Both the position numbers and the translations under genes were made by a program. Below are positions 1-64,000 of a stretch of 64,000 bases of DNA, piece by piece. Source of the DNA: an uncultured Oscillospiraceae bacterium (GTDB lineage: Bacteria > Bacillota > Clostridia > Oscillospirales > Oscillospiraceae); the NCBI GenBank assembly GCA_934589065.1, contig CAKTNN010000004.1, forward strand, positions 13,134 to 77,133, in the 5' to 3' direction. Every line of letters begins with the position of its first letter. The stretch's first letter is position 1. A model generated the notes under the pieces. It was not told where the DNA came from. It did no database searches and saw nothing but the letters and a program-made list of their open reading frames with translations.

Positions 1-1274
1 AATACCGCCGCCCGGAGCAGTTTATCACCCACAATTTTGACTATGAGTGGCGGGACTATTCCCACGCCCTGCAGCCGGATGCCGACCAGTTTCGGGCGGC
101 CCAGGCAGTGACGGTGGCAGGCTGCGATATCTACCACCCCGCTGCCTCCTTCCTGACCGGGGCGGAAATCAGCTTCGGGGGCGACCTGGCCCGGGGGCTG
201 AAGCAGGGAGAGAATTTCTTCGTGTTGGAAACCCAGGCCCAGGGCCCGGTGGGCAGACTCCCCTGGCCCGGGCAGCTGCGGCTGCAGGCCTTTGCCCACC
301 TTGCCAACGGGGCGAATATGGTGGAATACTGGCACTGGCACTCCATTCACAATGCCATTGAATCCCACTGGAAGGGAGTCCTGAGCCACGACTTTACCCC
401 CGGGGCAGTGTATCAGGAGGCAAAAACCGTTGGCAGGGACTTTGCACGGATTGGCGAGCACATAAAGAATCTGCAAAGAACCAGCCCCGTTGCCTTCATG
501 GTATCCAACAGGAGCCTCACGGGACTCAAGCACAGCTATGCCTTGGCAGGGCCGAACTACGGGGATATTCTCCGGTGGCTGTACGATGCCTTTTTCCACC
601 TGAATATCCCGGTGGATATTGTGGACGACAGCTTGCGGGATTTTTCCGGCTACGCGCTGGTGGTTACGCCGGGGCTCTACTGCGCGGAGGATTCCCTGCT
701 GCAAGCCCTGCGGGAATATGTCCGGGGAGGCGGGCATCTCATTGCCTCCTTCCGCAGCTTTTTCTGCGATGGATATACAAAAATCCGTACCGCCTGCCAG
801 CCTGGCGGCCTGACGGATGTTTTCGGAATGACCTACGATGAATTTACCGTGCCTGTAGACGTTCCCCATGCCAGGGCGTGGATGGAGCTCCTCCGCCCCT
901 CGGAGGGGACGGCACTGCGCACCTATTGCCATCCCATGTACGGAGACTATGCCAGCGTGACAAGCAACCGCTTTGGTTCCGGCAGCGCGGCGTACATTGG
1001 AACCATGCTGGATGGGGAAGCCCTGGAAGCGGTGCTCCGGGAGCTGCTGCCCGAAATGGGCATAGCCCTTCCCCAATATGTCTGGCCCCTGGTCATCAAG
1101 GAGGGCACCAACGATTTTGGACGGAACATTCGCTATGTGCTGAATTTTTCGGCAGAGCCGGAAGTCTACCGGGTGGAAAAGCCTTGCCGGGAGCTCATTG
1201 CGGACAAGGAATATTCCCAGGGGGCGGAAATCCGGCTGCCGGGCTGGGGCTTTGCCATTTTGGAGCAAAAATAA
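1..1274 (+). CDS. GH42 beta-galactosidase, C-terminal part
   Basis: The reading frame is open from base 3, so the gene starts upstream of the window and only its last 423 or so codons are visible. The protein matches glycoside hydrolase family 42, which hydrolyses terminal beta-galactosides. An RPEQFITHNF segment at the start and FFVLETQAQGP, whose glutamate is the expected nucleophile, are typical of the family. A GANMVEYWHWHS stretch follows, and then the trimerisation-like domain with IVDDSLRDFSGYALVVTPGL. No signal peptide can be judged. No terminator is visible before the next promoter. Family assignment is firm; the actual sugar substrate is not shown by the sequence. Confidence 0.9.
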   Translation, partial: YRRPEQFITHNFDYEWRDYSHALQPDADQFRAAQAVTVAGCDIYHPAASFLTGAEISFGGDLARGLKQGENFFVLETQAQGPVGRLPWPGQLRLQAFAHLANGANMVEYWHWHSIHNAIESHWKGVLSHDFTPGAVYQEAKTVGRDFARIGEHIKNLQRTSPVAFMVSNRSLTGLKHSYALAGPNYGDILRWLYDAFFHLNIPVDIVDDSLRDFSGYALVVTPGLYCAEDSLLQALREYVRGGGHLIASFRSFFCDGYTKIRTACQPGGLTDVFGMTYDEFTVPVDVPHARAWMELLRPSEGTALRTYCHPMYGDYASVTSNRFGSGSAAYIGTMLDGEALEAVLRELLPEMGIALPQYVWPLVIKEGTNDFGRNIRYVLNFSAEPEVYRVEKPCRELIADKEYSQGAEIRLPGWGFAILEQK

Positions 1275-1331
1275 GCCGAATAGGTCAGCCGCTTTTATAT
1301 CCACGCAATATGGATTTCACAAAACAAATTG

Positions 1332-1361
1332 TGGACAGAATATAGGAATCCGTGATATAAT
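1332..1361 (+). promoter_or_regulatory. Sigma-A-like promoter for the DUF819 gene
   Basis: TGGACA at 1332-1337 and TATAAT at 1356-1361 are separated by 18 bases. They lie about 30 bases ahead of the start codon of the next gene. Confidence 0.55.
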
Positions 1362-1390
1362 GTAAAAAAATAAAACATTAGGAGTTCAAA

Positions 1391-2566
1391 ATGATCAAAG
1401 ACGGATTTACCTATTTAGCCACACTGGTGTTTCTTGCCGGCGTGCTTGTGAATCTGCCGAAGGTGTTCACCGGTAAGAAGGCCCAGAAGGTGTTTCAGTT
1501 TCTGCCCCCCATTGCCATGATCTACCTGGGGCTGATGCTGCTGTGTACCGCCCATGTGTGGGACTTAAAGAGCACCGCTGCCACCTACAGCAGTGTGAAA
1601 AACCCGATTCTGTACGCAATGCTGTTTCTGATGCTTTTACGCTGCGACCTGAAAAAGATCGTGAAACTAGGGCCGAAGATGCTCATTGGCTTCTTTGCCG
1701 CGACGATTTCCATCGGTCTGGGCTTTGTGGTGAGCTTCGCCGTGTTTAAAGACGGCCTGGGCCCGGATGCCTGGAAGTCCCTGGGGGCTCTGTGCGGCAG
1801 CTGGATGGGCGGCGGCGGAAACATGATGGCAATCGAGGCCGCCCTGGATATCACCGAGGAGAGCATGGCCTATGCGCTGGTGCTGGATACCGTATGCGCT
1901 TCCGTCTATGTGATGTTCCTGCTGTGGGCCATCGGCTTTGCGGATCAGTTCAACCGCTGGACAAAGGCGGATGTACGCACCATCCAAGAGGTGGGAGAAG
2001 CCCTGGAAGCCGAAGTGCGGGCCAACCAGAAGCCCCTGCTGTGGCAGAATATTCTGGTGCTGCTGGGTGCGGGCTTTGTGGTATCCGCCCTGTCCTCCAA
2101 GGCAGGAGTGCTGATCAATTCCGTGCTGCCCTTCTTTGATAAGGCCACCTGGACGGTGCTGGTGGTAAGCGTTGCGGGCATCCTGCTGGCGCTGACCCCC
2201 TTCGGAAAGCTGAAGGGAACGGAAGAGGTTTCCAATGTGATGCTCTACATCATTGTGGCGCTGATCGCCTCCCGGGCAGACCTCCGGGCCCTGGGCAATG
2301 CCCATGTGTGGCTGGCGGCGGGTTTTCTGATTCTTATCATCCATGTGGCGATTCTGGTGATCCTGGCAAAGATTCTGAAGCTGGACCTCTTTACCTGCGC
2401 CGTTGCCTCCCTTGCCAATATCGGCGGCACGGCAACGGCTCCCGTACTGGCAGGTGCTTACTCCTCGGCGCTGGTGCCTGTGGGCATCCTGATGGCGCTG
2501 CTGGGCTATATTGTGGGCACCGGCGGCGGCCTGATCGTGGCGCGGCTGATGAGCCTGCTGGTGTAA
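1391..2566 (+). CDS. DUF819 family integral membrane protein
   Basis: The 391-residue protein is almost entirely hydrophobic, with about ten predicted membrane segments. A central GSWMGGGGNMMAIE motif and a C-terminal ASLANIGGTATAPVLAGAY motif are both characteristic of the DUF819 (YjcL-like) family. The glycine-rich motifs resemble substrate-binding hairpins of secondary transporters, so a transport role is likely, but no substrate is established. The start is supported by GGAG at 1381-1384. The gene has its own promoter and a strong hairpin terminator that overlaps its stop codon, so it is probably transcribed alone. Confidence 0.85.
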   Translation: MIKDGFTYLATLVFLAGVLVNLPKVFTGKKAQKVFQFLPPIAMIYLGLMLLCTAHVWDLKSTAATYSSVKNPILYAMLFLMLLRCDLKKIVKLGPKMLIGFFAATISIGLGFVVSFAVFKDGLGPDAWKSLGALCGSWMGGGGNMMAIEAALDITEESMAYALVLDTVCASVYVMFLLWAIGFADQFNRWTKADVRTIQEVGEALEAEVRANQKPLLWQNILVLLGAGFVVSALSSKAGVLINSVLPFFDKATWTVLVVSVAGILLALTPFGKLKGTEEVSNVMLYIIVALIASRADLRALGNAHVWLAAGFLILIIHVAILVILAKILKLDLFTCAVASLANIGGTATAPVLAGAYSSALVPVGILMALLGYIVGTGGGLIVARLMSLLV

Positions 2567-2606
2567 AAATGTCGGAAAACCCTCCTCGGGGTTTTCCGAC
2601 ATTTTT
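2565..2606. terminator. Bidirectional intrinsic terminator
   Basis: A near-perfect inverted repeat (AAAAATGTCGGAAAACCC against GGGTTTTCCGACATTTTT) lies between two convergent genes, with A and T runs on both sides. It can end both transcripts. Confidence 0.85.
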
Positions 2607-2832
2607 ACAGCCGGGTGAAGACGAACTTCTCCATCAGGCCGTCGGTGGTGGTGTGGATGGTCAGGGTATCCGGACCGGTTTCGTCGATGGACAGCTGGAT
2701 GTCTTTCCCGTGGAGCAGACTGCGGACGTAGGCTTCCGGACTGTCGCACTCCACCTCCTGAAAATATACATCCCGCATCTGGTTGTTGCGGCAAAGATTC
2801 TGAATTTCGTGCACAAGCTCGTATTGGGCCAT
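2605..2832 (-). CDS. Small conserved-looking hypothetical protein
   Basis: This 75-residue protein starts MAQYELVHEIQNLCRNNQ and ends EKFVFTRL. I do not recognise a family. It is soluble and mixed alpha/beta in character, with no signal peptide or membrane segment. The case for a real gene rests on AAGGAG seven bases before the ATG, on codon use like its neighbours, and on a shared terminator with the convergent DUF819 gene. Its stop codon sits at the edge of that terminator. The function is unknown. Confidence 0.6.
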   Translation of the reverse strand: MAQYELVHEIQNLCRNNQMRDVYFQEVECDSPEAYVRSLLHGKDIQLSIDETGPDTLTIHTTTDGLMEKFVFTRL

Positions 2833-2937
2833 ATAGAAACTCCTTCCGTGGGTTTTCGTTCAGTATACCACGGAAAGAAAAGAAAAACTGCCCAAAAATA
2901 GCAACCTGCAATTGTGAAAATTTACCATTTCCCATGA

Positions 2938-2966
2938 TTGCATTTTCAGGGAAACCCCGCTATAAT
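2938..2966 (+). promoter_or_regulatory. Promoter for the MATE exporter
   Basis: TTGCAT at 2938-2943, a 17-base spacer and TATAAT at 2961-2966. It also shows that the longer open frame that begins at the TTG of this -35 box is not the real start of the downstream gene. Confidence 0.75.
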
Positions 2967-3000
2967 TTCATCCGATATAAATCTTAAACGGAGGGATTCG

Positions 3001-4350
3001 ATGCAGCGCAGCGGACGAAGCGTAGATATGACCCAGGGCAGTACGTTTCATCATGTGATTACCTTTACCATTCCACTGCTGGTGGGAAACCTGTTTCAGC
3101 AGTTTTATAATCTGGTGGATTCTCTGGTGGTGGGCAACTTTGTAGGCGCCAACGCCCTGGCGGCGGTGGGAACCTGCTGCAGCCTGAACTATCTGATTTT
3201 TTCCCTTTCTTCCGGCCTGTCCGTGGGTCTGGGAGTAATGGCGGCCCAGGCCTTCGGAGCAAAAAGAGATGGCGAGATTCGGAAAATCATCGCCAGCGGG
3301 ATCTATATTCTGGCAGGAGCGGGGATCCTGGTGAGCATTCTCTTCTATGCCCTTGCGCCGAGCCTGCTGCGGCTTCTCCGCGCCCCGGAGACGATTCTAC
3401 CGGATGCCGTAACCTATCTGCGGCTGATCTGCCTGGGCACGGTGGCGGTTGCCCTGTATAATGGCATTGCCGCCATCCTGCGGGCCATGGGAGATTCCAA
3501 AACCAGCCTGTATTTTCTGATTGTTGCCAGCGTGGTAAACGTAGTGCTGGACCTGGCCTTTGTGCTGGGATTGGGGATGGGGGTATTCGGCGTAGGTCTG
3601 GCAACGCTCATCTCCCAGCTATTGTCCTTTGTCATCAGCCTGGGGTATGCCCTTATGAAGGTTCCCTGCTTCCGGCTGACCGGGCAGGAGTTGAAGCCGG
3701 AGGGGAAGACCATCCTGCGGGCCCTGAACCTGGGCATTCCCGTGGCGGCCCAGTCCTCCATTATTTCCGTCTCTACCATGGCGCTGCAGGGGGTTGTAAA
3801 CGGCTTTGGGGAAACGGTTATGGCGGCCTATACGGTGGTAGACCGGGTGGAACAGATTGTGCAGCAGCCCTACACCTCCCTTGGCACGGCACTGACCAGC
3901 TTCGCCGGGCAGAACGTGGGCGCGCAAAAGCTGGATCGGGTAAAGCAGGGCTTCCGGGTGGCAACCTGGATGACGCTGGTCTTTAGCCTGATTTTGCTGC
4001 CCATTGCCTATCTGTTTGGGCCCCAGATCATCGGGATCTTTGTAAAAGACCCCCAGGTAATTGCCATTGGTGCAAGGGGCTTGCAGATTAACTGCCTGTT
4101 TTACTTTGCCCTGGGCATGATTTACGTCCCCAGATCGATTCTCAATGGGGCAGGAGATTCCTCTTTTGCCATGATCAACGGCCTGACGGAGGTTGCCTGC
4201 CGGGTGGTTTACTCCAACGTGTTTACCCGGATCCCTGCCATTGGCTACTGGGGAATCTGGATCACCACCGGCTTCACCTGGGGCACTACGGCACTGGTGT
4301 GCCTGCACCGGTATTTTAAAGGCAAATGGCGCAAAATGTTTGACAAATAA
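3001..4350 (+). CDS. MATE family efflux transporter
   Basis: The 449-residue membrane protein has the twelve-helix MATE pattern. The N-terminal half carries IPLLVGNLFQQFYNLVDSLVVG, which is split here as IPLLVGNLFQQ and FYNLVDSLVVG, and the second half repeats the fold with VDRVEQIVQQPYTSLGTALTSF. MATE proteins export drugs, dyes or metabolites in exchange for Na+ or H+; the substrate cannot be read from the sequence. The ATG at 3001 is chosen because it has GGAGG six bases upstream and lies about 35 bases past a good promoter. Length matches the family. The gene appears to be monocistronic. Confidence 0.92.
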   Translation: MQRSGRSVDMTQGSTFHHVITFTIPLLVGNLFQQFYNLVDSLVVGNFVGANALAAVGTCCSLNYLIFSLSSGLSVGLGVMAAQAFGAKRDGEIRKIIASGIYILAGAGILVSILFYALAPSLLRLLRAPETILPDAVTYLRLICLGTVAVALYNGIAAILRAMGDSKTSLYFLIVASVVNVVLDLAFVLGLGMGVFGVGLATLISQLLSFVISLGYALMKVPCFRLTGQELKPEGKTILRALNLGIPVAAQSSIISVSTMALQGVVNGFGETVMAAYTVVDRVEQIVQQPYTSLGTALTSFAGQNVGAQKLDRVKQGFRVATWMTLVFSLILLPIAYLFGPQIIGIFVKDPQVIAIGARGLQINCLFYFALGMIYVPRSILNGAGDSSFAMINGLTEVACRVVYSNVFTRIPAIGYWGIWITTGFTWGTTALVCLHRYFKGKWRKMFDK

Positions 4351-4480
4351 AAAACTTGACCCCTGACTGCATTCCTTCCAGTCAGGGGTCAAGTCTGTTC
4401 ACTCTTATTATCTAACATCTATGGTTACCTCCGTTTCTGTTGGGTGAGGATTTCTAAATCATTGGTATCACCTCTTTGTG
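4348..4480 (-). ncRNA. Candidate small RNA or tiny-ORF transcript
   Basis: The minus strand has TTGCGC (4509-4514), a 17-base spacer and TACTAT (4486-4491), followed about 90 bases later by a strong hairpin and U-run. The predicted transcript of about 130 bases carries two Shine-Dalgarno-like motifs: AGAGGTG before ATG-ATT-TAG, and GGAGG before a nine-codon frame MLDNKSEQT. Either frame could be a leader peptide or chance. No protein gene is otherwise visible in 4396-4620. This is a prediction from promoter and terminator only. Confidence 0.35.
4354..4394 (-). terminator. Strong hairpin terminator, minus strand
   Basis: A 16-bp perfect stem (ACTTGACCCCTGACTG and its complement) has a nine-base loop. 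The T-run lies on the minus-strand side. On the plus strand, after the MATE gene, the hairpin is present but the T-run is poor (CTGTTCACTCTT). Confidence 0.7.
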
Positions 4481-4620
4481 TCTATATAGTAGCACGGGGA
4501 TGGCCTTTGCGCAAGATGGCAGAGAAGACAAACATTTTCCTAAAAATTCTTGCGATCTGCCAATGGTCGAAGAAAGACAATCGTGGTATAGTAAAAAAGT
4601 TGGGGCAGCGGAAAATCCCA

Positions 4621-4649
4621 TTGACATTTGCCCCTGACCATGGTAAACT
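4621..4649 (+). promoter_or_regulatory. Promoter of the SCIFF peptide gene
   Basis: TTGACA at 4621-4626, a 17-base spacer and TAAACT at 4644-4649. It is followed by AGGAGG at 4670-4675, eight bases before the ATG of the peptide. Confidence 0.7.
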
Positions 4650-4683
4650 TTATGAATAAGATAAAAATTAGGAGGAATATTCC

Positions 4684-4830
4684 ATGAAGCATATTCAGAC
4701 CATCGAAACCCGCAATCTGTGCCAGAGCGCCAAGAACGGCGGCTGCGGCGAGTGCCAGACCTCCTGCCAGTCTGCTTGCAAGACCAGCAGCGGCATCGCA
4801 AACCAGAAGTGCGAGAACAAGAATAAGTAA
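4684..4830 (+). CDS. scfA: SCIFF ribosomal peptide precursor
   Basis: A 48-residue peptide with six cysteines at positions 13, 21, 24, 28, 32 and 43. It starts MKHIQTIETRNLC and contains CGECQTSCQSACKTS, the hallmark of the SCIFF (six cysteines in forty-five residues) family found across Clostridia. The partner radical SAM enzyme, encoded next, is known in this family to install a thioether cross-link. In the sequences I remember, residues 36 and 37 are Cys and usually Thr; here they are Ser and Gly, while an extra Cys at 13 keeps the total at six. The gene has its own promoter and terminator, so peptide should be made in excess of the enzyme. The biological role of SCIFF is unknown. Confidence 0.93.
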   Translation: MKHIQTIETRNLCQSAKNGGCGECQTSCQSACKTSSGIANQKCENKNK

Positions 4831-4844
4831 GCTTATTTTTTGAG

Positions 4845-4873
4845 AAAATGCCGCCGTTTGGGCGGCATTTTTC
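4845..4873 (+). terminator. Attenuating terminator between SCIFF peptide and maturase
   Basis: AAAATGCCGCC and GGGCGGCATTTTT form an 11-bp stem with a short loop and T-run. It ends only 17 bases before the maturase start, so partial read-through would set the precursor-to-enzyme ratio. Confidence 0.8.
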
Positions 4874-4890
4874 ATGTAGAAAGGATAAAT

Positions 4891-6267
4891 ATGATCCATC
4901 AGTATCAACTAAACGGCTACAACATCGTATTGGACGTGTGCTCCGGCTCCGTCCATGTGGTGGACGAGGTGGCCTACGACCTGATTGCCCTCTACGAGGG
5001 GGCTGACCGGCAGAGCGCCATTGCCCAGGTGAGCGCCAAGTACCCCCAGATCGAGAAGGCCGAGCTGGAGGAATGCTACGATGACATCACCTCTCTGAAG
5101 GATGCGGGCAAGCTCTTCACCCCGGATACCTTCGCCCCCATGGCAGGAGAGCTAAAGGCAAGAACCTCCGGGGTCGTGAAGGCCCTGTGCCTGCACATTG
5201 CCCACACCTGCAACCTGAATTGCTCCTACTGCTTTGCCTCCCAGGGCAAGTACCACGGCAACCGGGCCCTGATGACCTTTGAGGTGGGCAAGCAGGCGCT
5301 GGATTTCCTGGTCAGTCACTCCGGTACCCGGAAGAATCTGGAGGTGGATTTCTTCGGCGGGGAGCCCCTGATGAATTTTGACGTGGTTAAGCAGCTGGTT
5401 GCCTACGCCCGGAGCATCGAAAAGGAGGCGGGAAAGAATTTCCGCTTTACCCTTACCACCAACGGAATGCTCATTGACCAGGATGTTATCGATTTTGCCA
5501 ACAAGGAAATGAGCAACGTGGTGCTGAGCCTGGACGGGCGGAAAGAGATTCACGACCGCTTCCGGGTGGACTATGCAGGCAACGGCAGCTTTGACCGGAT
5601 TGTGCCCAAGTTCCAGGAGCTGGTGCGCCAGCGGGGGGGCAAGGACTACTATATGCGGGGAACCTTTACCCACGCCAATCCGGATTTTGTAAAGGATATC
5701 CGCACCATGCTGGATCTGGGCTTTACGGAACTGAGCATGGAGCCGGTGGTAACTGCCGCAGGGGATCCCTCCGGACTGACGGAGGAGGATCTGCCCATTA
5801 TTTTGCAGCAGTATGAGGAGCTGGCTTCTTTGCAGCTGGAGCGGTACAAAGAGGGCCGCCCCTTCACCTTCTACCACTATATGATCGATCTCACCGGCGG
5901 CCCCTGCATCTATAAGCGGATTTCCGGCTGCGGCAGCGGAACGGAATATATGGCGGTTACCCCCTGGGGCGACCTGTATCCCTGCCACCAGTTTGTGGGG
6001 GAGGAGAAATTTAAGCTAGGTAATATCTGGGACGGCGTGACCAACACGGAAATTCAGCAGGAATTTGCCTCCTGCAATGTGTATGCCCGCCCGGACTGCC
6101 ACGATTGCTGGGCCCGGCTCTACTGCTCCGGCGGCTGCGCTGCCAACGCCTACCATGCCACCGGCAGCGTAAAGGGCGTATACGACTACGGCTGCAAACT
6201 CTTCCGGAAGCGGATGGAGTGCGCCATTATGGTGCAGATTGCGGAAAAGCTGGGAGACAACCAATGA
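4891..6267 (+). CDS. scfB: SCIFF radical SAM maturase (thioether-forming)
   Basis: This 458-residue enzyme has an N-terminal peptide-recognition region, then the radical SAM cluster motif with C107, C111 and C114 (CNLNCSYC), and a C-terminal SPASM domain. The SPASM domain is rich in cysteine (SGCGSGTEYMAV, LYPCHQF, CHDCWARLYCSGGC) and would bind auxiliary iron-sulfur clusters. Enzymes of this family join a cysteine sulfur to the alpha carbon of another residue in SCIFF. The ATG at 4891 is chosen because it follows GAAAGG and matches the family's start; upstream in-frame codons run through a terminator. Its stop overlaps the start of the following PLP enzyme. Confidence 0.93.
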   Translation: MIHQYQLNGYNIVLDVCSGSVHVVDEVAYDLIALYEGADRQSAIAQVSAKYPQIEKAELEECYDDITSLKDAGKLFTPDTFAPMAGELKARTSGVVKALCLHIAHTCNLNCSYCFASQGKYHGNRALMTFEVGKQALDFLVSHSGTRKNLEVDFFGGEPLMNFDVVKQLVAYARSIEKEAGKNFRFTLTTNGMLIDQDVIDFANKEMSNVVLSLDGRKEIHDRFRVDYAGNGSFDRIVPKFQELVRQRGGKDYYMRGTFTHANPDFVKDIRTMLDLGFTELSMEPVVTAAGDPSGLTEEDLPIILQQYEELASLQLERYKEGRPFTFYHYMIDLTGGPCIYKRISGCGSGTEYMAVTPWGDLYPCHQFVGEEKFKLGNIWDGVTNTEIQQEFASCNVYARPDCHDCWARLYCSGGCAANAYHATGSVKGVYDYGCKLFRKRMECAIMVQIAEKLGDNQ

Positions 6268-7577
6268 TCTCCACCCCAATCTGGGATTTTGCGGAAGACT
6301 ACCGGGGGAAAGCTCCTGCCCGGTTTCACATGCCGGGGCACAAGGGAAAGCTGCACCTGGGGTGCGAAGACCGGGATTTGACGGAGTTTACCGGGGCGGA
6401 TGACCTGTATCACGCCGAGGGGATCATTGCCGAAAGCGAGAGAAATGCCACGGAGCTTTTTGGCTGGCCCACGGTATATTCCACAGAGGGCTCCAGCCTG
6501 TGCATCCGGGCCATGCTGCTGCTGGCCTATCAGGGCTCCGGCTGCAAGGGCCGAATTCTGGCGGGGCGAAACGCCCACAAGACCTTCCTCAATACGGCGA
6601 TTTTACTGGATTTTCCCATTCGCTGGCTCTGGGCCGGGAATGATTACCTTAGCTGTCCGGTAACGCCGGAGCAGGTGGAAAAGGCCATTCTGGAAGAAGC
6701 GGAAAAACCCTTCGGGGTGTATCTCACCAGCCCGGACTACCTGGGGAACATCAACGATATTGCCGGAATTTCTCAGGTCTGCCACAGGTATGGTGTGCCG
6801 CTGCTGGTAGACAATGCCCATGGGGCATACCTGAAATTCCTGCCGGAATCCCGGCACCCCATGGATTTGGGGGCAGACTACTGCTGTGATTCCGCCCATA
6901 AGACCCTGCCGGTGCTGACGGGGGGCGCGTACCTCCACTTCCGGCAGGAGGGGCAGCGGCAGGAAGCCAAGAATGCGATGGCGCTCTTTGGCTCCACCAG
7001 TCCGTCCTACCTGATTTTGCAGTCGCTGGATCTTGCTAACCCCTATCTGGAGGCGCTGCCCCGAACCCTGCAGGCATTTGCCCCCCGGGTGGCGGCGCTA
7101 AAGGGCAGACTTCTGGCCCGGGGCTTTGCCCTGGTGGGAGAGGAGCTTCTAAAGCTGACCTGGGTGACGGCCCCTTGGGGCTACACCGGGGAGGAAATTG
7201 GGGAAATGCTGGAAGAAAAGGGCATTTACTGTGAATTCCGGGATGAAGAACACATTGTTTTTATGTTCACCCCGGAAAATTCCCACGGGGATCTGGAGCG
7301 GCTGTCCGATGCCCTGGAGGCAATTCCCAAAAGGAAAGCCCTGGATAAAAGACCGCCCCTTTGGGTGCAGCCCCGGCAGGCGTGCACTCCCCGGCAGGCA
7401 GCCCTTGCCGTCCGGGAAATCGTTCCTGTGGATGAAAGCGCTGGAAGGGTGTTGGCCCAGGCCAACGTCAGCTGCCCCCCCGCCGTGCCCATTGTGATGT
7501 GCGGGGAGGAGATCGGGGAAGACCTGATCCCCATCCTCCGGGCCTACGGGACGGAGAATGTTGAGGTCATAAAATGA
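6264..7577 (+). CDS. Orn/Lys/Arg decarboxylase-family PLP enzyme
   Basis: The 437-residue protein begins TPIWDFAEDY with FHMPGHKG soon after, the signature of the Orn/Lys/Arg decarboxylase major domain. The lysine that binds pyridoxal phosphate lies in DSAHKTLPVLTGGA, and DNAHGAYL provides the cofactor-contacting Asp-Asn-Ala-His. It is at the short end for the family. Paralogs of this type are common in Firmicutes and their amino-acid substrate is often unproven, so arginine, lysine or ornithine cannot be chosen. The ATG overlaps the maturase stop (ATGA), which indicates translational coupling with the SCIFF operon, although no functional link is known. Confidence 0.87.
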   Translation: MISTPIWDFAEDYRGKAPARFHMPGHKGKLHLGCEDRDLTEFTGADDLYHAEGIIAESERNATELFGWPTVYSTEGSSLCIRAMLLLAYQGSGCKGRILAGRNAHKTFLNTAILLDFPIRWLWAGNDYLSCPVTPEQVEKAILEEAEKPFGVYLTSPDYLGNINDIAGISQVCHRYGVPLLVDNAHGAYLKFLPESRHPMDLGADYCCDSAHKTLPVLTGGAYLHFRQEGQRQEAKNAMALFGSTSPSYLILQSLDLANPYLEALPRTLQAFAPRVAALKGRLLARGFALVGEELLKLTWVTAPWGYTGEEIGEMLEEKGIYCEFRDEEHIVFMFTPENSHGDLERLSDALEAIPKRKALDKRPPLWVQPRQACTPRQAALAVREIVPVDESAGRVLAQANVSCPPAVPIVMCGEEIGEDLIPILRAYGTENVEVIK

Positions 7578-7619
7578 AACGCACCGCAGATGCCGGGCAG
7601 GCAGCTGCGGTGCGTTTTT
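7577..7619 (+). terminator. Intrinsic terminator after the SCIFF operon
   Basis: AAACGCACCGCAG pairs with CTGCGGTGCGTTT and is followed by a T-run. It closes the maturase-decarboxylase transcript. Confidence 0.85.
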
Positions 7620-7654
7620 GTGATGCGGATAGGGAGAATTCTCCCCCAAAAGCG

Positions 7655-7785
7655 GTCGTTGCGAACCAGTCACGCACACCTCCATGTCATTGCGAAGTGG
7701 TTCGCAATGACGAAGGGGGCGTGTGGGAGCCGGCGACAGAGGGAAAGAAATTGTCCCCCCGCCGATGCATCGGCGGGGGGACAAT
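7655..7785. repeat. Palindromic intergenic repeats
   Basis: Two palindromes lie between convergent genes. GTCATTGCGAA (7686-7696) and TTCGCAATGAC (7701-7711) form an 11-bp stem around GTGG and match repeats elsewhere in the window. A 36-bp perfect palindrome centred on GATGCATC spans 7750-7785, with arms of TTGTCCCCCCGCC. It may also terminate the minus-strand operon from the right, but has no T-run. The rest of 7620-7799 has no gene. Confidence 0.75.
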
Positions 7786-7799
7786 GACAGAAGAGAAGC

Positions 7800-9440
7800 T
7801 CAGGCGTATTTTTCGATGACGGAGGTGAGCTGGGGGAGCAGCTGCTGCTTCCGGGAGAGGAGCCCCTGGTGGAAGGTGCGCTCGGCGGTGGGGTCTTCCG
7901 GGAAGGCTTCCTTGCCCCAGGCGGTGCGGTTGCCGCCGAAATAGAGAATGGAGCCATTCTCCTGGATGCTGGTAAAGGCCAGCACGGTCAAATCCAAGTC
8001 CTTCTTTTCGGCGAACCGGTCCAGGGCGGCCTCAATGTCGGCTGCTTCCAGGTGCAGATCCTCGGTGGTGGCGAGAATCACCTGGGAGATGGAGAGCTTG
8101 CAGCCCCAGACCTCAAAGATCTTCATGTCGGCTTTGATCAGCTCCTCCGGACTGGTGTCTGCCTTGGAGGCGGTGGCGGTGAAGAGCTCCGTGCCGAATT
8201 CCTCCAGATCCAGGTCGGCAATGGCGGAGAGAATATTGGCGGTGGAGCGATCCTTCTCCGTAGTGGTGGGGGAATGGAAGTTCAGGGTATCGGAGAGAAT
8301 GGCGCCCAGCATCAATCCTGCCAGGTTTACGGGGATGGGAATCTGATTCTCCCGGAAAATGGTCGCCACAATGGTGCAGGTGGAGCCCACAATCTCATTC
8401 CGGAACTGAACCGGGTACTGGGAGGAGAAATCGCTGATCCGGTGGTGGTCGATCACCTCCAGCACCTGGGCCTTTTCAATGGCCCGGACGGACTGGGGGA
8501 ACTCGTTATGGTCAACCAGTATCAGCTGCTTGCTGGGGGCTTGCATGATGTGGTAGCGGGACACATAGCCAAATAGCTTGCCGCTGGGGTCGGTGACGGG
8601 GTAGACATGGAAGCGGCTCTGGAGCATCTTCCGGCCCACATCCTCTGCCAGCTCCTGGGTGGTGAAGCGAACCAGCTCCGTCTTCATAATCTGGCTGACG
8701 CTGGGAGAGAAATAGATATAGCGCAGGGTATTCATACCGCCGTGCCCGGAAATCAGAATGGGGCAGTGATACTGTCTGGCGCAGTCGATCACCTGGGGGG
8801 CAATGTCCTGGGCCCAGACCACCACCAGCATACCGGCACCCTTGCGGATGACGGCCTCCTGGGCGGCAGGATCGTTGCCGCAAATAACAATGCGTTTTTC
8901 CACATCGTAATTTTGCAGACGGCTCTCCTCCGTCATGGCAATGACGCTGACCTTGCCGTTGAGTTCCATGGCGGGGTCATCGTAAACAATGCGCCCATCC
9001 AGGGTCTTGCGGAAGTTTTCCAGGGGCGTCTGGGCCATAATGGCGATGGAGCGGGCGGTATCATACAGACCGATGACGGAAATATCGGACTTGGTGAAAA
9101 AACCGATGAGGTTTTTGCTTTCGTCTACCACACCGCAGTAGGTGCGGTTAAACTGCTGCATCTGCTGCAGGGACTCGAAAATAGTGGTGTCCGGGGTAAT
9201 GTAGGAGGGGGGATCCATGGCAACCTCCCCCAGAGTTACCCGGGCGTCGGTTAAAAGCTGGGGTTCCGGAAAGCCAAAGCGATCCAGTAAGTACCGGGTT
9301 TCCCCATTGAGCTTTCCCAGACGGCAGGGCACGGTGGGCACGCCCTGGGAGCGCTTAAAGAAGGAATAGGCAATGGCAGAGACGACGGAGTCGGTATCCG
9401 GGTGCTGGTGACCGGTGATATAAATGGGTGTTTTCTTCAT
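7800..9440 (-). CDS. CBS/DRTGG-containing Mn-dependent inorganic pyrophosphatase
   Basis: The 546-residue protein is a family II (DHH/DHHA2) pyrophosphatase with a regulatory insert. The N-terminus has GHQHPDTDS, which supplies metal ligands. A CBS motif (PSYITPDTTIFESLQQM) and a DRTGG-like domain follow, then a second CBS half, and the DHH motif (EVIDHHRISDF) resumes the catalytic core. The enzyme hydrolyses PPi to phosphate; in this class adenine nucleotides bind the CBS pair and tune activity. The start at 9440 follows AAAGGAGCCCCC. It lies 22 bases downstream of the M18 peptidase gene, in one operon. Confidence 0.9.
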   Translation of the reverse strand: MKKTPIYITGHQHPDTDSVVSAIAYSFFKRSQGVPTVPCRLGKLNGETRYLLDRFGFPEPQLLTDARVTLGEVAMDPPSYITPDTTIFESLQQMQQFNRTYCGVVDESKNLIGFFTKSDISVIGLYDTARSIAIMAQTPLENFRKTLDGRIVYDDPAMELNGKVSVIAMTEESRLQNYDVEKRIVICGNDPAAQEAVIRKGAGMLVVVWAQDIAPQVIDCARQYHCPILISGHGGMNTLRYIYFSPSVSQIMKTELVRFTTQELAEDVGRKMLQSRFHVYPVTDPSGKLFGYVSRYHIMQAPSKQLILVDHNEFPQSVRAIEKAQVLEVIDHHRISDFSSQYPVQFRNEIVGSTCTIVATIFRENQIPIPVNLAGLMLGAILSDTLNFHSPTTTEKDRSTANILSAIADLDLEEFGTELFTATASKADTSPEELIKADMKIFEVWGCKLSISQVILATTEDLHLEAADIEAALDRFAEKKDLDLTVLAFTSIQENGSILYFGGNRTAWGKEAFPEDPTAERTFHQGLLSRKQQLLPQLTSVIEKYA

Positions 9441-9462
9441 GGGGGCTCCTTTCCCGCAAGCG

Positions 9463-10743
9463 TTATACGACGGTAAAGCCGTCCTCTCCAAGGGTCAGGG
9501 TGGAGGAGAAGTAGGCCTGCATGGCGTCTTCCAGGTAGAGTTCATCCTGCACGGCAGCAGTTTCGTAGCAGCTGTGCATTGCCAGCTGGGGCAGGCCGAT
9601 ATCCACCGTGGGCACGGAAACCTGCCCAATGGAGATGCAGCCCAGGGTGGAGCCGCCGGGGATATCCGGACGGTTGTAGTAGTTTTGCGTAGGCACTTGG
9701 GCTTTTTCGCAGACGGTACGGAAAACGGCGGCGCTGAGACCGTCGGTGCAGTATTTCAGGTTGGCATTGAACTTCACCACAATGCCCTTGCCCAGAATGG
9801 GGGCATTGCCGCTGTCGGCAAGCTCCGGGTGGTTGGGGTGCTGGGCGTGGGCATTGTCCGCGCTGACCAGGAAGGACTGGGAGAGCAGCCGTCCTTCCTC
9901 CAGCCCGAGGGCGGCACAAATGCGGTGCAGGGTATCCTTTAGGAGAGTGGAACCGGCGCCCTGGGGGGAGCAGGAGCCCACCTCTTCGCTGTCCAGGGCA
10001 CAGAAGAGGGGAATCGAGCTGCCGCCCTGGGCGCGGAGGAAGCCCTGGAAGCAGCCCCAGACGCACTCCAGATCATCCAGCGCCGCGCTGGAGAGGAAGC
10101 TCTCGTCCAGCCCCCAGACGCTGGCCTTTTGCCGGATGTACAGGAACAGGTCGTGACTGAGGACTTTGCCCCCGGCCTCCTTTTCCAGCAGGGCCGCAAA
10201 AGCGCCCTTGCTCTCCGGAGTGCCCAGCAGGGGCATCACATCGGTGACGGGATTCCACTTGTAGCTGTCGTTTACCTGGCGGTTCATGTGGATGGCAACA
10301 TTGGGAATGAGCAGCAGATCCCGGTCAATATCGATGAGCTTTACCTGAGCACCCTGCTCCGTCTTTACCAGCACCCGACCGGCAACGGACAGGGGACGAT
10401 CCAGCCAGGGGGAGAGAATCTGCCCGCCGTAGCGCTCCACTGCCAGACGGGCGTAGGTTCCGTCCAGCTCGCCGTTTTCCTTCAGCTTGAAGGTGGGGCG
10501 GTCGGTGTGGGCGGCGCTGACGGTAAAGCCCGTTGGGGTATCTTCCGGGATGCGGAAGGCCAGTACGGCGCTGCCACCACGGTTTACATAATATTTACCG
10601 CCGGGGGTGAGCGTCCAATGTTCTTTTTCCTGCAGGGGCTGATAGCCCTGGCGATCCAGCAGGGTATTCAAATAGGCCCTGGCGTGGTACAGGCTGTGGG
10701 AAAAGTCCAGGAAGTCACACAGGGCACGGGTACGTTCCTTCAT
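9463..10743 (-). CDS. M18 family aminopeptidase
   Basis: This 426-residue zinc aminopeptidase of family M18 has SAAHTDRPTF, whose His is a metal ligand, then ALDSEEVGS with the catalytic and metal-binding glutamates, and a C-terminal MHSCYE with the last His. Enzymes of this family are cytosolic, form large tetrahedral dodecamers and remove N-terminal acidic or neutral residues. Length is normal. AAAGGA precedes the ATG. The gene is first in an operon with the pyrophosphatase and is served by a clear promoter at 10780-10808. Confidence 0.93.
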   Translation of the reverse strand: MKERTRALCDFLDFSHSLYHARAYLNTLLDRQGYQPLQEKEHWTLTPGGKYYVNRGGSAVLAFRIPEDTPTGFTVSAAHTDRPTFKLKENGELDGTYARLAVERYGGQILSPWLDRPLSVAGRVLVKTEQGAQVKLIDIDRDLLLIPNVAIHMNRQVNDSYKWNPVTDVMPLLGTPESKGAFAALLEKEAGGKVLSHDLFLYIRQKASVWGLDESFLSSAALDDLECVWGCFQGFLRAQGGSSIPLFCALDSEEVGSCSPQGAGSTLLKDTLHRICAALGLEEGRLLSQSFLVSADNAHAQHPNHPELADSGNAPILGKGIVVKFNANLKYCTDGLSAAVFRTVCEKAQVPTQNYYNRPDIPGGSTLGCISIGQVSVPTVDIGLPQLAMHSCYETAAVQDELYLEDAMQAYFSSTLTLGEDGFTVV

Positions 10744-10779
10744 TTTGGAATAATTCCTTTCTGAATTGATATTGACAAC

Positions 10780-10808
10780 ATTTTACTACAAAATGGTTAA
10801 AGCGTCAA
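10780..10808 (-). promoter_or_regulatory. Promoter of the M18/pyrophosphatase operon
   Basis: On the minus strand TTGACG (10803-10808) and TAAAAT (10780-10785) are spaced by 17 bases. The transcript would start about 30 bases before the peptidase ATG. Confidence 0.7.
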
Positions 10809-10816
10809 TGCGGGAA

Positions 10817-10839
10817 TTTTTGTCGACAAAACGTCGAAT
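10817..10839. promoter_or_regulatory. Putative Spo0A-binding boxes upstream of spo0A
   Basis: A palindrome TTTTGTCGACAAAA contains two overlapping, opposed 8-of-9 matches to the 0A box (TTTGTCRAA). It is followed by ACGTCGAA. It sits about 80 bases upstream of the spo0A -35 box and next to the M18 promoter, so it could serve autoregulation or control the divergent operon. Confidence 0.45.
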
Positions 10840-10918
10840 GCTGTAGAAAATGTTCGGAATTACAGGGGTATTCTGAATTCCAGTCGATTTCGGACGAGCG
10901 AATGTTACCCCGCTGCTA

Positions 10919-10947
10919 TTGAAAAAAGCGCGTCTTTATGCTAAATT
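10919..10947 (+). promoter_or_regulatory. Promoter of spo0A
   Basis: TTGAAA at 10919-10924, a 17-base spacer and TAAATT at 10942-10947. The leader would be about 60 bases long. Confidence 0.55.
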
Positions 10948-11012
10948 AATGATGTCGCACACGGCAGTACTTGCCGCACATGGGGTATTTCAAGTTGACA
11001 GGAGAGGAATGT

Positions 11013-11792
11013 ATGGAACATCTAACCACCGTATTGATTGCGGATAGTTCGGAAGAGTTCTGCGCAGGGCTGACAGCGGCACTGCAGCGCGCAGAGGGCT
11101 TTCAGGTTGTGGGAACCGCCTCTGACGGGGAACAGGCCATCCGCCTGATTGGAGATAGAAAACCCGATGTCTTGGTGCTGGATCTGATGCTGAGCAAGCA
11201 GGACGGAATCAGCGTGCTGAAAGCAATTTCCGGCATGGAGCGCCGCCCCGCAACCTTGGCTACATCGGGATTTGTAACGGATTACGTCGCTGCCGCCGCA
11301 GCCAATCTGGGGGTTCGGTATCTGATGCTGAAGCCCTGCGATATGACCGCTTTGGTGGAACGCATGGAGGAGATCCGGGGTGGGGAGAGCCTCCGGACTC
11401 CTGTGCCCCGGAAAGTGGACAAAACCAGCATTGAAAGCATGGTGACCAACATCATCCACGAAATCGGTGTGCCCGCCCACATCAAGGGATACCAGTACCT
11501 GCGGGAGGCCATCATTATTGCCGTGGACGATATGGATGTGATCAATGCCATCACCAAGGTTTTGTATCCCCAGGTCGCCAAAACCTTCCAGACCACCCCA
11601 AGCCGGGTGGAGCGGGCCATCCGCCACGCCATCGAGGTAGCCTGGGACCGGGGAGATCTCGACACCCTGCAAAGCTTCTTTGGCTACACGGTGAGCAATA
11701 CCAAGGGCAAGCCCACCAACAGTGAGTTTATCGCCCTGATTGCGGACAGGCTCCAGCTGCAGCTCAAGAGCGCCGAGGCGGCGCAGTATTGA
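11013..11792 (+). CDS. spo0A: Sporulation master response regulator Spo0A
   Basis: The 259-residue protein has an N-terminal receiver domain (acidic D11, phospho-acceptor D57 in VLVLDLML, conserved K107 in YLMLKPCD). The C-terminal DNA-binding domain has the diagnostic [19 protein letters not shown] and the recognition region [20 protein letters not shown]. Phosphorylated Spo0A activates and represses hundreds of genes at the onset of sporulation. ATG 11013 is used because AGGAGAGG lies just upstream and it gives the usual length. The gene stands alone; spoIVB, its common upstream neighbour, is not here. A terminator follows directly. Confidence 0.97.
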
Positions 11793-11794
11793 AC

Positions 11795-11848
11795 AAAAAA
11801 TCCACAGCCCAATTCCCGGAAAAGGGGAAGGGCTGTGGATAATTTTTG
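11795..11848 (+). terminator. Terminator after spo0A
   Basis: AAAAATCCACAGCCC pairs with GGGCTGTGGATAATTTTT, with an internal CCC/GGGG element in the loop and a T-run. The 150 bases after it, up to 12007, contain no feature I can support. Confidence 0.8.
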
Positions 11849-12007
11849 CCGCAAGAATGGAAAACAGGATACTTGACAGGGAGCGGTTCAGTTCAATTCG
11901 GGGAGGGACTTTCTTTTTTACGCTTTTCCGTTCGACCGCAAATTTAAGAAGACCGTTTATCGGGAATGCCAGTTCCATTTTGCCTATACCGCGGCAGGGT
12001 GCAGCTT

Positions 12008-13180
12008 TTAATTAAAGCTGCTCTGGTCGAAGGTGATGACGGGGTAATAGCGCACAGGGCTGTTTTCGTTGAGCTCCTGCTCCAGGCGGGCCTGGATTTC
12101 TCCCTCCTTGCCCCGAAGGTCGGTGGGGAGAATAACGTCAAAGATCAAATTGGTATGCTCGTTGCCGGGAACCATGCGGAAGTCGTGTACCCCCAGGCGC
12201 AGGTCGATGGTGTGGAGGATCTGCTCCACCCGGACGTGCATCCGGTCCAGCTCCGGGTCATCGGTGACAACGGGGTCATAGTGAATAACCAGGTGGACGC
12301 CGTGGCTTTGGAGGCATTCCCGCTCCATATCGTCAATGAGCTCATGGCAGGCCATGGGGTCTTCCTTGTAGTCCATTTCCACATGGATGCTGGCAAAGCG
12401 CTGACCGGGGCCGTAATCATGCACCATCAGGTCGTGGAAGCCCAGAACCTTGGGGTTATCCCGGATGTAATCCACGATTTTTTCCCGAAGCTCCGGGTCG
12501 GTGCCCTCCCCCAGCAGAGGGGAAATGGTCTCTTTTGCAAGGCCAATGCCGCTGTAGAGGATGAACAGACACACGGCAAAGCCCATGTAGCCATCCACCG
12601 GGAGGGAAGTAAAGTGCTCCACCAGTGCCGCGATCAGAACGGCGGTGGTGGTGATGACGTCATTCCGGCTGTCGGCAGCGGTGGCGGCAAGGGTGGCGGA
12701 ATGGATTTTTTTGCCCAGGGCGGTGTTAAAGTGGGACATCCAGAGCTTGATGAGGATGGAGGCCGCCAACACGGCGGCGGTCACCCAGGTAAGGATTACA
12801 GTGCTGGGGTGGAAAATCTTATCCAAAGAGGATTTGCCCAGCTCCACGCCGATGATGAGGATCAGGGCGGATATGGCAAGGCCGGAAAGATACTCATACC
12901 GGGCATGCCCGAAGGGATGGCCTTCGTCCGCGGGACGCTCCGCCAGCCGGAAGCCCAGCATGGTAACAATGGAGCTGGTGGCATCGGACAGGTTGTTCAT
13001 GGCATCGGCGGTGATGGAAACGGAGTGGGTCAGAAGGCCTACAGCCAGCTTGCCGGAAAAGAGCAGAACGTTGCACACAATGCCCACAAGACCTGCCAGC
13101 TGGCCCACGGCTGCACGGACTTTGGAATCCTCCAAATGGTCCGAATTCTGGACAAAAGTGCGAAGAAGCCAGTTAGTCAT
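12008..13180 (-). CDS. Cation diffusion facilitator (CDF) transporter
   Basis: This 390-residue CDF protein has six membrane helices followed by a cytosolic ZT-dimer domain. The metal site in helix II reads SITADAMNNLSDATSS and the helix V site ATAADSRNDVITT. The N-D-D-D pattern, with Asn in helix II, fits manganese-selective members better than zinc ones (H-D-H-D), although this is only an inference. CDF proteins export divalent cations by proton antiport. The C-terminal 100 residues have extra acidic and His-rich segments (HDLMVHDYG, HVEMDY). AGGAGG precedes the ATG. It is transcribed alone. Confidence 0.93.
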   Translation of the reverse strand: MTNWLLRTFVQNSDHLEDSKVRAAVGQLAGLVGIVCNVLLFSGKLAVGLLTHSVSITADAMNNLSDATSSIVTMLGFRLAERPADEGHPFGHARYEYLSGLAISALILIIGVELGKSSLDKIFHPSTVILTWVTAAVLAASILIKLWMSHFNTALGKKIHSATLAATAADSRNDVITTTAVLIAALVEHFTSLPVDGYMGFAVCLFILYSGIGLAKETISPLLGEGTDPELREKIVDYIRDNPKVLGFHDLMVHDYGPGQRFASIHVEMDYKEDPMACHELIDDMERECLQSHGVHLVIHYDPVVTDDPELDRMHVRVEQILHTIDLRLGVHDFRMVPGNEHTNLIFDVILPTDLRGKEGEIQARLEQELNENSPVRYYPVITFDQSSFN

Positions 13181-13356
13181 GACGAATTCCTCCTAAAACG
13201 GAAGCAGCACCGCATAGTTCGGGGCGCCGGGGCGCATCCCAAATGCGGTGTTGCGGGTGTACGATATATAGAACCCATTATACAGGAAGCCGGGAAAAAA
13301 GCAAGGGAAAAGTTTCGGTTTAAGAAATTATTTTCTTAGTCAATCGGTAGGAGACA

Positions 13357-13385
13357 TTGACAAAATTTTTGGTATGGGGTATAGT
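13357..13385 (+). promoter_or_regulatory. Promoter of the antisense RNA
   Basis: A near-consensus TTGACA (13357-13362), 17-base spacer and TATAGT (13380-13385). It is much stronger than the facing toxin promoter, as expected for an RNA antitoxin. No protein start follows it. Confidence 0.75.
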
Positions 13386-13391
13386 ATAAAT

Positions 13392-13480
13392 ACAAAGGGC
13401 GCTGCCAGTAGGACGGCTCCCCACGTTGGTTAAAAAGAAGTAACCGTTGCTGTGGAAAGTTGGCGGTTACTTCTTTTTGT
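13392..13480 (+). ncRNA. Antisense RNA antitoxin (RatA-like in layout)
   Basis: The predicted transcript of about 90 bases runs from the strong promoter to the hairpin ending at 13478. Its 3' end overlaps the last codons and terminator of the convergent 30-codon toxin gene, the arrangement seen in txpA/RatA-type loci. It contains no credible reading frame. Base pairing with the 3' end of the toxin mRNA would provide silencing. Assignment rests on promoter, terminator and position. Confidence 0.65.
13432..13478. terminator. Shared bidirectional terminator of the toxin locus
   Basis: AAAAAGAAGTAACCG and CGGTTACTTCTTTTT form a 15-bp perfect stem around a 17-base loop. The toxin stop codon lies inside one arm, so both transcripts end here and overlap through the hairpin. 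Confidence 0.85.
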
Positions 13481-13559
13481 TATCATTATCTTGGCGAACC
13501 AAGGAGATAATTGCGACAATGACCATACAGAACGCGAAGAGCTCCTGCCATGTAACCAT
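13467..13559 (-). CDS. Holin-like type I toxin, 30 residues
   Basis: The 30-residue frame encodes MVTWQELFAFCMVIVAIISL followed by VRQDNDNKKK: a short polar N-terminus, one hydrophobic helix and a basic tail. That is the form of the putative holin-like toxins of Firmicutes (Fst/TxpA-like), which depolarise or disrupt the cell membrane when over-made. A GGGGGTGG Shine-Dalgarno lies six bases upstream, but it can pair with a CCCCC tract in the same leader, so translation may be blocked in the full-length mRNA. It has its own promoter and faces an antisense RNA. It is too short for usual gene calling. Family assignment is confident; toxicity is inferred. Confidence 0.8.
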   Translation of the reverse strand: MVTWQELFAFCMVIVAIISLVRQDNDNKKK

Positions 13560-13651
13560 TTCGCCACCCCCTCTCTATTTAAGGGGGCAAAGAAGCATCA
13601 CCCCCCAAAAATGGGGGAGCCGCCTACCGCGGTACTGGTAGCACCAAAGAT

Positions 13652-13680
13652 AAAATAGCACAGGGTTCGACAAATTGCAA
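13652..13680 (-). promoter_or_regulatory. Toxin promoter with a perfect Spo0A box in its spacer
   Basis: On the minus strand TTGCAA (13675-13680), a 17-base spacer and TATTTT (13652-13657) form a promoter. The spacer begins TTTGTCGAA (13666-13674), an exact match to the 0A-box consensus. Spo0A bound between -35 and -10 would be expected to repress. The leader from about 13645 to 13560 contains two C-runs and two G-runs that can form alternative hairpins. Confidence 0.55.
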
Positions 13681-13717
13681 GGAGAATAAGATGTGTACCT
13701 GTTTTGCTCCCCTAAAA

Positions 13718-14452
13718 TTACCCTTCCATTTGGGAAAGCATCTGGGCGATGGTGCGGAAGAGGGCGGTTTGCTCCTCCCCGGGGATGCCCTTGCTGTTCA
13801 TATCCGCCTGCTGCAAAAGAAGCAGACGGTTTAGCGTGTCCTTCCCATAGAGGGCCAGATCCTGCCGGAGTACGTCTTCCTCCGGTGTCAGGCGCTTCAT
13901 GTGCAGCAGCACCAAAAGGGAAACCTCCCGGCATAGTTCCTCCGGCGCACCCATCCGGCGAAGGATGCCTTCGGCAATGGGGGCGCCCTTTTGGGCGTGG
14001 CCCTTGAAGTGCCCCCGTCCGGTCTCGTCCAGGGTGAAGGTGCTCGCCTTTCCAATGTCGTGGAGCAGGGCGGCCCAGCGCAGGGTCAGATCCCCGGGCA
14101 CCTGGGCGGTCACGTGGGCAATGTGGGTATACAGGTCAAACCGGTGGTGGGGCGAGTGCTGCTGAAAGCCTAGGCAGGGCTCCAGCTCCGGGATCGCCCC
14201 GGCAAAGATCGGGCCAAAGCGGAGAAGATCCTCCAGCGTAATGCCGACCAAAATGCCGTTCAGCAGAGGAAAACACTGCTTAGGCGGCACATCGTACAGC
14301 AGTCCCGAGAGGGCGCACAGGTCTTTTCCGGCCTGACGGGAAAGGGGGCATCCACCGGTAACGGAATGCTCCAGAATTTTCAGGATCCAGGTCGGTTCCT
14401 GGCGCAGTGAGGCAATATTTTCCGGGGTGAGAAAGGGGGCTCCTGGGGTCAT
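13718..14452 (-). CDS. HD-domain protein related to CCA-adding enzymes, no NTase domain
   Basis: The 244-residue protein corresponds to the C-terminal half of bacterial CCA tRNA nucleotidyltransferases. ALLHDIGKA gives the HD motif, and HFKGHAQKGAPIAEGILRRM and LLLLQQADMNSKG match the helical and HD subdomains. The N-terminal nucleotidyltransferase domain with its GxxxDxD motif is absent, and the start (ATG overlapping the upstream stop) shows it was not simply missed. The protein could be a stand-alone phosphohydrolase or a split remnant. It is last in the four-gene operon that starts with the acyl-CoA ligase. Confidence 0.75.
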   Translation of the reverse strand: MTPGAPFLTPENIASLRQEPTWILKILEHSVTGGCPLSRQAGKDLCALSGLLYDVPPKQCFPLLNGILVGITLEDLLRFGPIFAGAIPELEPCLGFQQHSPHHRFDLYTHIAHVTAQVPGDLTLRWAALLHDIGKASTFTLDETGRGHFKGHAQKGAPIAEGILRRMGAPEELCREVSLLVLLHMKRLTPEEDVLRQDLALYGKDTLNRLLLLQQADMNSKGIPGEEQTALFRTIAQMLSQMEG

Positions 14453-15141
14453 ACCGTGCCCCCCTGGGAATCAAAGAGGATGCTTCCCGTGAGCCACAGG
14501 GCGCACAGAAGGTAGAGCGGTTGACCGGAAGTGCCGACGGAGGCAGCCATGGAGGCAAACGTGCCCACAAGGGCCAGCCGCAGACGCCAGAGAGGGCTGC
14601 CCAGGGATACCTCCCGGGCGGCCTGCTGATAGGCAAAGCCGGCAAGGCACAAGGTGGAGGCCAGCGCAAACATATAGTTTTGCATTTGCGGAATCCGACT
14701 CCAAACCTGGTAAGAGGCAACCAGTCGCAGAAGAAAGCCGATGCAGACGGTGGCATTGAGCCCGAAGGGGGGCTTTTTCCCCTGAATTCGGAGAATGCCC
14801 AGGGCTGCCGCCGCGGCGACGGAGAGATAGCGGCCCATCTGGAAGAGCAGCCACAGAATGGCGCTTACGCTGGAAGCCCGTTCCTGGGGGAGCAGCAGTC
14901 CCAGCGCCAGAAGAAGCGGGGCAAGCCCGGAGAGAAGCTTATTTTCCCGGCTTTCCGGCGGCTGTGCCAGGAAGGCAAGGAAAACTGCCGCTACGGACAG
15001 CACCAGCAAAAGCACCTCCGGAAAACTCCCGGCTGCCAGAAGTCCCCGGTCATCGGTGTAAAGGCTATAAAAGAGCCACCGGCAGACCATGGCGCAAAGG
15101 CCGAGAAGGGGGGCAAAGATCCAGAATTTGGTTCGCTTCAT
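14449..15141 (-). CDS. Hypothetical membrane protein
   Basis: The 230-residue protein has about six or seven hydrophobic helices and short loops, with a positively charged start (MKRTKFW). I do not recognise a family. GAGG precedes the ATG. Its stop overlaps the HD protein start by four bases and it lies 12 bases after the DUF1624 gene, so it belongs to the same operon. Function is unknown. Confidence 0.7.
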   Translation of the reverse strand: MKRTKFWIFAPLLGLCAMVCRWLFYSLYTDDRGLLAAGSFPEVLLLVLSVAAVFLAFLAQPPESRENKLLSGLAPLLLALGLLLPQERASSVSAILWLLFQMGRYLSVAAAAALGILRIQGKKPPFGLNATVCIGFLLRLVASYQVWSRIPQMQNYMFALASTLCLAGFAYQQAAREVSLGSPLWRLRLALVGTFASMAASVGTSGQPLYLLCALWLTGSILFDSQGGTV

Positions 15142-15153
15142 GAAAATACCTCG

Positions 15154-15855
15154 CTACAGCACCGCCGCGTACAGCGCCACGGCGGCGGCTAAAATGGGTT
15201 GGTGCAGCAGATAGATGATCAGGCTGTGCCTGCCGCACCACTGCAAAAAGGGTAAGGGGGGATGCTCCCTGGGAAACCGGCTGGTTTTCTCCCGGTAAAG
15301 GGTTCTGCCCACCACGGCACCCAGGAGAAAATAGCCCAGGTTTGGCAGCAGGGGGAAATAGTCCGAGGAGGCAAAGCAATAGGGGGCAAAGCCAAGAACG
15401 GTGAGCCACGGGAAGGAGAAGCCCCGGGTGCGCAGATAGAGCCCGGAAACAATCATCAGGATTCCCAGAATCGTCAGAAGCCCGTTGCTGCCCTTTCGGA
15501 ACAGGGGCCAGAGCATCATGCACAGCCCCAGACAGTGAAGAACTCCAAAATAGATGATGATGTCCTTTCCCGCTGCTCCCAGCAGATAGATGCCCACCGT
15601 GGCGGCGGTGCACAGAAAGCCGCAGAGGAAAACCTGAAGCCCCCGCTTGACGCAGTGGGAGCCCAGGGTGACGCTGATGCCGGAAATCAGCAGGAAGAGA
15701 CAACCGTAATTGTTCTTAAACAGCAGATAGCCCACTGGCTGCTGCCAATGCCAGACACCGAACAGGTCAACAAGATCGTAAATGAGGTGGATGCCGATCA
15801 TGCCCAGCAGTGCAAGCCCCCGAAAGGCATCCAGCTCCCATATCCGCTTTTTCAT
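15154..15855 (-). CDS. DUF1624 / heparan-alpha-glucosaminide acetyltransferase-like membrane protein
   Basis: The 233-residue protein opens RIWELDAFRGLALLGMIGIH, the typical entry to the DUF1624/HGSNAT acyltransferase family, and has about seven membrane helices. A FGVLHCLGL motif and a C-terminal SLIIYLLHQP match the membrane acyltransferase pattern, with the His expected to handle an acyl group. The acceptor is unknown. The start overlaps the acyl-CoA ligase stop (ATGA), which suggests that the ligase and this protein are made together and might act on related acyl groups; that link is inference. Confidence 0.82.
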   Translation of the reverse strand: MKKRIWELDAFRGLALLGMIGIHLIYDLVDLFGVWHWQQPVGYLLFKNNYGCLFLLISGISVTLGSHCVKRGLQVFLCGFLCTAATVGIYLLGAAGKDIIIYFGVLHCLGLCMMLWPLFRKGSNGLLTILGILMIVSGLYLRTRGFSFPWLTVLGFAPYCFASSDYFPLLPNLGYFLLGAVVGRTLYREKTSRFPREHPPLPFLQWCGRHSLIIYLLHQPILAAAVALYAAVL

Positions 15856-17576
15856 TGTGCGGCAGTGGCGGCGTTGGCTTCCTCTTCCAGCACCCGGTAG
15901 GCAACCTTACCCACCAGCGTTTTGGGCAGCTCTTTCCGGAACTCAATCTCTCTGGGCATGGCGTACTTGGCAATGTGGACTGCGCAGTAGTCCAGAATTT
16001 CCTTTTTCAGTTCCTCGGTGGGCTCTACGCCGGGCATGGGAACCACATAGGCCTTGACCCGCTGCACCCGGTAGGGGTCCTTTACGCCGATGACGCAGCT
16101 GAGGAGCACCTTTTCATTGGCATCGATGATGTTTTCCAGCTGGGAGGGATAGACATTGTAGCCGGAGGTGACGATCATCCGCTTGATGCGCTGACGGAAG
16201 TAGACAAAGCCGTCCTGATCCATATAGCCCAGGTCGCCGGTGTGGAGCCAGATACGACCGTCGTAGTGGCGGCGCAGGGTGTTTGCCGTTTCCTGGGGGT
16301 TATCCATATAGCCCAGCATGACGGATGGGCCGGAGATGCAGATCTCGCCCTCGGTATTGGGCTCAACCTCGTTTACCGTGCCGGGCGCTACGATCTTATA
16401 GTAGGTATCGGGGAAGGGCACGCCGATGGAGCCCTGACGGGCATAGTCCTTGGGGGTCAGGCAGGAGGCGGTGACGCACTCGGTGGTGCCGTAGCCCTCC
16501 CGAATCTGCTCGGTGCAGTTGTGCTCCCGCAGGAAGGCATCCACCTTTTTCTTCAGCTCCGGGGACAGGCTGTCGCCGCCGGAGAAAATGCCTTTCAGGA
16601 AGCTCAGATCTGCATTTTCCAGATTTTCCGCCCGCAGCAGGGCTTCAAACAGGGTGGGAACGCCGGGAATCAGGTTGGGCTTCTGCTTGACCAGGGTATC
16701 GGCGTAAATTTTAACATTGAACTGGGGAATGAGGATGCAGGTGCCGCCGGCAACCAGGGGGGTGTGGATGCCGATGCCCAGACCGAAGCCGTGGAACACG
16801 GGCATAACGGAGAGCATTTTCATATCGGAAATCTCATCCATGGTAAAGCCGGAGGCGGCAATGGTCTGCAGGGCCAGAGCGTTGAAATTCAGGTTGGAGA
16901 GCATAATGCCCTTGGTGGTGCCGGTGGTTCCACCGGAATAGAGGATTGCACCGCAATCGTCATACCGGCCCTTGGGGGGCTCCAGAACCACATCCTTGCC
17001 GGCACGAACCATATCGTACCACAGGGTATAGCCGGTTTTGGGCAGCTTTTTTACGGCCCGGGCGCTCTTGGTCATGGGGTAGAGCATATTCAGAGGCACA
17101 GGCAGCTCGTCGGCAACCTTGGCAATGAGAATCTCTGTGGGGTTCTCCAGCTGAGGCACAATGCCTGCGACCTTGTAGTAGAACTGGTCCAGGGTCAGGA
17201 TGGCCTTGCTCTTGGAGAAATTCAGGTAGAAGGCGATTTCCTGGGCGGCGGACAGGGGGTGAATCATATTGGGAATGGCGCCCAGGTAGTTTAGGGCATA
17301 GAAGCAGTCCAGAGCCTGAGGGGTGTTTGCCATGCAGATGGTCACCTTGTCCCCCTGCCGGATGCCCATTTTATACAGGCCTTTGGCAGCAGCACGGATT
17401 CTGGCTACGAACTCCCGATAGTTGGTCTTTTTGCCCATAAAGACGTAGGCAATGTGGTCGGGCTTGCGCTTGGCAGCGGAAGCAACCATTTCATACATGG
17501 TCTTGTGGGGGTATTCCAGGGAGGCCGGCGTTTTGCCGTAGTATTTTAACCAGGGCGCGGATGCGGATAAACCCAT
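15852..17576 (-). CDS. Acyl-CoA synthetase (AMP-dependent ligase family)
   Basis: This 574-residue protein belongs to the ANL adenylating family, most like long-chain fatty acid-CoA ligases. The P-loop reads LYSGGTTGTTKGIMLSN, followed by EGYGTTECVTASC, the adenylate-binding HTGDLGYMDQDGFVYF, and the C-terminal catalytic lysine in LPKTLVGKVAYR. It activates a carboxylic acid with ATP and transfers it to CoA. The ATG at 17576 is used; an upstream in-frame extension lacks a ribosome binding site and contains the promoter region. It heads an operon with a membrane acyltransferase-like gene and diverges from plsC, so a lipid role is plausible. Confidence 0.9.
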   Translation of the reverse strand: MGLSASAPWLKYYGKTPASLEYPHKTMYEMVASAAKRKPDHIAYVFMGKKTNYREFVARIRAAAKGLYKMGIRQGDKVTICMANTPQALDCFYALNYLGAIPNMIHPLSAAQEIAFYLNFSKSKAILTLDQFYYKVAGIVPQLENPTEILIAKVADELPVPLNMLYPMTKSARAVKKLPKTGYTLWYDMVRAGKDVVLEPPKGRYDDCGAILYSGGTTGTTKGIMLSNLNFNALALQTIAASGFTMDEISDMKMLSVMPVFHGFGLGIGIHTPLVAGGTCILIPQFNVKIYADTLVKQKPNLIPGVPTLFEALLRAENLENADLSFLKGIFSGGDSLSPELKKKVDAFLREHNCTEQIREGYGTTECVTASCLTPKDYARQGSIGVPFPDTYYKIVAPGTVNEVEPNTEGEICISGPSVMLGYMDNPQETANTLRRHYDGRIWLHTGDLGYMDQDGFVYFRQRIKRMIVTSGYNVYPSQLENIIDANEKVLLSCVIGVKDPYRVQRVKAYVVPMPGVEPTEELKKEILDYCAVHIAKYAMPREIEFRKELPKTLVGKVAYRVLEEEANAATAAQ

Positions 17577-17687
17577 TTCGTTATGTTCCTTTCTCTTCTC
17601 TTCCTGATGGATATTGAGACACAATATAGGAAAGTATATCACTTTTACCCCAATATTTCCACCCCCGAAAGTGAAAAACCTTAGGAC

Positions 17688-17716
17688 TTGTAAAATGTTT
17701 CTCAAAAAGGTATAAT
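17688..17716 (+). promoter_or_regulatory. Promoter of the PlsC-like gene
   Basis: TTGTAA (17688-17693), 17 bases, TATAAT (17711-17716). It lies in the divergent region shared with the acyl-CoA ligase. Confidence 0.7.
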
Positions 17717-17746
17717 AAACCAAACACTTTTTGGGAGGAATGGAAT

Positions 17747-18571
17747 ATGCTATTGGGTTCCATCGGAATTTTGTCCGCTGTGATTGGCGTACTGTGTGCC
17801 GTTTTCGGGGGCGTCAGCATTTTGGGGGCAGTGGGCATTTTTGTGGGCAGCTATGTGGGGCTGTGTATCCTGGCCTTTTTATTTTTGTGGATTGCCACGT
17901 CGGCGGTGCGGCAGGATGTGCCCCAGGAGGAGGACAGCAAATTCTACCGCTGGATCACCAAAACCTACATTCCCGCAGTATTTACCCTGCTGGGAATGAA
18001 GATTGACCTGCAGGGGGAAGACCTTGTGCCCAAGGATGGAAGATTCCTGATGGTATGCAACCACCTGAACATTCTCGATCCGGTGCTGCTGTTGGGGTGC
18101 TTTCCCAAGGCCCAGCTGGCCTTTATTTCCAAAAAGGAAAACGCGGATATGTTTATCATCGGCAACCTGATGCACAAGCTCATGTGCCAGATGATCAATC
18201 GGGAGAACGACCGGGAGGCGCTGAAAACCATCCTCAAGTGCATCCAGATGCTGAAAGAGGACAAGGTTTCCGTGTGCGTGTTCCCCGAGGGCTACACCAG
18301 CCGGGATGGAAAGCTCCATCACTTCCGCCCCGGTGTATTTAAGATTGCCACCAAGGCCCAGGTGCCCATTGTGGTGTGCACCCTGCAAAACACCCAGAAG
18401 GTTTTCGGCAATGCTAAGCACCTGAAAAAGACCCCGGTGCCGCTGCACGTGGTTGGGGTGATTCAGCCGGATACCTTCGCCGGAAGAACCGCGGTGGACA
18501 TCGCCCAGCAGGCCTATGATCGGATGATCTCTGACCTGGGAGAGGCGTTCAGACCGGAAGAAACGGAATAA
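17747..18571 (+). CDS. 1-acyl-glycerol-3-phosphate acyltransferase (PlsC family)
   Basis: The 274-residue protein has two N-terminal membrane helices and then the acyltransferase domain. It carries the NHLNILDP form of NHx4D, which is the catalytic motif, and FPEGYTSRDG, the FPEG motif that contacts the phosphate. PlsC enzymes acylate lysophosphatidate to phosphatidate at the membrane in phospholipid synthesis. The N-terminal extension of about 85 residues is longer than in minimal PlsC. GGGAGG precedes the ATG. The gene has its own promoter and a strong terminator. Confidence 0.9.
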   Translation: MLLGSIGILSAVIGVLCAVFGGVSILGAVGIFVGSYVGLCILAFLFLWIATSAVRQDVPQEEDSKFYRWITKTYIPAVFTLLGMKIDLQGEDLVPKDGRFLMVCNHLNILDPVLLLGCFPKAQLAFISKKENADMFIIGNLMHKLMCQMINRENDREALKTILKCIQMLKEDKVSVCVFPEGYTSRDGKLHHFRPGVFKIATKAQVPIVVCTLQNTQKVFGNAKHLKKTPVPLHVVGVIQPDTFAGRTAVDIAQQAYDRMISDLGEAFRPEETE

Positions 18572-18616
18572 AAAAGAACCGATGCCCCAGCATTTGCTGG
18601 GGCATCGGTTCTTTTT
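18571..18616. terminator. Bidirectional terminator
   Basis: AAAAAGAACCGATGCCCCAGC pairs across a four-base loop with its complement and ends in a T-run; read on either strand it would stop the two convergent genes. Confidence 0.9.
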
Positions 18617-18633
18617 CGTAGGGTTTTGGGGCG

Positions 18634-19608
18634 CTATTTGTCAAATTCCTGCCAGAAGGAGCGCATGGCCCGCTGGCAGGTCTCCGGTTCCTGCACATAG
18701 CTCATGGCATGGGCAGCACCGGGAACCACCACCAGACGGCGGGGAGCGGTGCAGGCCAGATAATTGTCGTAGGTCATCTGGATGGGAACGAAGCGATCTT
18801 CCGTGCCGTGGATAAAGAGCACGGGAATGGCAGCGCCTTTCAGAGCGGTGAGGGTGGAGTAGGAACCCAGCCCCTGGTGGAGCTTCCGGCGGAAGCTCAG
18901 ATCCGTAACCAGCTGCCGCAGGGGCGTGCTGGATAGGTGCAGATTGCTTTCCGTTACGTGCTTCCAGATCGCTTTGGGGGAAGTAAAGCCGCAGTCGGCC
19001 TGGATGCCCCGGACGCTGGCAGGCAGGTCTTCTCCGGCTGCCATCAGCACGGTGGTTGCGCCCATGGAAATGCCGCTGAGATAGATGGGGAGGCCAAAAT
19101 CCTGACTGTCCGCCCACTGGGCCCAGCTCAGGCAGTCCTTCCGCTCCAGCAGGCCAAAGCCCATGTATTTGCCCTGGCTGCCGCCCTGGGCCCGCTGCTC
19201 AACATACAGCACATTGCAGTGCTGCTCCTGCCAGAAGGGGGCGACCATGCAGAAATCCCTGGCCCAATTGGAACGCCAGCCGTGGAAGGCAAGAATCAGC
19301 CGCTGGGGATTTTGACAGGTGACCAGGTGGCCCACCAATTCCAGACCGTCGAAGGATTGGATGGTGACGGTTTCGGCAGGCGTCTCCGCCAGGGCTTTGG
19401 CGGCCTGATCCCGGCGGGCGTTGAAGGACTTATCCTCCTTGCCGCCGGAGACATTCACAAGTTTTCCGTAGGCGGGAAGCTTTCGATTGGTGGCAAGGCT
19501 GGACATGGCGTGGATAACACCGCAGGAGAGGGCCGCGCCTGCCGCGCCCACGCCTGCCGCACCCACAAGGAGCTTGGTGCGAAGCTGCTGTTTCTTCTTC
19601 TTTTTCAA
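18634..19608 (-). CDS. Membrane-anchored alpha/beta hydrolase
   Basis: The 324-residue protein has a Lys-rich start and one hydrophobic segment (residues about 12-35) that should anchor it in the membrane, with the hydrolase domain probably outside. LSGISMGAT gives the nucleophile serine, FIHGTEDRFVP the acid, and GAAHAMSY the histidine. It resembles the BAAT/FrsA/YqkD-type hydrolases of Firmicutes. The substrate is unknown. The start codon is TTG at 19606-19608, preceded by AAAGGCGG; no in-frame ATG lies nearby. It is the last gene after the aminotransferase and CYTH genes, 72 bases downstream. Confidence 0.85.
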   Translation of the reverse strand: MKKKKKQQLRTKLLVGAAGVGAAGAALSCGVIHAMSSLATNRKLPAYGKLVNVSGGKEDKSFNARRDQAAKALAETPAETVTIQSFDGLELVGHLVTCQNPQRLILAFHGWRSNWARDFCMVAPFWQEQHCNVLYVEQRAQGGSQGKYMGFGLLERKDCLSWAQWADSQDFGLPIYLSGISMGATTVLMAAGEDLPASVRGIQADCGFTSPKAIWKHVTESNLHLSSTPLRQLVTDLSFRRKLHQGLGSYSTLTALKGAAIPVLFIHGTEDRFVPIQMTYDNYLACTAPRRLVVVPGAAHAMSYVQEPETCQRAMRSFWQEFDK

Positions 19609-19680
19609 TGGGATTGCCGCCTTTCTATGGGAGTTGCCTCCATAATACCGGAGGATTCTAAACAGAAACGAAAGGAACCG

Positions 19681-20859
19681 TTAATTTTCTTCCATCAGAG
19701 CCCGGAAGACGGGAAGACTCCGGGAAATCATATCGTAGCTGACACAGTAGCAGATCCGGAAATAGCCGGGGCAGCCGAAGCCGTCGCCGGGAACCAGCAG
19801 CAAATCCTTCTGCTTGGCCTTTTCGGAGAAGGCCGCAGCATCCCCGCCGGGGGCTTTGATGAAGAGGTAGAATGCGCCGTCCGGCTTTGCCATCTCATAG
19901 CCCATGGCGGTAAGTCCCTCGTAAAGGGCCTTCCGGTTTTTATCGTAGCTTTCAAGGTCCGGGCGAAGATGGGCGCACCGGGCAATCACCTTCTGCATCA
20001 GGCTGGGTGCACAGACGTGCCCTGCGGCTCTGGCAGCACCGGCAACGGCGGCATAGAGGGCTTTTCCATCCGTGGCCTTTTGGGGCACATAGACATAGCC
20101 AATTCGTTCGCCGGGCAGGGACAGGGACTTGGAATAGGAATAACAGACGATGGTATCCCGGTAGATGCCGGGAACAAAGGGAACCTCCACCCCGTAGGCC
20201 AGTTCCCGGTAGGGCTCATCGGAAACCAGATAGATGGGGTGACCGAAGGCGGCAGCCTTCCGCTCCAGAAGGGCCGCCAGGGCCTGGAGGGTTTGCCGGG
20301 TGTAGACCACACCCGAAGGGTTATTGGGGGTATTGATCAGCACCGCCTGGGTGTGCTCGGTGATCATTTCCTCCAACTTGGAGAGGGAAATCTGGAAATT
20401 GGGCACATCCGGGGGTACGACCCGGAAACTCAGGCCGGCTTCCTCGGCAAAGGGTTTGTATTCCGGGAAATAGGGAGCCACGGTGAGCAGCTCGCCTCCC
20501 GGCACTGCCAGAGCCCGGAAGACGCTGACAAGCTCCGGCGCGGCACCGCAGCCCAGGAAAAATTCCTCCGGCTGGGTATCGGCGCCGTAGCGGGCGTTCA
20601 GGTCGTCGGAAATGGCCTTGCGGGCCTCAAAATCTCCCACGGCGGAGGTGTAGCCGTGAACCAAAAGGGAATCCGTATCCCGGAGAATGTCATGGATGGC
20701 TTGGTTTACCTCCGGGGGAGAGGGGATGGAGGGGTTGCCCAGGGAGTAGTCGTAAACGTTTTCCGGGCCCACAATGGCGGCGCGGCTGCGTCCGTATTCA
20801 AACAGCTCCCGGATGCAGGAACGGTTTGCACCCAGAGTGTATGCTTTTTCATTGTACAT
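19681..20859 (-). CDS. Class I/II PLP-dependent aminotransferase
   Basis: The 392-residue enzyme has the fold I aminotransferase pattern: YSLGNPSIPSP near the start, NTPNNPSGVVY for substrate and cofactor binding, VSDEPYRELAY with the PLP-contacting Asp, and YSYSKSLSLPGERIGY with the Schiff-base lysine. The conserved Arg in YFRICYCV binds the substrate carboxylate. It is closest to aspartate or broad-specificity aminotransferases, but the amino donor cannot be decided. GAAAGGA lies upstream of the ATG. Five bases separate it from the CYTH gene, so they share one transcript. Confidence 0.92.
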   Translation of the reverse strand: MYNEKAYTLGANRSCIRELFEYGRSRAAIVGPENVYDYSLGNPSIPSPPEVNQAIHDILRDTDSLLVHGYTSAVGDFEARKAISDDLNARYGADTQPEEFFLGCGAAPELVSVFRALAVPGGELLTVAPYFPEYKPFAEEAGLSFRVVPPDVPNFQISLSKLEEMITEHTQAVLINTPNNPSGVVYTRQTLQALAALLERKAAAFGHPIYLVSDEPYRELAYGVEVPFVPGIYRDTIVCYSYSKSLSLPGERIGYVYVPQKATDGKALYAAVAGAARAAGHVCAPSLMQKVIARCAHLRPDLESYDKNRKALYEGLTAMGYEMAKPDGAFYLFIKAPGGDAAAFSEKAKQKDLLLVPGDGFGCPGYFRICYCVSYDMISRSLPVFRALMEEN

Positions 20860-20864
20860 GGTGG

Positions 20865-21446
20865 TTACGTCCTTTCCCGGGCAAGGGAACGTGCCCGCTT
20901 GAATTTACTGTCAGGCTCCGGCGCCAGGCCGTAGTCCTGCTCCATTTTTTTGCCGAAGGCAAGGGCGTCGGCGTCGCTCCCCTCCTTGACCTCGGCTTCC
21001 AGCTCAAATAGGGGTACTGCTTTGCCGCCGCCAAGAAGCTGCCCCCGGTCCAGCGCCAGTTCCAATAGGCTGTCGCCAACGGAAATCAAGGCAGCCTGCC
21101 GGGTAAAGCTTGCCCTGCATAGCTCCGTAAGTCCCTTGGCGGCAAGCTCCGCAATTTCAGCCGGAGCACCCTGCCGGATGAGCACCGGCAGTGCAGTAAG
21201 AATATCCGGGCAGGGGGTTTCCCACTCTCCCCGTCCGCCGTTTTGCCCGGGGGTTTTCAGGGCGCAAATGCTGATGCCGTTTTCCTCCCGTTTTCGCACG
21301 GTCCATTTCCGGGCGGAAAAATCCCCCGCAGGGGTATCATAATAGGTGGTTTCCATGGTGATGGGCCGAAAGGGGCCGAAGGCTTCCCGGATGGCCTGAA
21401 AAGCCTCCGGCGTCAGCCGGTATTTTACCTCAAATTCTCTTGCCAT
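20865..21446 (-). CDS. CYTH domain phosphatase
   Basis: The 193-residue protein is a CYTH family member. It begins AREFEVKYRL, carrying the ExExK signature as EFEVKY, with ETTYYDTP, WTVRKREENG and LALDRGQLL supplying further basic and acidic tunnel residues. Many bacterial members hydrolyse inorganic or thiamine triphosphate, while some are adenylate cyclases; triphosphatase activity is the safer guess. AAGGAGGG precedes the ATG. It leads a three-gene minus-strand operon from the promoter at 21585-21613. Confidence 0.85.
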   Translation of the reverse strand: MAREFEVKYRLTPEAFQAIREAFGPFRPITMETTYYDTPAGDFSARKWTVRKREENGISICALKTPGQNGGRGEWETPCPDILTALPVLIRQGAPAEIAELAAKGLTELCRASFTRQAALISVGDSLLELALDRGQLLGGGKAVPLFELEAEVKEGSDADALAFGKKMEQDYGLAPEPDSKFKRARSLARERT

Positions 21447-21584
21447 AAGCCCTCCTTAAGTTGGGTTGCCCGCATTCCGGTCACAAAACCGGGGGAAGCG
21501 GGAAAATGCGGCTCTGTTTTCGGAAGCCGGAACTGTCCGGCAGAAAAAGCTGGGCCATAATCGGAGAAAAGATGTTTTGCCCTT

Positions 21585-21613
21585 ATTATACATCGAAGAA
21601 TTTTCCATTGCAA
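21585..21613 (-). promoter_or_regulatory. Promoter of the CYTH operon
   Basis: On the minus strand TTGCAA (21608-21613), 17 bases, TATAAT (21585-21590). TTGCAA is self-complementary, so it could also act as the -35 of a divergent spoIIE promoter: 21 bases to its right is CCTAAT, and 21-base spacing is known for Spo0A-activated promoters such as that of Bacillus subtilis spoIIE. That second use is speculative. Confidence 0.65.
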
Positions 21614-21687
21614 GGGGCTGCATCCGACGAAAACCCTAATAGGCCCTGTGTTACCATTTTTCCATAAAACAGGAAAGGGGAACACAA

Positions 21688-23514
21688 ATGATGGTTTCAG
21701 GAATTCTCCTCAGGGGAAAGAGGAAGCTGGATGCCCTGACGATGGAGCCGGGAATCCGTTTGGTAGGAGCGGGCGCCGTGTATGGCGGCGGGGCCCTGGT
21801 GATTTCTGCCATTGGCTGCGGGGGCGTGCCGATTCCGGCAGCGGCGGTGCTGGCGGCGGTGAGCCCGGGGTGGCGGAATCTTGCGGCCCTCTTGGGGGCG
21901 GGGATCGGCTACCGGCTGTTCTGGCCCGGAAGGGGCGGCGTTCTGTGGACGGCGCTGGCTTTTTTCCTGGGTCTTGCCCTGCGGGCGGGAGAAAAAACCG
22001 ATTTTTTTCCTTTGGCAGCCGGAGGGGTGATGATTCCCGCCCTGACGGGGACGCTGCTGCGGCTGCCGGTATGGGAATGGGGGCTGCAATCGGCTCTGGG
22101 CGGGCTCTATACGGGACTCTTTTTCCTGCTCCACAGAACAAAAGAGCCCATTGCCTTTTGGGCGGCAGGGGCATTGGGGGTGCGGGGATTGATGGAATTA
22201 AGGGCCGTGCCCCTGGCCTGCTTTTTGGCGGGGGCGGGGTGCGGCTGCGTTCCGGGAGCCGTACTCTTGGGTCTGGCCCTGGAAACGGCGGGAAAAACGG
22301 GAATGACGGCCGGACTGTGCGGGGCCCTCCTGCTCCGCAATTCTCCTCTGCCGGAATCCTGGCGGCGGTTGACCGCACCTGCCGCGGGCGCGCTGCTGGG
22401 AATGCTTTTGGGAAAGCAATGGGACCTTGGCGTGTTTCTGGGGGTGAGTCTGGGGGGCGCGGCAGCGGCCTATATCCCCTGGCAGCCCCTGCACCAGCAC
22501 AGCGGCACGGCGCGGGTGCAGCTGGAGCAGGCGGCGCGGGCGTTGGGGAGAATGCAGCGGGGGCTGCTGGAGCTGCCTGAGGAAATCGTGAATCCCCAGG
22601 ATGCGGTGGAAAAACTCCGGCAGGACGCCTGCGAGGAGTGCCCCAAGGCGGAGGACTGCCGCCAAAGGCTGGAAATGGACGATACCCCTTTTCGGGATCC
22701 CCTGGCGTTCTCCTGTCCCCGGACGGGGCGGGTGATGCGCTCTGCCCGCCGGGTGCGGGAGCAGATGCGTCTGGTGCAGATGCAGCACCGGCGGCTGAGA
22801 GAATATCGGATGGCACTGGCTCAGCAGTATGGGATGCTTTCCCTGTATCTCCAACGGGTGGCGGACAGGCTGCCTTTGGGAGATCTTGTGGGCCGGATCC
22901 GGTATCGGGTAGCCGTTTCGGTGCGCTCCAGGGAGAAAAGAAGGGTGGATGGCGACCGGTGCGCGGCATTTCCGGGACTGGGCGCCAGGTTTTATATCCT
23001 GCTGTGCGATGGCATGGGCACAGGCTCCGGCGCTGCGGTGGAGGCCTCCCGGGCGCTGAAGCTGGTGCGGGAAATGCTCACCGCCGGGCTGTCGCCCAGG
23101 TATGCCATGGGCAGTCTCAATTCTCAATTGGTGCTGACCGGGCAGTCCGGCGCGGTGACGGTGGATTTGGCAGAGGTGCGGCTGGATACCGGCAGGGCAT
23201 CCCTTTATAAGTGGGGCGCGGCGCCCAGCTGGCTGCTGCGCCGGAAGGAGGCTGTGAAGCTGGGGCAGGCATCGCCGCCCCCGGGGCTTGATTTGTCGGA
23301 AGGTGGAGAACGGGTCGCAAGGCTATCCCTGTGCAGGGGAGAAACGCTGGTGCTTGCCAGCGACGGTGTGGCCTTTGGAGAGACGCTTTCTCCGCCGGAG
23401 GGCGTATGGCCCACGGGGGCGCTGGCGGAAATGCTGCTGAAAAACTATGCCGCCCGGGAGGACGACGCCACCGTTGCGGCAATCCGCCTGGAGCCCCTGG
23501 GGCATCATGAATAA
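21688..23514 (+). CDS. spoIIE: SpoIIE-type sporulation serine phosphatase
   Basis: The 608-residue protein has an N-terminal block of about ten membrane helices (to roughly residue 270), a linker with a CEECPKAEDC cysteine pair, and a C-terminal PP2C phosphatase domain. The domain shows DGMGTGSGAA (D441), ASDGVAFG (D559) and REDDATVAAI (D592-D593), the metal-binding residues. SpoIIE dephosphorylates SpoIIAA to free sigma-F in the forespore and takes part in polar division. Bacillus SpoIIE has about 827 residues, so this is a short form with a reduced middle region. The start follows AGGAAAGGGG. It sits alone between the CYTH operon and the phage region. Confidence 0.88.
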   Translation: MMVSGILLRGKRKLDALTMEPGIRLVGAGAVYGGGALVISAIGCGGVPIPAAAVLAAVSPGWRNLAALLGAGIGYRLFWPGRGGVLWTALAFFLGLALRAGEKTDFFPLAAGGVMIPALTGTLLRLPVWEWGLQSALGGLYTGLFFLLHRTKEPIAFWAAGALGVRGLMELRAVPLACFLAGAGCGCVPGAVLLGLALETAGKTGMTAGLCGALLLRNSPLPESWRRLTAPAAGALLGMLLGKQWDLGVFLGVSLGGAAAAYIPWQPLHQHSGTARVQLEQAARALGRMQRGLLELPEEIVNPQDAVEKLRQDACEECPKAEDCRQRLEMDDTPFRDPLAFSCPRTGRVMRSARRVREQMRLVQMQHRRLREYRMALAQQYGMLSLYLQRVADRLPLGDLVGRIRYRVAVSVRSREKRRVDGDRCAAFPGLGARFYILLCDGMGTGSGAAVEASRALKLVREMLTAGLSPRYAMGSLNSQLVLTGQSGAVTVDLAEVRLDTGRASLYKWGAAPSWLLRRKEAVKLGQASPPPGLDLSEGGERVARLSLCRGETLVLASDGVAFGETLSPPEGVWPTGALAEMLLKNYAAREDDATVAAIRLEPLGHHE

Positions 23515-23545
23515 ATCCGCCCTTCAAAAGCGCGGACATTGCTGC

Positions 23546-23579
23546 AAAAAGGCACTTGCGAAAAGCAAGTGCCTTTTTT
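23546..23579. terminator. Bidirectional terminator after spoIIE
   Basis: AAAAAGGCACTTGC and GCAAGTGCCTTTTTT form a 14-bp stem with a short AAA-type loop. It also ends the ImmA/repressor transcript from the other side and marks the left edge of the phage-derived region. Confidence 0.9.
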
Positions 23580-23593
23580 GTGTATGTTGGCTT

Positions 23594-24025
23594 TTAAAAA
23601 TATAGGTCGGCAGCCAGATTGCCGTGGACGTAAAGGCAGACGGCCTTACGCATAAAGGGCTCGGTAACGCCAAAGTAGTCTGCCAGCTCCCACAGCTCGG
23701 TGTAGCCCTGGGCAATGGCATCGTCCAGCTCCTCTACGGGGATCAGCGCCCGGATGGCCCATTTGTCGGCCTGGTTTTCGTGACGCTGCCGGGAATCGAC
23801 GGTGGAATAAATGTTATAAAAGCTCCCTGTGATACAGTGGCCCAATTCGTGCCCCAGGTGCATCCGCTCCTGGGTGCCGTCATCCAGTACGCTCTGGTCA
23901 ATGCCAATGTAACAGGATCCGTCCGGCTCCATCAGGGACATGGAGCCGTTTGCCTTCATAGGATACCGGAGGACAGCAATATTCTGTTTGCGGGCCAGAT
24001 CATACAGTTCCGGTACCTGAGTCAT
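23594..24025 (-). CDS. ImmA/IrrE family metallopeptidase
   Basis: The 143-residue protein has HELGH at residues 59-63, the zinc-binding active site of the ImmA/IrrE family, with a downstream HENQADKWAIRALIP helix that supplies the third ligand. In ICEBs1 and related phages such a protein cuts the neighbouring XRE repressor and turns on the element. It starts three bases after the repressor stop, with AAAAGGAG upstream, so the two are made together. An anti-repressor role here is inferred from this arrangement. Confidence 0.92.
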   Translation of the reverse strand: MTQVPELYDLARKQNIAVLRYPMKANGSMSLMEPDGSCYIGIDQSVLDDGTQERMHLGHELGHCITGSFYNIYSTVDSRQRHENQADKWAIRALIPVEELDDAIAQGYTELWELADYFGVTEPFMRKAVCLYVHGNLAADLYF

Positions 24026-24027
24026 AG

Positions 24028-24390
24028 CTACTCCTTTTTTGCCTTCTGCTTCTTGGCCTCCCGCTGGCGCACAAAGGCGGCGAAGCTGAGCACTTCATCA
24101 TACATGGCATCGGTAATATCTCCGCTGCCGCCGAAAAGGGCAAACTTGATGTCTTCCTGGCTGGGGCGGATGTGCGCCTCGCTTTCTCCCTCCTCCGTAT
24201 AGCCCAAGAGCTCAGACACGCTGATGCCGAAGTAGCGGCAGAGCTTATCGATGACATTGCCGGAGGGCTTGGTTTCCGGATCCTTTTTCCACTTGGTGAC
24301 GGTGGATTTGCTGAGGCCTGCGTCGATGGCGGCTTTGGAGGTGCTGACGCCCTTTTGCTTGCACAGCTGGACAAAGCGTTCGTAGAACAT
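24028..24390 (-). CDS. XRE-family repressor of the phage cluster
   Basis: The 120-residue protein has an N-terminal helix-turn-helix (residues about 5-60; KAAIDAGLSKSTVTKWKKD is the core) and a C-terminal tail rich in Lys and Glu, with no peptidase domain of its own. It would bind the palindromes in the adjacent control region and silence the particle genes. ATG 24390 is used, with AAAGGGTG upstream; a TTG eighteen bases earlier is less likely. It is co-transcribed with the ImmA gene. Confidence 0.9.
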   Translation of the reverse strand: MFYERFVQLCKQKGVSTSKAAIDAGLSKSTVTKWKKDPETKPSGNVIDKLCRYFGISVSELLGYTEEGESEAHIRPSQEDIKFALFGGSGDITDAMYDEVLSFAAFVRQREAKKQKAKKE

Positions 24391-24422
24391 ACAGGGACAC
24401 CCTTTCAAAAAATAATGAAAAA

Positions 24423-24484
24423 TTTCAACTCAACAGACTTGACAAGTACGAAAGAGTGTACTATAATGCAGATGTGAGTTGAAA
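24423..24484 (+). promoter_or_regulatory. Rightward promoter with nested operator palindromes
   Basis: A consensus promoter, TTGACA (24439-24444), 17 bases, TATAAT (24462-24467), has an AGTAC-N8-GTACT palindrome filling its spacer (24445-24462). It is bracketed by a longer inverted pair TTTCAACTCA (24423-24432) and TGAGTTGAAA (24475-24484). A similar half-site pair (TTTTCAACT with CGTACTT) recurs in reverse near 24570-24597. Repressor binding here would block transcription of the particle genes. The remaining bases to 24693 hold no gene that I can support. Confidence 0.8.
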
Positions 24485-24693
24485 AGCGTAAACTGATGGA
24501 TGGGACAGAAAACCGTGTGTGGGAGAATCTGCCCGGAATCCATATCCACCTATATACTAACATATATGTTTTCGATTTTCAACTGTCTGACGTACTTTTT
24601 TTCTGAAAATTAACTGCTTATAGAATAGGGAGGGATGTGTCCAATAAATGGGACGGATAAGAAAAATAGCTGTTTCAAAGACGGAGAGACGAA

Positions 24694-24888
24694 GTGAGGT
24701 GCTATGTGGACAAAGCATGGATGGAGGACCAGCGAATTCAGAAAAAATGGGATGACTACCTAAGGCGGCGTCCGGTGTGCTGCCTGTGCGGAGCCCCAAT
24801 TCTCACGGTATATGCATTGAAACTGGTATCACAGTGGTATTGTGAGGACTGTGTCAGCCGCTACACCCAGGAGGTCGAGGAGTCGTGA
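24694..24888 (+). CDS. Small phage protein with a possible zinc-binding CxC...CxxC
   Basis: The 64-residue protein has VCCLCGAPI (Cys 29, 30, 32) and YCEDC (Cys 50, 53), which could bind zinc; the N-terminal half is charged and helical. It starts with GTG, supported by GGAG seven bases upstream, and its stop overlaps the terminase small subunit start. Small HNH-like or zinc proteins often lie just before terminases, but no HNH motif is present. Function unknown. Confidence 0.65.
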   Translation: MRCYVDKAWMEDQRIQKKWDDYLRRRPVCCLCGAPILTVYALKLVSQWYCEDCVSRYTQEVEES

Positions 24889-25427
24889 CGCCGGATTGGA
24901 ATGCCCTGCGGCGGGCCTATAGCCGGGGCGCTTCCATTGGGGAGCTGGCAAAAAAGTGGAGCGTGCCGGAATCCACCCTCCGGGGCAGGGCAAAGCGGGA
25001 GGGCTGGAAACGACCCTCCCAAAAAAAGAAGCAAAAAATTGTTCAAAAAGACGAACAAGATCAAAAGCGCATGGACCGGGTGGATGAACTGGCGGACAGT
25101 ATGCTTGCCTGTTTGGAGCGGGCGGTGGGGGAGCTGGATGCGGTAACCCGTACCGTTCGGGAAAAGGTGAAAAAAGAGGACGGAGATGTGACCACCGATT
25201 TTTCCCAGGTGATGCCCGGAGAAAAGGGACTCATCGACCGGGGCGGACTAAAGCAGCTGACCGGTGTACTGAAGGATTTGAAGGAGGTTTTGTCCCTGCG
25301 TGACCAGGGAGACATTCTGGAGCAGGAGGCACGGATTGCCCGGATTCAGCGGGAGCTGAACAAAGAGGAGCAGGAGGAACGGATCGTGGTAACCATGGAA
25401 GGAGCGTGTGAGAACTATGCCGACTAA
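24885..25427 (+). CDS. Phage terminase small subunit
   Basis: The 180-residue protein has an N-terminal helix-turn-helix (WNALRRAYSRGASIGELAKK then VPESTLRGRAKREGW) typical of TerS DNA-binding domains, a Lys-rich linker and a C-terminal oligomerisation coiled coil (GDILEQEARIARIQRELNKE). TerS selects the packaging site and stimulates the motor. It starts with GTG overlapping the preceding stop, with AGGAGG upstream, and overlaps TerL by eleven bases. Confidence 0.87.
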   Translation: MTPDWNALRRAYSRGASIGELAKKWSVPESTLRGRAKREGWKRPSQKKKQKIVQKDEQDQKRMDRVDELADSMLACLERAVGELDAVTRTVREKVKKEDGDVTTDFSQVMPGEKGLIDRGGLKQLTGVLKDLKEVLSLRDQGDILEQEARIARIQRELNKEEQEERIVVTMEGACENYAD

Positions 25428-26922
25428 GGTGCTTACCATGCCGGCCCCCAATGAAAAGCAGGCCCTTGCCCTGGCGGAAACCCACCGCTATGTGGGTTAC
25501 GGCGGGGCCCGGGGCGGAGGGAAAAGCTGGTTTGTCCGGTGGAAGGCGGTGCTGCTGTGCCTGCGCTATCCGGGGATTAAGGTGCTTATCACCAGAAAGA
25601 CCTACAAAGAGCTCTGGAACAACCACATTGCCCCCCTGCAGCAGCTGCTTGCCGGGGTGGCGGAATACAAGAGCATGGACAAGCTCTTCCGGTTTCCCGG
25701 CGGCAGCACCATTAATTTTGGCTATTGCGCCTGCGATGGAGATCTGGGTCAGTATCAGGGCGCGGAGTACGATGTGTGGTTTGCCGATGAGGCCGGGCAG
25801 TTCCGGGAGGAATGGCTGGTGCAGATCGATGCCTGCGTCCGGGGCGTCAACGGTTTTCCCAAGCGCACCTATTACACCCTGAATCCCGGCGGGCCGGGGC
25901 ATGGCTACTTTAAGCGGGTGTTTATTGACAAACGGTATACGGAAGACGAGCACCCGGAGGACTACGCCTTTATCCAGGCACTGTGCACGGATAACCTCGC
26001 CCTGATGCAGAGCCAGCCGGGATACCTGCGGAGCCTGGAAAAGCTGCCCTACAAGCTGCGGCAGGCCTGGCTCTACGGGCGGTGGGATGTGTATGAGGGG
26101 CAGTTTTTCGAGGAATTCACCGATGACCCCAGCCACTATGCCGACCGGCGCTATACCCATGTGATTGACCCCTTTGAAATCCCTGCCGGTTGGAAACTCT
26201 ACCGCAGCTTTGACTGGGGCTATCACCGCCCCTTCTCCTGCGGCTGGTGGGCGGTGGACTATGACGGGGTTGCCTACCGGATTCTGGAGCTCTACGGCTG
26301 CACCGGAGAACCCAACGAGGGGGTACGGTGGACGCCGGATCAGGTGTTTTCCAAAATCCGCAGCATTGAGCGGGAGCACCGCTATCTGGCGGGCAGGAAA
26401 ATTGTGGGGGTGGCAGACCCGGCAATCTGGGATGCGGAAACCGGCGAGAGCATTGCCGGGTCTGCCGCCCGGCACCAGGTGTATTTTACGCCGGGGGACA
26501 ACAAACGCCTTCCCGGCTGGATGCAGCTGCACTACCGGCTGAGCTTTGACGGGCAGGGATATCCGCTGCTGTACGTATTTCGCAACTGCAAGGCCTTTAT
26601 CCGCACTCTGCCGCTGCTGCAATACGATGCCACCAACGCGGAGGACTTGGATACCGACGGAGAGGATCACGCGGCAGACGAGGCCAGATACTTCTGTATG
26701 TCCCGGCCCATCGGGCCCAGAGCTCCGGAAAAGCCGCGAAAAAAAGGAAATGCAGAGCTGTTTTTGGATATTGACGAGACGATGCCGGTCTGTCGCAGAC
26801 CGGGAATGGAGATTATCAGTGAAAAAGATGGATGTGATCGGGGAAGCACAGCTGCGCCAGGCCAGGGCAACCCTGAACCGCTACCGGGAGGGCAAGGCCA
26901 ACCTGGAACGGCGGGTGATTGA
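25417..26922 (+). CDS. Phage terminase large subunit
   Basis: The 501-residue packaging motor has an ATPase domain with Walker A GGARGGGKS (residues 29-37) and Walker B VWFADEAG (D124, E125). The nuclease domain has acidic residues in SFDWGY, VADPAIWD and GEDHAADEARYF. ATG 25417 fits the AAGGAG at 25399-25404 better than an upstream GTG. The last 35 codons overlap the portal gene by 104 bases in another frame; that tail (rich in Gly, Pro and Gln) is unlike a structured domain. An intact motor is predicted. Confidence 0.93.
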   Translation: MPTKVLTMPAPNEKQALALAETHRYVGYGGARGGGKSWFVRWKAVLLCLRYPGIKVLITRKTYKELWNNHIAPLQQLLAGVAEYKSMDKLFRFPGGSTINFGYCACDGDLGQYQGAEYDVWFADEAGQFREEWLVQIDACVRGVNGFPKRTYYTLNPGGPGHGYFKRVFIDKRYTEDEHPEDYAFIQALCTDNLALMQSQPGYLRSLEKLPYKLRQAWLYGRWDVYEGQFFEEFTDDPSHYADRRYTHVIDPFEIPAGWKLYRSFDWGYHRPFSCGWWAVDYDGVAYRILELYGCTGEPNEGVRWTPDQVFSKIRSIEREHRYLAGRKIVGVADPAIWDAETGESIAGSAARHQVYFTPGDNKRLPGWMQLHYRLSFDGQGYPLLYVFRNCKAFIRTLPLLQYDATNAEDLDTDGEDHAADEARYFCMSRPIGPRAPEKPRKKGNAELFLDIDETMPVCRRPGMEIISEKDGCDRGSTAAPGQGNPEPLPGGQGQPGTAGD

Positions 26923-28525
26923 AAATGAGCAATGGTACCGGATGCGGCACTGGGAGTGTATGCGCCGGGGCACCGGCAGCCAGGTGGAGCCCACCTCCGG
27001 GTGGCTGTTCAACGCCATTGCCAATAAGCACGCCGAGGCAATGGACAATTATCCCGTGCCTACGGTGCTGCCCAGAGAGGAGAGCGACCGGGAAAAGGCC
27101 AAGGCCTTGGAGAGCATTCTGCCGGTGATTTTCCAGCAGGAGGAATTTGAAGAAACCTACGACCGGGTGATGGATGACAAGCTCAAGGCCGGTACGGGCA
27201 TTTATGGGGTGTTCTGGGATCCGGAAAAGCTGGATGGCTTGGGAGATGTGAGCATACAGCGCATTGACCTATTAAACCTATTCTGGGAAAACGGCGTGAC
27301 GGATTTGGAGCAATCCAGAAATGTGTTCTATCTGCGGCTGTGGGATAACGATTTGCTTTTGGAGCGCTACCCCATGCTGGAGGGAAAGCTTTCCGGAGCT
27401 GCCGAGGCGGGGAACCGCTATGTGTACGAAGACCGGGTGGATACCACCGATAAGTCGGCGGTAATCGACTGGTACTACAAAAAGCAGGTTAACGGCAGGC
27501 AGGTTTTGCACTACTGCAAGTTTGTGGGGGATACGGTGCTGTTTGCCACGGAAAATGAGCCGGAATATGCCCGGCGGGGGTGGTATGACCATGGACGGTA
27601 TCCCTTTGTGATGGATGTGATGTTCCGCTGCGCCGGTTCGCCCTGCGGCTTTGGCTACATCGATGTGGCGAAATCCGCCCAGGAGTATGTGGACCGGGGG
27701 AACCAGGCCATTTTGCAGAATCTGCTTGCCAACGCCCGCCCCCGGCACTTTATCCGCACCGATGGAGCGGTGAACGAGGGGGAATACGCGGACATGACCC
27801 GGGACTTTGTCCATGTGGACGGAAACCTGGGAGAGGACAGCATCAAGCCCATCAGCGGCAAGCCCCTGAGTGATATCTATGTGACCGTTATCGGCAACAA
27901 GATCGATGAGCTCAAGGAGGTAACGGGCACGCGGGATGTGTCCACCGGCGGTACGGTATCCGGCGTTACGGCGGCCTCCGCCATTGCTGCCATGCAGGAG
28001 GCTGGCGGCAAATTGAGCCGGGACAGCAATATGGCATCCTACCGGGCATTCCGGAAGGTGTGCCTGCTGGTGATCGAACTCATCCGGCAATTTTATGAGC
28101 TGCCCAGGGCCTTCCGGATTCTGGGGGAGCAGGGCAGCATGGATTTTATCAGTTTCAGTAACGAATGCCTCAAGCCCCGGAGCCAGGGGGTGGAGCTGGG
28201 GGTGGACATGGGAGTGCATACACCCTTATTCGATGTGGAGGTAGGCGCGGAAAAACAGAGCCCCTACTCCCGGCTGAGCCAGAATGAGCTGGCAATGCAG
28301 TTTTATTCCGCAGGCTTTTTTGACCCCGCCCGATGGGAGGAGGCTCTGGCGGCCCTGGACATGATGGAATTTAACGGAAAGGCTGCCGTTGTCCGGCACA
28401 TCCGGGAAAACGGCACTGCCTTCCGCGCCATGCAGGCCCAGGCACAGCAGGAGCTTCCCCGGCTGGAGAATCGGGACCATTTTCGCGAAAGAGCAGCGGC
28501 GGCAGAGGCTGCCGCACCGGTATAA
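26819..28525 (+). CDS. Phage portal protein
   Basis: The 568-residue protein matches portal proteins of short-tailed phages. It has an N-terminal charged helix, WLFNAIANKHAEAMDNYPVP, a central clip/stem region, and RDVSTGGTVSGVTAASAIAAMQE, a Gly/Ala-rich segment typical of this group. It forms the dodecameric ring through which DNA enters. GTG 26819 is chosen because GGAG lies seven to ten bases upstream; an ATG three codons later is the alternative. It overlaps TerL by 104 bases, unusually long, so one of the two ends may have shifted during evolution. Confidence 0.88.
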   Translation: MKKMDVIGEAQLRQARATLNRYREGKANLERRVIENEQWYRMRHWECMRRGTGSQVEPTSGWLFNAIANKHAEAMDNYPVPTVLPREESDREKAKALESILPVIFQQEEFEETYDRVMDDKLKAGTGIYGVFWDPEKLDGLGDVSIQRIDLLNLFWENGVTDLEQSRNVFYLRLWDNDLLLERYPMLEGKLSGAAEAGNRYVYEDRVDTTDKSAVIDWYYKKQVNGRQVLHYCKFVGDTVLFATENEPEYARRGWYDHGRYPFVMDVMFRCAGSPCGFGYIDVAKSAQEYVDRGNQAILQNLLANARPRHFIRTDGAVNEGEYADMTRDFVHVDGNLGEDSIKPISGKPLSDIYVTVIGNKIDELKEVTGTRDVSTGGTVSGVTAASAIAAMQEAGGKLSRDSNMASYRAFRKVCLLVIELIRQFYELPRAFRILGEQGSMDFISFSNECLKPRSQGVELGVDMGVHTPLFDVEVGAEKQSPYSRLSQNELAMQFYSAGFFDPARWEEALAALDMMEFNGKAAVVRHIRENGTAFRAMQAQAQQELPRLENRDHFRERAAAAEAAAPV

Positions 28526-28542
28526 GGAATAGGAGGATAAGC

Positions 28543-28890
28543 ATGATTCACGTGAAATTCTTTCGGAACACGCAGGAGGGCTCCGTGCAGATGGAAATGC
28601 AGGGCCACGCCCTCACTGCCCCCAAGGGGGAAGACCTGGTGTGCGCGGCGGCAACCACCGTTGCCTATACCCTGGCCCAGGCCGTGCAATTTTTATATGA
28701 GCAGGACAGGCTCCTGGAAAAGCCGGTGATGCAGCTGGTGGATGGCTACGCCCACATTCTGGTTTATCCCAGAAAATGTGCAGTGGCGGAAACCCTGATG
28801 ACCTTTTGGGTGGCCCAGGCCGGAGCGTATGTTCTGGAGCGGAACTATCCCCAGGCGGTAAGCCTGATGGCGATGGAGGCATCCGCATGA
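28543..28890 (+). CDS. Phage-encoded Prp-like cysteine protease
   Basis: The 115-residue protein matches the Prp (DUF464) family. GHALTAPKGEDLVCAAATTV holds H22 and C34, the same positions as the catalytic pair in Staphylococcus aureus Prp. Bacterial Prp removes the N-terminal extension of ribosomal protein L27 at an LQFFA-type motif. This copy lies between portal and scaffold, and the next two proteins, scaffold and capsid, begin with LQLFA motifs. It is therefore most likely the head-maturation protease, borrowed from the host. It is slightly longer at the C-terminus than cellular Prp. Its stop overlaps the scaffold start. Confidence 0.85.
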   Translation: MIHVKFFRNTQEGSVQMEMQGHALTAPKGEDLVCAAATTVAYTLAQAVQFLYEQDRLLEKPVMQLVDGYAHILVYPRKCAVAETLMTFWVAQAGAYVLERNYPQAVSLMAMEASA

Positions 28891-29639
28891 AAAACTTTGT
28901 CAACTGCCGGGATTTGCAGCTGTTTGCACAGGAGTCTGCAGCCCCGGAGTCGGGCGTAACCGAGGCCGACGCCCAGCCTCAGACCGAACCCTCCGAAGCG
29001 TCCCCGGAGGAATTCGAGAAACTGATTCAGGGACCCTACAAACAGGCCTACGATGCCAGAGTGCAGAACATCGTGCAGCAGCGGCTGAAAAACTCCAAGG
29101 AAGCCCTGGAAAAATTCCAGGCTCTGGAGCCCATTGCAGCGATGCTTTCCCAGCACTATGGAGTCGCAGAGGGAGACTACAGTGCCCTGGAAAATACCCT
29201 CCGCAGGGAATTTGCCCCGCCGGATCCTGCCGAGCAGCAGCGGCAGCAGACGGAAATTCAGGCAGGTGCTGCGCGGATGGTAGAGCAGTGGAATGCCCGG
29301 GCCGGAGAAATCCGGGAAACCTATCCCGCCTTTGATTTGCGGCAGGAAATGGAAAATCCTCAATTTGTCAGCTTGCTGCGCAGCCGCGTGGATATGCAGA
29401 CAGCCTACGAGATCCTCCACAAGGACGAGATCATTCCGGCTGCCATGGCTTATGCAGCCAAAACCGTGGAGCGGAAGCTGTCAGAAAATCTCCGTTCCTC
29501 CGGCACCCGTCCCTCGGAAAACGGTACTGTGAGCACCGGCGCGGCAACCCTCGGCAGCCGCGTGGAACAAATGAGCCGAAAGGAAATCGCCGACCTGTGC
29601 CGGCGGGTGGAAAGAGGGGAGAAAATCCGGCTTGGATAA
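28887..29639 (+). CDS. Phage scaffold protein with Prp-type N-terminal site
   Basis: The 250-residue protein is highly charged and helical with Gln/Glu-rich stretches (EEFEKLIQGPYKQAYDARVQ), as in scaffold proteins placed just before the capsid gene. Its N-terminus is MKNFVNCRDLQLFAQESAAP, which contains an L27-like Prp cleavage motif DLQLFA at residues 9-14. The C-terminus (MSRKEIADLCRRVERGEKI) is basic and likely binds the capsid protein. ATG 28887 overlaps the Prp stop. Confidence 0.85.
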   Translation: MKNFVNCRDLQLFAQESAAPESGVTEADAQPQTEPSEASPEEFEKLIQGPYKQAYDARVQNIVQQRLKNSKEALEKFQALEPIAAMLSQHYGVAEGDYSALENTLRREFAPPDPAEQQRQQTEIQAGAARMVEQWNARAGEIRETYPAFDLRQEMENPQFVSLLRSRVDMQTAYEILHKDEIIPAAMAYAAKTVERKLSENLRSSGTRPSENGTVSTGAATLGSRVEQMSRKEIADLCRRVERGEKIRLG

Positions 29640-29682
29640 ACCGGAGAGAGAAAAGCCCCGGAAGAAAACGAGAGGAGAAACT

Positions 29683-30702
29683 ATGGAAATCAAAAATCTT
29701 CAGCTGTTTGCGGAGAATACCGCAGTGAATGTAACCACCGACAGCGGCCTGTCCGTGGAAAACAAGACCTTTTATGACCGGGCCCTGATTGAAGAGGCCA
29801 GCCCCAACCTGATTCACGGTCAGTTCGGGCAGAAGCGGCCCATTCCCAAGAATGGGGGCAAGCGGATTCAGTTCCGGCGCTATGCATCCCTGCCCAAGGC
29901 CCTGAAGCCCCTGACCGAGGGCGTTACCCCTGAGGGCCGGAAGCTCAGCGCCACCGCCATCGAGGCAGAGGTGAACCAGTACGGCGATTTTGTATGCCTG
30001 TCCGATGTGCTGGATCTGACCGCCATTGACAACAATGTCCTGGAAGCTACTAAGGCGGTGGGCCGTCAGGCGGGCATGACCCTGGATACCATTACCCGGA
30101 ATGTGCTTCAGTCCGGCACCAATGTGTTCTACTGCCCCAAGACCGCTGCCGACGGCAAGACGGTGGCTGTGACGGACCGGAAAAACCTGGACAAGACCTG
30201 CACCCTGACCGTGGATGTGGTCAAGAAGGTGGCGGCAATGCTGAAAGCCGCCAATGCTCCCAAGATTGCCGGAGACTATGTGTGCATCCTGCACCCTTAT
30301 GTGGCCTACGACATTATGTCCGATCCCCATTGGGAGGATATGCACAAGTACTGCAAGCCCGAGGAGATGTACGAGGGGGAAATCGGCAGAATCGCCGGTG
30401 TACGCTTTGTGGAAACCTCTGAGGCGGCGGTATACAAGGGCGCAGCGGATGAGTGCCCCGAGGGCCTGGCTGTGTTCGGCTGCCTGTTTATCGCCGATGG
30501 GGCCTACGGCGTGACCGAGGTCACCGGCGGCGGCCTGCAGACCATTGTTAAGCAGCTGGGCTCTGCCGGTACGGCTGACCCCCTGGATCAGCGGAGCACC
30601 GTGGGCTGGAAGGCCCTGCAGACGGCGGAAATCCTGATGGAGCCCTATATGGTGCGGGTGGAGTGCTGCTCTGCATTCTCCCCCACGGCAGAGGCAAACT
30701 AA
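29683..30702 (+). CDS. Major capsid protein, N4-gp56 family
   Basis: The 339-residue protein matches the N4-gp56 major capsid family (HK97 fold). It has KTFYDRALIEEASPNLIHGQ, GKRIQFRRYASLP and the conserved YVCILHPYVAYDIMSDPHW segment. Its N-terminus reads MEIKNLQLFAENTAV, containing NLQLFA, the Prp-type cleavage motif also in the scaffold. GAGGAG lies seven bases before the ATG, and a hairpin follows the stop codon, as expected for a highly expressed structural gene. Confidence 0.93.
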   Translation: MEIKNLQLFAENTAVNVTTDSGLSVENKTFYDRALIEEASPNLIHGQFGQKRPIPKNGGKRIQFRRYASLPKALKPLTEGVTPEGRKLSATAIEAEVNQYGDFVCLSDVLDLTAIDNNVLEATKAVGRQAGMTLDTITRNVLQSGTNVFYCPKTAADGKTVAVTDRKNLDKTCTLTVDVVKKVAAMLKAANAPKIAGDYVCILHPYVAYDIMSDPHWEDMHKYCKPEEMYEGEIGRIAGVRFVETSEAAVYKGAADECPEGLAVFGCLFIADGAYGVTEVTGGGLQTIVKQLGSAGTADPLDQRSTVGWKALQTAEILMEPYMVRVECCSAFSPTAEAN

Positions 30703-30734
30703 AGGAAATCCCTTGCTGAGAAGATAGAATCCGC

Positions 30735-30759
30735 CCCCGGGAGGAAGTCCCTCCCGGGG
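30735..30759 (+). other. Hairpin after the capsid gene
   Basis: CCCCGGGAGG pairs with CCTCCCGGGG across a five-base loop. No T-run follows, so it more likely protects the 3' end of a processed capsid message than terminates it. Confidence 0.5.
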
Positions 30760-30778
30760 AAAAGGAAAGGAGAACGAA

Positions 30779-31015
30779 ATGGAAAACGAGAAACTGGTAA
30801 CCATCCGCCTGCCCCTGACCCGGGAGGAGCGGGAAGACGTATTTGTGGGCATCAACGGCAAGACCTGGCTCATCAAGCGGGGGGAGCAGGTCAAAGTCCC
30901 CGCGCCCGTTGCCAATGTGCTGGCGCGAAAGGAAAAGTGTCTTGCCATGGCAATGGAGTTTGAAGCTCAGGCGGCCCGCCCCCTGGAACAGCTTATCGGG
31001 GAGGCGGCACGATGA
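30779..31015 (+). CDS. Small phage protein, unknown
   Basis: The 78-residue protein starts ENEKLVTIRLPLTREEREDV, then has a compact beta-rich part and a helical C-terminus. Proteins of this size and position directly follow N4-gp56 capsid genes in other clostridial prophages, but no function is assigned. AAAGGAG precedes the ATG. It overlaps the next gene by four bases. Confidence 0.75.
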   Translation: MENEKLVTIRLPLTREEREDVFVGINGKTWLIKRGEQVKVPAPVANVLARKEKCLAMAMEFEAQAARPLEQLIGEAAR

Positions 31016-31377
31016 CGGTGCGGGAGGCTCTGGAGCTGACAGACCGCCGCAGGCCAAATCTCTACAGCCGGGAGGAAAAGCTGCGCTGGCTATCGGAGGC
31101 AGAGGGAATGGTATGGGGTGCGCTGGAGGCCTTTCATGCGGTGCTGGGGCCCTTCCCCGGCCTGGAAAGCTCCGATTGGCCCAATAAGAAGCTGCTTCTG
31201 CCCCAGGCCTATACGGGACTGTACTTTTTGTGGCTGGAGGGCTCCATGTACTATGCGGATCAGGAGTATCTTTTGTACAACAACGCCATGACCCGGTTCA
31301 ATGCCCTGTGGCGGGATTTCTTCGCCTGGTGCTGCCGGACCATTCCCCAGCCTGCAAAGAGCATCCGCTATCTGTGA
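31012..31377 (+). CDS. Phage head-completion or adaptor candidate
   Basis: The 121-residue helical, aromatic-rich protein (GLYFLWLEGSMYYADQEYLL) lies between the capsid gene and the tail hub. This is where head-tail adaptor proteins normally occur, so that role is suggested from position only; I see no diagnostic motif. The ATG overlaps the preceding stop. Confidence 0.7.
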   Translation: MTVREALELTDRRRPNLYSREEKLRWLSEAEGMVWGALEAFHAVLGPFPGLESSDWPNKKLLLPQAYTGLYFLWLEGSMYYADQEYLLYNNAMTRFNALWRDFFAWCCRTIPQPAKSIRYL

Positions 31378-31390
31378 AAGGAGGGGCGCT

Positions 31391-33094
31391 ATGCAGCCTT
31401 ATCTGAATGTGCCCACCAGATACCGGCAGCAGACCAACCGCTTCGGCGGCCTGGACTGCAATGCTTCCATTCAGCAGGGGCAGTTTGCGGATATGGAGAA
31501 CCTCTGCTCCGATCAGTTCCCGGTGCTCTCCACCCGACCGGGCCGGAGTGAACCCCTGTTTCCGGGGCCCACCGGAGGGCTGCTTGCCGGAGACGGACTC
31601 ATCCGCGTGGAGGGCAGCGCTCTGGTGCTGCCGGACAGAAGGGTTGAGCTGGGGCTTTCGGAGGGAGAAAAAACGCTGACGGCTATGGGGGCTTACGTTT
31701 TGGTGTTTCCGGATAAAAAGTATGCCAGCCTGACGGAACCGGAAATTTACGGAGAGATGGAGGCGGAGTTTATCCCTACGGGCCCGGTGATCGCGACTCC
31801 CTGCACCCTGGACGGGGCAGACAGAAGACCGGACTATGTGCAGCCGGATGCCCCGGAAGAGCCGGAAAACCGGGCCCTGTGGCTGGATACCTCCGGGACT
31901 CCCTATTGCCTGAAGCAGTGGAATGCCTCCGGCTCTATCTGGGTGACGGAGGAGACTGCCTACCTGCGCCTGGAAAGCGCGGGCATCGGAAGAGAATTCC
32001 GGGCCTACGACGGCGTTACCCTTTCCGGAACGGAGGGCCTGGACGGGGCAAATACGGTATGGGCTCTGGGGGAGGACTACCTGGTGCTGACGGGGGTGCT
32101 GGAAGATACCGTAACCGTAGGGGATTCCCTGCGGGTAACAAGAACCGTACCGGATATGGACTATGTGACGGAGTGCGGCAACCGTCTGTGGGGATGCCGG
32201 GCCGGAAAAAATGCCCGGGGGGAGACGGTGAATGAAATCTATGCCTCCAAGCTGGGAGATTTCCGAAACTGGGAAAGCTTCCTGGGCCTGACCACGGACA
32301 GCTTTACCGTCAGCGTAGGTACGCCCGGCCCCTTTACCGGGGCAATCACCCATCTGGGCACGCCCCTGTTTTTCAAGGAGGACTGCCTGTATAAGATTTA
32401 CGGCAGCTATCCGGCAAACTTCCGGGTGCAGTGCACCCCCTGCCGGGGGGTCCAGGCCGGGTGCGGCAGAAGTCTTGCCATCGTGGGGGAAATGCTCTAC
32501 TACAAATCCCCCATGGGCGTGTGCGCCTTTGACGGGAGCTTGCCCCAGGAGATCGGGCAGAGCCTGGGCATGACCTCCTTCCGCAACGGCGTGGCAGCGG
32601 GCTTCGGCGGGAAATATTATCTGTCCATGGAAGATGCCGCCGGGGCGGATGCCATCTATGTTTACGATACCTACCGGGGCCTGTGGCACAAGGAAACGGG
32701 AATTAGGGCCCGGCAGCTGGTTTCTTGCCGGGAAAAACTCTACGGACTGGATGCGGCGGGGGCGGTACAGTGCCTCCGGGGGGCGGAATCCCCGGAAAAG
32801 GTGGCCTGGATGGCAAAAACCGGGCGGATCGACGGCTGGGAGCCGGAGCGCTATCTGACGGGAATCACCCTGCATATCGCGCTGGCGCCCTACGCCAAGG
32901 CGGAAATCCTGGTGCGCTATGACTCCCGAGGGCCCTGGGAGCAGGTGGGGGCAATCACCGGACGGGGAGAGCGGTTCCGCCTGCCCATCCGGCCCAGAAG
33001 ATGCAGTCACCTGGAGCTGATGCTCCGGGGAACGGGGCAGATGCAGCTTTATTCCCTGACGAGAATTTTGCAGAAGGGCAGGGATGGCCTATGA
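31391..33094 (+). CDS. Short-tail nozzle/knob-like structural protein
   Basis: The 567-residue protein is almost all beta-strand. It opens QPYLNVPTRYRQQTNRFGGL and has a repeated central pattern (CGNRLWGC, NEIYASKLGDFRNW, LGTPLFFKEDCLYKIYG, GVCAFDG) that looks like a beta-propeller. This arrangement resembles podovirus tail nozzle or accessory proteins such as P22 gp10; the similarity is by pattern, not by a search. AAAGGAGG precedes the ATG. It fits the absence of long-tail genes. Confidence 0.65.
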   Translation: MQPYLNVPTRYRQQTNRFGGLDCNASIQQGQFADMENLCSDQFPVLSTRPGRSEPLFPGPTGGLLAGDGLIRVEGSALVLPDRRVELGLSEGEKTLTAMGAYVLVFPDKKYASLTEPEIYGEMEAEFIPTGPVIATPCTLDGADRRPDYVQPDAPEEPENRALWLDTSGTPYCLKQWNASGSIWVTEETAYLRLESAGIGREFRAYDGVTLSGTEGLDGANTVWALGEDYLVLTGVLEDTVTVGDSLRVTRTVPDMDYVTECGNRLWGCRAGKNARGETVNEIYASKLGDFRNWESFLGLTTDSFTVSVGTPGPFTGAITHLGTPLFFKEDCLYKIYGSYPANFRVQCTPCRGVQAGCGRSLAIVGEMLYYKSPMGVCAFDGSLPQEIGQSLGMTSFRNGVAAGFGGKYYLSMEDAAGADAIYVYDTYRGLWHKETGIRARQLVSCREKLYGLDAAGAVQCLRGAESPEKVAWMAKTGRIDGWEPERYLTGITLHIALAPYAKAEILVRYDSRGPWEQVGAITGRGERFRLPIRPRRCSHLELMLRGTGQMQLYSLTRILQKGRDGL

Positions 33095-33597
33095 TCGAGC
33101 AGGAAATTTTGCGCCTGCCGGAAATTCCGGAGGGCACGCCGGAAACGCAGCTCCGGGCCATCCGGAGTTACCTGTATCGCCTGGCAGAGCAGCTGCAATA
33201 CCTCCTGTCCACGGAAAAGGAGGAGCGCCTGCGGGGGCAGGATGCCCTCTCCCAGGAGGCCTTTCGGGGAATCCAACAGAGATTTTTAGAGTCTCCCCAG
33301 ATTGCCCAGCAGCTGATGTGTCTGGCAAACCGCAATTTGGGGAACCGGTATGTGGATTCGGAGGTTATGGAGGCCTTCCTCCAGCGGATGCTGCCGGAAT
33401 TGCACCGGGCCGTATACGATCTGGCGCGGCTGGAAAAGGAAAAGCCGGCGGCGCAAAGCCCGAAAGCACAGCTGACGGTTGCCCCCAGCCCAGGGGCGGT
33501 GATCCGGGAGGGGGAACGGGTGATCTTTTCTCCCTTCCCCCAAGAAAAGACGGGGCCTTTGGAGCAGATCGCTCCCGGGCACTGGCAAATTCCCTAG
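33091..33597 (+). CDS. Phage protein, unknown, helical
   Basis: The 168-residue protein is predicted to be helical for its first 110 residues (Gln/Glu/Leu rich), followed by an extended Pro-rich region ending APGHWQIP. Its ATG overlaps the nozzle gene stop. No family is recognised. By position it is a tail or ejection component. Confidence 0.7.
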   Translation: MIEQEILRLPEIPEGTPETQLRAIRSYLYRLAEQLQYLLSTEKEERLRGQDALSQEAFRGIQQRFLESPQIAQQLMCLANRNLGNRYVDSEVMEAFLQRMLPELHRAVYDLARLEKEKPAAQSPKAQLTVAPSPGAVIREGERVIFSPFPQEKTGPLEQIAPGHWQIP

Positions 33598-33621
33598 GAA
33601 AACTCTGAGAAAGGAGAAGAT

Positions 33622-34254
33622 ATGGAGGAAAAAGAAAAGAAAACGCCCCTGTCCGACCTGGAAAAGGCCAAGCAGGAGGCACTGAGCAGCGATGCAAAAA
33701 AGCCGGGGGAATATACATCCAAGTGGCAGCAGCAACTGGATGCCGCCATGGATAAGATCCTGAATCGGGAGCGCTTTTCCTACGACCTCAATGGGGATGC
33801 CCTCTACCGCCAATACAAAGACCGGGCCGTGAAGAACGGTCGCCTGGCAATGATGGATACCATGGGGCAGGCTGCCGCCATGACCGGGGGCTACGGCAGC
33901 TCCTATGCCCAGTCTGCCGGTCAGCAGGCCTATCAGAAGCAGATGGATGGTCTGACCGACCAGGCTTCCCGGCTGTATGACAAGGCACGGGAGGACTATG
34001 ACCGGCAGGGGCAGGTGGATCGGGACCGGTACGATGTCCTCCGGCAGCGGGAAAACAGCAGCTACAACCAGTATAAGCAGCAGAGGTCGGACTGGGAGGC
34101 GGAGAATACCCGGCTGTGGAACCGGTACGACAGTCTGCGTCAGCAGGAATACAGCGCCCAGCGGGACAGCATCAAGGATCAGCAGTGGCTGGCGGAATTT
34201 GAGGAGGCCCGTCAGGAATTCTATGACCAGCTGATTCGGAAATACGGCGGTTAA
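33622..34254 (+). CDS. Phage coiled-coil structural protein
   Basis: The 210-residue protein is rich in Gln, Tyr, Asp and Arg and almost wholly helical. The segment AMMDTMGQAAAMTGGYGSSY, followed by AQSAGQQAY, recurs in other clostridial phage structural proteins as far as I recall. It may be an internal or ejection protein. AGAAAGGAG precedes the ATG. Confidence 0.72.
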   Translation: MEEKEKKTPLSDLEKAKQEALSSDAKKPGEYTSKWQQQLDAAMDKILNRERFSYDLNGDALYRQYKDRAVKNGRLAMMDTMGQAAAMTGGYGSSYAQSAGQQAYQKQMDGLTDQASRLYDKAREDYDRQGQVDRDRYDVLRQRENSSYNQYKQQRSDWEAENTRLWNRYDSLRQQEYSAQRDSIKDQQWLAEFEEARQEFYDQLIRKYGG

Positions 34255-34265
34255 GGGGAGAAAGC

Positions 34266-35567
34266 ATGATTTTTTCATACCTGCGCTACCCCATAACCTT
34301 ACAGGGGGATACCCTGGGCAGCCCCATTACCGTAACCCTTCCGGCAAAGGGCAAGAGCCTGACCCTGCGCATTCGCTGCGGAAGCCGGGAAGAGGTGGTG
34401 GAGGAAAACAACACCCAGGGAGAATTTCACTGGACGCCGCCCCTGAGCCTGGCCCAGGAGTATCCCCGGGATAACCGGATCCCGGTGACCCTGATTTTGG
34501 AGCAGTACCGGAAGGAAATCCGGGTTGCCTCCCGGCAGGAGCAGATCCTTCTGGCGCTGCCGGAGGAAATCCACCCCCAGGTGCTTTTGAGCTATACGGA
34601 TGCCCAGGGCTGCCGGCAAATCTACGGCGGTTTTGTCCAGGGAAAATCCCGGCTGGCGCTGACAGCCCAGGCCACGGGCAGCTTTGGGGCGGAAATCGGG
34701 GAAACGGAGCTGGAAAGCGGCGGCTTTGTTTGCCGGGGAAAATCCGCAACCTTTGATCTGCCCCAGGCGGGGGAAATTTCCCTGGCAGCCAGAGTATGGG
34801 ATGACCGGGGCCGCAGTGCCCAGGCTTCCGGGAAAATACAGGTGCTGCCTTACAGTCCGCCTACGGGGGAAATTACCGCCGTCACCCGGAAAGACGGCAC
34901 CCTGGTTTCTTTTCGGGGAAGGGTTACGGCTCTGGGCGGAAAGAATCAGGGAAGCTTTACGGTGCTAATGCAGCAGGAGGGCGGCGCCTGGCAGCGTTTC
35001 CCCGCAGCCCAGGGCTGGGAAGCGGAAGGGGAGGTGACCCTTCCGGCGCTGGAGGAAAGCTGGGCACTGGCCCTGGAAGTGAAGGATGATTTTGAAACGG
35101 TGGTAATTCCCTACCATAGAAGGCCCTTCCTGGATATGCTCCCGGAGAAGCGGGCCCTGGGCATTGGCTGCCGGGCGGAGACAGCCGGGAAAATTCTGCT
35201 GGGCCTGACCCTGGATGCCGGGGGAAACCCAATAGAAAATCTGGGAGCGCCCCAAAAGGACGGGGATGCCCTCACTCTGGGCTACGGAGAAAGAACCTAT
35301 TGGCATCCGCGCCTTTTGTGGGAAAATCCGGCGCCGGACAGTCCCTTTGCCTCCCAGACTCTGGACATAGCGGGAGATTTTCTGCTGATTGAGGCGGCGG
35401 TTGAGGCAGGAAAGCCGACTGCCTTTTGGGAGCTGGGAAAGGATACGGCCCTTTTGCGGGCGGCAGAAGGGGTGCACCGGACAGTAGAACGGACGGACAA
35501 GGGCCTGACGTTTGGAACCACAGCATCGGGGGACGGCTTTGCAGTGCCCCTGCGGATATACGGATAA
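34266..35567 (+). CDS. Tail-fibre or receptor-binding protein, DUF859-like
   Basis: The 433-residue protein is beta-rich with immunoglobulin-like repeats, and a late FLDMLPEKRALGIGC motif of the kind found in DUF859-type minor structural proteins of Gram-positive phages. It ends in a compact domain (TDKGLTFGTTASGDGFAVP). Such proteins recognise the host surface. GGGGAGAAAGC precedes the ATG. It is the last large structural gene before the lysis-type genes. Confidence 0.7.
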   Translation: MIFSYLRYPITLQGDTLGSPITVTLPAKGKSLTLRIRCGSREEVVEENNTQGEFHWTPPLSLAQEYPRDNRIPVTLILEQYRKEIRVASRQEQILLALPEEIHPQVLLSYTDAQGCRQIYGGFVQGKSRLALTAQATGSFGAEIGETELESGGFVCRGKSATFDLPQAGEISLAARVWDDRGRSAQASGKIQVLPYSPPTGEITAVTRKDGTLVSFRGRVTALGGKNQGSFTVLMQQEGGAWQRFPAAQGWEAEGEVTLPALEESWALALEVKDDFETVVIPYHRRPFLDMLPEKRALGIGCRAETAGKILLGLTLDAGGNPIENLGAPQKDGDALTLGYGERTYWHPRLLWENPAPDSPFASQTLDIAGDFLLIEAAVEAGKPTAFWELGKDTALLRAAEGVHRTVERTDKGLTFGTTASGDGFAVPLRIYG

Positions 35568-35586
35568 CGGGGAGAAATCAAAAGAA

Positions 35587-35847
35587 ATGGATGCAAGCGT
35601 GTTGGCATCCCTGATTACGGGGCTTTTGTCTCTTGCCGGGGTGATGTTCAGCAATTTGTGGTCGGACAGACGGCGGCAGAGCGCTCTGCGCACGGCCCAG
35701 GCGGTGACGGATACCCGCCTGGAGGAATTAACCCGGGAGGTGCGGCAGCACAACAATTTTGCACGGAGAATGCCGGTGGTGGAGGAGCAAATCAAGGTCA
35801 TCAACCACCGGCTGGAGGATTTGGAAACGGGAGGAAAGAATCCATGA
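35587..35847 (+). CDS. Holin-associated small membrane protein (XhlA-like)
   Basis: The 86-residue protein has an N-terminal hydrophobic helix (SVLASLITGLLSLAGVMFS) and a coiled coil (RLEELTREVRQHNNFARRMP then VVEEQIKVINHRLEDLE). Proteins with the HNNFA..P.VEE pattern lie next to phage holins in many Firmicutes. It overlaps the holin gene by four bases. GGGGAG lies upstream. Confidence 0.8.
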   Translation: MDASVLASLITGLLSLAGVMFSNLWSDRRRQSALRTAQAVTDTRLEELTREVRQHNNFARRMPVVEEQIKVINHRLEDLETGGKNP

Positions 35848-36098
35848 TCAATTGGAAGGTTCGTCTGAAAAACGTGAATTTCTGGCTGACTGCCATTCCG
35901 GCGCTGCTGCTGGTGGTGCAGGCCGTGGGCACGCTGGTGGGCTGGCAGCCGGAGCTGGCAGGACTCCAGGAAAAGCTGTTAAACCTGGTAAACGCGGTGT
36001 TTGGTCTGCTGGCAATCCTGGGCATTGTCAATGACCCCACCACCGCCGGCCTGCACGACAGTACCCGCGCCATGGGCTACGAAAAGCCAAAGGGATAA
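35844..36098 (+). CDS. Phage holin, phi-LC3 family
   Basis: The 84-residue protein begins INWKVRLKNVNFWLTAIPAL, the start of the phi-LC3 holin family, has two membrane helices separated by a short polar loop, and ends in DPTTAGLHDSTRAMGYEKPK, also typical. Holins make membrane holes that release a muralytic enzyme, but no endolysin gene follows; a terminator and a host gene come next. Confidence 0.92.
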   Translation: MINWKVRLKNVNFWLTAIPALLLVVQAVGTLVGWQPELAGLQEKLLNLVNAVFGLLAILGIVNDPTTAGLHDSTRAMGYEKPKG

Positions 36099-36115
36099 AA
36101 AGGAATAAAATAAAA

Positions 36116-36176
36116 GGGAGCGTTAAAATCCTCGGCTGTCAACGCAGCAAAGGCCTTTTGACGCTCCCAATTTTTC
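36116..36176. terminator. Long hairpin terminator at the right edge of the phage cluster
   Basis: GGGAGCGTTAAAA pairs with TTTTGACGCTCCC with one mismatch around a 26-base loop; a T-run follows. It closes the particle operon and, read from the other side, the LysR gene. Confidence 0.75.
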
Positions 36177-36182
36177 TGGGCC

Positions 36183-37175
36183 TCAGCCAATCTGGGTGTG
36201 CTGAATGTAGGTGTCGAAAACATGGTGCTCTGTGTAGACCTGCTGGATGATCCGAATTGCGTCCTGCAGCGGTCGGGTAAGCTGCTTCTGCTTGTGGTAG
36301 ACCAGGGAGGTCTGCCGTGCACCCTGATATTCCAGAACCGGGAAAACATTCAGATTTTGAAAATAATTGCGCTGACTTTCAAACATAAATTTCAGGAGCA
36401 TGGAGGGACTGAAGAAAATGCCGTAGCCCTTGGCACATAAATCCACCAGGGAACTGGTCAGAGAGGTTTTTACGCGGATAAAGGGCGTGATGCCGTGGGC
36501 CTTGATGGCATTTTGTATTTCCAGATGAAAGGCGCTGTCAGAGGGGTGGAGAAACAGAGGCAGATGAGCAAAGGTGTAAAGGGATACCCCGGAACGGAAC
36601 TGTTCCTTGCAGGCGGGGTACTGATCCGGAAGCGTCTGACGCAGAAGAGTATCGGAAATAACCAGGTAAAGGGTTTCGGCTTCCAGCAGCTGCACTTCCA
36701 GAATGTTGGTATCCAGGCGGGCTGTGGTGTTGGATACCAGGGGCAGCGCCAGATCAATCCGATTCCGAATCAGTTCGCCGGAAAGATTGTGGGAGTACTC
36801 TTCCTGCAAATTGATGGACATATTGGGGTACATGGAAGAAAATCTCGGAATGAATTCATTGGCAAAGGCGGTGGAGCGGTTTGCGGGCAGACCGATGGAA
36901 AGCTCTCCGGTATAGCTGTTTCTGGAGTTTTGCAGGGCGTCGGTCAAGACCTGCTCTCTTTGAATGATTTCCTGAGCGGCTTCCAATAGGATATGTCCTG
37001 CCTGGGTCAGTTTCAGCGCAGGCTTGCGCTCAAAGAGCACCGCATTGTAGGTTTGCTCCAAATGCTTAATATGCAGACTGACGGCCTGCTGGGAAATATA
37101 GAGGGATTCCGAAGCCTTGGAAAAGCTGCCGCAGGAGACAACTTCCAGAAAACAGTTGATATCCGACATGTTCAC
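36183..37175 (-). CDS. LysR-family regulator of the catabolic operon
   Basis: The protein of about 330 residues has an N-terminal winged helix-turn-helix (INCFLEVVSCGSFSKASESL then ISQQAVSLHIKHLEQ) and a periplasmic-binding-like effector domain. LysR proteins are usually activators that sense a pathway intermediate and control a divergent operon; here the divergent operon is the carboxylate cluster at 37349. Three starts are possible: GTG 37184, GTG 37175 and ATG 37169. AAGGAG at 37187-37192 fits GTG 37175 best (11 bases). Confidence 0.9.
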   Translation of the reverse strand: MNMSDINCFLEVVSCGSFSKASESLYISQQAVSLHIKHLEQTYNAVLFERKPALKLTQAGHILLEAAQEIIQREQVLTDALQNSRNSYTGELSIGLPANRSTAFANEFIPRFSSMYPNMSINLQEEYSHNLSGELIRNRIDLALPLVSNTTARLDTNILEVQLLEAETLYLVISDTLLRQTLPDQYPACKEQFRSGVSLYTFAHLPLFLHPSDSAFHLEIQNAIKAHGITPFIRVKTSLTSSLVDLCAKGYGIFFSPSMLLKFMFESQRNYFQNLNVFPVLEYQGARQTSLVYHKQKQLTRPLQDAIRIIQQVYTEHHVFDTYIQHTQIG

Positions 37176-37219
37176 AAAAATCACATCTCCTTCTTGGTAA
37201 ATATGCTGTTGCAGAACCT

Positions 37220-37248
37220 ATTATACAAGTATTTGCTTGAAGAATCAA
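37220..37248 (-). promoter_or_regulatory. Promoter of the LysR gene
   Basis: On the minus strand TTGATT (37243-37248), 17 bases, TATAAT (37220-37225). It faces the operon promoter region, as expected for LysR autoregulation. Confidence 0.65.
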
Positions 37249-37258
37249 CAAATAAAAT

Positions 37259-37287
37259 CATGCTTTTCTTTTGTAACCATGTATAAT
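37259..37287 (+). promoter_or_regulatory. Activator-dependent-looking promoter of the catabolic operon
   Basis: TATAAT (37282-37287) has no good -35 box at 17 bases (CATGCT), the usual form of a promoter that needs LysR for activity. The AT-rich 37190-37260 region would hold the LysR sites; I could not mark an exact T-N11-A site. Confidence 0.45.
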
Positions 37288-37348
37288 ATAATCAATATCA
37301 GAAGATGTACTTAGGAAATTTGTGCAAATAAACCAGGAGGTAATTAGA

Positions 37349-38218
37349 ATGGTGATTGGTTTCGTTGGGTTCGGAGAAGCGAACTCTTCCATTGCCCAGG
37401 GGCTGCGTGAAGAGGGCGCACAGGAGCTTGTCTGTTACGATGCCATGCAGGCAGATCCCCGGTTCCGGGAAAAGATTGCCCAAAAGGCAGCGTCCTGCGG
37501 AGCAAAACAGCTGGAGAGCGGAGCAGAGGTTTGCCGGAAAGCGGATATTGTCATCTCCGGGACACCCTCCTCTTTTGCTTTGGGCGCGGCAGAGCAGGCA
37601 AGTGCCGGGGCACATCCGGGACTGATTTACATCGATGTGTCCACTGCAACGCCCAAGGATAAAAAGCGGATGGCACAGCTGCTGGATGGCAAGGGGGCAG
37701 CCTTTGTAGACGGCGCAATGATGGGGACGCTCCTGAAGGATCGGCACCGGGTGCCGATGCTGCTGTGCGGCAGCGGCGCGGAGAATTTTAAACGGGCGAT
37801 GGAGCCGTACAATATGCGCTTGACGGTTGTGCAGGGGGAGCCGGGGACGGCGACCAGCATCAAGTTTATCCGCAGTATTACCGCCAAGGGCCTGAGCTGC
37901 CTGCTGATTGAATCCTTCCAGGCAGCCAAGAAGTTCGGCGTTGTGGACACCATTCAGGAATCCTTTCTGGATTCCTTCGGCCCGGGCTTTCAGAAAATCA
38001 TGGATGGGTATATTTCCGGCGCGGTGCTTCATGCCAACCGTCGGGAGCATGAAATGCAGAACGTTGTGGATTTCCTTAAGAGCGAGGGCTTGCCCTGCAA
38101 TATGGCGGATGCAACCCGGGAGAAGCTCAAATGGATTGACGACAATCGCGTGAAAGACCTGTTTCCCGATGGCGTGCCCAGAGATTTTCGGAAGGTTCTG
38201 GATGGCTGGGATGTGTAA
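37349..38218 (+). CDS. NAD(P)-dependent dehydrogenase, DUF1932 C-terminal
   Basis: The 289-residue protein has an N-terminal Rossmann fold with VIGFVGFGEANSSIAQGL and the 6-phosphogluconate/3-hydroxyisobutyrate dehydrogenase-like core (IYIDVSTATP, FVDGAMMG). The C-terminal all-helical part matches DUF1932. A lysine in SIKFIRSITAKG is in the catalytic position of this superfamily. It should oxidise a hydroxy acid to a keto acid or the reverse. AGGAGG is upstream. It is the first gene of the LysR-linked operon. Confidence 0.87.
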   Translation: MVIGFVGFGEANSSIAQGLREEGAQELVCYDAMQADPRFREKIAQKAASCGAKQLESGAEVCRKADIVISGTPSSFALGAAEQASAGAHPGLIYIDVSTATPKDKKRMAQLLDGKGAAFVDGAMMGTLLKDRHRVPMLLCGSGAENFKRAMEPYNMRLTVVQGEPGTATSIKFIRSITAKGLSCLLIESFQAAKKFGVVDTIQESFLDSFGPGFQKIMDGYISGAVLHANRREHEMQNVVDFLKSEGLPCNMADATREKLKWIDDNRVKDLFPDGVPRDFRKVLDGWDV

Positions 38219-38231
38219 GGAGGGATAAACG

Positions 38232-38738
38232 ATGATTAAAATAAAAGTGCCCTACCGTGGCCCCAGGTTAAACCTGAAAGCGGGAGATCTGGTGGAGTTT
38301 ACGGGGACGATTTACTGCGGACGGGATATGGTTTTGCCCAAGGTGGTGGAGGCAGCCGAAAACGGTACCCTGGGTCAGTATGATATTGATCTGGAGGGCG
38401 CGGTGATTTTTCATACAGCGGTTAGCTGTGCGGGCATTGCCCCCACAACCAGCAGCAAGCCGGAAATTCAGGGCTCGATTCTTCCACTGTCCAGGCATGG
38501 CGCGTTGTTCCATCTGGGCAAAGGACTGATTTCTAAGGAGACAGTGGAGGAAATGAAGGAGCAGGGTTCTTATTTCCTGGTCACACCGCCGGTGGCGGCA
38601 CTGCTGACGGCCCAGATGAGTGAATGCAAATGTGTTTTCCATTCGGAATATGGCATGGAAGGCTTCTATAAAATCCAGGTTACGGATTTCCCTGCCATCG
38701 TCGCGGCTGCGGATGGCGAGACAATTTTCGCAAAGTGA
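38232..38738 (+). CDS. Class I fumarase/tartrate dehydratase-type beta subunit
   Basis: The 168-residue protein matches the FumA C-terminal/L(+)-tartrate dehydratase beta family: AGDLVEFTGTIYCGRDMVLP and SCAGIAPTTSSKPEI hold the conserved substrate-binding residues. It pairs with the following alpha subunit. Such enzymes add or remove water from dicarboxylates. Because the operon has no other citric-cycle gene, a pathway-specific hydroxy acid is more likely than fumarate. AAGGAGGG precedes the ATG. Confidence 0.88.
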   Translation: MIKIKVPYRGPRLNLKAGDLVEFTGTIYCGRDMVLPKVVEAAENGTLGQYDIDLEGAVIFHTAVSCAGIAPTTSSKPEIQGSILPLSRHGALFHLGKGLISKETVEEMKEQGSYFLVTPPVAALLTAQMSECKCVFHSEYGMEGFYKIQVTDFPAIVAAADGETIFAK

Positions 38739-38748
38739 GGACAAGACG

Positions 38749-39612
38749 ATGCTGACAACGGAACAGATTATAGAGGATGTTGCCAATGCCGTGGTAGAGG
38801 CCAGCTCCCATTGGCGGGAAGATCAGAAGAAATGCTGGGCCTGCGCAGCCGAGAAGGAGACTCAGGAAAGCGCCCGCTGGGCGATGGACAATTTCCTGCG
38901 GAATGCCGAGGCGGCAGACTTGCACCACAGCGCGCTGTGTGATGATACGGGAACACCGCACCCCTTCCTGGAAATTGGAGATGAGGCGGTTCTTCCGGCA
39001 GGCTTTTTGCAGGCGATGGAGGCGGGAATCCGCCTGGGTATGAACCGGGTGCCCACCCGCCCTATGGGCGTAAGGGGCAATGACCTGGAACGGATTGACC
39101 AGAGCCAGGGCCTGTATGAGGAGCCCGGGATGCTTTTGCCGGCACCTACCCAAATCCGCAGGGTGCCCGGAAACAAAATCCGATTTACCATCCTGATGCT
39201 GGGGGGCGGCCCGGAAATCCGCAGCAAGACCCAGCCCATCTTCCATTTGCATTCGGTAGACCATGTGGTGGAGGAAATGATTCAGTGGGCAATTCCGCAG
39301 GTGGCTGCACTGGGCTGTCAGCCCTGCACCCTGTCCTTCGGCCTGGGGCGCACAGCCTGTGAGGCATCCTCCCTTTCTCTGGAGGCAATGAAGGACGGTC
39401 GCTACGATGTGCAGAACGAGATGGAACGGAAAATTACCGATGCGGTAAACGCGGCAGGGATTGGCCCCATTGGGCTGGGCGGAAAAACCTCCGTCCTGGC
39501 AACTTTTATTAAAATCGGACACATGCGTGCCAGCGGCTTCCGTGTGGTTTCCATGCGGCCCAATTGCTGTATGGAAATCCGCAAAAGCAGCAGGGAATGG
39601 GAAAGTGTGTAA
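38749..39612 (+). CDS. Class I fumarase-type hydratase alpha subunit
   Basis: The 287-residue protein carries the iron-sulfur hydratase motifs: LCDDTGTPHPF (first Cys), ALGCQPCTLSFGLGRTACEA (second), GIGPIGLGGKTSVLA (active-site loop) and RPNCCMEIR (third). The three cysteines should hold a [4Fe-4S] cluster that is oxygen-sensitive, which fits an anaerobe. ATG 38749 follows GAGG and lies ten bases past the beta subunit stop. Alpha and beta together form the enzyme. Confidence 0.9.
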   Translation: MLTTEQIIEDVANAVVEASSHWREDQKKCWACAAEKETQESARWAMDNFLRNAEAADLHHSALCDDTGTPHPFLEIGDEAVLPAGFLQAMEAGIRLGMNRVPTRPMGVRGNDLERIDQSQGLYEEPGMLLPAPTQIRRVPGNKIRFTILMLGGGPEIRSKTQPIFHLHSVDHVVEEMIQWAIPQVAALGCQPCTLSFGLGRTACEASSLSLEAMKDGRYDVQNEMERKITDAVNAAGIGPIGLGGKTSVLATFIKIGHMRASGFRVVSMRPNCCMEIRKSSREWESV

Positions 39613-39624
39613 GGAGGTAAGGCG

Positions 39625-40518
39625 ATGAAAGAATTAATCCAGGGAGCCTATGATCTGCACGTCCATTCCGCTCCGGATGTTATGCCCCGGAAACTGGACG
39701 ATCTGGAAATGGGACAGCGGATTGCGGACTCCGGGATGGCGGGCTATGCAATGAAATCCCACTATTTCTGCACGGCAGAGCGGGCGGCTCTGGCAAAAAA
39801 GATTCACCCGGACTGCGATTACATTGGCACCGTTACATTAAACGGCTCTGTCGGCGGCATCAATCCCATGGCAGTGGAGATGGCGGCAAGGGCCGGGGCG
39901 AGGCTTTTGTGGTTCCCAACCTGCGATGGCGCCTACGAGCAGGCCCATACCTTTACCGGGGATCCCAATAAGAAGCTGCCCTTCTGGGCCGGAATTGTGC
40001 TGGAAATGAAGAAAGAGGGCATCAGTGCGCCGCCCATCAGCATCCTGGATGACCGGGGACAGTTGACGGAAGACACCCACAAGGTGCTGGATATTATTGC
40101 AAAGTACAATATGATCCTGACGACCGGCCATATTTCCCATGAGGAAACCTTTGCCCTGGTAAAGGCGGCGGCAATGGAGCATCAGATTAAGAACATCATC
40201 ATTACCCATGTGGATTTCCCCACTACCTACTACACGGTAGAGGAGCAAAAAAAGCTGGCGGATTTTGGCGCGTATATGGAGCACTGCTATACCACCTATG
40301 CAACAAAGAAGGTGGACTACGCAGTGACGCTGGAAATGATTCGCGCCATGGGTCCGGAGCACGTGGTGGTTTCTACGGATCTGGGACAGCCTGCGGGGAT
40401 TTACCCGGATGAGGGAATGGAGGCCTTCGCAACTGCGCTGTACCGGGATGGCTTTACCGCGGAGCAGGTTCGGCAGATGACGGTTTATAATCAGCGCAAG
40501 CTGCTGGGAAAGGAATGA
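39625..40518 (+). CDS. DUF6282 family metal-dependent hydrolase
   Basis: The 297-residue protein has an amidohydrolase-like TIM barrel: YDLHVHSAPD supplies the HxH site, AMKSHYF, LTTGHISHEE and IITHVDFP supply further His, and VVSTDLGQP the catalytic Asp. These match the DUF6282 family. Amidohydrolases hydrolyse amide, lactone or related bonds. In the protocatechuate 4,5-cleavage route an unrelated-subfamily amidohydrolase (LigI) opens a pyrone lactone, so a lactonase role is conceivable here, but only by analogy. AAGGAGG is upstream. Confidence 0.82.
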   Translation: MKELIQGAYDLHVHSAPDVMPRKLDDLEMGQRIADSGMAGYAMKSHYFCTAERAALAKKIHPDCDYIGTVTLNGSVGGINPMAVEMAARAGARLLWFPTCDGAYEQAHTFTGDPNKKLPFWAGIVLEMKKEGISAPPISILDDRGQLTEDTHKVLDIIAKYNMILTTGHISHEETFALVKAAAMEHQIKNIIITHVDFPTTYYTVEEQKKLADFGAYMEHCYTTYATKKVDYAVTLEMIRAMGPEHVVVSTDLGQPAGIYPDEGMEAFATALYRDGFTAEQVRQMTVYNQRKLLGKE

Positions 40519-40522
40519 ATCT

Positions 40523-41257
40523 ATGATTGACGGAAAGAGAATGCTGGTGGTCAGCGCGCACGCCGCAGATTATGTGTGGCGAGCCGGGGGCACAATTGCC
40601 AAATACATTAGCCATGGCGCCCAGGTCGATTTGGTGGTGCTGAGCTTTGGCGGTCGGGGAGAATCCAATGACCTGTGGAAGCAGCCCGGTGCAACGGCGG
40701 AGTCGGTAAAGGCGGCGCGGAAAGCGGAGACGGAGGCGGCAGCGGAAATCCTGGGCATCCAAAACATGGAGCTCTGGGATTTGCAGGATTACCCCATTGT
40801 GACCGACGAGGCACTGACGGAGCGCCTGGTAAGGAAAATCCGCACGGTACGCCCGGACATCATTCTGACCCACGACCGGAATGGAGCAGATGTGCTGAAT
40901 CCGGATCACAACCGTGTGAGCCAGTGGGTATTCCAGTGCAGCATTTTGGCGAATTCTGCCGGTGTCCGCACGGAGGGGCTGCCGAACACCAAACAGATGC
41001 GGCTGTTTGGCTTTGAACCCCACCAGACGGAGCTATCTAAATTTGTTCCCGGCTCTTTTGTAGACATCACGGAAGTCTACGAGCAGAAGGTGGCAGCGAT
41101 GAAGTGCTTTAAGGCGCAGAGCCACCTGATTCAGTACTATACCGATCGGGCGTTTCTGCGGGGCAACCACGCCAGACGGATATCCGGAAACCAGAATTAT
41201 AAATATGCGGAGTGCTTTTCCAACTTTTTCCCGGTGGTGGGAGAGGAACTGTATTAA
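40523..41257 (+). CDS. PIG-L family hydratase, GalB-like
   Basis: The 244-residue protein is PIG-L-like but has AHAADYVWRAGGTIA in place of the usual AHPDDE motif. This form, together with LSFGGRGESNDLW, FEPHQTE and KCFKAQSHLIQYYTDRAFLR, matches GalB, the 4-oxalomesaconate hydratase of Pseudomonas putida gallate catabolism. H13 and D16 likely bind the metal. It should convert 4-oxalomesaconate into 4-carboxy-4-hydroxy-2-oxoadipate, the substrate of the RraA-type aldolase encoded downstream. AAAGGA precedes the ATG. Confidence 0.85.
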   Translation: MIDGKRMLVVSAHAADYVWRAGGTIAKYISHGAQVDLVVLSFGGRGESNDLWKQPGATAESVKAARKAETEAAAEILGIQNMELWDLQDYPIVTDEALTERLVRKIRTVRPDIILTHDRNGADVLNPDHNRVSQWVFQCSILANSAGVRTEGLPNTKQMRLFGFEPHQTELSKFVPGSFVDITEVYEQKVAAMKCFKAQSHLIQYYTDRAFLRGNHARRISGNQNYKYAECFSNFFPVVGEELY

Positions 41258-41311
41258 CTGCCGGAAGCGTTTGACAACGGCATAAACTGAAAAAGAAAGA
41301 AGGAAACAAAA

Positions 41312-42352
41312 ATGAAAGCAACAAAGAAACTGTTCGCCCTCATCCTCGCCGCTGCAATGGTGTTATCTCTTGCCGCCTGCGGCTCCGGCGGAACATCCGA
41401 AACGGTTGCCAGTGTCTCTGCGGGGACGCAAACCGCCGGTGAAACCGCTGCCGTTTCCGATAAGCACTATGATATCACCCTGGGCACTGCCGGAACCACC
41501 GGTACCTATTATGTGGTGGGTGCTGCCATTGCCAATGCAGTAAATACCGTGAACCCGAACCTGACCGTGGTTGCCCAGGCAACCAATGGCGGCGTTGAGA
41601 ACATCAACCTGATTCTTTCCGGAGATATGGAAATGGGCTTTACCAATGCGGATGCAGCCTACTGGTCCTGCTACGGCGGCGGCTCCGGATTCTATTCCAG
41701 CTACGCCAGTGCCGGGGATGTGAGAGGCGTGATGCGTCTGTACGAAAGCCAGGGACACATGATTACCACCGCCAATTCCAGCATCAATACCTATGCCGAT
41801 CTGGTGGGCAAGAAGGTTTGCCTTGGCCCTCCCAGTTCAACCATTCCGGCTATGTCCATTGCCATTCTGGAAGCCTATGGCATTGACGTGGAAAAGGATA
41901 TCGAGGCCAGCTATTACTCGATTGCAGAGGGCCTGGAAAAACTGGCAGACGGCGTAATTGATGCCACCTTCTTTGTAGCCAGCGCGCCGGCCTCCGGCCT
42001 TACCAGCCAGGCGGCAACTACTGCGCTGAAGTTTGTGGATGCCGATCCCAATATCCTTGCAAAGGTTGTGGAGCAGTACCCCTACTACTCGGAAACCACC
42101 ACCAAGGATGGGGCTTACCCCACGATGAACACCGTGAATACCCTGAAAATCTATACGGAAATCGTATGCGGCGCGAATGTGCCGGAGGAAGCGGTTTACC
42201 AGTTTGTAAAGGCTGTCGTGGAGAACGCCGACACCTATGTGGATGCCCACGTTGCCTGCCAGGAAATCAACGGCGAAACTGCCTGCCAGTCTGCCGCACA
42301 GCTCCATCCCGGTGCTGAACGCTATTACCGGGAGGCGGGCCTGATTCAGTAA
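41312..42352 (+). CDS. TAXI-type TRAP transporter solute-binding lipoprotein
   Basis: The 346-residue protein starts with a lipoprotein signal (MKATKKLFALILAAAMVLSL, then AACG, lipobox LAAC). Its mature part has ITLGTAGTTGTYYVVGAAIA and KKVCLGPPSSTIPAMSI, signatures of the TAXI family. It captures a carboxylated solute outside the membrane and delivers it to the fused permease that follows. AAGAAGGAAA lies upstream. A strong hairpin after its stop fits higher expression than the permease. Confidence 0.95.
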   Translation: MKATKKLFALILAAAMVLSLAACGSGGTSETVASVSAGTQTAGETAAVSDKHYDITLGTAGTTGTYYVVGAAIANAVNTVNPNLTVVAQATNGGVENINLILSGDMEMGFTNADAAYWSCYGGGSGFYSSYASAGDVRGVMRLYESQGHMITTANSSINTYADLVGKKVCLGPPSSTIPAMSIAILEAYGIDVEKDIEASYYSIAEGLEKLADGVIDATFFVASAPASGLTSQAATTALKFVDADPNILAKVVEQYPYYSETTTKDGAYPTMNTVNTLKIYTEIVCGANVPEEAVYQFVKAVVENADTYVDAHVACQEINGETACQSAAQLHPGAERYYREAGLIQ

Positions 42353-42357
42353 GGATA

Positions 42358-42384
42358 GGGAGCCAGGGCACTGCCCTGGCTCCC
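42358..42384 (+). other. Intercistronic hairpin after the binding protein
   Basis: GGGAGCCAGGG and CCCTGGCTCCC form a perfect stem around CACTG, with no T-run. It probably stabilises the upstream message after processing. Confidence 0.65.
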
Positions 42385-42473
42385 GGCCCAAAGGCGCGAG
42401 GGAATATCTGTGGATGCCGCGGCGATTCCCTTGTGCCTGTGGGCAGAAACAACACGATATGAGAGGTGCAAAA

Positions 42474-44342
42474 ATGGAAGAAAACAAAAGCAAGTATCAG
42501 CAGATGGTGGATATCATTGCACTGGTCATTGCATCGGGGCTGTGTATCTTCCAGTTATATTCTGCATCCTTCGGCACATGGTCATCCTTTGTGCTGTCTG
42601 CCGTGCATTGGGGCGTCATCGGCAGCTACATCATTCTGCGCAATCCTACAAAAGTAAAGGGCATCGGCCCGGTGATCGACTGGGTGATGATTGCCGCAAC
42701 GGTGTTTATCTGCATTTATCAGATTCAGATGCAGGAGCGCATGGTCATGTCTGCGGGCTTCTACACCAATATGGATGTGGTGGTAGGCATTATTGCCGTG
42801 CTCCTGGTGCTGGAAGTCGGTCGCCGCTCCGTTGGAAAGATTCTGCCGATTATCTGCATTCTGTTCCTGGCCTATTGCTACTTCGGTCATTATGTACCGG
42901 GTATGCTGAAAACCGCACGGTTTACCATCAAGCGGATTGCGGTGTTTATTTACACCTCCAGTGACGGCCTGTTCGGGCAAACCATTTATGTCAGCGCCAA
43001 GTATATTTTTCTGTTTATTCTCTTTGGCAGCATTTTGGAGCTTACCGGTGCAGGCAAGTGGTTCGTGGATCTGGCCTATGCGGCTGTGGGAAAATCCCGG
43101 GGCGGCCCTGCTCAGGCAGCCGTGTATTCCAGTATGCTGATGGGCACGATCAACGGCTCCGGCGCGGCAAACGTGGTGACTACCGGAACCTTTACGATCC
43201 CGCTGATGAAGAAAATCGGGCTAAAGCCCAGCACTGCCGGTGCTGTAGAGGCGGTTGCCTCCTCCGGCGGACAGATCATGCCCCCGGTTATGGGCGCGGT
43301 TGCCTTCCTGATGGCGGAAATGACCGGTATTGAGTATTCGGATATTGCCCTTGCGGCCCTTGTGCCTGCTCTGCTGTATTATGCAACCTTGTCCGTTTCC
43401 ATTTATTTCATTGCCCGCAGGGACAATATTGCGGCTGCAGACCCCAGTGAAGTGCAGCCCTTGTGGCAGGTGTTCAAGTCCGGCTGGCCCTACGCCATTC
43501 CTCTGGTGGTGCTGGTTGCGCTGATTGTTGCAGGCTTTAGCGTGCAGATGTCTGCCTTCTACAGCATCTGGGTTACTCTGGCGGTTGGCTTTGTTATGAA
43601 CCGGAAGGAGATGACCGTTCAGAATATCCTCAAGGCCTTTGAGGGGACGGTTAAGAGCATTGCCCCGGTGGCGGCTGCCTGCATTCTGGCGGGTATCATT
43701 ATGGGCTCTATGTCTCTGACCGGCTTTGGCCTGAAGATCAGCAGCCTGATTGAGCAGATTTCCGGCGGCAACCTGCTGTTTACGCTGATGCTTGCCATGT
43801 TTGCCAGCATCCTGCTGGGCATGGGCCTGCCCACCTCTGCGGCCTACATGGTGCTGGCGGTATTGGTTGCTCCTGCGCTGATTGATATGGGCGTTTCCAA
43901 ACTGGCAGCACACCTGTTCCTGCTGTACTTTGGCGCACTGTCCACCATTACTCCCCCGGTTGCCCTGTCTGTGTTTGCTGCCTGCGGTATTTCCGGTGCC
44001 GGTGTGTGGGAGACGGGCTGGGAGTCCATTAAGCTGGCCTCCACCGGATTTATTATTCCCTTCATCTTTGCCGTTGACAATAGTCTTCTGCTGATTGGTA
44101 CCCCTGGCGGCATTGCGTTTGCGGTGGTAACGGCATTCCTGGGCTGCGTCATTTTGTCCATGGCGGTTTCCGGCTGGATGATTCAGAAGATGAAGGTGCC
44201 CACCAGACTTTTGCTGCTGGCTGCCGGAATCATGCTGATTAATTCCGCCGTTTTCTGGCTGAACATCCTGGGCGCGGCAATTGCAGCAGCTGTCATTGCG
44301 ATGCTGTACCTGAAGAATAAAAAGGAAATTGTAAAGGCGTAA
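42474..44342 (+). CDS. TRAP transporter fused permease
   Basis: The 622-residue protein combines the small (4TM, DctQ-like) and large (DctM-like) membrane subunits in one chain, as is usual for TAXI systems. The large half has MGTINGSGAANVVTTGTFTI, GGQIMPPVMGAVAFLMAE and GMGLPTSAAYMVLAVLVAPA, typical DctM motifs. It imports the solute using an ion gradient. ATG 42474 follows GAGAGG; an in-frame extension upstream lacks a ribosome binding site. Confidence 0.95.
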   Translation: MEENKSKYQQMVDIIALVIASGLCIFQLYSASFGTWSSFVLSAVHWGVIGSYIILRNPTKVKGIGPVIDWVMIAATVFICIYQIQMQERMVMSAGFYTNMDVVVGIIAVLLVLEVGRRSVGKILPIICILFLAYCYFGHYVPGMLKTARFTIKRIAVFIYTSSDGLFGQTIYVSAKYIFLFILFGSILELTGAGKWFVDLAYAAVGKSRGGPAQAAVYSSMLMGTINGSGAANVVTTGTFTIPLMKKIGLKPSTAGAVEAVASSGGQIMPPVMGAVAFLMAEMTGIEYSDIALAALVPALLYYATLSVSIYFIARRDNIAAADPSEVQPLWQVFKSGWPYAIPLVVLVALIVAGFSVQMSAFYSIWVTLAVGFVMNRKEMTVQNILKAFEGTVKSIAPVAAACILAGIIMGSMSLTGFGLKISSLIEQISGGNLLFTLMLAMFASILLGMGLPTSAAYMVLAVLVAPALIDMGVSKLAAHLFLLYFGALSTITPPVALSVFAACGISGAGVWETGWESIKLASTGFIIPFIFAVDNSLLLIGTPGGIAFAVVTAFLGCVILSMAVSGWMIQKMKVPTRLLLLAAGIMLINSAVFWLNILGAAIAAAVIAMLYLKNKKEIVKA

Positions 44343-44372
44343 AATGAAATTCTCAGAAAGGACAAAGGAAAA

Positions 44373-45071
44373 ATGGAATATGATTATCGTCCGCTGCCGG
44401 AGCTGATTCCGGAGGATTTGCTGGCAAGAGCGGAGAAGCTGAGCTCGCCCAACATCTGCGATGGCCTGACAAAACTAAAACTGAACCCGGTTCACTACAC
44501 CATGGATGCTGCAATCAAGCCGGTATGTGACAGTATGAAAATTGTAGCCACTGTTTCTACGGTGGATACCAAGGATGGGGATAACCTTCCGATCCATGTG
44601 GGAATTTACAATTGCAAGCCCGGCTATTGCCTGGTGGTTGCCGGTAAGGCAGCCGAGGAGCGGGCCTATATGGGCGACCTGATGGGCGGTGCCGCCGCAG
44701 CCATTGGCCTGAGCGGCATTATTGTAGACGGATATATCCGGGACAAGCTGGGGCTGAGCGAAAACGGGATGCCTATGTTCAGCCGGGGCTATAAGCCCTC
44801 CAGCCCCTCTAAGATTGGCCCCGGGGCGATTAATACGCAGGTGGAGTGCGGCGGGGTGACCGTAAAGCCCGGGGATTTGATTGTTGCCGATGCAGACGGA
44901 ATTGTCTGCGTGCCCAGAGAACTGATTGCCGATGTGCTGACCAAGGCGGAAGAGAAGATTGCCTACGAGGCAAAGCGGGTGGAGGCGATTGCAAACTACC
45001 GCCGGTGCAAGGCTGAGGGAACGGAACTGCCGGATCTCACCCCCGGTTGGGTAAAGGATATGCTGAAATAA
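44373..45071 (+). CDS. RraA-like aldolase (HMG/CHA aldolase family)
   Basis: The 232-residue protein has the RraA-like fold of class II HMG/CHA aldolases: GDLMGGAAAAIGLSGIIVDG leads into YIRD (the DGxxRD motif whose Arg and Asp are catalytic and metal-binding), and GDLIVADADGIVCVP is the other conserved strand. With a GalB-like hydratase in the same operon the expected reaction is cleavage of 4-carboxy-4-hydroxy-2-oxoadipate to pyruvate and oxaloacetate. Longer than non-catalytic RraA proteins. AAAGGA upstream. Confidence 0.88.
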   Translation: MEYDYRPLPELIPEDLLARAEKLSSPNICDGLTKLKLNPVHYTMDAAIKPVCDSMKIVATVSTVDTKDGDNLPIHVGIYNCKPGYCLVVAGKAAEERAYMGDLMGGAAAAIGLSGIIVDGYIRDKLGLSENGMPMFSRGYKPSSPSKIGPGAINTQVECGGVTVKPGDLIVADADGIVCVPRELIADVLTKAEEKIAYEAKRVEAIANYRRCKAEGTELPDLTPGWVKDMLK

Positions 45072-45087
45072 GCCTGGAGGGGAGTCT

Positions 45088-45291
45088 ATGCCGAGAGTGA
45101 TCATCCAGATGGTGGAGGGCAGAAGCCTGGAAAAGAAGCGGGAACTGGTGAAAAATGTAACCGACACCATGTCGGATACACTGGGTATTTCCAAAGACCG
45201 GATTTCCATTGTGCTCCACGAATTAACCGAGGATTCCCTGGCCCATGGCGGGGTGCTGTGGTGTGACCGGGAAGTAAAACCCTTCGTATAG
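45088..45291 (+). CDS. 4-oxalocrotonate tautomerase-family protein
   Basis: The 67-residue protein begins MPRVIIQMVEGRSLEKKREL. Removal of the start Met exposes Pro1, the catalytic base of the family, and the Arg of EGRS fits the usual substrate-binding Arg11. It is a keto-enol tautomerase. In this operon it could supply the 4-oxalomesaconate isomer needed by the hydratase, replacing GalD, which belongs to another family. GGAGGGG precedes the ATG. Confidence 0.9.
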   Translation: MPRVIIQMVEGRSLEKKRELVKNVTDTMSDTLGISKDRISIVLHELTEDSLAHGGVLWCDREVKPFV

Positions 45292-45292
45292 T

Positions 45293-46237
45293 ATGGAGAA
45301 CCTGGTCTACAGCCTGAATGTGACGCTGCCGGTGTTTGCAATGCTTGCCATTGGATATCTCCTGCGGCAAATGAAGGTGATCGATGGGGCCTACGTTGTG
45401 GGCTCCAATCGCCTGACCTTCCGCGTACTGCTGCCGGTCATGCTGTTTAACAGTATGCGCTCCAGCGATTTTACCAGTCATTTTGATCTGGGGTTTCTCC
45501 TGTATTGCGGGGGCTTCCTGGCTGTGTATGCTGCCGCACTGTGGCTGGTGTCGGCACAATTCATCCGGGACAGGGGGAAACTGGGCAGCTTCGTCCAGGG
45601 ATGCTTCCGGGGAAACACGGCGGTTATTGGTTTGGCAATCGCTCAGAGCATCTATGGGGAACAGCTGGGCCCAATGCCTTTGATGCTTGGAGTGGCGATG
45701 GTATGCTACAATGTCTTTTCCGTAGTGATTCTTACCTGCTGTGGGCAAACAGCCGGGAAAGGGGGAACCTTCCGCCGAGTGGGCAGGGAAATCCTGCGCA
45801 ATCCCATTATCTGGGGAATTGCTTTGGGCCTTGCCTGCTCGCTGGGGAATATCCGGTTTCCAAATGCCGTCGAAAAGATTTTCTCCAACCTGGGAGGAGC
45901 TGCGGTGGTGGTTTCCCTGATTGCTGCGGGGGGCGGCTTTGACAGAAACAGCTTCCGGGGAGACATGGCGCTTATTGGCGCAGCCGTAGGCGTGAAGCTG
46001 GTGGTAATGCCCCTGCTGGCGCTGACCGGCGGGTACTTGCTGGGCTACCGAGGGGTGAGCCTGTTTTCCATCCTGGCAATGTCTGGGGTTTCCACAGCCA
46101 CTACCAGCGCGGTTATGGCCCGGGAGCTTCAATGTGATGAGCCTCTGGCAATTCACATTTTGGCAGCGACAACGCTGTGCGTTTCCCTGACCATGACGCT
46201 GTGGGTGATGGTGCTGTCAAGCGCCGGGGTTCTTTAA
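45293..46237 (+). CDS. AEC (auxin efflux carrier) family transporter
   Basis: The 314-residue protein has about ten membrane helices. It opens LNVTLPVFAMLAIGYLLRQM and has a central GNTAVIGLAIAQSIYG and a C-terminal MSGVSTATTSAVMARE, all typical of AEC carriers such as malate or malonate permeases. It may export a product or import a second carboxylate. It starts one base after the tautomerase stop, with no separate ribosome binding site, so it depends on coupled translation. It is last in the operon. Confidence 0.9.
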   Translation: MENLVYSLNVTLPVFAMLAIGYLLRQMKVIDGAYVVGSNRLTFRVLLPVMLFNSMRSSDFTSHFDLGFLLYCGGFLAVYAAALWLVSAQFIRDRGKLGSFVQGCFRGNTAVIGLAIAQSIYGEQLGPMPLMLGVAMVCYNVFSVVILTCCGQTAGKGGTFRRVGREILRNPIIWGIALGLACSLGNIRFPNAVEKIFSNLGGAAVVVSLIAAGGGFDRNSFRGDMALIGAAVGVKLVVMPLLALTGGYLLGYRGVSLFSILAMSGVSTATTSAVMARELQCDEPLAIHILAATTLCVSLTMTLWVMVLSSAGVL

Positions 46238-46239
46238 AA

Positions 46240-46292
46240 ACAAAACGAAATGGCCTGCTGCAAGAAAAATTGCAGCAGGCCTGCTTGTTTTG
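46240..46292. terminator. Bidirectional terminator after the catabolic operon
   Basis: GGCCTGCTGCAA pairs with TTGCAGCAGGCC; outer AAAACAA and TTGTTTT tracts extend it and provide T-runs both ways, which suits the convergent MocR gene. Confidence 0.85.
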
Positions 46293-46298
46293 CCGATT

Positions 46299-47657
46299 TT
46301 AAATGATTAGGCGCGCAAGGGCTCTTTCCAGGGCCGCTTCGTCCACACCGGAGTAGTTGACCACCAGGGTGTGCAGTGTTTTGGGCTGGGTGTAAAAGCT
46401 GCCAAGGGGCTGAACCTTAATTCCGTTTTCCAGGAGAAAGGCTACCAATGCTTCATCGCTCAGTTGGGTATCCACCTGCAAAAGGAAGTGCAGCCCGGCG
46501 TCCTGCTCCTGGATGGTCAGCTTATTTGCGGCGGGACAGCTTTCCAGCAGGGCAATGACCCGATTCCGGCGGGCCCGGTAGAATTTGCGCATCCGGTTGA
46601 TGTGCTTTTCAAAGTAGCCCCGGCTGAGAAAACGGGCCAGGGTATACTGCTCAAAGCTAGCCACGGTGCAGCCGTAAAAGCCCAGCTCCCGGCGAAAGCG
46701 GGCCATCAGGGCAGGGGGCAGAATCATATAGCTGATACGGATGGAGGGGGACAGGGTTTTGGAGAAGGTGTTGAGGTAGATGACCCGCTCCGGATCCATG
46801 GTCTGCATGGCGGGGACGGGGTGCCCCCGGAAGCGGAACTCCGTATCGTAATCGTCTTCAATGATCCAGCCGTTCCGGGCTCTTGCCCATTCCAGCAGCC
46901 TTAGCCGCCGGGAAACGGGGGTGACAATGCCGGTGGGAAAATGGTGGCTGGGGGAGATGTGAAGCACGGTGGCTTCGCCGATGCAGTCCGGGTCGATGCC
47001 AAGGCCATCCATGGGGATGGGGCGGCAGCGCACCCCGCCTGCGGCGTAAATGCGGCGGATTTTTCCGTAGCCGGGGTCTTCCACACCGTAGATTTTGTCC
47101 TGGCCCAGCAGCTGCATCAGAAGGTTATACAAAAAGTCCGTGCCTGCGCCCACCAGAATGTTTTCCGGGTCAACCTGCATCCCCCGAAAGTCGGATAGAT
47201 TCCTGGCAATGGCAAGCCGCAGGGCGGGAGCGCCCCGGGAATCCATGGGCAAAAGCAAATCCTTCCCGTAGTCCAGAACCACCTCCCGCTGGAGTCTTGC
47301 CCAGACGGAAAAGGGAAATTGCCCGGTGCCGTTGGCGGTCAGATCCGCCAATGGGGGCTCCGGCGGCGGACTTGCCCGTAAGGGAAGCACGGCGGGCTCT
47401 GCCGGGGCTTGCCTGGGAATATTCTCCACAAAAAAACCCTGGCGCTCTTTGGACGTGATATAGCCCTCCTCCAGCAGTTGGGCATAAGCTCCCTCTACGG
47501 TGGTTTTTCCGATTTCCAGGTTGGAGGCTAGCGCCCGCTTCGAGGGCAGCTTGTCTCCCGGGGCCAAACGTCCGGTGCGGATATCCTCCCGGATGGCCCG
47601 GTAGAGGGATTCGTACAGGGGAAGCCCAGGCATTTTTCTCAGCTCATAGGTACGCAC
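46299..47657 (-). CDS. MocR-type GntR/aminotransferase regulator
   Basis: The 452-residue protein joins an N-terminal GntR winged helix (residues about 10-75; LPSKRALASNLEIGKTTVEG) to a fold I aminotransferase domain with the PLP lysine in LNTFSKTLSPSIRISY and IEDDYDTEFRF. This is the MocR/PdxR architecture, in which the cofactor or an amino acid acts as effector. The start codon is GTG, preceded by AAGGAGGA at seven bases. It lies 27 bases after the P-type ATPase gene, in an operon headed by thiN. Confidence 0.93.
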   Translation of the reverse strand: MRTYELRKMPGLPLYESLYRAIREDIRTGRLAPGDKLPSKRALASNLEIGKTTVEGAYAQLLEEGYITSKERQGFFVENIPRQAPAEPAVLPLRASPPPEPPLADLTANGTGQFPFSVWARLQREVVLDYGKDLLLPMDSRGAPALRLAIARNLSDFRGMQVDPENILVGAGTDFLYNLLMQLLGQDKIYGVEDPGYGKIRRIYAAGGVRCRPIPMDGLGIDPDCIGEATVLHISPSHHFPTGIVTPVSRRLRLLEWARARNGWIIEDDYDTEFRFRGHPVPAMQTMDPERVIYLNTFSKTLSPSIRISYMILPPALMARFRRELGFYGCTVASFEQYTLARFLSRGYFEKHINRMRKFYRARRNRVIALLESCPAANKLTIQEQDAGLHFLLQVDTQLSDEALVAFLLENGIKVQPLGSFYTQPKTLHTLVVNYSGVDEAALERALARLII

Positions 47658-47684
47658 GGGGATTCCTCCTTACTTTGTGGAGCA

Positions 47685-50102
47685 TCAATTGGCAGCGGCC
47701 CGCTTCCTGTGGAAAAGCTTGTTCCACTTGGCGCTGAACCAGGCGGCAATGTACAGACGTGTCCGCTCCGACCAGTCGAAAAGACGCTGGAAGGTGAAGA
47801 AAACCGTGGGGGTCATCAACAAAAGTGTGCCCATGACCAGCTGCGCCTGGCTGGACCAGGTACGCAGATCCAGAATGTCCCCCAACAGGGTAAAGCATAC
47901 GACGATGCCGGCAGCCATGGCAACCCACAGCGCGCCCCGGAAGAAATTGAAGGGACGGCAAATCTGGAACAAAACCAGAAGACCTACAAAGGAGAGAATG
48001 GCAGCGCAGATGGTGGAGACTTCATCCTGGGGAAGGGCGAAGACCATCATGAACAGCTGGCAAACCAGTACCACAAATACGTTGGTCAGCCCTCCCGGGA
48101 AGGCGCGACGTAATACCGTGGGAAGGAAACGCCCCTTTACCCGGTCGTATTTGGGCTCAAAGGTGAGGATAAAGGAGGGAATTCCGATCGCCATGGAGGA
48201 AATTACCGTCAGGTGAATGGGGGCCAGGGGGTAGGGCCAGGCGGTAAACAGAGTAATAATGGACAGGAACAGGGAGAAGATATTCTTTACCAAAAACAGG
48301 CTGGCGGCCCGCTGGATGTTGTTGATCACCCGCCGCCCTTCTGCCACCACGCCGGGCATGGCGGAGAAATCGGAGTCCAGCAGCACCAGGCTTGCCAGAC
48401 TGCTGGCGGCCTCTGCGCCGCTTGCCATGGCAATGGAGCAGTTGGCCTGCTTCATCGCCAGCAGATCGTTCACGCCGTCGCCGGTCATGGCTACGGTGTG
48501 CTTTTTCTTTTGCAGAGCGGCAACCAGCTCTTTTTTCTGCTCCGGGGTCACCCGACCAAAGACGGTGTAGGCGGCTGCGGCTTCCCGCAGTGCTTCCGGT
48601 GTGGTCAGGGTGGAAGCATCGACGTAGCTTTCGCTCCCCGGGATACCGGCCTGCTGGGCAATCTGGCTGACGGTAGCGGGATTGTCACCGGAGATGACCT
48701 TCACAGTTACCCCCTGCTGGGCAAAATAGGCAAAGGTTTCCTTGGCATTGGGCCGCAGTTTGCCGGTGAGGAGAATCAGGGCAATGGGGGTGATCAGGCT
48801 GCTGTCCAGCTTCCCCATTTCCAGGGGAGCGCCATACTGGGCGCACAGCAGTACCCGGTAGCCCTGCTGAGCCCAGCCGGTAATGCCCCAGGTATCCTGC
48901 CGGTCACCCAGCAGGAATTCCGGCGCGCCGACCACAATGTTTCCGGCATCGGAAAACGCACAGCCATACCACTTGGTTTCCGGGGAGAAGGGAATCCTTT
49001 TGGTGCAGTCCAGACTGCTTTCCCCGGAGAAGAGCTCGCCCATGGCCTTTGCGGTGGCGTTGTCCGGTTCCACCTCGCCATACATGGCGGTGAGGATATC
49101 CTCCAGCTCTTCCGGCAGAAGATTCCCCAGGGGGATCAGGTTTTCCACCACCATATCAGGCTCTGTGATGGTGCCGGTTTTATCCACGCACAGTACATCC
49201 ACCCGGGCCAGGGTTTCGATGCTGTTCATATCCTGCACCAGTACCTTTCCCCGGCTGAGCTTTTGGGCGGATACCGCCAGGGCAATGCTGGTGAGCAGAT
49301 ACAGTCCTTCGGGAATCATGCCGATGAGGGCGGCGACGGTTCCTTCCGTACTGGCCTGGAGCCCCAGCTGCAAAACCCGGTACTCCTGGTAGAAAAGGAT
49401 GCTGCCCACGGGAACCAGGGCAATGCCCAGGAAGAGAATCAGGCGATCCAAAGAGCGGATCATTTCCGATTTCTTCCCTCTTGGGTTCTTTTTGGCCTCC
49501 TGGGCCAGGGCGGCTGCGCCGCAGTCTGCACCTACGGCGGTGAGCTCCACCCGCCCCCGTCCGGTGAGCACAAAGCTGCCGGAATGGACGAGGTCGCCGG
49601 GGTTCTTTTCCACGCTGTCCTCTTCACCGGTGAGAAGAGACTCGTTTACATAAAGCTGACCGGAGCGGAGAATGCCGTCGGCGCAGATCTGGTCGCCCTG
49701 ACCGAATTCGGCGATGTCATCCCGGACAATGCTGTCGGGCTCTGCGCTGAGCATTTGCCCGCCCCGGATGACCTTTACCGGACGCCGGGCTACCAGGCTG
49801 AGCTTTTCCACGGCCCGCTTGGCGCGGATTTCCTGGACAATGCCAATGACGGTATTGATTACCACCACGCCCAGAAAACCCATGTTCTTCACGGAGGAAT
49901 GGCCCAGCAGCAGCAGTACCGCCAGCACGATAAACACCAGATTGAAGAAGGTCAGGCTGTGCCGCAGGATGATTTCTTTTTCACTGGGTCCGCTGCCAGT
50001 ATCGCTGCCGCCGTGCAGGCCGGCATCCAGCCGTTCCTGAACCTGGGTCTGGGTCAGGCCCTGCTGGGGATCCGGGTGGAGTACTTCTATTTCTTCGGAC
50101 AT
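47685..50102 (-). CDS. P-type cation-transporting ATPase (CtpE-like)
   Basis: The 805-residue protein has the full P-type ATPase layout: actuator motif LLTGEEDSVEK, phosphorylation site DKTGTIT, and hinge MTGDGVNDLLAM. The fourth membrane helix carries LIGMIPEGLYLL, with the PEGL motif of calcium ATPases and of CtpE-like pumps. There are about ten membrane helices. The most likely cargo is Ca2+, with Mg2+ or Mn2+ possible. There is no N-terminal heavy-metal domain. It lies 12 bases after the thiN gene. Confidence 0.88.
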   Translation of the reverse strand: MSEEIEVLHPDPQQGLTQTQVQERLDAGLHGGSDTGSGPSEKEIILRHSLTFFNLVFIVLAVLLLLGHSSVKNMGFLGVVVINTVIGIVQEIRAKRAVEKLSLVARRPVKVIRGGQMLSAEPDSIVRDDIAEFGQGDQICADGILRSGQLYVNESLLTGEEDSVEKNPGDLVHSGSFVLTGRGRVELTAVGADCGAAALAQEAKKNPRGKKSEMIRSLDRLILFLGIALVPVGSILFYQEYRVLQLGLQASTEGTVAALIGMIPEGLYLLTSIALAVSAQKLSRGKVLVQDMNSIETLARVDVLCVDKTGTITEPDMVVENLIPLGNLLPEELEDILTAMYGEVEPDNATAKAMGELFSGESSLDCTKRIPFSPETKWYGCAFSDAGNIVVGAPEFLLGDRQDTWGITGWAQQGYRVLLCAQYGAPLEMGKLDSSLITPIALILLTGKLRPNAKETFAYFAQQGVTVKVISGDNPATVSQIAQQAGIPGSESYVDASTLTTPEALREAAAAYTVFGRVTPEQKKELVAALQKKKHTVAMTGDGVNDLLAMKQANCSIAMASGAEAASSLASLVLLDSDFSAMPGVVAEGRRVINNIQRAASLFLVKNIFSLFLSIITLFTAWPYPLAPIHLTVISSMAIGIPSFILTFEPKYDRVKGRFLPTVLRRAFPGGLTNVFVVLVCQLFMMVFALPQDEVSTICAAILSFVGLLVLFQICRPFNFFRGALWVAMAAGIVVCFTLLGDILDLRTWSSQAQLVMGTLLLMTPTVFFTFQRLFDWSERTRLYIAAWFSAKWNKLFHRKRAAAN

Positions 50103-50114
50103 ACGATCAGCTCC

Positions 50115-50744
50115 TTATCTGAATTCGGGAAGTCCTGCTTCCCGCCGCCAGAGCACCAGAAGTGCGCCCTGTTCTACGGAAACGGAGGCCTCTTTTTCGG
50201 TGAAATGATTGCTGACGCCCAGGGGAAAGCCGGAGGAAAGCGTTCCCTTTTCCAGTTCGTAGAAAAGCCCCCGGATGGAAACACCCTTGGCTTCCGGCCC
50301 AATGCAGAAAACGGAAATATCCCCGGCATGGTTTGGGCCAAAGTGAATTTCTCCGTTTTCCACTACGGTGGCGCAGAAGGTCAGTCCAACCAGTACCCCC
50401 CGGGCACCGTGCTCGGAGAGGTATTTTAAAAGCTGATAGTTGGCAACGGTGTGGTCAAGTCTGGGCCCATCCAGGGTGCCGTAGAGGATAAAATCTCGGA
50501 AGCCCTTTTGGAGTCCCAGCTTTACCGCCAGCATGGAATCGGTATCATCCTTTTCTACGGGGTAGACCTCTGCCCCTTGGGGAACATACTCCAGAGAGTC
50601 AAAGTCCCCGATGATGACGTTGGGGATGAGCCCCAGCTTCTCCAGATGCCGCAGCCCGCCGTCGGCGGCGATGATATAGCTGCCCTCCACCGGGGCGAGG
50701 AGCCGGTCAAACTCCGCCGCACAAAAAATCACACAGGACCGCAA
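50115..50744 (-). CDS. thiN: Thiamine diphosphokinase
   Basis: The 209-residue protein matches thiamine pyrophosphokinases: ADGGLRHLEKLGL, IGDFDSLE and EKDDTDSMLAVK form the catalytic face, and GTLDGPRLDHTVANYQLL binds substrate. It transfers pyrophosphate from ATP to thiamine, making the coenzyme in one step. The TTG at 50744 is preferred because GGGAGG is eight bases upstream; the GTG at 50753 overlaps that ribosome binding site. It leads the operon with the P-type ATPase and MocR regulator. Confidence 0.92.
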   Translation of the reverse strand: MRSCVIFCAAEFDRLLAPVEGSYIIAADGGLRHLEKLGLIPNVIIGDFDSLEYVPQGAEVYPVEKDDTDSMLAVKLGLQKGFRDFILYGTLDGPRLDHTVANYQLLKYLSEHGARGVLVGLTFCATVVENGEIHFGPNHAGDISVFCIGPEAKGVSIRGLFYELEKGTLSSGFPLGVSNHFTEKEASVSVEQGALLVLWRREAGLPEFR

Positions 50745-50889
50745 AGCAGCCACCTCCCAGAAAACGCAGGTTGGAAATGAATTCTATAAGACACAGTTTA
50801 CCACATCCTAACCAAAAGGAAAACAGGCAAAATGTAAACTTCACGCAAAAACTTGGGGGAAATAAAAAGAAACCCTTGCAAAACGAAAA

Positions 50890-50994
50890 AACTGTCATTG
50901 CAAACCAGTTCCTAAACTGGTGTGGCAAGCCCCCACAGAAGTAAAATTCAGGGGGATTCCCACGGCGGTGTTCACACCGCCTCGGAATGACAGT
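50890..50994. repeat. Composite palindromic repeat element
   Basis: A 105-bp unit is bounded by ACTGTCATTG and GAATGACAGT. Inside lie the inverted pairs CCAGT...ACTGG and CGGCGGTG...CACCGC. Similar pieces (CACACCAGTCTG...ACTGGTTCGCAATGAC and GTCATTCCGAGGC...GCCGTGGGAATC) recur in 61230-61480. The other bases from 50760 to 51037 show no gene. Confidence 0.75.
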
Positions 50995-51037
50995 TGTTTC
51001 CTCATTATATTCTTGTAATCGTCCGCCGGGAAAGCCC

Positions 51038-52123
51038 TTATTCGGTGGTTTCCTCTGTGGCGGCGTTGGCGGTCTTGGCAGCCTCCAGGGTCTTGGCGGC
51101 GCTCAGGGGGCGCAGGACGCTATACTTATCAAACCGGGTATCGTTGGTGGTTGCCAGGAAAACGATCTGGGATTCCCTGTCCGGCACGGTGGCCTTTTCC
51201 ACGGAGGAATCCACATCCTTTGCCTCAATTCCCTGCAAATAGATTCGGGAGCGGGCCCCTTCCGGCAAGGTCAGGCTGGGGTCGCTGGTGCCGAAGGACA
51301 GGGTGAAGGTTCCGCTGTCGGAGGCGGTGGAAGTCAGCAGGTTATTCATGGCGTTTTGCAGGGCCTCGGTTCTGTCCTTGTCGTAGACGTATTTATCGGT
51401 GTTCGGGAACTGGAAGTTTGCCAGCACAACCTCGTGGAAGCCCATGTTTTTCAGCTCCAGCACGGCGGAGGTGATCCAGCTTTGCACACCGGCGGAGGCG
51501 GGATCCAGCCAGTAGCAGCCCTCGCCATCCATCCACAGACCGACCCGGCTGGTCATATACAGGCCGCTGGTGACGTTGGCATTGCCGTACATATAGTCCT
51601 GGAAGGCGGAAATCCGGGCGATCATATAGTAGCCCTTGCTTTTCAGTCGCCGAACAAATTCATCCACCTGCTGCACCGGGGCGCTGGCGGACTGCACTGC
51701 GCCGGAAATGGCGGAAGAATAGTAGAAGGTGCCGTAGCCGCCCTTCATATCCACCAGGATGGGCGTGCCGGTGGGAACCACATCCAGGTTCTCCATGGCC
51801 CCCGCCATATCTTTGACCATGGAGGCATAGTCCAGATAGTAACCGTTGATGGGGGTCAGGTCTTTGCTGATGGAGATGGCATCCGAGCCTTCGTTATAGA
51901 AGATGGAAACGCCGCCCTGGGCTTCCGGCTTTACGGCCTCTACCCCGGCAAAGCCTGCGGGCTCATTTTCAAAATCCAGCTTTGCGCCATCGGAGCTGTA
52001 TACCACATAGCGCTCCAGCCAGATCACACTGCAAAACCAGACAACCAGCCCGATTACGGCAATGATGAGGACGGTGAGTCCCAGACTGCGCAGGCGGCGT
52101 TTGGTGCGAAAGGTCATTCTCAT
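51038..52123 (-). CDS. DUF4015-like putative glycoside hydrolase, membrane-anchored
   Basis: The 361-residue protein starts with basic residues and one membrane helix (about residues 13-36), so it is anchored with the rest outside. The exported part has TPILVDMKGGYGTFYY, VRRLKSKGYYMIARISAFQD and GFHEVVLANFQFPN, which follow the strand pattern of DUF4015 putative glycoside hydrolases. Usual catalytic acids are not obvious, so activity is uncertain. It ends in an Ala/Glu-rich tail. AAAGGAG overlaps the prmA stop, indicating coupling. Confidence 0.7.
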   Translation of the reverse strand: MRMTFRTKRRLRSLGLTVLIIAVIGLVVWFCSVIWLERYVVYSSDGAKLDFENEPAGFAGVEAVKPEAQGGVSIFYNEGSDAISISKDLTPINGYYLDYASMVKDMAGAMENLDVVPTGTPILVDMKGGYGTFYYSSAISGAVQSASAPVQQVDEFVRRLKSKGYYMIARISAFQDYMYGNANVTSGLYMTSRVGLWMDGEGCYWLDPASAGVQSWITSAVLELKNMGFHEVVLANFQFPNTDKYVYDKDRTEALQNAMNNLLTSTASDSGTFTLSFGTSDPSLTLPEGARSRIYLQGIEAKDVDSSVEKATVPDRESQIVFLATTNDTRFDKYSVLRPLSAAKTLEAAKTANAATEETTE

Positions 52124-52129
52124 GGGTGG

Positions 52130-53071
52130 TTACTCCTTTGCGATTTTGGCGGTGACACAGCGCCACTCCTCTTTTTCCCGGATGGAGGTGACGGCGATTC
52201 CTGCCTTTTTCAGGGCGTCCAGTACATCTGCCAGCCTGGTGTCCAGAATGCCGGAGAGGATCAGAGTGGTGTTTTCCCCCAGAAATTCCGGAAGAACCGG
52301 GCTCAGACCGATAATCACATCTGCAACGATGTTTACCAGCACCAGGCCGTATTGTTTTGCTGCCAGGGTATCCATCAGACCCTTGTCTGCGGTGACGTTT
52401 CCGGTGAGGGCGGTGAATTCCGGGAAAGCGAAGCCGTTATATCCGGCGTTTTCCCGGGCGATATCCTCGGCCTTGGGGTCGATATCCACGCCAACGGCGC
52501 TTTCTGCCCCCAGACGCAGGGCGGTGATGGAGAGAATGCCGCTGCCGCTGCCTAAGTCCAGGCAGTGCATTCCGGGGGCGACGGTTTCCTCCATGGCTTC
52601 CATTACCATTTGGGTGGAGGGGTGCGCCCCGGTTCCAAAGGTCAGACCGGGATCCAGGATCACCTTTTTCCGATTCGTTTCGTAGCTGTCTTCCAGCCAG
52701 TAGGGAAGCACCACCAGCTTTTTGCCCACCTCCTGAGGGGGATAGTTTTCCTTCCAGCTCTCTTCCCAGTTGGTTTCCGGCAGTGCCTTTACCGTAATGG
52801 GCAGATTCTTTTCCGCGGCGTAGTCCTGCAAAACCTGAAGCCGCTGGGTTTCCGTATCCTCCAGGTAGAGCTTTACCCGGCTCAGGCCCTGCAGGCTCTT
52901 TTCCAGACTTTCATCGATATAATCCCAATATTCCCGGTTTTCCTCCAGGAAGGTTTCAAATTCCTGCTGATCCTCAATGCACAGGTCTTCGTAGCCCAAT
53001 CCCGTCAGCGCCGTAGCCAGCGCGTTTACGGAACCGGGCTGGGTGTTGAGGGTAATTTCCAGCCAAGCCAT
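52130..53071 (-). CDS. prmA: Ribosomal protein L11 methyltransferase
   Basis: The 313-residue protein has the PrmA N-terminal substrate-recognition domain (AWLEITLNTQPGSVNALAT) and a Rossmann methyltransferase with LDPGLTFGTGAHPSTQM, LDLGSGSGILSI (SAM site) and VNIVADVI, the NxxA motif. It trimethylates L11 on several amino groups. ATG 53071 follows AAGGAGGG. The insertion YWDYIDESLEKSL near residue 60 is common in clostridial forms. Confidence 0.95.
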   Translation of the reverse strand: MAWLEITLNTQPGSVNALATALTGLGYEDLCIEDQQEFETFLEENREYWDYIDESLEKSLQGLSRVKLYLEDTETQRLQVLQDYAAEKNLPITVKALPETNWEESWKENYPPQEVGKKLVVLPYWLEDSYETNRKKVILDPGLTFGTGAHPSTQMVMEAMEETVAPGMHCLDLGSGSGILSITALRLGAESAVGVDIDPKAEDIARENAGYNGFAFPEFTALTGNVTADKGLMDTLAAKQYGLVLVNIVADVIIGLSPVLPEFLGENTTLILSGILDTRLADVLDALKKAGIAVTSIREKEEWRCVTAKIAKE

Positions 53072-53091
53072 TCCAGGCCCTCCTTGGTTTT

Positions 53092-53128
53092 GTACAAGTG
53101 TACATATAATCAATCATACATTGTACAG
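53092..53128. promoter_or_regulatory. TGTACA repeats upstream of prmA
   Basis: TGTACA-AG-TGTACA (53092-53105) and a third TGTACA (53123-53128) lie between the divergent prmA and yfmF genes. They look like an operator, but the regulator is not known and chance cannot be excluded. Confidence 0.3.
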
Positions 53129-53263
53129 CAAAAAACGGGAAAAGACAACGGGAAAGCTATGAATTTTTTGCAAAATGAACCTTCCGGGAAATTTTCCAAT
53201 ATCCCTTTCTATTTCCGGCAAAATAGTATATAATAAGCGGTACTGCTTGCAAAGGAGTATCCT

Positions 53264-54547
53264 ATGATCGAACGAATGGAATTGTATCCCGGTATCCGTT
53301 TCAGTGCATACACGGATAGCCGGTTCAAACAGAATTGCTTCAGCATTCAGTATGTGCGGAAAATGGACCGGGCAGAGGCTGCCATGAATGCCCTGATTCC
53401 CAGCGTACTGCTCCGGGGCACAAAAAGCGCCAGGAATCTGCGGGAAATCACCCTGCGGCTGGATGAGCTCTATGGGGCCTCGGTCAGTGCCGTTTCCCGC
53501 CGGGCAGGGGACTACCAGACCACCGGATTTTATGTCAGCCTGATGGACGACCGCTTTGCCCTGGAGGGGGAGAGCGTGCTGAAAAAGACCATTTCCTTTG
53601 TGAAGGAACTGCTTTTCGACTACCCCACCCAACAGGGCGGCTTCCTGCCGGAGTTTGTGGAGGGAGAAAAGACCAACCAGATTGCCGCCATTGAGGCGGA
53701 GCTCAACGATAAGCGGGTGTATGCCGCCCGGCAGCTGCTGGAAGAGATGTGCCGGGAGGATCCCTTTGGCATTCCCCGGATGGGGCAGCCTCAGGATGTG
53801 GCTGCCATTACCCCCCAGGGCCTGCTGCAGCACTATCTGCGGGTGCGCCGGGAGAGCCCGGTACAGCTTTACTACGTGGGTTCCGGAAAGCCGGAGGAGG
53901 TTGCCGAGAGCCTGCGGGATATGTTTGCATCGGAAGAGCGGGCGTATATGCCGCTGCCGGAGCAGACGGAGCTGAAGCTTTCCCAGGGACGGGACATCCG
54001 GGAGAAAATGGAGGTGGCCCAGGGAAAGCTGTGCATGGGCTTTTATACCCCAAAAACCAACCGGACGGAGGATTTTGCCGCCATGCAGGTGACAAACGGC
54101 ATTTTTGGCGGGGACGTGACCTCCAAGCTGTTCCAGAACGTGCGGGAAAAGCAGAGCCTGTGCTACAGCATTGCATCCAGCTACTACAGTGCCAAGGGCG
54201 TGGTGCTGGTTTCCGCCGGAATTGATTTTGACAAGGAAAACCACACGAGACAGGAAATCCTGGCTCAGCTGGAAAGTATGCGCCGGGGAGGAATCTCCGA
54301 TGCGGAGCTCCTCAGCGCCAAGGAGGCCCTGATCTCCGCCCTGCGGGGCGTACACGATTCCCCGGCCTCCATTGAAGGCTACTATGCCGCCATGGAGCTT
54401 GGGGGCAGCGGGCTGACCCCCCAGAGCCATACCCAGGCACTGGAAAAGGTAACCTGGGAGGACGTGGTGCGGTGCGCCAAGGCCCTGCAGCTCCACAGCA
54501 CCTATTTCCTGGAAGGAGGCAACAGCGATGCAGCAGACGGAGTATAA
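53264..54547 (+). CDS. yfmF: M16 peptidase-like protein, non-catalytic partner (YfmF)
   Basis: The 427-residue protein has the M16 (insulinase-like) fold but lacks the HxxEH zinc motif; the corresponding region reads ALIPSVLLRGTKSARNLREI. It pairs with the following HxxEH protein, as YfmF/YfmH do in Bacillus, where they are linked to elongation factor P modification. AAAGGAG precedes the ATG. It overlaps yfmH by 20 bases. Confidence 0.85.
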   Translation: MIERMELYPGIRFSAYTDSRFKQNCFSIQYVRKMDRAEAAMNALIPSVLLRGTKSARNLREITLRLDELYGASVSAVSRRAGDYQTTGFYVSLMDDRFALEGESVLKKTISFVKELLFDYPTQQGGFLPEFVEGEKTNQIAAIEAELNDKRVYAARQLLEEMCREDPFGIPRMGQPQDVAAITPQGLLQHYLRVRRESPVQLYYVGSGKPEEVAESLRDMFASEERAYMPLPEQTELKLSQGRDIREKMEVAQGKLCMGFYTPKTNRTEDFAAMQVTNGIFGGDVTSKLFQNVREKQSLCYSIASSYYSAKGVVLVSAGIDFDKENHTRQEILAQLESMRRGGISDAELLSAKEALISALRGVHDSPASIEGYYAAMELGGSGLTPQSHTQALEKVTWEDVVRCAKALQLHSTYFLEGGNSDAADGV

Positions 54548-55817
54548 GCAGCTGGACGAGCGGGTCTACCGGGAAACTTTGCCCAACGGCCTGCAGGTTA
54601 CGGTGGTTCCCCGAAAGGGCTTCCAGAAAAAGATTGCCTATTTTGTCACGGATTTTGGCTCTATCCATACTTCCTTCCGGCTGGACGGGAAGGAATACAG
54701 CGTTCCTGCGGGGATCGCCCACTACTTGGAGCACAAGATGTTTGACCTGCCGGGGGGCCGGGATGTAACGGCGGAATTTGCGGCCCTGGGGGCCAATGCC
54801 AATGCCTTTACCAGCTACGATATGACGGCCTACTATTTTACCTGTACCGCCCAATTCCGGGAGTGCCTGAAGCTGCTGCTGGAATTTGTATCCACCCCTT
54901 ATTTTACCCAGGAGAGCGTGGAGAAAGAGCGGGGGATTATCGATCAGGAAATTGGCATGAATGAGGATGCCCCGGATAGCGTGGGCTTTGAAATGCTGGC
55001 AAAGGCCATGTACAGCAAGCACCCCATCCGGGTCCCGATCCTGGGAACCTCGGAGACCATCCGGCAGATCACTCCGGAAAATCTCTATCTGTGCCACCGG
55101 GCCTTTTATGCGCCGGGAAATATGATACTGTGTGTGCTGGGAGATGTGGAGCCGGAGGAGGTTGCAGCCATTGCCCGGCAGGTGCTGGGGGATACCCCCG
55201 GCAGCGTGGGGGAAAAGCTCCGGGACTGGGAGGAACCCCTGACCCCGGAAACGCCTCTGGTGCGCCGGGAAATGGAAATCTCCATGCCCACCTTTACCCT
55301 GGCTTTTAAATGCCGGTGTCCCGGCTCCGGAGAGAATGCCATCCGTCAGGAGATGGTGGCGGACCTGGCGGCGGAAGCGCTGCTGGGAGAATCCTCCGAC
55401 CTCTATCTGAAATTGTATGAGCAGGGGTTGATTGACGGCTCCTTCGGCGGCGGCTTTGAAACCGTGGATGGCTGCGCCCTTTTGACCTGCGGCGGCGACA
55501 GCAAAAATCCCCAGGAAGTAATGGAGGCCATTTTGAAGCGGGCGGAGGAAATGCGCCATACCGGTATCCCGGAGGCGGACTTCCAACGGATGAAGCGCAG
55601 TGCCCTGGGCCGGAGAATCAAGAGCCTGGATTCCTTCGATGCCACCTGCTTCCGGCTGTGTGCCTACCATTTCAGCGACTTTGATTACTTCCGATTCCCG
55701 GAGGTATACAGAGGCATTGAGAAAAAAGATGTGGAGGCATTCCTTGCAGAAGCGGTTACCCGGGAGCGGGCAGCCCTTGCCATCATTGACCCCATCTCCA
55801 AGGAGGAAAACAAATGA
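54528..55817 (+). CDS. yfmH: M16 family zinc peptidase (YfmH)
   Basis: The 429-residue protein has the active M16 motif HYLEH at residues 65-69 and a distal glutamate in EKERGIIDQEIGMNED. It is the catalytic partner of the YfmF-like protein. The ATG lies inside the end of yfmF behind GGAGG. Its stop overlaps the lgt start, so all three are co-translated. Confidence 0.9.
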   Translation: MQQTEYKQLDERVYRETLPNGLQVTVVPRKGFQKKIAYFVTDFGSIHTSFRLDGKEYSVPAGIAHYLEHKMFDLPGGRDVTAEFAALGANANAFTSYDMTAYYFTCTAQFRECLKLLLEFVSTPYFTQESVEKERGIIDQEIGMNEDAPDSVGFEMLAKAMYSKHPIRVPILGTSETIRQITPENLYLCHRAFYAPGNMILCVLGDVEPEEVAAIARQVLGDTPGSVGEKLRDWEEPLTPETPLVRREMEISMPTFTLAFKCRCPGSGENAIRQEMVADLAAEALLGESSDLYLKLYEQGLIDGSFGGGFETVDGCALLTCGGDSKNPQEVMEAILKRAEEMRHTGIPEADFQRMKRSALGRRIKSLDSFDATCFRLCAYHFSDFDYFRFPEVYRGIEKKDVEAFLAEAVTRERAALAIIDPISKEENK

Positions 55818-56713
55818 ATCTCAATCCTGCAAACTATTCTACCATCTCCTTCCCACTGCTGGGAATTGAGGTGAACCCCATTCGCTCCCTGCAGCTGGGG
55901 CCTTTGACCATCCACCTGTACGGGGCGGTGATTGCCTTCGGCCTGCTGCTGGCAGGAATCTATTGCTGCCGCAGAAGCAAGCGGGCAGGCCTGACGGAGG
56001 ACGATATTCTGGATGGAATCCTGTGGATCACGCCCTTTGCCGTTCTCTGCGCCCGGGCCTACTACTGCGCTTTCAGCTGGAGCGAATATGCCGATAACCC
56101 CATATCCGTGCTGTATATCTGGAATGGCGGCCTTGCCATCTACGGCGCGGTGCTGGGCGCCTTTGTAGGCGTGGTGGTGTACTGCAAGATCAAAAAGTGC
56201 TCCTTGCCCGCCCTTCTGGACCTGGTGGTGATTGGCTTTCTCATCGGGCAGCTGGTGGGCCGCTGGGGCAACTTCTTCAACCGGGAGGCCTTCGGTGCAC
56301 CGACCCAGGCCTTTAGCCGTATGGGCCTATACAATACCGTGACGGGCCAGTGGGAATACTACCATCCCACCTTCCTGTACGAGAGCCTGTGGAATCTGGC
56401 AGGATTTCTCCTGCTGAACTTCCTCTCTCCCAAGCGGAAGTATGACGGTCAGATTGCTCTGGGCTACGTTGCCTGGTACGGCCTGGGCAGAGCCATGATC
56501 GAGGGTCTGCGGATGGACAGCCTTTACTGGGGCTCCTTCCGGGTCAGCCAGGTCCTGGCAGGCTGCAGCTGCGCTGCGGCGGTGGCAGCGCTGATCATTC
56601 TGCATTTTAAGCCCCACGACCGGGAAAACCTGGCGGAAAACCGCTATGCCCGGGCATTGGAGGAGAAAGCCCGGCAGGAAGCGGAAGAAAAGCAGGAGAA
56701 TGCCGAATCTTGA
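55814..56713 (+). CDS. lgt: Prolipoprotein diacylglyceryl transferase
   Basis: The 299-residue membrane protein has seven helices and the Lgt signature GQLVGRWGNFFNREAFG, with the early HLYGAVIAFGLLLAG. Lgt moves a diacylglyceryl group from phosphatidylglycerol to the lipobox cysteine of lipoproteins at the membrane. It is needed, for example, for the TAXI binding protein of this window. The charged C-terminal tail (about 30 residues) is longer than usual. Confidence 0.95.
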   Translation: MNLNPANYSTISFPLLGIEVNPIRSLQLGPLTIHLYGAVIAFGLLLAGIYCCRRSKRAGLTEDDILDGILWITPFAVLCARAYYCAFSWSEYADNPISVLYIWNGGLAIYGAVLGAFVGVVVYCKIKKCSLPALLDLVVIGFLIGQLVGRWGNFFNREAFGAPTQAFSRMGLYNTVTGQWEYYHPTFLYESLWNLAGFLLLNFLSPKRKYDGQIALGYVAWYGLGRAMIEGLRMDSLYWGSFRVSQVLAGCSCAAAVAALIILHFKPHDRENLAENRYARALEEKARQEAEEKQENAES

Positions 56714-56738
56714 CTTTCTTTTCCTTCTAATATATGAT
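56710..56738 (+). promoter_or_regulatory. Promoter of the SAM-hydrolase/ECF operon
   Basis: TTGACT (56710-56715), 17 bases, TATGAT (56733-56738). The leader of about 40 bases is too short for a known vitamin riboswitch. Confidence 0.6.
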
Positions 56739-56785
56739 AACCGGGAAAGAAAGCGATTACAGACATACTTGAGGGGGAGTTACCT

Positions 56786-57628
56786 ATGAAACCTCTTGTT
56801 TTTCAGTCGGATTTTGGCCTTGTGGATGGGGCGGTCAGCGCTATGTATGGCGTTGCCTACTGTGTGAACCCGGACCTGAAAATCCATGACCTGACCCATG
56901 ACATTACGCCCTATTCTATATGGGAGGCCAGCTACCGGCTGATTCAGACGGTGAACTACTGGCCTAATGATACGGTATTTGTTTCCGTGGTGGACCCCGG
57001 AGTGGGCAGCGACCGAAAGAGCATCGTCGCCCGAACCAATTCCGGCAGATACATTGTTACCCCGGACAACGGAACCCTGACCCACGTGCTGCGTCTGGAG
57101 GGAGTTTCCGCCGTGCGGGAAATTGACGAGCGGGTAAACCGCCTGCCCAATTCCGGGGAAAGCTACACCTTCTACGGTCGGGATGTGTACGCTTATACGG
57201 GGGCGCGGCTGGCTGCGGGAATCATCTCCTTTGAGGAGGTGGGGCCGGAGCTCAGCGTGGACTCCCTGGTAAGACTTCCGGTGGTGGAGCCCTACCTGGA
57301 CGGAAAAGCGGTATGCGGCACGGTGGATGTGCTGGATGTGCGCTTTGGCTCTCTCTGGACAAACATCCCCCGGGAGCTCTTCCTGAAAATCGGCGCCCAT
57401 TACGGCGACCGGCTGAGCATTACCATTGAAAACGATACCCGTACCGTCTACCGCAATATCATTCTGTTTGCCAAGAGCTTTGCCGAGGTTTACATTGGCG
57501 AGGCCCTGGCCTACGTCAACAGTTTGGACTGCATGGCGGTGGCTATCAACCAGGGCTCCTTTGCCCGGGCCTACAACATCGGCACGGGAAACTCCTGGCG
57601 CATCCGTATGGAAGTATTCCAAATGTAG
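56786..57628 (+). CDS. SAM hydrolase (DUF62, SAM hydroxide adenosyltransferase)
   Basis: The 280-residue protein matches the SAM hydroxide adenosyltransferase/fluorinase-like family: VFQSDFGLVDGAVSAMYGVA holds the N-terminal Asp, IHDLTHDITPYSI and VSVVDPGVGSDRKSIVA the substrate-binding loops, and TPDNGTLTHV a further conserved part. It should split SAM to adenosine and methionine with water. It is the first gene of an operon with a complete ECF transporter. GGGGGAG precedes the ATG. Confidence 0.92.
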   Translation: MKPLVFQSDFGLVDGAVSAMYGVAYCVNPDLKIHDLTHDITPYSIWEASYRLIQTVNYWPNDTVFVSVVDPGVGSDRKSIVARTNSGRYIVTPDNGTLTHVLRLEGVSAVREIDERVNRLPNSGESYTFYGRDVYAYTGARLAAGIISFEEVGPELSVDSLVRLPVVEPYLDGKAVCGTVDVLDVRFGSLWTNIPRELFLKIGAHYGDRLSITIENDTRTVYRNIILFAKSFAEVYIGEALAYVNSLDCMAVAINQGSFARAYNIGTGNSWRIRMEVFQM

Positions 57629-57679
57629 AAATTTAGTGCCTGCCAAGGCTCTAAATATAAAATTCACGGAGGTAGAATC

Positions 57680-58228
57680 ATGAAGAAGTTTTCTGTTAAA
57701 ACCATCGTTGCCATTGGCATCGGCGCGGCGCTGTTCTTTGTGCTGGGCCGGTTTGTGGCAATCCCCAGCCCTGTGCCCAACACCAATATTTCCGTTCAGT
57801 ACGGCCTTCTGGCATTTATGTCCGTGGCCTACGGCCCGGTTGCCGGTGCGCTCATCGGCTTCATCGGTCACGCCCTGATTGACTTCAGCTACGGCTGGGG
57901 AATATGGTGGAGCTGGGTAATCGCTTCCGGCGTGTTTGGCCTGCTGATGGGCTATGCCGCAAAGCTGCTGAAAATGGACGAAGCCGAGATGGGCAAGAAG
58001 GGCCTGGTCAAGTTCAATCTGGCCCAGGTGGTGTGCCACCTGATCTGCTGGTTCCTGGTAGCTCCCGTTCTGGATGTGTACATGATGGGCGAGCCCTGGG
58101 ATAAGCTGCTGGCACAGGGCCTGGTTGCCGGCATTGCCAATGCCGTTACCACTGCCATTGTGGGTTCTTTGCTGTGTGTTGCTTATGCAGCCACCAAGAC
58201 CAAGGCAGGCAGCCTGACCAAGCAGTAA
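57680..58228 (+). CDS. ECF transporter S component, UPF0397 family
   Basis: The 182-residue membrane protein has about five or six helices and the UPF0397 start (FSVKTIVAIGIGAALFFVLG) with SVQYGLLAFMSVAYGPVAGA. It is the substrate-binding subunit of an energy-coupling-factor importer. The family is often labelled riboflavin-related, but the substrate of this one is not known; nearby SAM hydrolase makes adenosine or a SAM-related compound worth considering. Hairpins follow the stop. Confidence 0.88.
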   Translation: MKKFSVKTIVAIGIGAALFFVLGRFVAIPSPVPNTNISVQYGLLAFMSVAYGPVAGALIGFIGHALIDFSYGWGIWWSWVIASGVFGLLMGYAAKLLKMDEAEMGKKGLVKFNLAQVVCHLICWFLVAPVLDVYMMGEPWDKLLAQGLVAGIANAVTTAIVGSLLCVAYAATKTKAGSLTKQ

Positions 58229-58237
58229 AAGATATCT

Positions 58238-58268
58238 GCCGGCCCGCTTGGGCGGGCCGGCGATTTTT
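58238..58268 (+). terminator. Intra-operon terminator after the S component
   Basis: GCCGGCCCGC and GCGGGCCGGC form a 10-bp GC-only stem around TTGG with a T-run. It would make the S component more abundant than the ATPase and T component. Confidence 0.85.
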
Positions 58269-58277
58269 CCCCAAGGG

Positions 58278-58324
58278 TGCGGCAAAGGATGCACCGGAAG
58301 ACTTCCGGAGTATCCTTTACCGCA
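58278..58324 (+). other. Long imperfect hairpin before the ECF ATPase
   Basis: TGCGGCAAAGGAT and ATCCTTTACCGCA pair with one mismatch, enclosing CCGGAAG-A-CTTCCGG. No T-run follows; AAAGGAGG lies right after it. It may control or protect the downstream message. Confidence 0.5.
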
Positions 58325-58348
58325 TCAGATCAGAAAGGAGGCCCGGCT

Positions 58349-60052
58349 TTGGAGCCTATTATTTCCTTTGAACATTTCGGCTTTCAGTACACCGCCCAGG
58401 CGGAGCCGACGCTCTATGATATCAACCTGACCGTCTCCAAGGGGGAGAAGGTGCTGATTGCCGGGCCCTCCGGCTGCGGAAAATCCACCCTGGCCCACTG
58501 CATGAACGGTCTGATTCCCAATTCCTACTCCGGAAAATCCACGGGCAGCCTGACCGTTGGAGGAAAGGACGCCAAAACCTTGAGCCTATTTGACCTGTCC
58601 GGGGTGGTGGGCACGGTTTTGCAGGATTCCGATGGACAGTTTATTGGCCTGACCGTGGCAGAGGACATGGCCTTTGCACTGGAAAACGACTGCATGGGCC
58701 AGAAGGAAATGAAGACGCTGGTGGAGAAGATTGCCGACGTGGTGGATGTGACCCAGGTGCTCTCCCATGCCCCCAGTGAGATTTCCGGCGGGCAGAAGCA
58801 GCGGGTTGCTCTGGGAGGCGTAATGGTTTCCGGGGTAGATGTGCTGCTGTTCGACGAGCCCCTGGCAAACCTGGATCCTGCCACCGGGAAAAAAGCCGTG
58901 GAGCTGATCGATGAAATCCAAAAGCGCACCGGCTGTGCCGTGGTGATCATTGAGCACCGGCTGGAAGATGTGCTCCACTGCCCCGTGGACCGGATTGTGC
59001 TGATGGGAGAGGGGAGAATTCTCTACAATGGCGACCCGGACAGCCTCCTGTGCGGCGAACTGCTGCAGGCCGGCGGCATTCGGGAGCCTTTGTATGTTAC
59101 GGCGCTGAAATACGCAGGCGTTGCCCTGACCCCGGATATGCAGGTCAGCCGCCTGAAAGAACTCAAACTTTCCCCGGAGCAACGGGAACAGGTGGTTCGG
59201 TGGTTTCATGCCCAGAAGGAGCCGCCCCAGGAGGAAAAGCAAAAAGAGCTTCTCCGGGCGGAAAATATCGATTTTACCTACGATGGGGGCCACCATGCCC
59301 TCAAGGGCATCAGCTTGCGCATTGACCAGGGGGAGATGCTCAGCATTGTGGGCACCAATGGCGCGGGAAAATCCACCTTCTCCAAGGTTTTGTGCGGATT
59401 TGAAACACCTCAGAAGGGCAGCCTTACCATGGACGGGGAGGATCTAAGCCGCTATTCCATTAAGGAACGGGCGGATTTCATCGGTTATGTGATGCAGAAT
59501 CCCAACCAGATGATTTCCAAGACGAAGATTTTTGATGAGGTGGCTCTGGGCCTGGTGAACCGTGGGGCTGCCCCAGAGGAGATTCAGACCAGGGTAGAGG
59601 CGGTGCTGAAAACCTGCGGGCTGTATCCCTTCCGCAATTGGCCCGTGTCTGCCCTGAGCTACGGTCAGAAGAAGCGGGTGACCATTGCATCCATTCTGGT
59701 GCTGGAGCCCAAGATCATTCTTTTGGATGAGCCCACTGCCGGACAGGATTTGCATCACTATACCCAGATCATGGATTTTCTGGCGGAGCTGAACCGAAAG
59801 GGGACCACCGTGGTGCTTATCACCCACGATATGCACCTGATGCTGGAGTACACCCCCAGGGCGGTGGTGTTCCACGATGGGCGCGTGATTGCCGATGCCA
59901 GTGCCGCCCAGGTGCTGAATTCCCGGGAAATTGTGGAAACGGCCCACCTGAAGGAAACCTCCCTCTATCACCTGGCAAACCTCTGCGGGATTGAGGAGCG
60001 GGAGGAATTCACCCGGCGATTTATTGCCGCAGACCGGGAGGCGCGCAGATGA
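58349..60052 (+). CDS. ECF transporter ATPase, two domains fused (A1-A2)
   Basis: The 567-residue protein contains two ABC ATPase domains. The first has Walker A GPSGCGKS (residues 39-46), signature SGGQKQR and Walker B LLFDEP. The second has GTNGAGKS (335-342), a divergent signature SYGQKKR, and IILLDEPTAGQD. It powers vitamin uptake with the S and T components. The start is TTG at 58349, seven bases after AAAGGAGG; no ATG is nearby in frame. Its stop overlaps ecfT. Confidence 0.93.
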   Translation: MEPIISFEHFGFQYTAQAEPTLYDINLTVSKGEKVLIAGPSGCGKSTLAHCMNGLIPNSYSGKSTGSLTVGGKDAKTLSLFDLSGVVGTVLQDSDGQFIGLTVAEDMAFALENDCMGQKEMKTLVEKIADVVDVTQVLSHAPSEISGGQKQRVALGGVMVSGVDVLLFDEPLANLDPATGKKAVELIDEIQKRTGCAVVIIEHRLEDVLHCPVDRIVLMGEGRILYNGDPDSLLCGELLQAGGIREPLYVTALKYAGVALTPDMQVSRLKELKLSPEQREQVVRWFHAQKEPPQEEKQKELLRAENIDFTYDGGHHALKGISLRIDQGEMLSIVGTNGAGKSTFSKVLCGFETPQKGSLTMDGEDLSRYSIKERADFIGYVMQNPNQMISKTKIFDEVALGLVNRGAAPEEIQTRVEAVLKTCGLYPFRNWPVSALSYGQKKRVTIASILVLEPKIILLDEPTAGQDLHHYTQIMDFLAELNRKGTTVVLITHDMHLMLEYTPRAVVFHDGRVIADASAAQVLNSREIVETAHLKETSLYHLANLCGIEEREEFTRRFIAADREARR

Positions 60053-60876
60053 CGAACCTATTTAATTACATCGACCGGCCCTCTCCCATTCACCGTCTGA
60101 CGGGGGCAAGCAAGCTGGTTTGCCTGCTTGCCTGGAGCGTGGCGGCTATGACCAGCTTTTATACGCCTCTGCTGCTTGTCCTGACGGTGCTTGCCTTCTG
60201 GCTGTTTCATGCTGCCAAGCTGAAGCTTCAGGATGTTTCCGTTGTGGCGGGGGTGATGGTGGTATATATTGTGCTGAATAATCTTTTGATTTTCCTGTTC
60301 AGCCCCACCCACGGCGTCACTCTTTACGGCAGCCGGACGGAGCTGATCCGCCTGGGCGGGCCCTACACCCTGACCTTGGAGCAGCTATTCTACCACCTGA
60401 ACGTGATTCTCAAAAATGCCTGCACCATTCCCATTGTGCTGCTGTTTGTGTGCACCACCAACCCTTCGGAATTTGCCGCTTCTTTAAATAAGATCGGCGT
60501 CAGCTATCGCATCAGCTATTCCGTTTCCCTGGCCCTGCGCTATATCCCGGATATCCAGCGGGAGTACCGGGAGATTTCCCTGGCCCAGCAGGCCCGGGGC
60601 GTGGAAATGAGCAAAAAGGTCAGCCTGATAAAAAGATTAAAGGCTGCCAGCGCCATCCTTATTCCCCTGGTGCTTTCCAGCATGGATCGGATCGAAACCA
60701 TTTCCAATGCCATGGAGCTGCGGGGCTTCGGCAAACACAAAAAGCGCACCTGGTACGCTGCCCGGCCCTTTACCGGGGCGGATAAGCTATCCATGGCCTT
60801 CTGCATTGGCCTGATGGTGCTGTCCTTCCTGCTGACAATTCTAAACGGAGGAAGATTCTATAATCCCTTCCATTAA
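60049..60876 (+). CDS. ecfT: ECF transporter T component
   Basis: The 275-residue membrane protein has the EcfT coupling motifs QQARGVEM and AMELRGFG, which contact the ATPases, and about six helices. It forms the membrane core with the S component. The ATG overlaps the ATPase stop. Together with 56786-60052 it completes a four-gene operon. Confidence 0.93.
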   Translation: MTNLFNYIDRPSPIHRLTGASKLVCLLAWSVAAMTSFYTPLLLVLTVLAFWLFHAAKLKLQDVSVVAGVMVVYIVLNNLLIFLFSPTHGVTLYGSRTELIRLGGPYTLTLEQLFYHLNVILKNACTIPIVLLFVCTTNPSEFAASLNKIGVSYRISYSVSLALRYIPDIQREYREISLAQQARGVEMSKKVSLIKRLKAASAILIPLVLSSMDRIETISNAMELRGFGKHKKRTWYAARPFTGADKLSMAFCIGLMVLSFLLTILNGGRFYNPFH

Positions 60877-60878
60877 AA

Positions 60879-60905
60879 AAATCCGAGGCGGTAATGCCTC
60901 GGATT
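60879..60905 (+). repeat. Left copy of a duplicated 27-bp terminator hairpin
   Basis: AAATCCGAGGCGGTAATGCC followed by TCGGATT. It is preceded by a run of A but lacks the T-run, which is found only after the right copy at 61168-61194. Confidence 0.85.
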
Positions 60906-61167
60906 CAGGCTGTCGAAAAACCCCTTACGGGCTTTTCCGACAAATTTTCTGCAGTCTGCTGCGCGCACTCCTTGTTCGCCTACGGCGAACAACTCGCACT
61001 GCGACGCGCTAAGAGCCGCCTACGGCGGTTGCGCTCTGCACAGCGCTGCGGCGCTAGACTTACAGCCTGAGATGTATTTTCTGTCAGGTACACGCCCCGA
61101 CAGAAAATGATTTGATTTTATTTGTCGGCTTACGCCGCCAAACTCTGCGAGGCTTTTTTGACAAGCT
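60906..61167. mobile_element. Small non-coding element with inverted ends
   Basis: About 262 bp lies between two 27-bp copies of the same hairpin. The ends are related inverted repeats (GGCTGTCGAAAAA...CCGACAAAT on the left; the complement of the right end reads GCTTGTCAAAAAA...CCGACAAAT). It contains further hairpins (TTCGCCTACGGCGAA, GCCGCCTACGGCGG, TTTTCTGTC...GACAGAAAA) and no coding frame of interest. It looks like a MITE-type insertion into the ecfT terminator, with a duplicated target. Confidence 0.6.
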
Positions 61168-61199
61168 AAATCCGAGGCGGTAATGCCTCGGATTTTTTA
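61168..61199 (+). terminator. Terminator (right copy) of the ECF operon
   Basis: AATCCGAGGC pairs with GCCTCGGATT, and the T-run TTTTTT follows. It is the intact end of the duplicated hairpin. Confidence 0.8.
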
Positions 61200-61229
61200 A
61201 TGAGAAATGAAGAAAAAGGGCTGCCCCGG

Positions 61230-61610
61230 TTGCGCTCTGTACACGCCTGCGGGCGTAGTGCCGTGGGAATCTTCTTCTGTACCCGCTGCCAGGGAAGATT
61301 GCCACACCAGTCTGCGGACTGGGAAAGCAATGACAAAGGGGGCGGCGTGCGCGTTGGTTCGCAATGACACCCTTTCCGTCATTCCGAGGCAGTGCGCACA
61401 CTGCCGTGGGAATCTTCTTGTGCCAGCTGATACGTTGCTCCGCGTCCGAGATTGCCACACCAGTCTGAGGACTGGTTCGCAATGACAAAGGGGACGGCGT
61501 GCGCACTGCCTCGCAATGACAAAGGGGACGGCGTGCGCACTGCCTCGCAATGACAAAGGGGACGGCGTGCGCACTGCCTCGCAATGACGAAGGAAGGTGC
61601 GCGCACACCT
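61230..61610. repeat. Repeat island: composite palindromes plus 34-bp tandem repeat
   Basis: Several copies of GCAATGAC-type palindromes occur, including two of the pattern ending ATTGCCACACCAGTCTG...ACTGG. From 61479 to 61580 a 34-bp unit (GCAATGACAAAGGGGACGGC plus GTGCGCACTGCCTC) is repeated three times exactly, with a partial fourth. Minus-strand reading frames here are translations of the repeat and are not genes. Confidence 0.85.
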
Positions 61611-61660
61611 GCGGCACAGAAAAATATAGAAAATTCAAAAAGAGTTCATACTCCTGCCCC

Positions 61661-61720
61661 TTGACATTTTTGGCACTCTGTAGTATAGTTTGCTTAGCAC
61701 TCAGGAAGAAGGAGTGCTAA
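61661..61720 (+). promoter_or_regulatory. Heat-shock promoter with CIRCE operator
   Basis: TTGACA (61661-61666), 17 bases, TATAGT (61684-61689) is followed by a perfect CIRCE element, TTAGCACTC-N9-GAGTGCTAA (61694-61720). HrcA binds CIRCE and represses the operon until heat stress. Confidence 0.97.
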
Positions 61721-61741
61721 AGAACAAAAGGAGGAAGATTC

Positions 61742-62821
61742 ATGGAGCTGACCGATCGGAAAAAGAAGGTTCTGCGCAGTGTCGTAGACTTGTATATCCG
61801 AACTGCCGAGCCCGTAGGAAGCAAGGCCATTACGGAATTGCCGGATATGAATTATTCCTCTGCGACCATCCGCAACGAGATGGCGGATTTAACCGCCATG
61901 GGTTATCTGGAGCAGCCCCATACCAGTGCGGGCCGGATTCCTTCCGCCGCAGGCTACCGGCTGTATGTGGATGAGCTCATGATGGATTACCGCCTGAGCG
62001 TGGATGAAACCAAGTCCATCAATAGCGCCATTGAGCAAAAGGTTCAGCAGGTGGATAAACTGGTGGAAAAGGTGGCAAAACTGGTATCCCAGGCTACCGA
62101 TCTTCCGGCAATCTCCGCCGCCTCTCATAACCGGGGCGCAGTCGTCACAAGGTATGATCTGATCCTGGCAGGCCAGGGCAGCTTCATCCTGGTGGTGATG
62201 CTCAGCAATGACGAGGTGTACAACAAGCTCATTAAGCTTCCCGTTTCCGTGGAAGAGTCGGATTTAAAGGTTCTGGGCGCGGTGCTCAACAGTGCCATGA
62301 CAGACCTGGGGGCCGAGGATTTCACCCAGCAGCTGCTGGATAAGGTGATGCGCTCCGCAGGAGCGGCAGCCAGCCTGGTTCCCGTGATCGTGGATTTCAC
62401 CACGGAGGTTCTCCGGAAACAGGGCAGCACCAATGTGGCGGTTGCCGGACAGGCAAGGCTCTTGGGATTCCCGGAATACCGGGATGTGGACAAAGCCCAG
62501 AAGGTTTTGGAGTCCATCGACGAGGATGCCCTTTCCAATCTCCCCGCCATCATGCAGAGCGAGAACGGAACCAAGGTTCTGGTTGGCCCGGAAAACGTGG
62601 CCCAGGAGCTGAAGGACACCAGCGTTGTCATGACGAAATTTGATATCGGCGACGGTATGCAGGGCGTGATCGGCGTGGTGGGCCCCACCCGTATGGATTA
62701 TGCCAAGGTAACCGCAAGGCTTACCTACTTCGCCGAGAGCCTGAGCAAGGCTTTCGCAAAACCGGAAACCAAACAGCTTCCCCAGGGAACTGAGGAACTG
62801 AATGATCATAAGGAGGCATAA
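61742..62821 (+). CDS. hrcA: Heat-inducible repressor HrcA
   Basis: The 359-residue protein has the HrcA winged helix (DRKKKVLRSVVDLYIRTAEP then VGSKAI; SSATIRNEMADL) and PHTSAGRIPSAAGYRLYVD, the family signature, then the GAF-like effector domain. It represses its own operon through CIRCE with help from GroEL. AAAGGAGG precedes the ATG. It is first in the hrcA-grpE-dnaK operon. Confidence 0.97.
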   Translation: MELTDRKKKVLRSVVDLYIRTAEPVGSKAITELPDMNYSSATIRNEMADLTAMGYLEQPHTSAGRIPSAAGYRLYVDELMMDYRLSVDETKSINSAIEQKVQQVDKLVEKVAKLVSQATDLPAISAASHNRGAVVTRYDLILAGQGSFILVVMLSNDEVYNKLIKLPVSVEESDLKVLGAVLNSAMTDLGAEDFTQQLLDKVMRSAGAAASLVPVIVDFTTEVLRKQGSTNVAVAGQARLLGFPEYRDVDKAQKVLESIDEDALSNLPAIMQSENGTKVLVGPENVAQELKDTSVVMTKFDIGDGMQGVIGVVGPTRMDYAKVTARLTYFAESLSKAFAKPETKQLPQGTEELNDHKEA

Positions 62822-62823
62822 AC

Positions 62824-63375
62824 GTGGCTAAGAAGGAAGAAAAAAAGCAGCCCGAAACCACACCGGAAGAGGAAGTAACCACTGCCCCGGAAACAGAAGA
62901 AACAAAAACTCCCGAAGCTTCGGTTCCCCCCGAAACCAAGGAAGGAAATCCCTTTGAAGAAAAATACAATGCAGAGCACGACAGCTTCCTGCGGCTGGCA
63001 GCGGAGTTTGATAACTTCCGCAAGCGTACCGTCAAGGAAAAGGAGCAGTCCTACGGAAACGGAAAGGCTGACGCCATCGTGAAGCTGCTTCCCATATACG
63101 ACAACCTGGAGCGGGCGCTGAATCAGCCCACCGAGGATGTTGCCTACAAAAAGGGCGTGGAGCTGACCATGAATGAGCTGGTAAAAATCTTTACCGGACT
63201 GGGAGTGGAAATCTTCGGCAGCGTGGGCGACAGCTTCGATCCCAACCTCCACAATGCCGTGATGCATTTGGAGGATGAATCCCTGGGAGAGAATGTAATT
63301 GCCCAGGTGTTCCAGAAGGGCTTTAAGGTGGGCGACAAGATCGTCCGCTTCGCAATGGTTCAGGTTGCGAACTAA
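62824..63375 (+). CDS. grpE: Nucleotide exchange factor GrpE
   Basis: The 183-residue protein has a Lys/Glu/Thr-rich N-terminal tail, a long helix with FLRLAAEFDNFRKRTVKEKE, and the GrpE beta-wing domain (GDSFDPNLHNAVMHLEDESL, VRFAMVQVAN). It releases ADP from DnaK. The start is GTG at 62824, nine bases after AAGGAGG, only two bases past hrcA. Confidence 0.95.
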   Translation: MAKKEEKKQPETTPEEEVTTAPETEETKTPEASVPPETKEGNPFEEKYNAEHDSFLRLAAEFDNFRKRTVKEKEQSYGNGKADAIVKLLPIYDNLERALNQPTEDVAYKKGVELTMNELVKIFTGLGVEIFGSVGDSFDPNLHNAVMHLEDESLGENVIAQVFQKGFKVGDKIVRFAMVQVAN

Positions 63376-63411
63376 AACCGGTACCCCCAAAAATGAACCG
63401 GTATAAAAATC

Positions 63412-63453
63412 CGGGGGATTGCCATGGCAGCCGATGGACTGCCTCGCAATGAA
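63412..63453. repeat. Palindromic repeat between grpE and dnaK
   Basis: ATTGCCATGGCAG and CTGCCTCGCAAT form an inverted repeat related to the GCAATGAC family seen at 7655-7785 and 61230-61610. An ACCGGT pair (63379-63400) lies just upstream. The repeat sits inside the operon and leaves 119 bases between the two genes. Confidence 0.65.
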
Positions 63454-63482
63454 AAATCGTAATTTTATTGGATATTATATAG

Positions 63483-64000
<518 letters not shown>

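Follow-up and report, generated by a model that had tools for sequence, protein, structure and literature searches.

A repressor-controlled particle gene cluster in an uncultured Oscillospiraceae bacterium, probably a domesticated prophage

Is a compact set of phage particle genes in a bacterial genome a gene-transfer agent (GTA), a satellite, or a domesticated prophage? An initial annotation of 64,000 nucleotides from an uncultured Oscillospiraceae bacterium (the window) raised all three readings for one 12.5-kb cluster. Domestication fits best, and the satellite does not stand. The cluster itself is real and lies nearly where it had been placed, with its last gene ending at 36098 instead of 36176.

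Gene content of the cluster

The cluster (window positions 23594-36098) has 17 genes (Table 1). It is compact, of the short-tailed-phage type, and placed behind an XRE/ImmA switch. Its gene order recurs in other genomes, so it is more than a chance arrangement. The initial annotation had described a repressor/ImmA switch and a strong promoter, followed by terminase to holin genes; Pfam and PHROG matches confirm the families and the sequence confirms the promoter.

Table 1. Features of the cluster, in window coordinates.
Feature	Position	Strand	Basis
ImmA-type metallopeptidase, 143 aa	23594..24025	-	PF06114, E 4e-8; phrog_87, E 1e-25
XRE/C1-type repressor (HTH_26), 120 aa from ATG	24028..24390	-	PF13443, E 2e-12
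Consensus promoter in inverted repeat, likely operator	24423..24485	+	Sequence
Leader block, 36 bp, identical in G001	24613..24648	+	Sequence comparison
Small protein, 64 aa, two CxxC pairs	24694..24888	+	Sequence; 62% identity in G001
Small terminase subunit (TerS), N-terminal putative DNA-binding region	24885..25427	+	phrog_1206, E 2e-8, residues 2-58
Large terminase subunit (TerL)	25411..26922	+	phrog_2, E 8e-37
P22-like portal protein, first ATG (alternative start 26819)	26828..28525	+	PF16510, E 3e-28
Prp-type cysteine protease	28543..28890	+	PF04327, E 7e-14
Scaffold-position protein, N-terminal LQLFA site	28887..29639	+	phrog_13908 (unknown function), E 4e-57; between Prp and capsid
Major capsid protein, N-terminal LQLFA site	29683..30702	+	phrog_1357, E 4e-86
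Small conserved protein, 78 aa	30779..31015	+	phrog_15239, E 1e-11
Head-completion-position protein, 121 aa	31012..31377	+	phrog_12105, E 2e-21; role from gene order
Putative tail nozzle/hub	31391..33094	+	Predicted structure resembles podovirus tail nozzles, including P22 gp10 and T7 gp12; phrog_511
Fast-evolving protein, 168 aa; tail/ejection role guessed	33091..33597	+	omega 0.33
Conserved protein of 210 aa; a role in ejection is a guess	33622..34254	+	Kept across clusters
DUF859/tail protein, probable receptor-binding part	34266..35567	+	PF05895, E 2e-12; phrog_372
phrog_1863 protein, 86 aa	35587..35847	+	phrog_1863
Holin	35844..36098	+	PF04531, E 2e-25

The promoter (TTGACA-17-TATAAT, 24439-24467) lies within the inverted repeat TTTCAACTCA / TGAGTTGAAA. 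This segment is almost unchanged in a second, related species (G001), in which the neighbouring intergenic DNA differs. Upstream of the repressor's ATG there is a TTG at 24408, and in L002 the upstream extension contains a stop; the repressor gene itself is open when L001 and L002 are compared. The N-terminus of TerS matches HTH_psq weakly (E 0.005, under the Pfam cut-off), and the 210-aa protein has no family match among the Pfam and PHROG profiles.

As the initial annotation had it, integrase, replication and lysin genes were absent from a Pfam scan that covered the cluster's 17 genes and 33 of the 47 flank genes called by the gene finder. The initial annotation had named an integrase with matching att sites just outside the cluster as evidence against its view. 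We rejected such an integrase, as none of the 33 scanned flank genes encodes one; no exact repeat of at least 8 bases links 23501-23620 to 36086-36320. Of what a complete temperate prophage carries (an integrase with att sites, and replication and lysis genes), we found the switch and the holin only. PICIs and capsid-forming satellites have their own integrase and replication module; neither was found in the scanned genes, and the cluster has diverged as much as its flanks (see below), so we rejected the satellite. A prophage-like particle cluster that lacks integrase and replication genes, within the scanned genes, is what is expected of a GTA.

Retention and selection in a second species

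The same 17-gene cluster is intact in G001. (In that assembly, the spoIIE contig and the cluster contig have 117 bp of a multi-copy repeat in common, and a terminator hairpin occurs at the ends of these two contigs and nowhere else. Because of these shared features, the G001 cluster is very probably also beside spoIIE, with the contigs joined across the repeat.) In G087, the next-closest genome, there is no capsid match and a different gene follows spoIIE. This touches on one condition that the initial annotation had named as refuting its view, absence of the cluster from all close relatives. G001 is the one relative that probably shares the site, and a capsid relative is present in just 25 of the 136 genomes of the window's genus.

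The initial annotation had proposed comparing synonymous with non-synonymous changes, and had named stop codons in the structural genes of sister strains as evidence against its view that these genes are being preserved because they are used. Between the window's species and G001, pooled dS is 0.719 for the 17 cluster genes and 0.710 for 13 flanking host genes, and pooled omega is 0.151 versus 0.156. (Both the pooled values and the rank tests include the 64-aa gene, whose dS is saturated.) All 17 reading frames are open in both species at a dS of about 0.7, with no stop codons in G001; in a neutral simulation, an average of just 0.7 genes out of the 17 stayed stop-free. Since dS and omega are equal in cluster and flank and every frame is open, these comparisons indicate that the cluster is a case of long vertical retention under purifying selection, and the view that its genes are kept for use is upheld. 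Purifying selection on the particle genes and vertical inheritance with the host are both GTA traits; the second is seen here in two species, at a probable same site.

Because of this long retention, neither a recent or decaying prophage nor a satellite accounts for the cluster. A decaying remnant could be intact by chance or through recombination with active relatives. Related full phages do exist, and the missing replication, integrase and lysin genes would fit decay. But open frames at this dS and a host-like omega argue against it, and the match in dS between cluster and flanks implies no recent replacement. We consider a decaying remnant improbable.

Another domesticated locus would be a PBSX-like killing particle, which acts against related strains instead of carrying DNA between cells. 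PBSX has the same general plan (an XRE/ImmA-type switch and no integrase), and the window's tail proteins evolve fast. The authors who described FpGTA, a GTA-like element of Faecalibacterium, left a PBSX-like role open for it (PMC12946183). But with omega at 0.06-0.09, the genes for terminase, portal and capsid rank with the most tightly constrained of the cluster, which fits a packaging role, and the particles of FpGTA, which is apparently homologous, are reported to contain DNA. We regard a killing particle as rather unlikely. The cluster is probably a domesticated prophage that is vertically inherited, is maintained by selection, and would make short-tailed particles under XRE/ImmA control.

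Compact clusters and full phages of the same family

In our tree, the window's cluster groups with other compact clusters, in a clade that lies near full phages. The full phages of this family (contigs of G088, G015, G125 and G096, and the 41.5-kb L114) have the late-gene order of the window and homologous proteins, with capsids 63-78% identical to the window's. Unlike the window's cluster, they carry early-type genes and, after the position of the 210-aa protein, a giant protein (about 1,200-3,700 aa within the sequence covered). The L114 record also has an integrase, which the cluster lacks.

The related compact clusters occupy several chromosomal sites, and a second pair of them adjoins one shared host block. 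The variety of sites could suggest a phage or satellite that is still mobile and that integrates with the help of trans-acting functions, or with an integrase that the assembly has missed. In L118, a Tn916-type int/xis pair does lie beside immA. But int is convergent with immA and is preceded by xis, and the pair resembles one end of a conjugative element, so we rejected it as the cluster's own. Also, for six compact clusters of the window's genus that are flanked by host DNA, the contigs have no tyrosine or serine recombinase, the window's cluster has diverged together with host genes, and its ends lack the repeat sought above. Continued mobility seems very improbable.

Homologous compact clusters are present in 30 of the 31 genomes in the genus of G450 (capsid 49-53%, TerL 42-43% and portal 47-49% identical to the window's). 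In these, Prp is fused to the scaffold; in the window, Prp is a separate gene. They form a clade separate from the window, among phages (FpGTA itself is outside the tree). Because of this placement, we infer that the G450 lineage is a separate reduction from the window's. Shorter proteins are not a general pattern in compact clusters, as the FpGTA-like clusters do not fit. Within 400 kb around the G572 cluster, our query proteins found no second tail/lysis operon. (The one strong match in the same 400 kb, to G126 C4's giant protein (38% across 1,182 aa), adjoins a relaxase-like gene within what looks like a mobile element.)

A conserved, switch-controlled cluster in Oscillospiraceae, apparently of the phage family of FpGTA, is a concrete GTA candidate. 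Because its relatives have been reduced to different degrees, the course of phage domestication can be tested step by step inside one family.

Proposed working and comparison with known systems

If the cluster is a domesticated prophage, a signal would act via ImmA, and the repressor would come off the operator that surrounds the 24439 promoter. A single late operon would then provide TerS and TerL, the portal, a scaffold and a capsid that Prp processes, and a P22-like tail. Particles would form, TerL would fill the heads, and release would use the cluster's holin and a lysin encoded elsewhere. The packaged DNA would most likely be host DNA, because no replication or integration module was found, possibly with a bias from the putative DNA-binding region of TerS. 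Our best reading of the sequence is a domesticated, repressor-controlled locus that is GTA-like or PBSX-like: a tamed virus whose particles are probably used by the bacterium, presumably to its benefit, and perhaps for gene exchange.

GTA particles deliver host DNA, mostly random pieces of it, to recipient cells; few GTA clusters are known outside Alphaproteobacteria. In PBSX of Bacillus subtilis the tail module is longer, and a lysin is part of the locus. Likened by plan, PBSX and the window's cluster both have an XRE/ImmA-type switch before a particle operon, lack an integrase, and are chromosomally fixed (for PBSX, see also PMC12946183).

With RcGTA-type GTAs, the window's cluster shares vertical inheritance and a compact set of head and tail genes that lacks integrase and replication genes. 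It differs in being short-tailed and in having its own repressor switch. GTAs are reported to have a TerS without a DNA-binding domain (PMC6854486) and proteins that are carbon-poor compared with phage relatives (PMC7360931). The window's TerS instead keeps its putative DNA-binding region, with the weak HTH match noted above, and there is no carbon saving: carbon per residue is 4.985 versus 4.982 (p 0.57, 6 versus 8 loci, with no correction for GC or relatedness).

FpGTA I was the first podovirus-like GTA-like element (January 2026, Nat Commun, PMC12946183). According to that report, FpGTA packages host DNA, with about 9 kb of DNA in FpGTA I particles, has two separate operons with lysis and fibre genes apart, and has a short TerS. 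The report places 3 of 25 GTA-like packaging events in Oscillospiraceae, and describes a strong candidate cluster in one of four MAGs searched, a Faecalibacterium. As described there, FpGTA I and II are, like the window's cluster, of the short-tailed-phage type, with the order TerS-TerL-portal-scaffold-capsid and without replication genes. In contrast to the two operons and the short TerS, the window has one locus with a switch, DUF859 and holin genes that adjoin the core, and the N-terminal region of TerS. The clusters from the genus of G450, which match the published FpGTA I layout by description, were chosen on that layout as a proxy for FpGTA I; it is in these proxy clusters that the window's core genes have homologues, arranged alike. 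Tentatively, and with less than even confidence, we suggest that in gut Oscillospirales a single podovirus family has been domesticated several times, each time independently, to give loci that package DNA and are inherited vertically. The window's cluster would then be a second podovirus-type GTA lineage, separate from FpGTA and at an intermediate stage: it keeps its prophage switch, and packaging may be site-biased instead of random because TerS may bind DNA specifically.

Gene content and predicted particle parts

Downstream of the repressor switch, the plus-strand genes encode, in order, a small cysteine-rich protein, TerS, TerL, a P22-like portal, a Prp protease, a scaffold-position gene, the capsid, two small head-position genes, a tail nozzle, two tail/ejection-position genes, a DUF859 tail protein, a phrog_1863 protein, and a holin. 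The nozzle is assigned by its predicted structure (mean pLDDT 84), whose best matches in the PDB are podovirus tail nozzles, including P22 gp10 and T7 gp12. The capsid and the scaffold both have an LQLFA site at their N-terminal start. According to PMC5744158, Prp of phage 80alpha cleaves the capsid and the scaffold between F and A, in a shared N-terminal sequence. By analogy, capsid maturation in this cluster is probably carried out by the Prp that it encodes.

Among the 17 cluster genes and the 33 of 47 called flanking genes that were scanned with Pfam, we found no integrase, replication gene, or lysin. Nor did any exact direct or inverted repeat of at least 8 bases link 23501-23620 with 36086-36320.

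Coordinates of the cluster and of neighboring or related features
Feature	Location	Strand
ImmA and XRE repressor	first part of 23594-36098 in the window	minus
15 genes after the switch	within 23594-36098 in the window	plus
Block between cluster and MocR	window 36183-46237 (10 kb)	
Multi-copy repeat	window 60880-61200; G001 C10, C42, C35, C39	
Two shared host genes	window 15154-17576; G103:C113 33639-36064	
xis and int	L118 1686-4283	
Compact cluster in G002	G002:C12 166-7275	
Compact cluster in G116	G116:C52 14939-17782	

The same cluster in a second species

A portal-protein scan of the genome collection gave five loci. One of them, L001 from Oscillospiraceae MAG RGIG8669 (G001), has the whole cluster, with proteins that are 60-96% identical to those in the window. 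The right flank of L001 consists of the MocR/P-type ATPase block. In the window, an additional block puts this one 10 kb farther to the right. (The additional block, which is missing there in G001, encodes LysR, fumarase-like, DUF6282, PIG-L, TAXI/TRAP transporter, and RraA-like proteins and a permease.) On the left, a repeat forms the start of G001's cluster contig and also the end of the contig with spoIIE (C10), and 117 bases are identical between these two ends. There are 26 matches to the repeat in G001, and the end of a third contig, C35, also has the 117 bases. Copies were seen flanked by two copies of a terminator hairpin, likewise in the window near 60.9-61.2 kb. Because the spoIIE-end hairpin recurs only at the immA end (C35 and C39 have a different hairpin in common), we strongly infer, short of proof, that G001 has the order spoIIE-repeat-immA. 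At each listed location, two copies of the terminator hairpin of the neighboring gene enclose the repeat, which would fit an element that targets terminators for insertion and duplicates them.

Another locus, L002, is 98% identical to L001, and spoIIE from its MAG is only 42% identical to spoIIE from the window, so L002 is probably a misbinned contig from the species of G001 or a close one.

All 17 genes are open in both species. In a neutral simulation (0.33 substitutions per site in one lineage, 200 runs, indels left out), a mean of 0.7 of the 17 genes stayed free of stop codons, with a maximum of 3. By the Nei-Gojobori method, the 17 pooled cluster genes, compared between the window and G001, have dN = 0.109, dS = 0.719, and omega = 0.151, versus 0.111, 0.710, and 0.156 for 13 pooled flanking host genes. 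Per-gene dS did not differ between cluster and flanks (rank test, P = 0.65); for omega, P = 0.054. The most constrained genes include those for capsid, ImmA, portal, Prp, and TerL, and the least constrained encode the DUF859 protein and a 168-aa protein. The promoter/operator block is nearly identical between the two species and a 36-bp leader block is fully identical, while most of the surrounding intergenic DNA is not. Together, the constrained genes and the conserved promoter/operator and leader indicate that the switch and the particle genes are both retained.

Distribution in the genus and the order

A capsid relative is present in 25 of 136 genomes from G001's genus, and for every one of the 25 we read one locus or more (several loci are short). 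Seven have a compact cluster adjoining host genes (G001, G098, G121, G074, G103, G002, and G116); in G121 and G116, the sequence read covers host genes on one side only. A search of the cluster contigs of G001, G098, G121, G074, G103, and G002 gave no tyrosine or serine recombinase. In G088, G015, G125, G096, G117, G034, G122, G097, G039, and G126 (C4), and at a second locus in G098, the contigs resemble phages, with a giant protein and predominantly early-type genes. G019 has a partial set of cluster genes, and the remaining capsid-positive contigs are too short or ambiguous to class. By spoIIE, the next-closest genome is G087 (53%); it lacks a capsid match, and its spoIIE is followed by a frame of 2243 aa.

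G098 and G121 both have the cluster beside an asd-lysC-hom-thrC block. It lies at one end of the block in one genome and at the other end in the other, which calls for either a rearrangement or a second event. Between these genomes, dS is 0.40-0.53 for TerL, portal, and capsid versus 0.39-0.47 in the host block, and ranges from 0.30 to 1.57 for the other cluster genes. An M15-type lysin that has a peptidoglycan-binding domain is retained in both clusters; no lysin was seen in the window, G001, or the related loci L107 and L118.

Two host genes occur in both G103 and the window, no more than about 13 kb from the cluster, and may be left over from an ancestral neighborhood common to both. The G002 cluster is downstream of truB-ribF-like genes and the G116 cluster is just before rpsO-pnp. 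These genes are usually adjacent; the two locations hint at a common site. In L118, xis and int, which we take to be Tn916-type, stop a few hundred bases short of the immA side of the cluster and apparently belong to an ICE beside it.

Across the order, a portal profile matches 60 of 394 sampled genomes. Of 20 regions that we fetched and read, 7 appear to be compact and to have host genes to the left and right (G303a, G180, G493, G450, G497, G387 C14, and G339, whose portal gene has an internal stop codon); the others are phage-like, damaged, scattered, or ambiguous. khpA-rpsP-ffh-ylxM is beside the cluster in both G180 and G303, and G450 and G497 have one neighbor gene in common. The capsid gene is present in 30 of 31 genomes from the genus of G450. 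In all seven single-contig genomes read and in G387, the cluster comprises TerS, TerL, portal, a Prp-scaffold fusion (called as two genes in G573), capsid, and five more genes, with the same host genes on one side. (The fusion appears as a Prp-like domain at the start of the scaffold gene in L191 and L229-L235.) A scattered version occurs in two genomes (L182 in G222:C2 and L183 in G264:C18), with open TerL and portal genes and, between them, host genes that include a 1041-aa tRNA-synthetase-like gene and a 318-aa gene.

In a tree of TerL, portal, and capsid from 47 loci, a single clade (support 0.98) unites the window with G001, L107, L118, G098, and G121, and its members are all compact over the sequence read. 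(Some compact labels in the tree are tentative; upstream of G499, at a distance of about 10-17 kb, are two integrases.) The next relatives are the phage-type loci G088, G015, and L117 and, with weak support, an unclassified fragment, L123. The clusters from the genus of G450 group apart, in a clade whose neighbor is G387 C8 and which is surrounded by other loci, of which many are phage-like. A Faecalibacterium 16S probe had no match in 28 genomes. Judging from layout rather than from compared sequences, this lineage is probably the published FpGTA (PMC12946183).

Comparison with gene transfer agents

The initial annotation had proposed a gene transfer agent, a satellite, or a domesticated prophage. 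We consider a domesticated particle cluster under repressor control, vertically retained and under selection, the most likely identity of the locus. Its source phage family probably contains FpGTA as another compact lineage. The predicted particles could move DNA from cell to cell, act against competitors by killing them, or do both. An open-access literature search, judged from its listings, gave no paper describing this cluster.

TerS of RcGTA lacks the N-terminal DNA-binding domain, according to PMC6854486. In contrast, TerS from the window retains its N-terminal region, which is putatively DNA-binding, with a weak HTH match. This region is missing in G098, G121, G074, G002, and the genus of G450. 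We also compared carbon per residue with phage relatives, an idea drawn from PMC7360931. With GC content and relatedness uncorrected in both comparisons, it is lower in the genus of G450 (10 versus 6 loci, P = 0.00025) but not in the compact clusters of the window's group (6 versus 8 loci, P = 0.57). The retained N-terminal region of TerS and the lack of carbon reduction count against a plain GTA label for the window's cluster.
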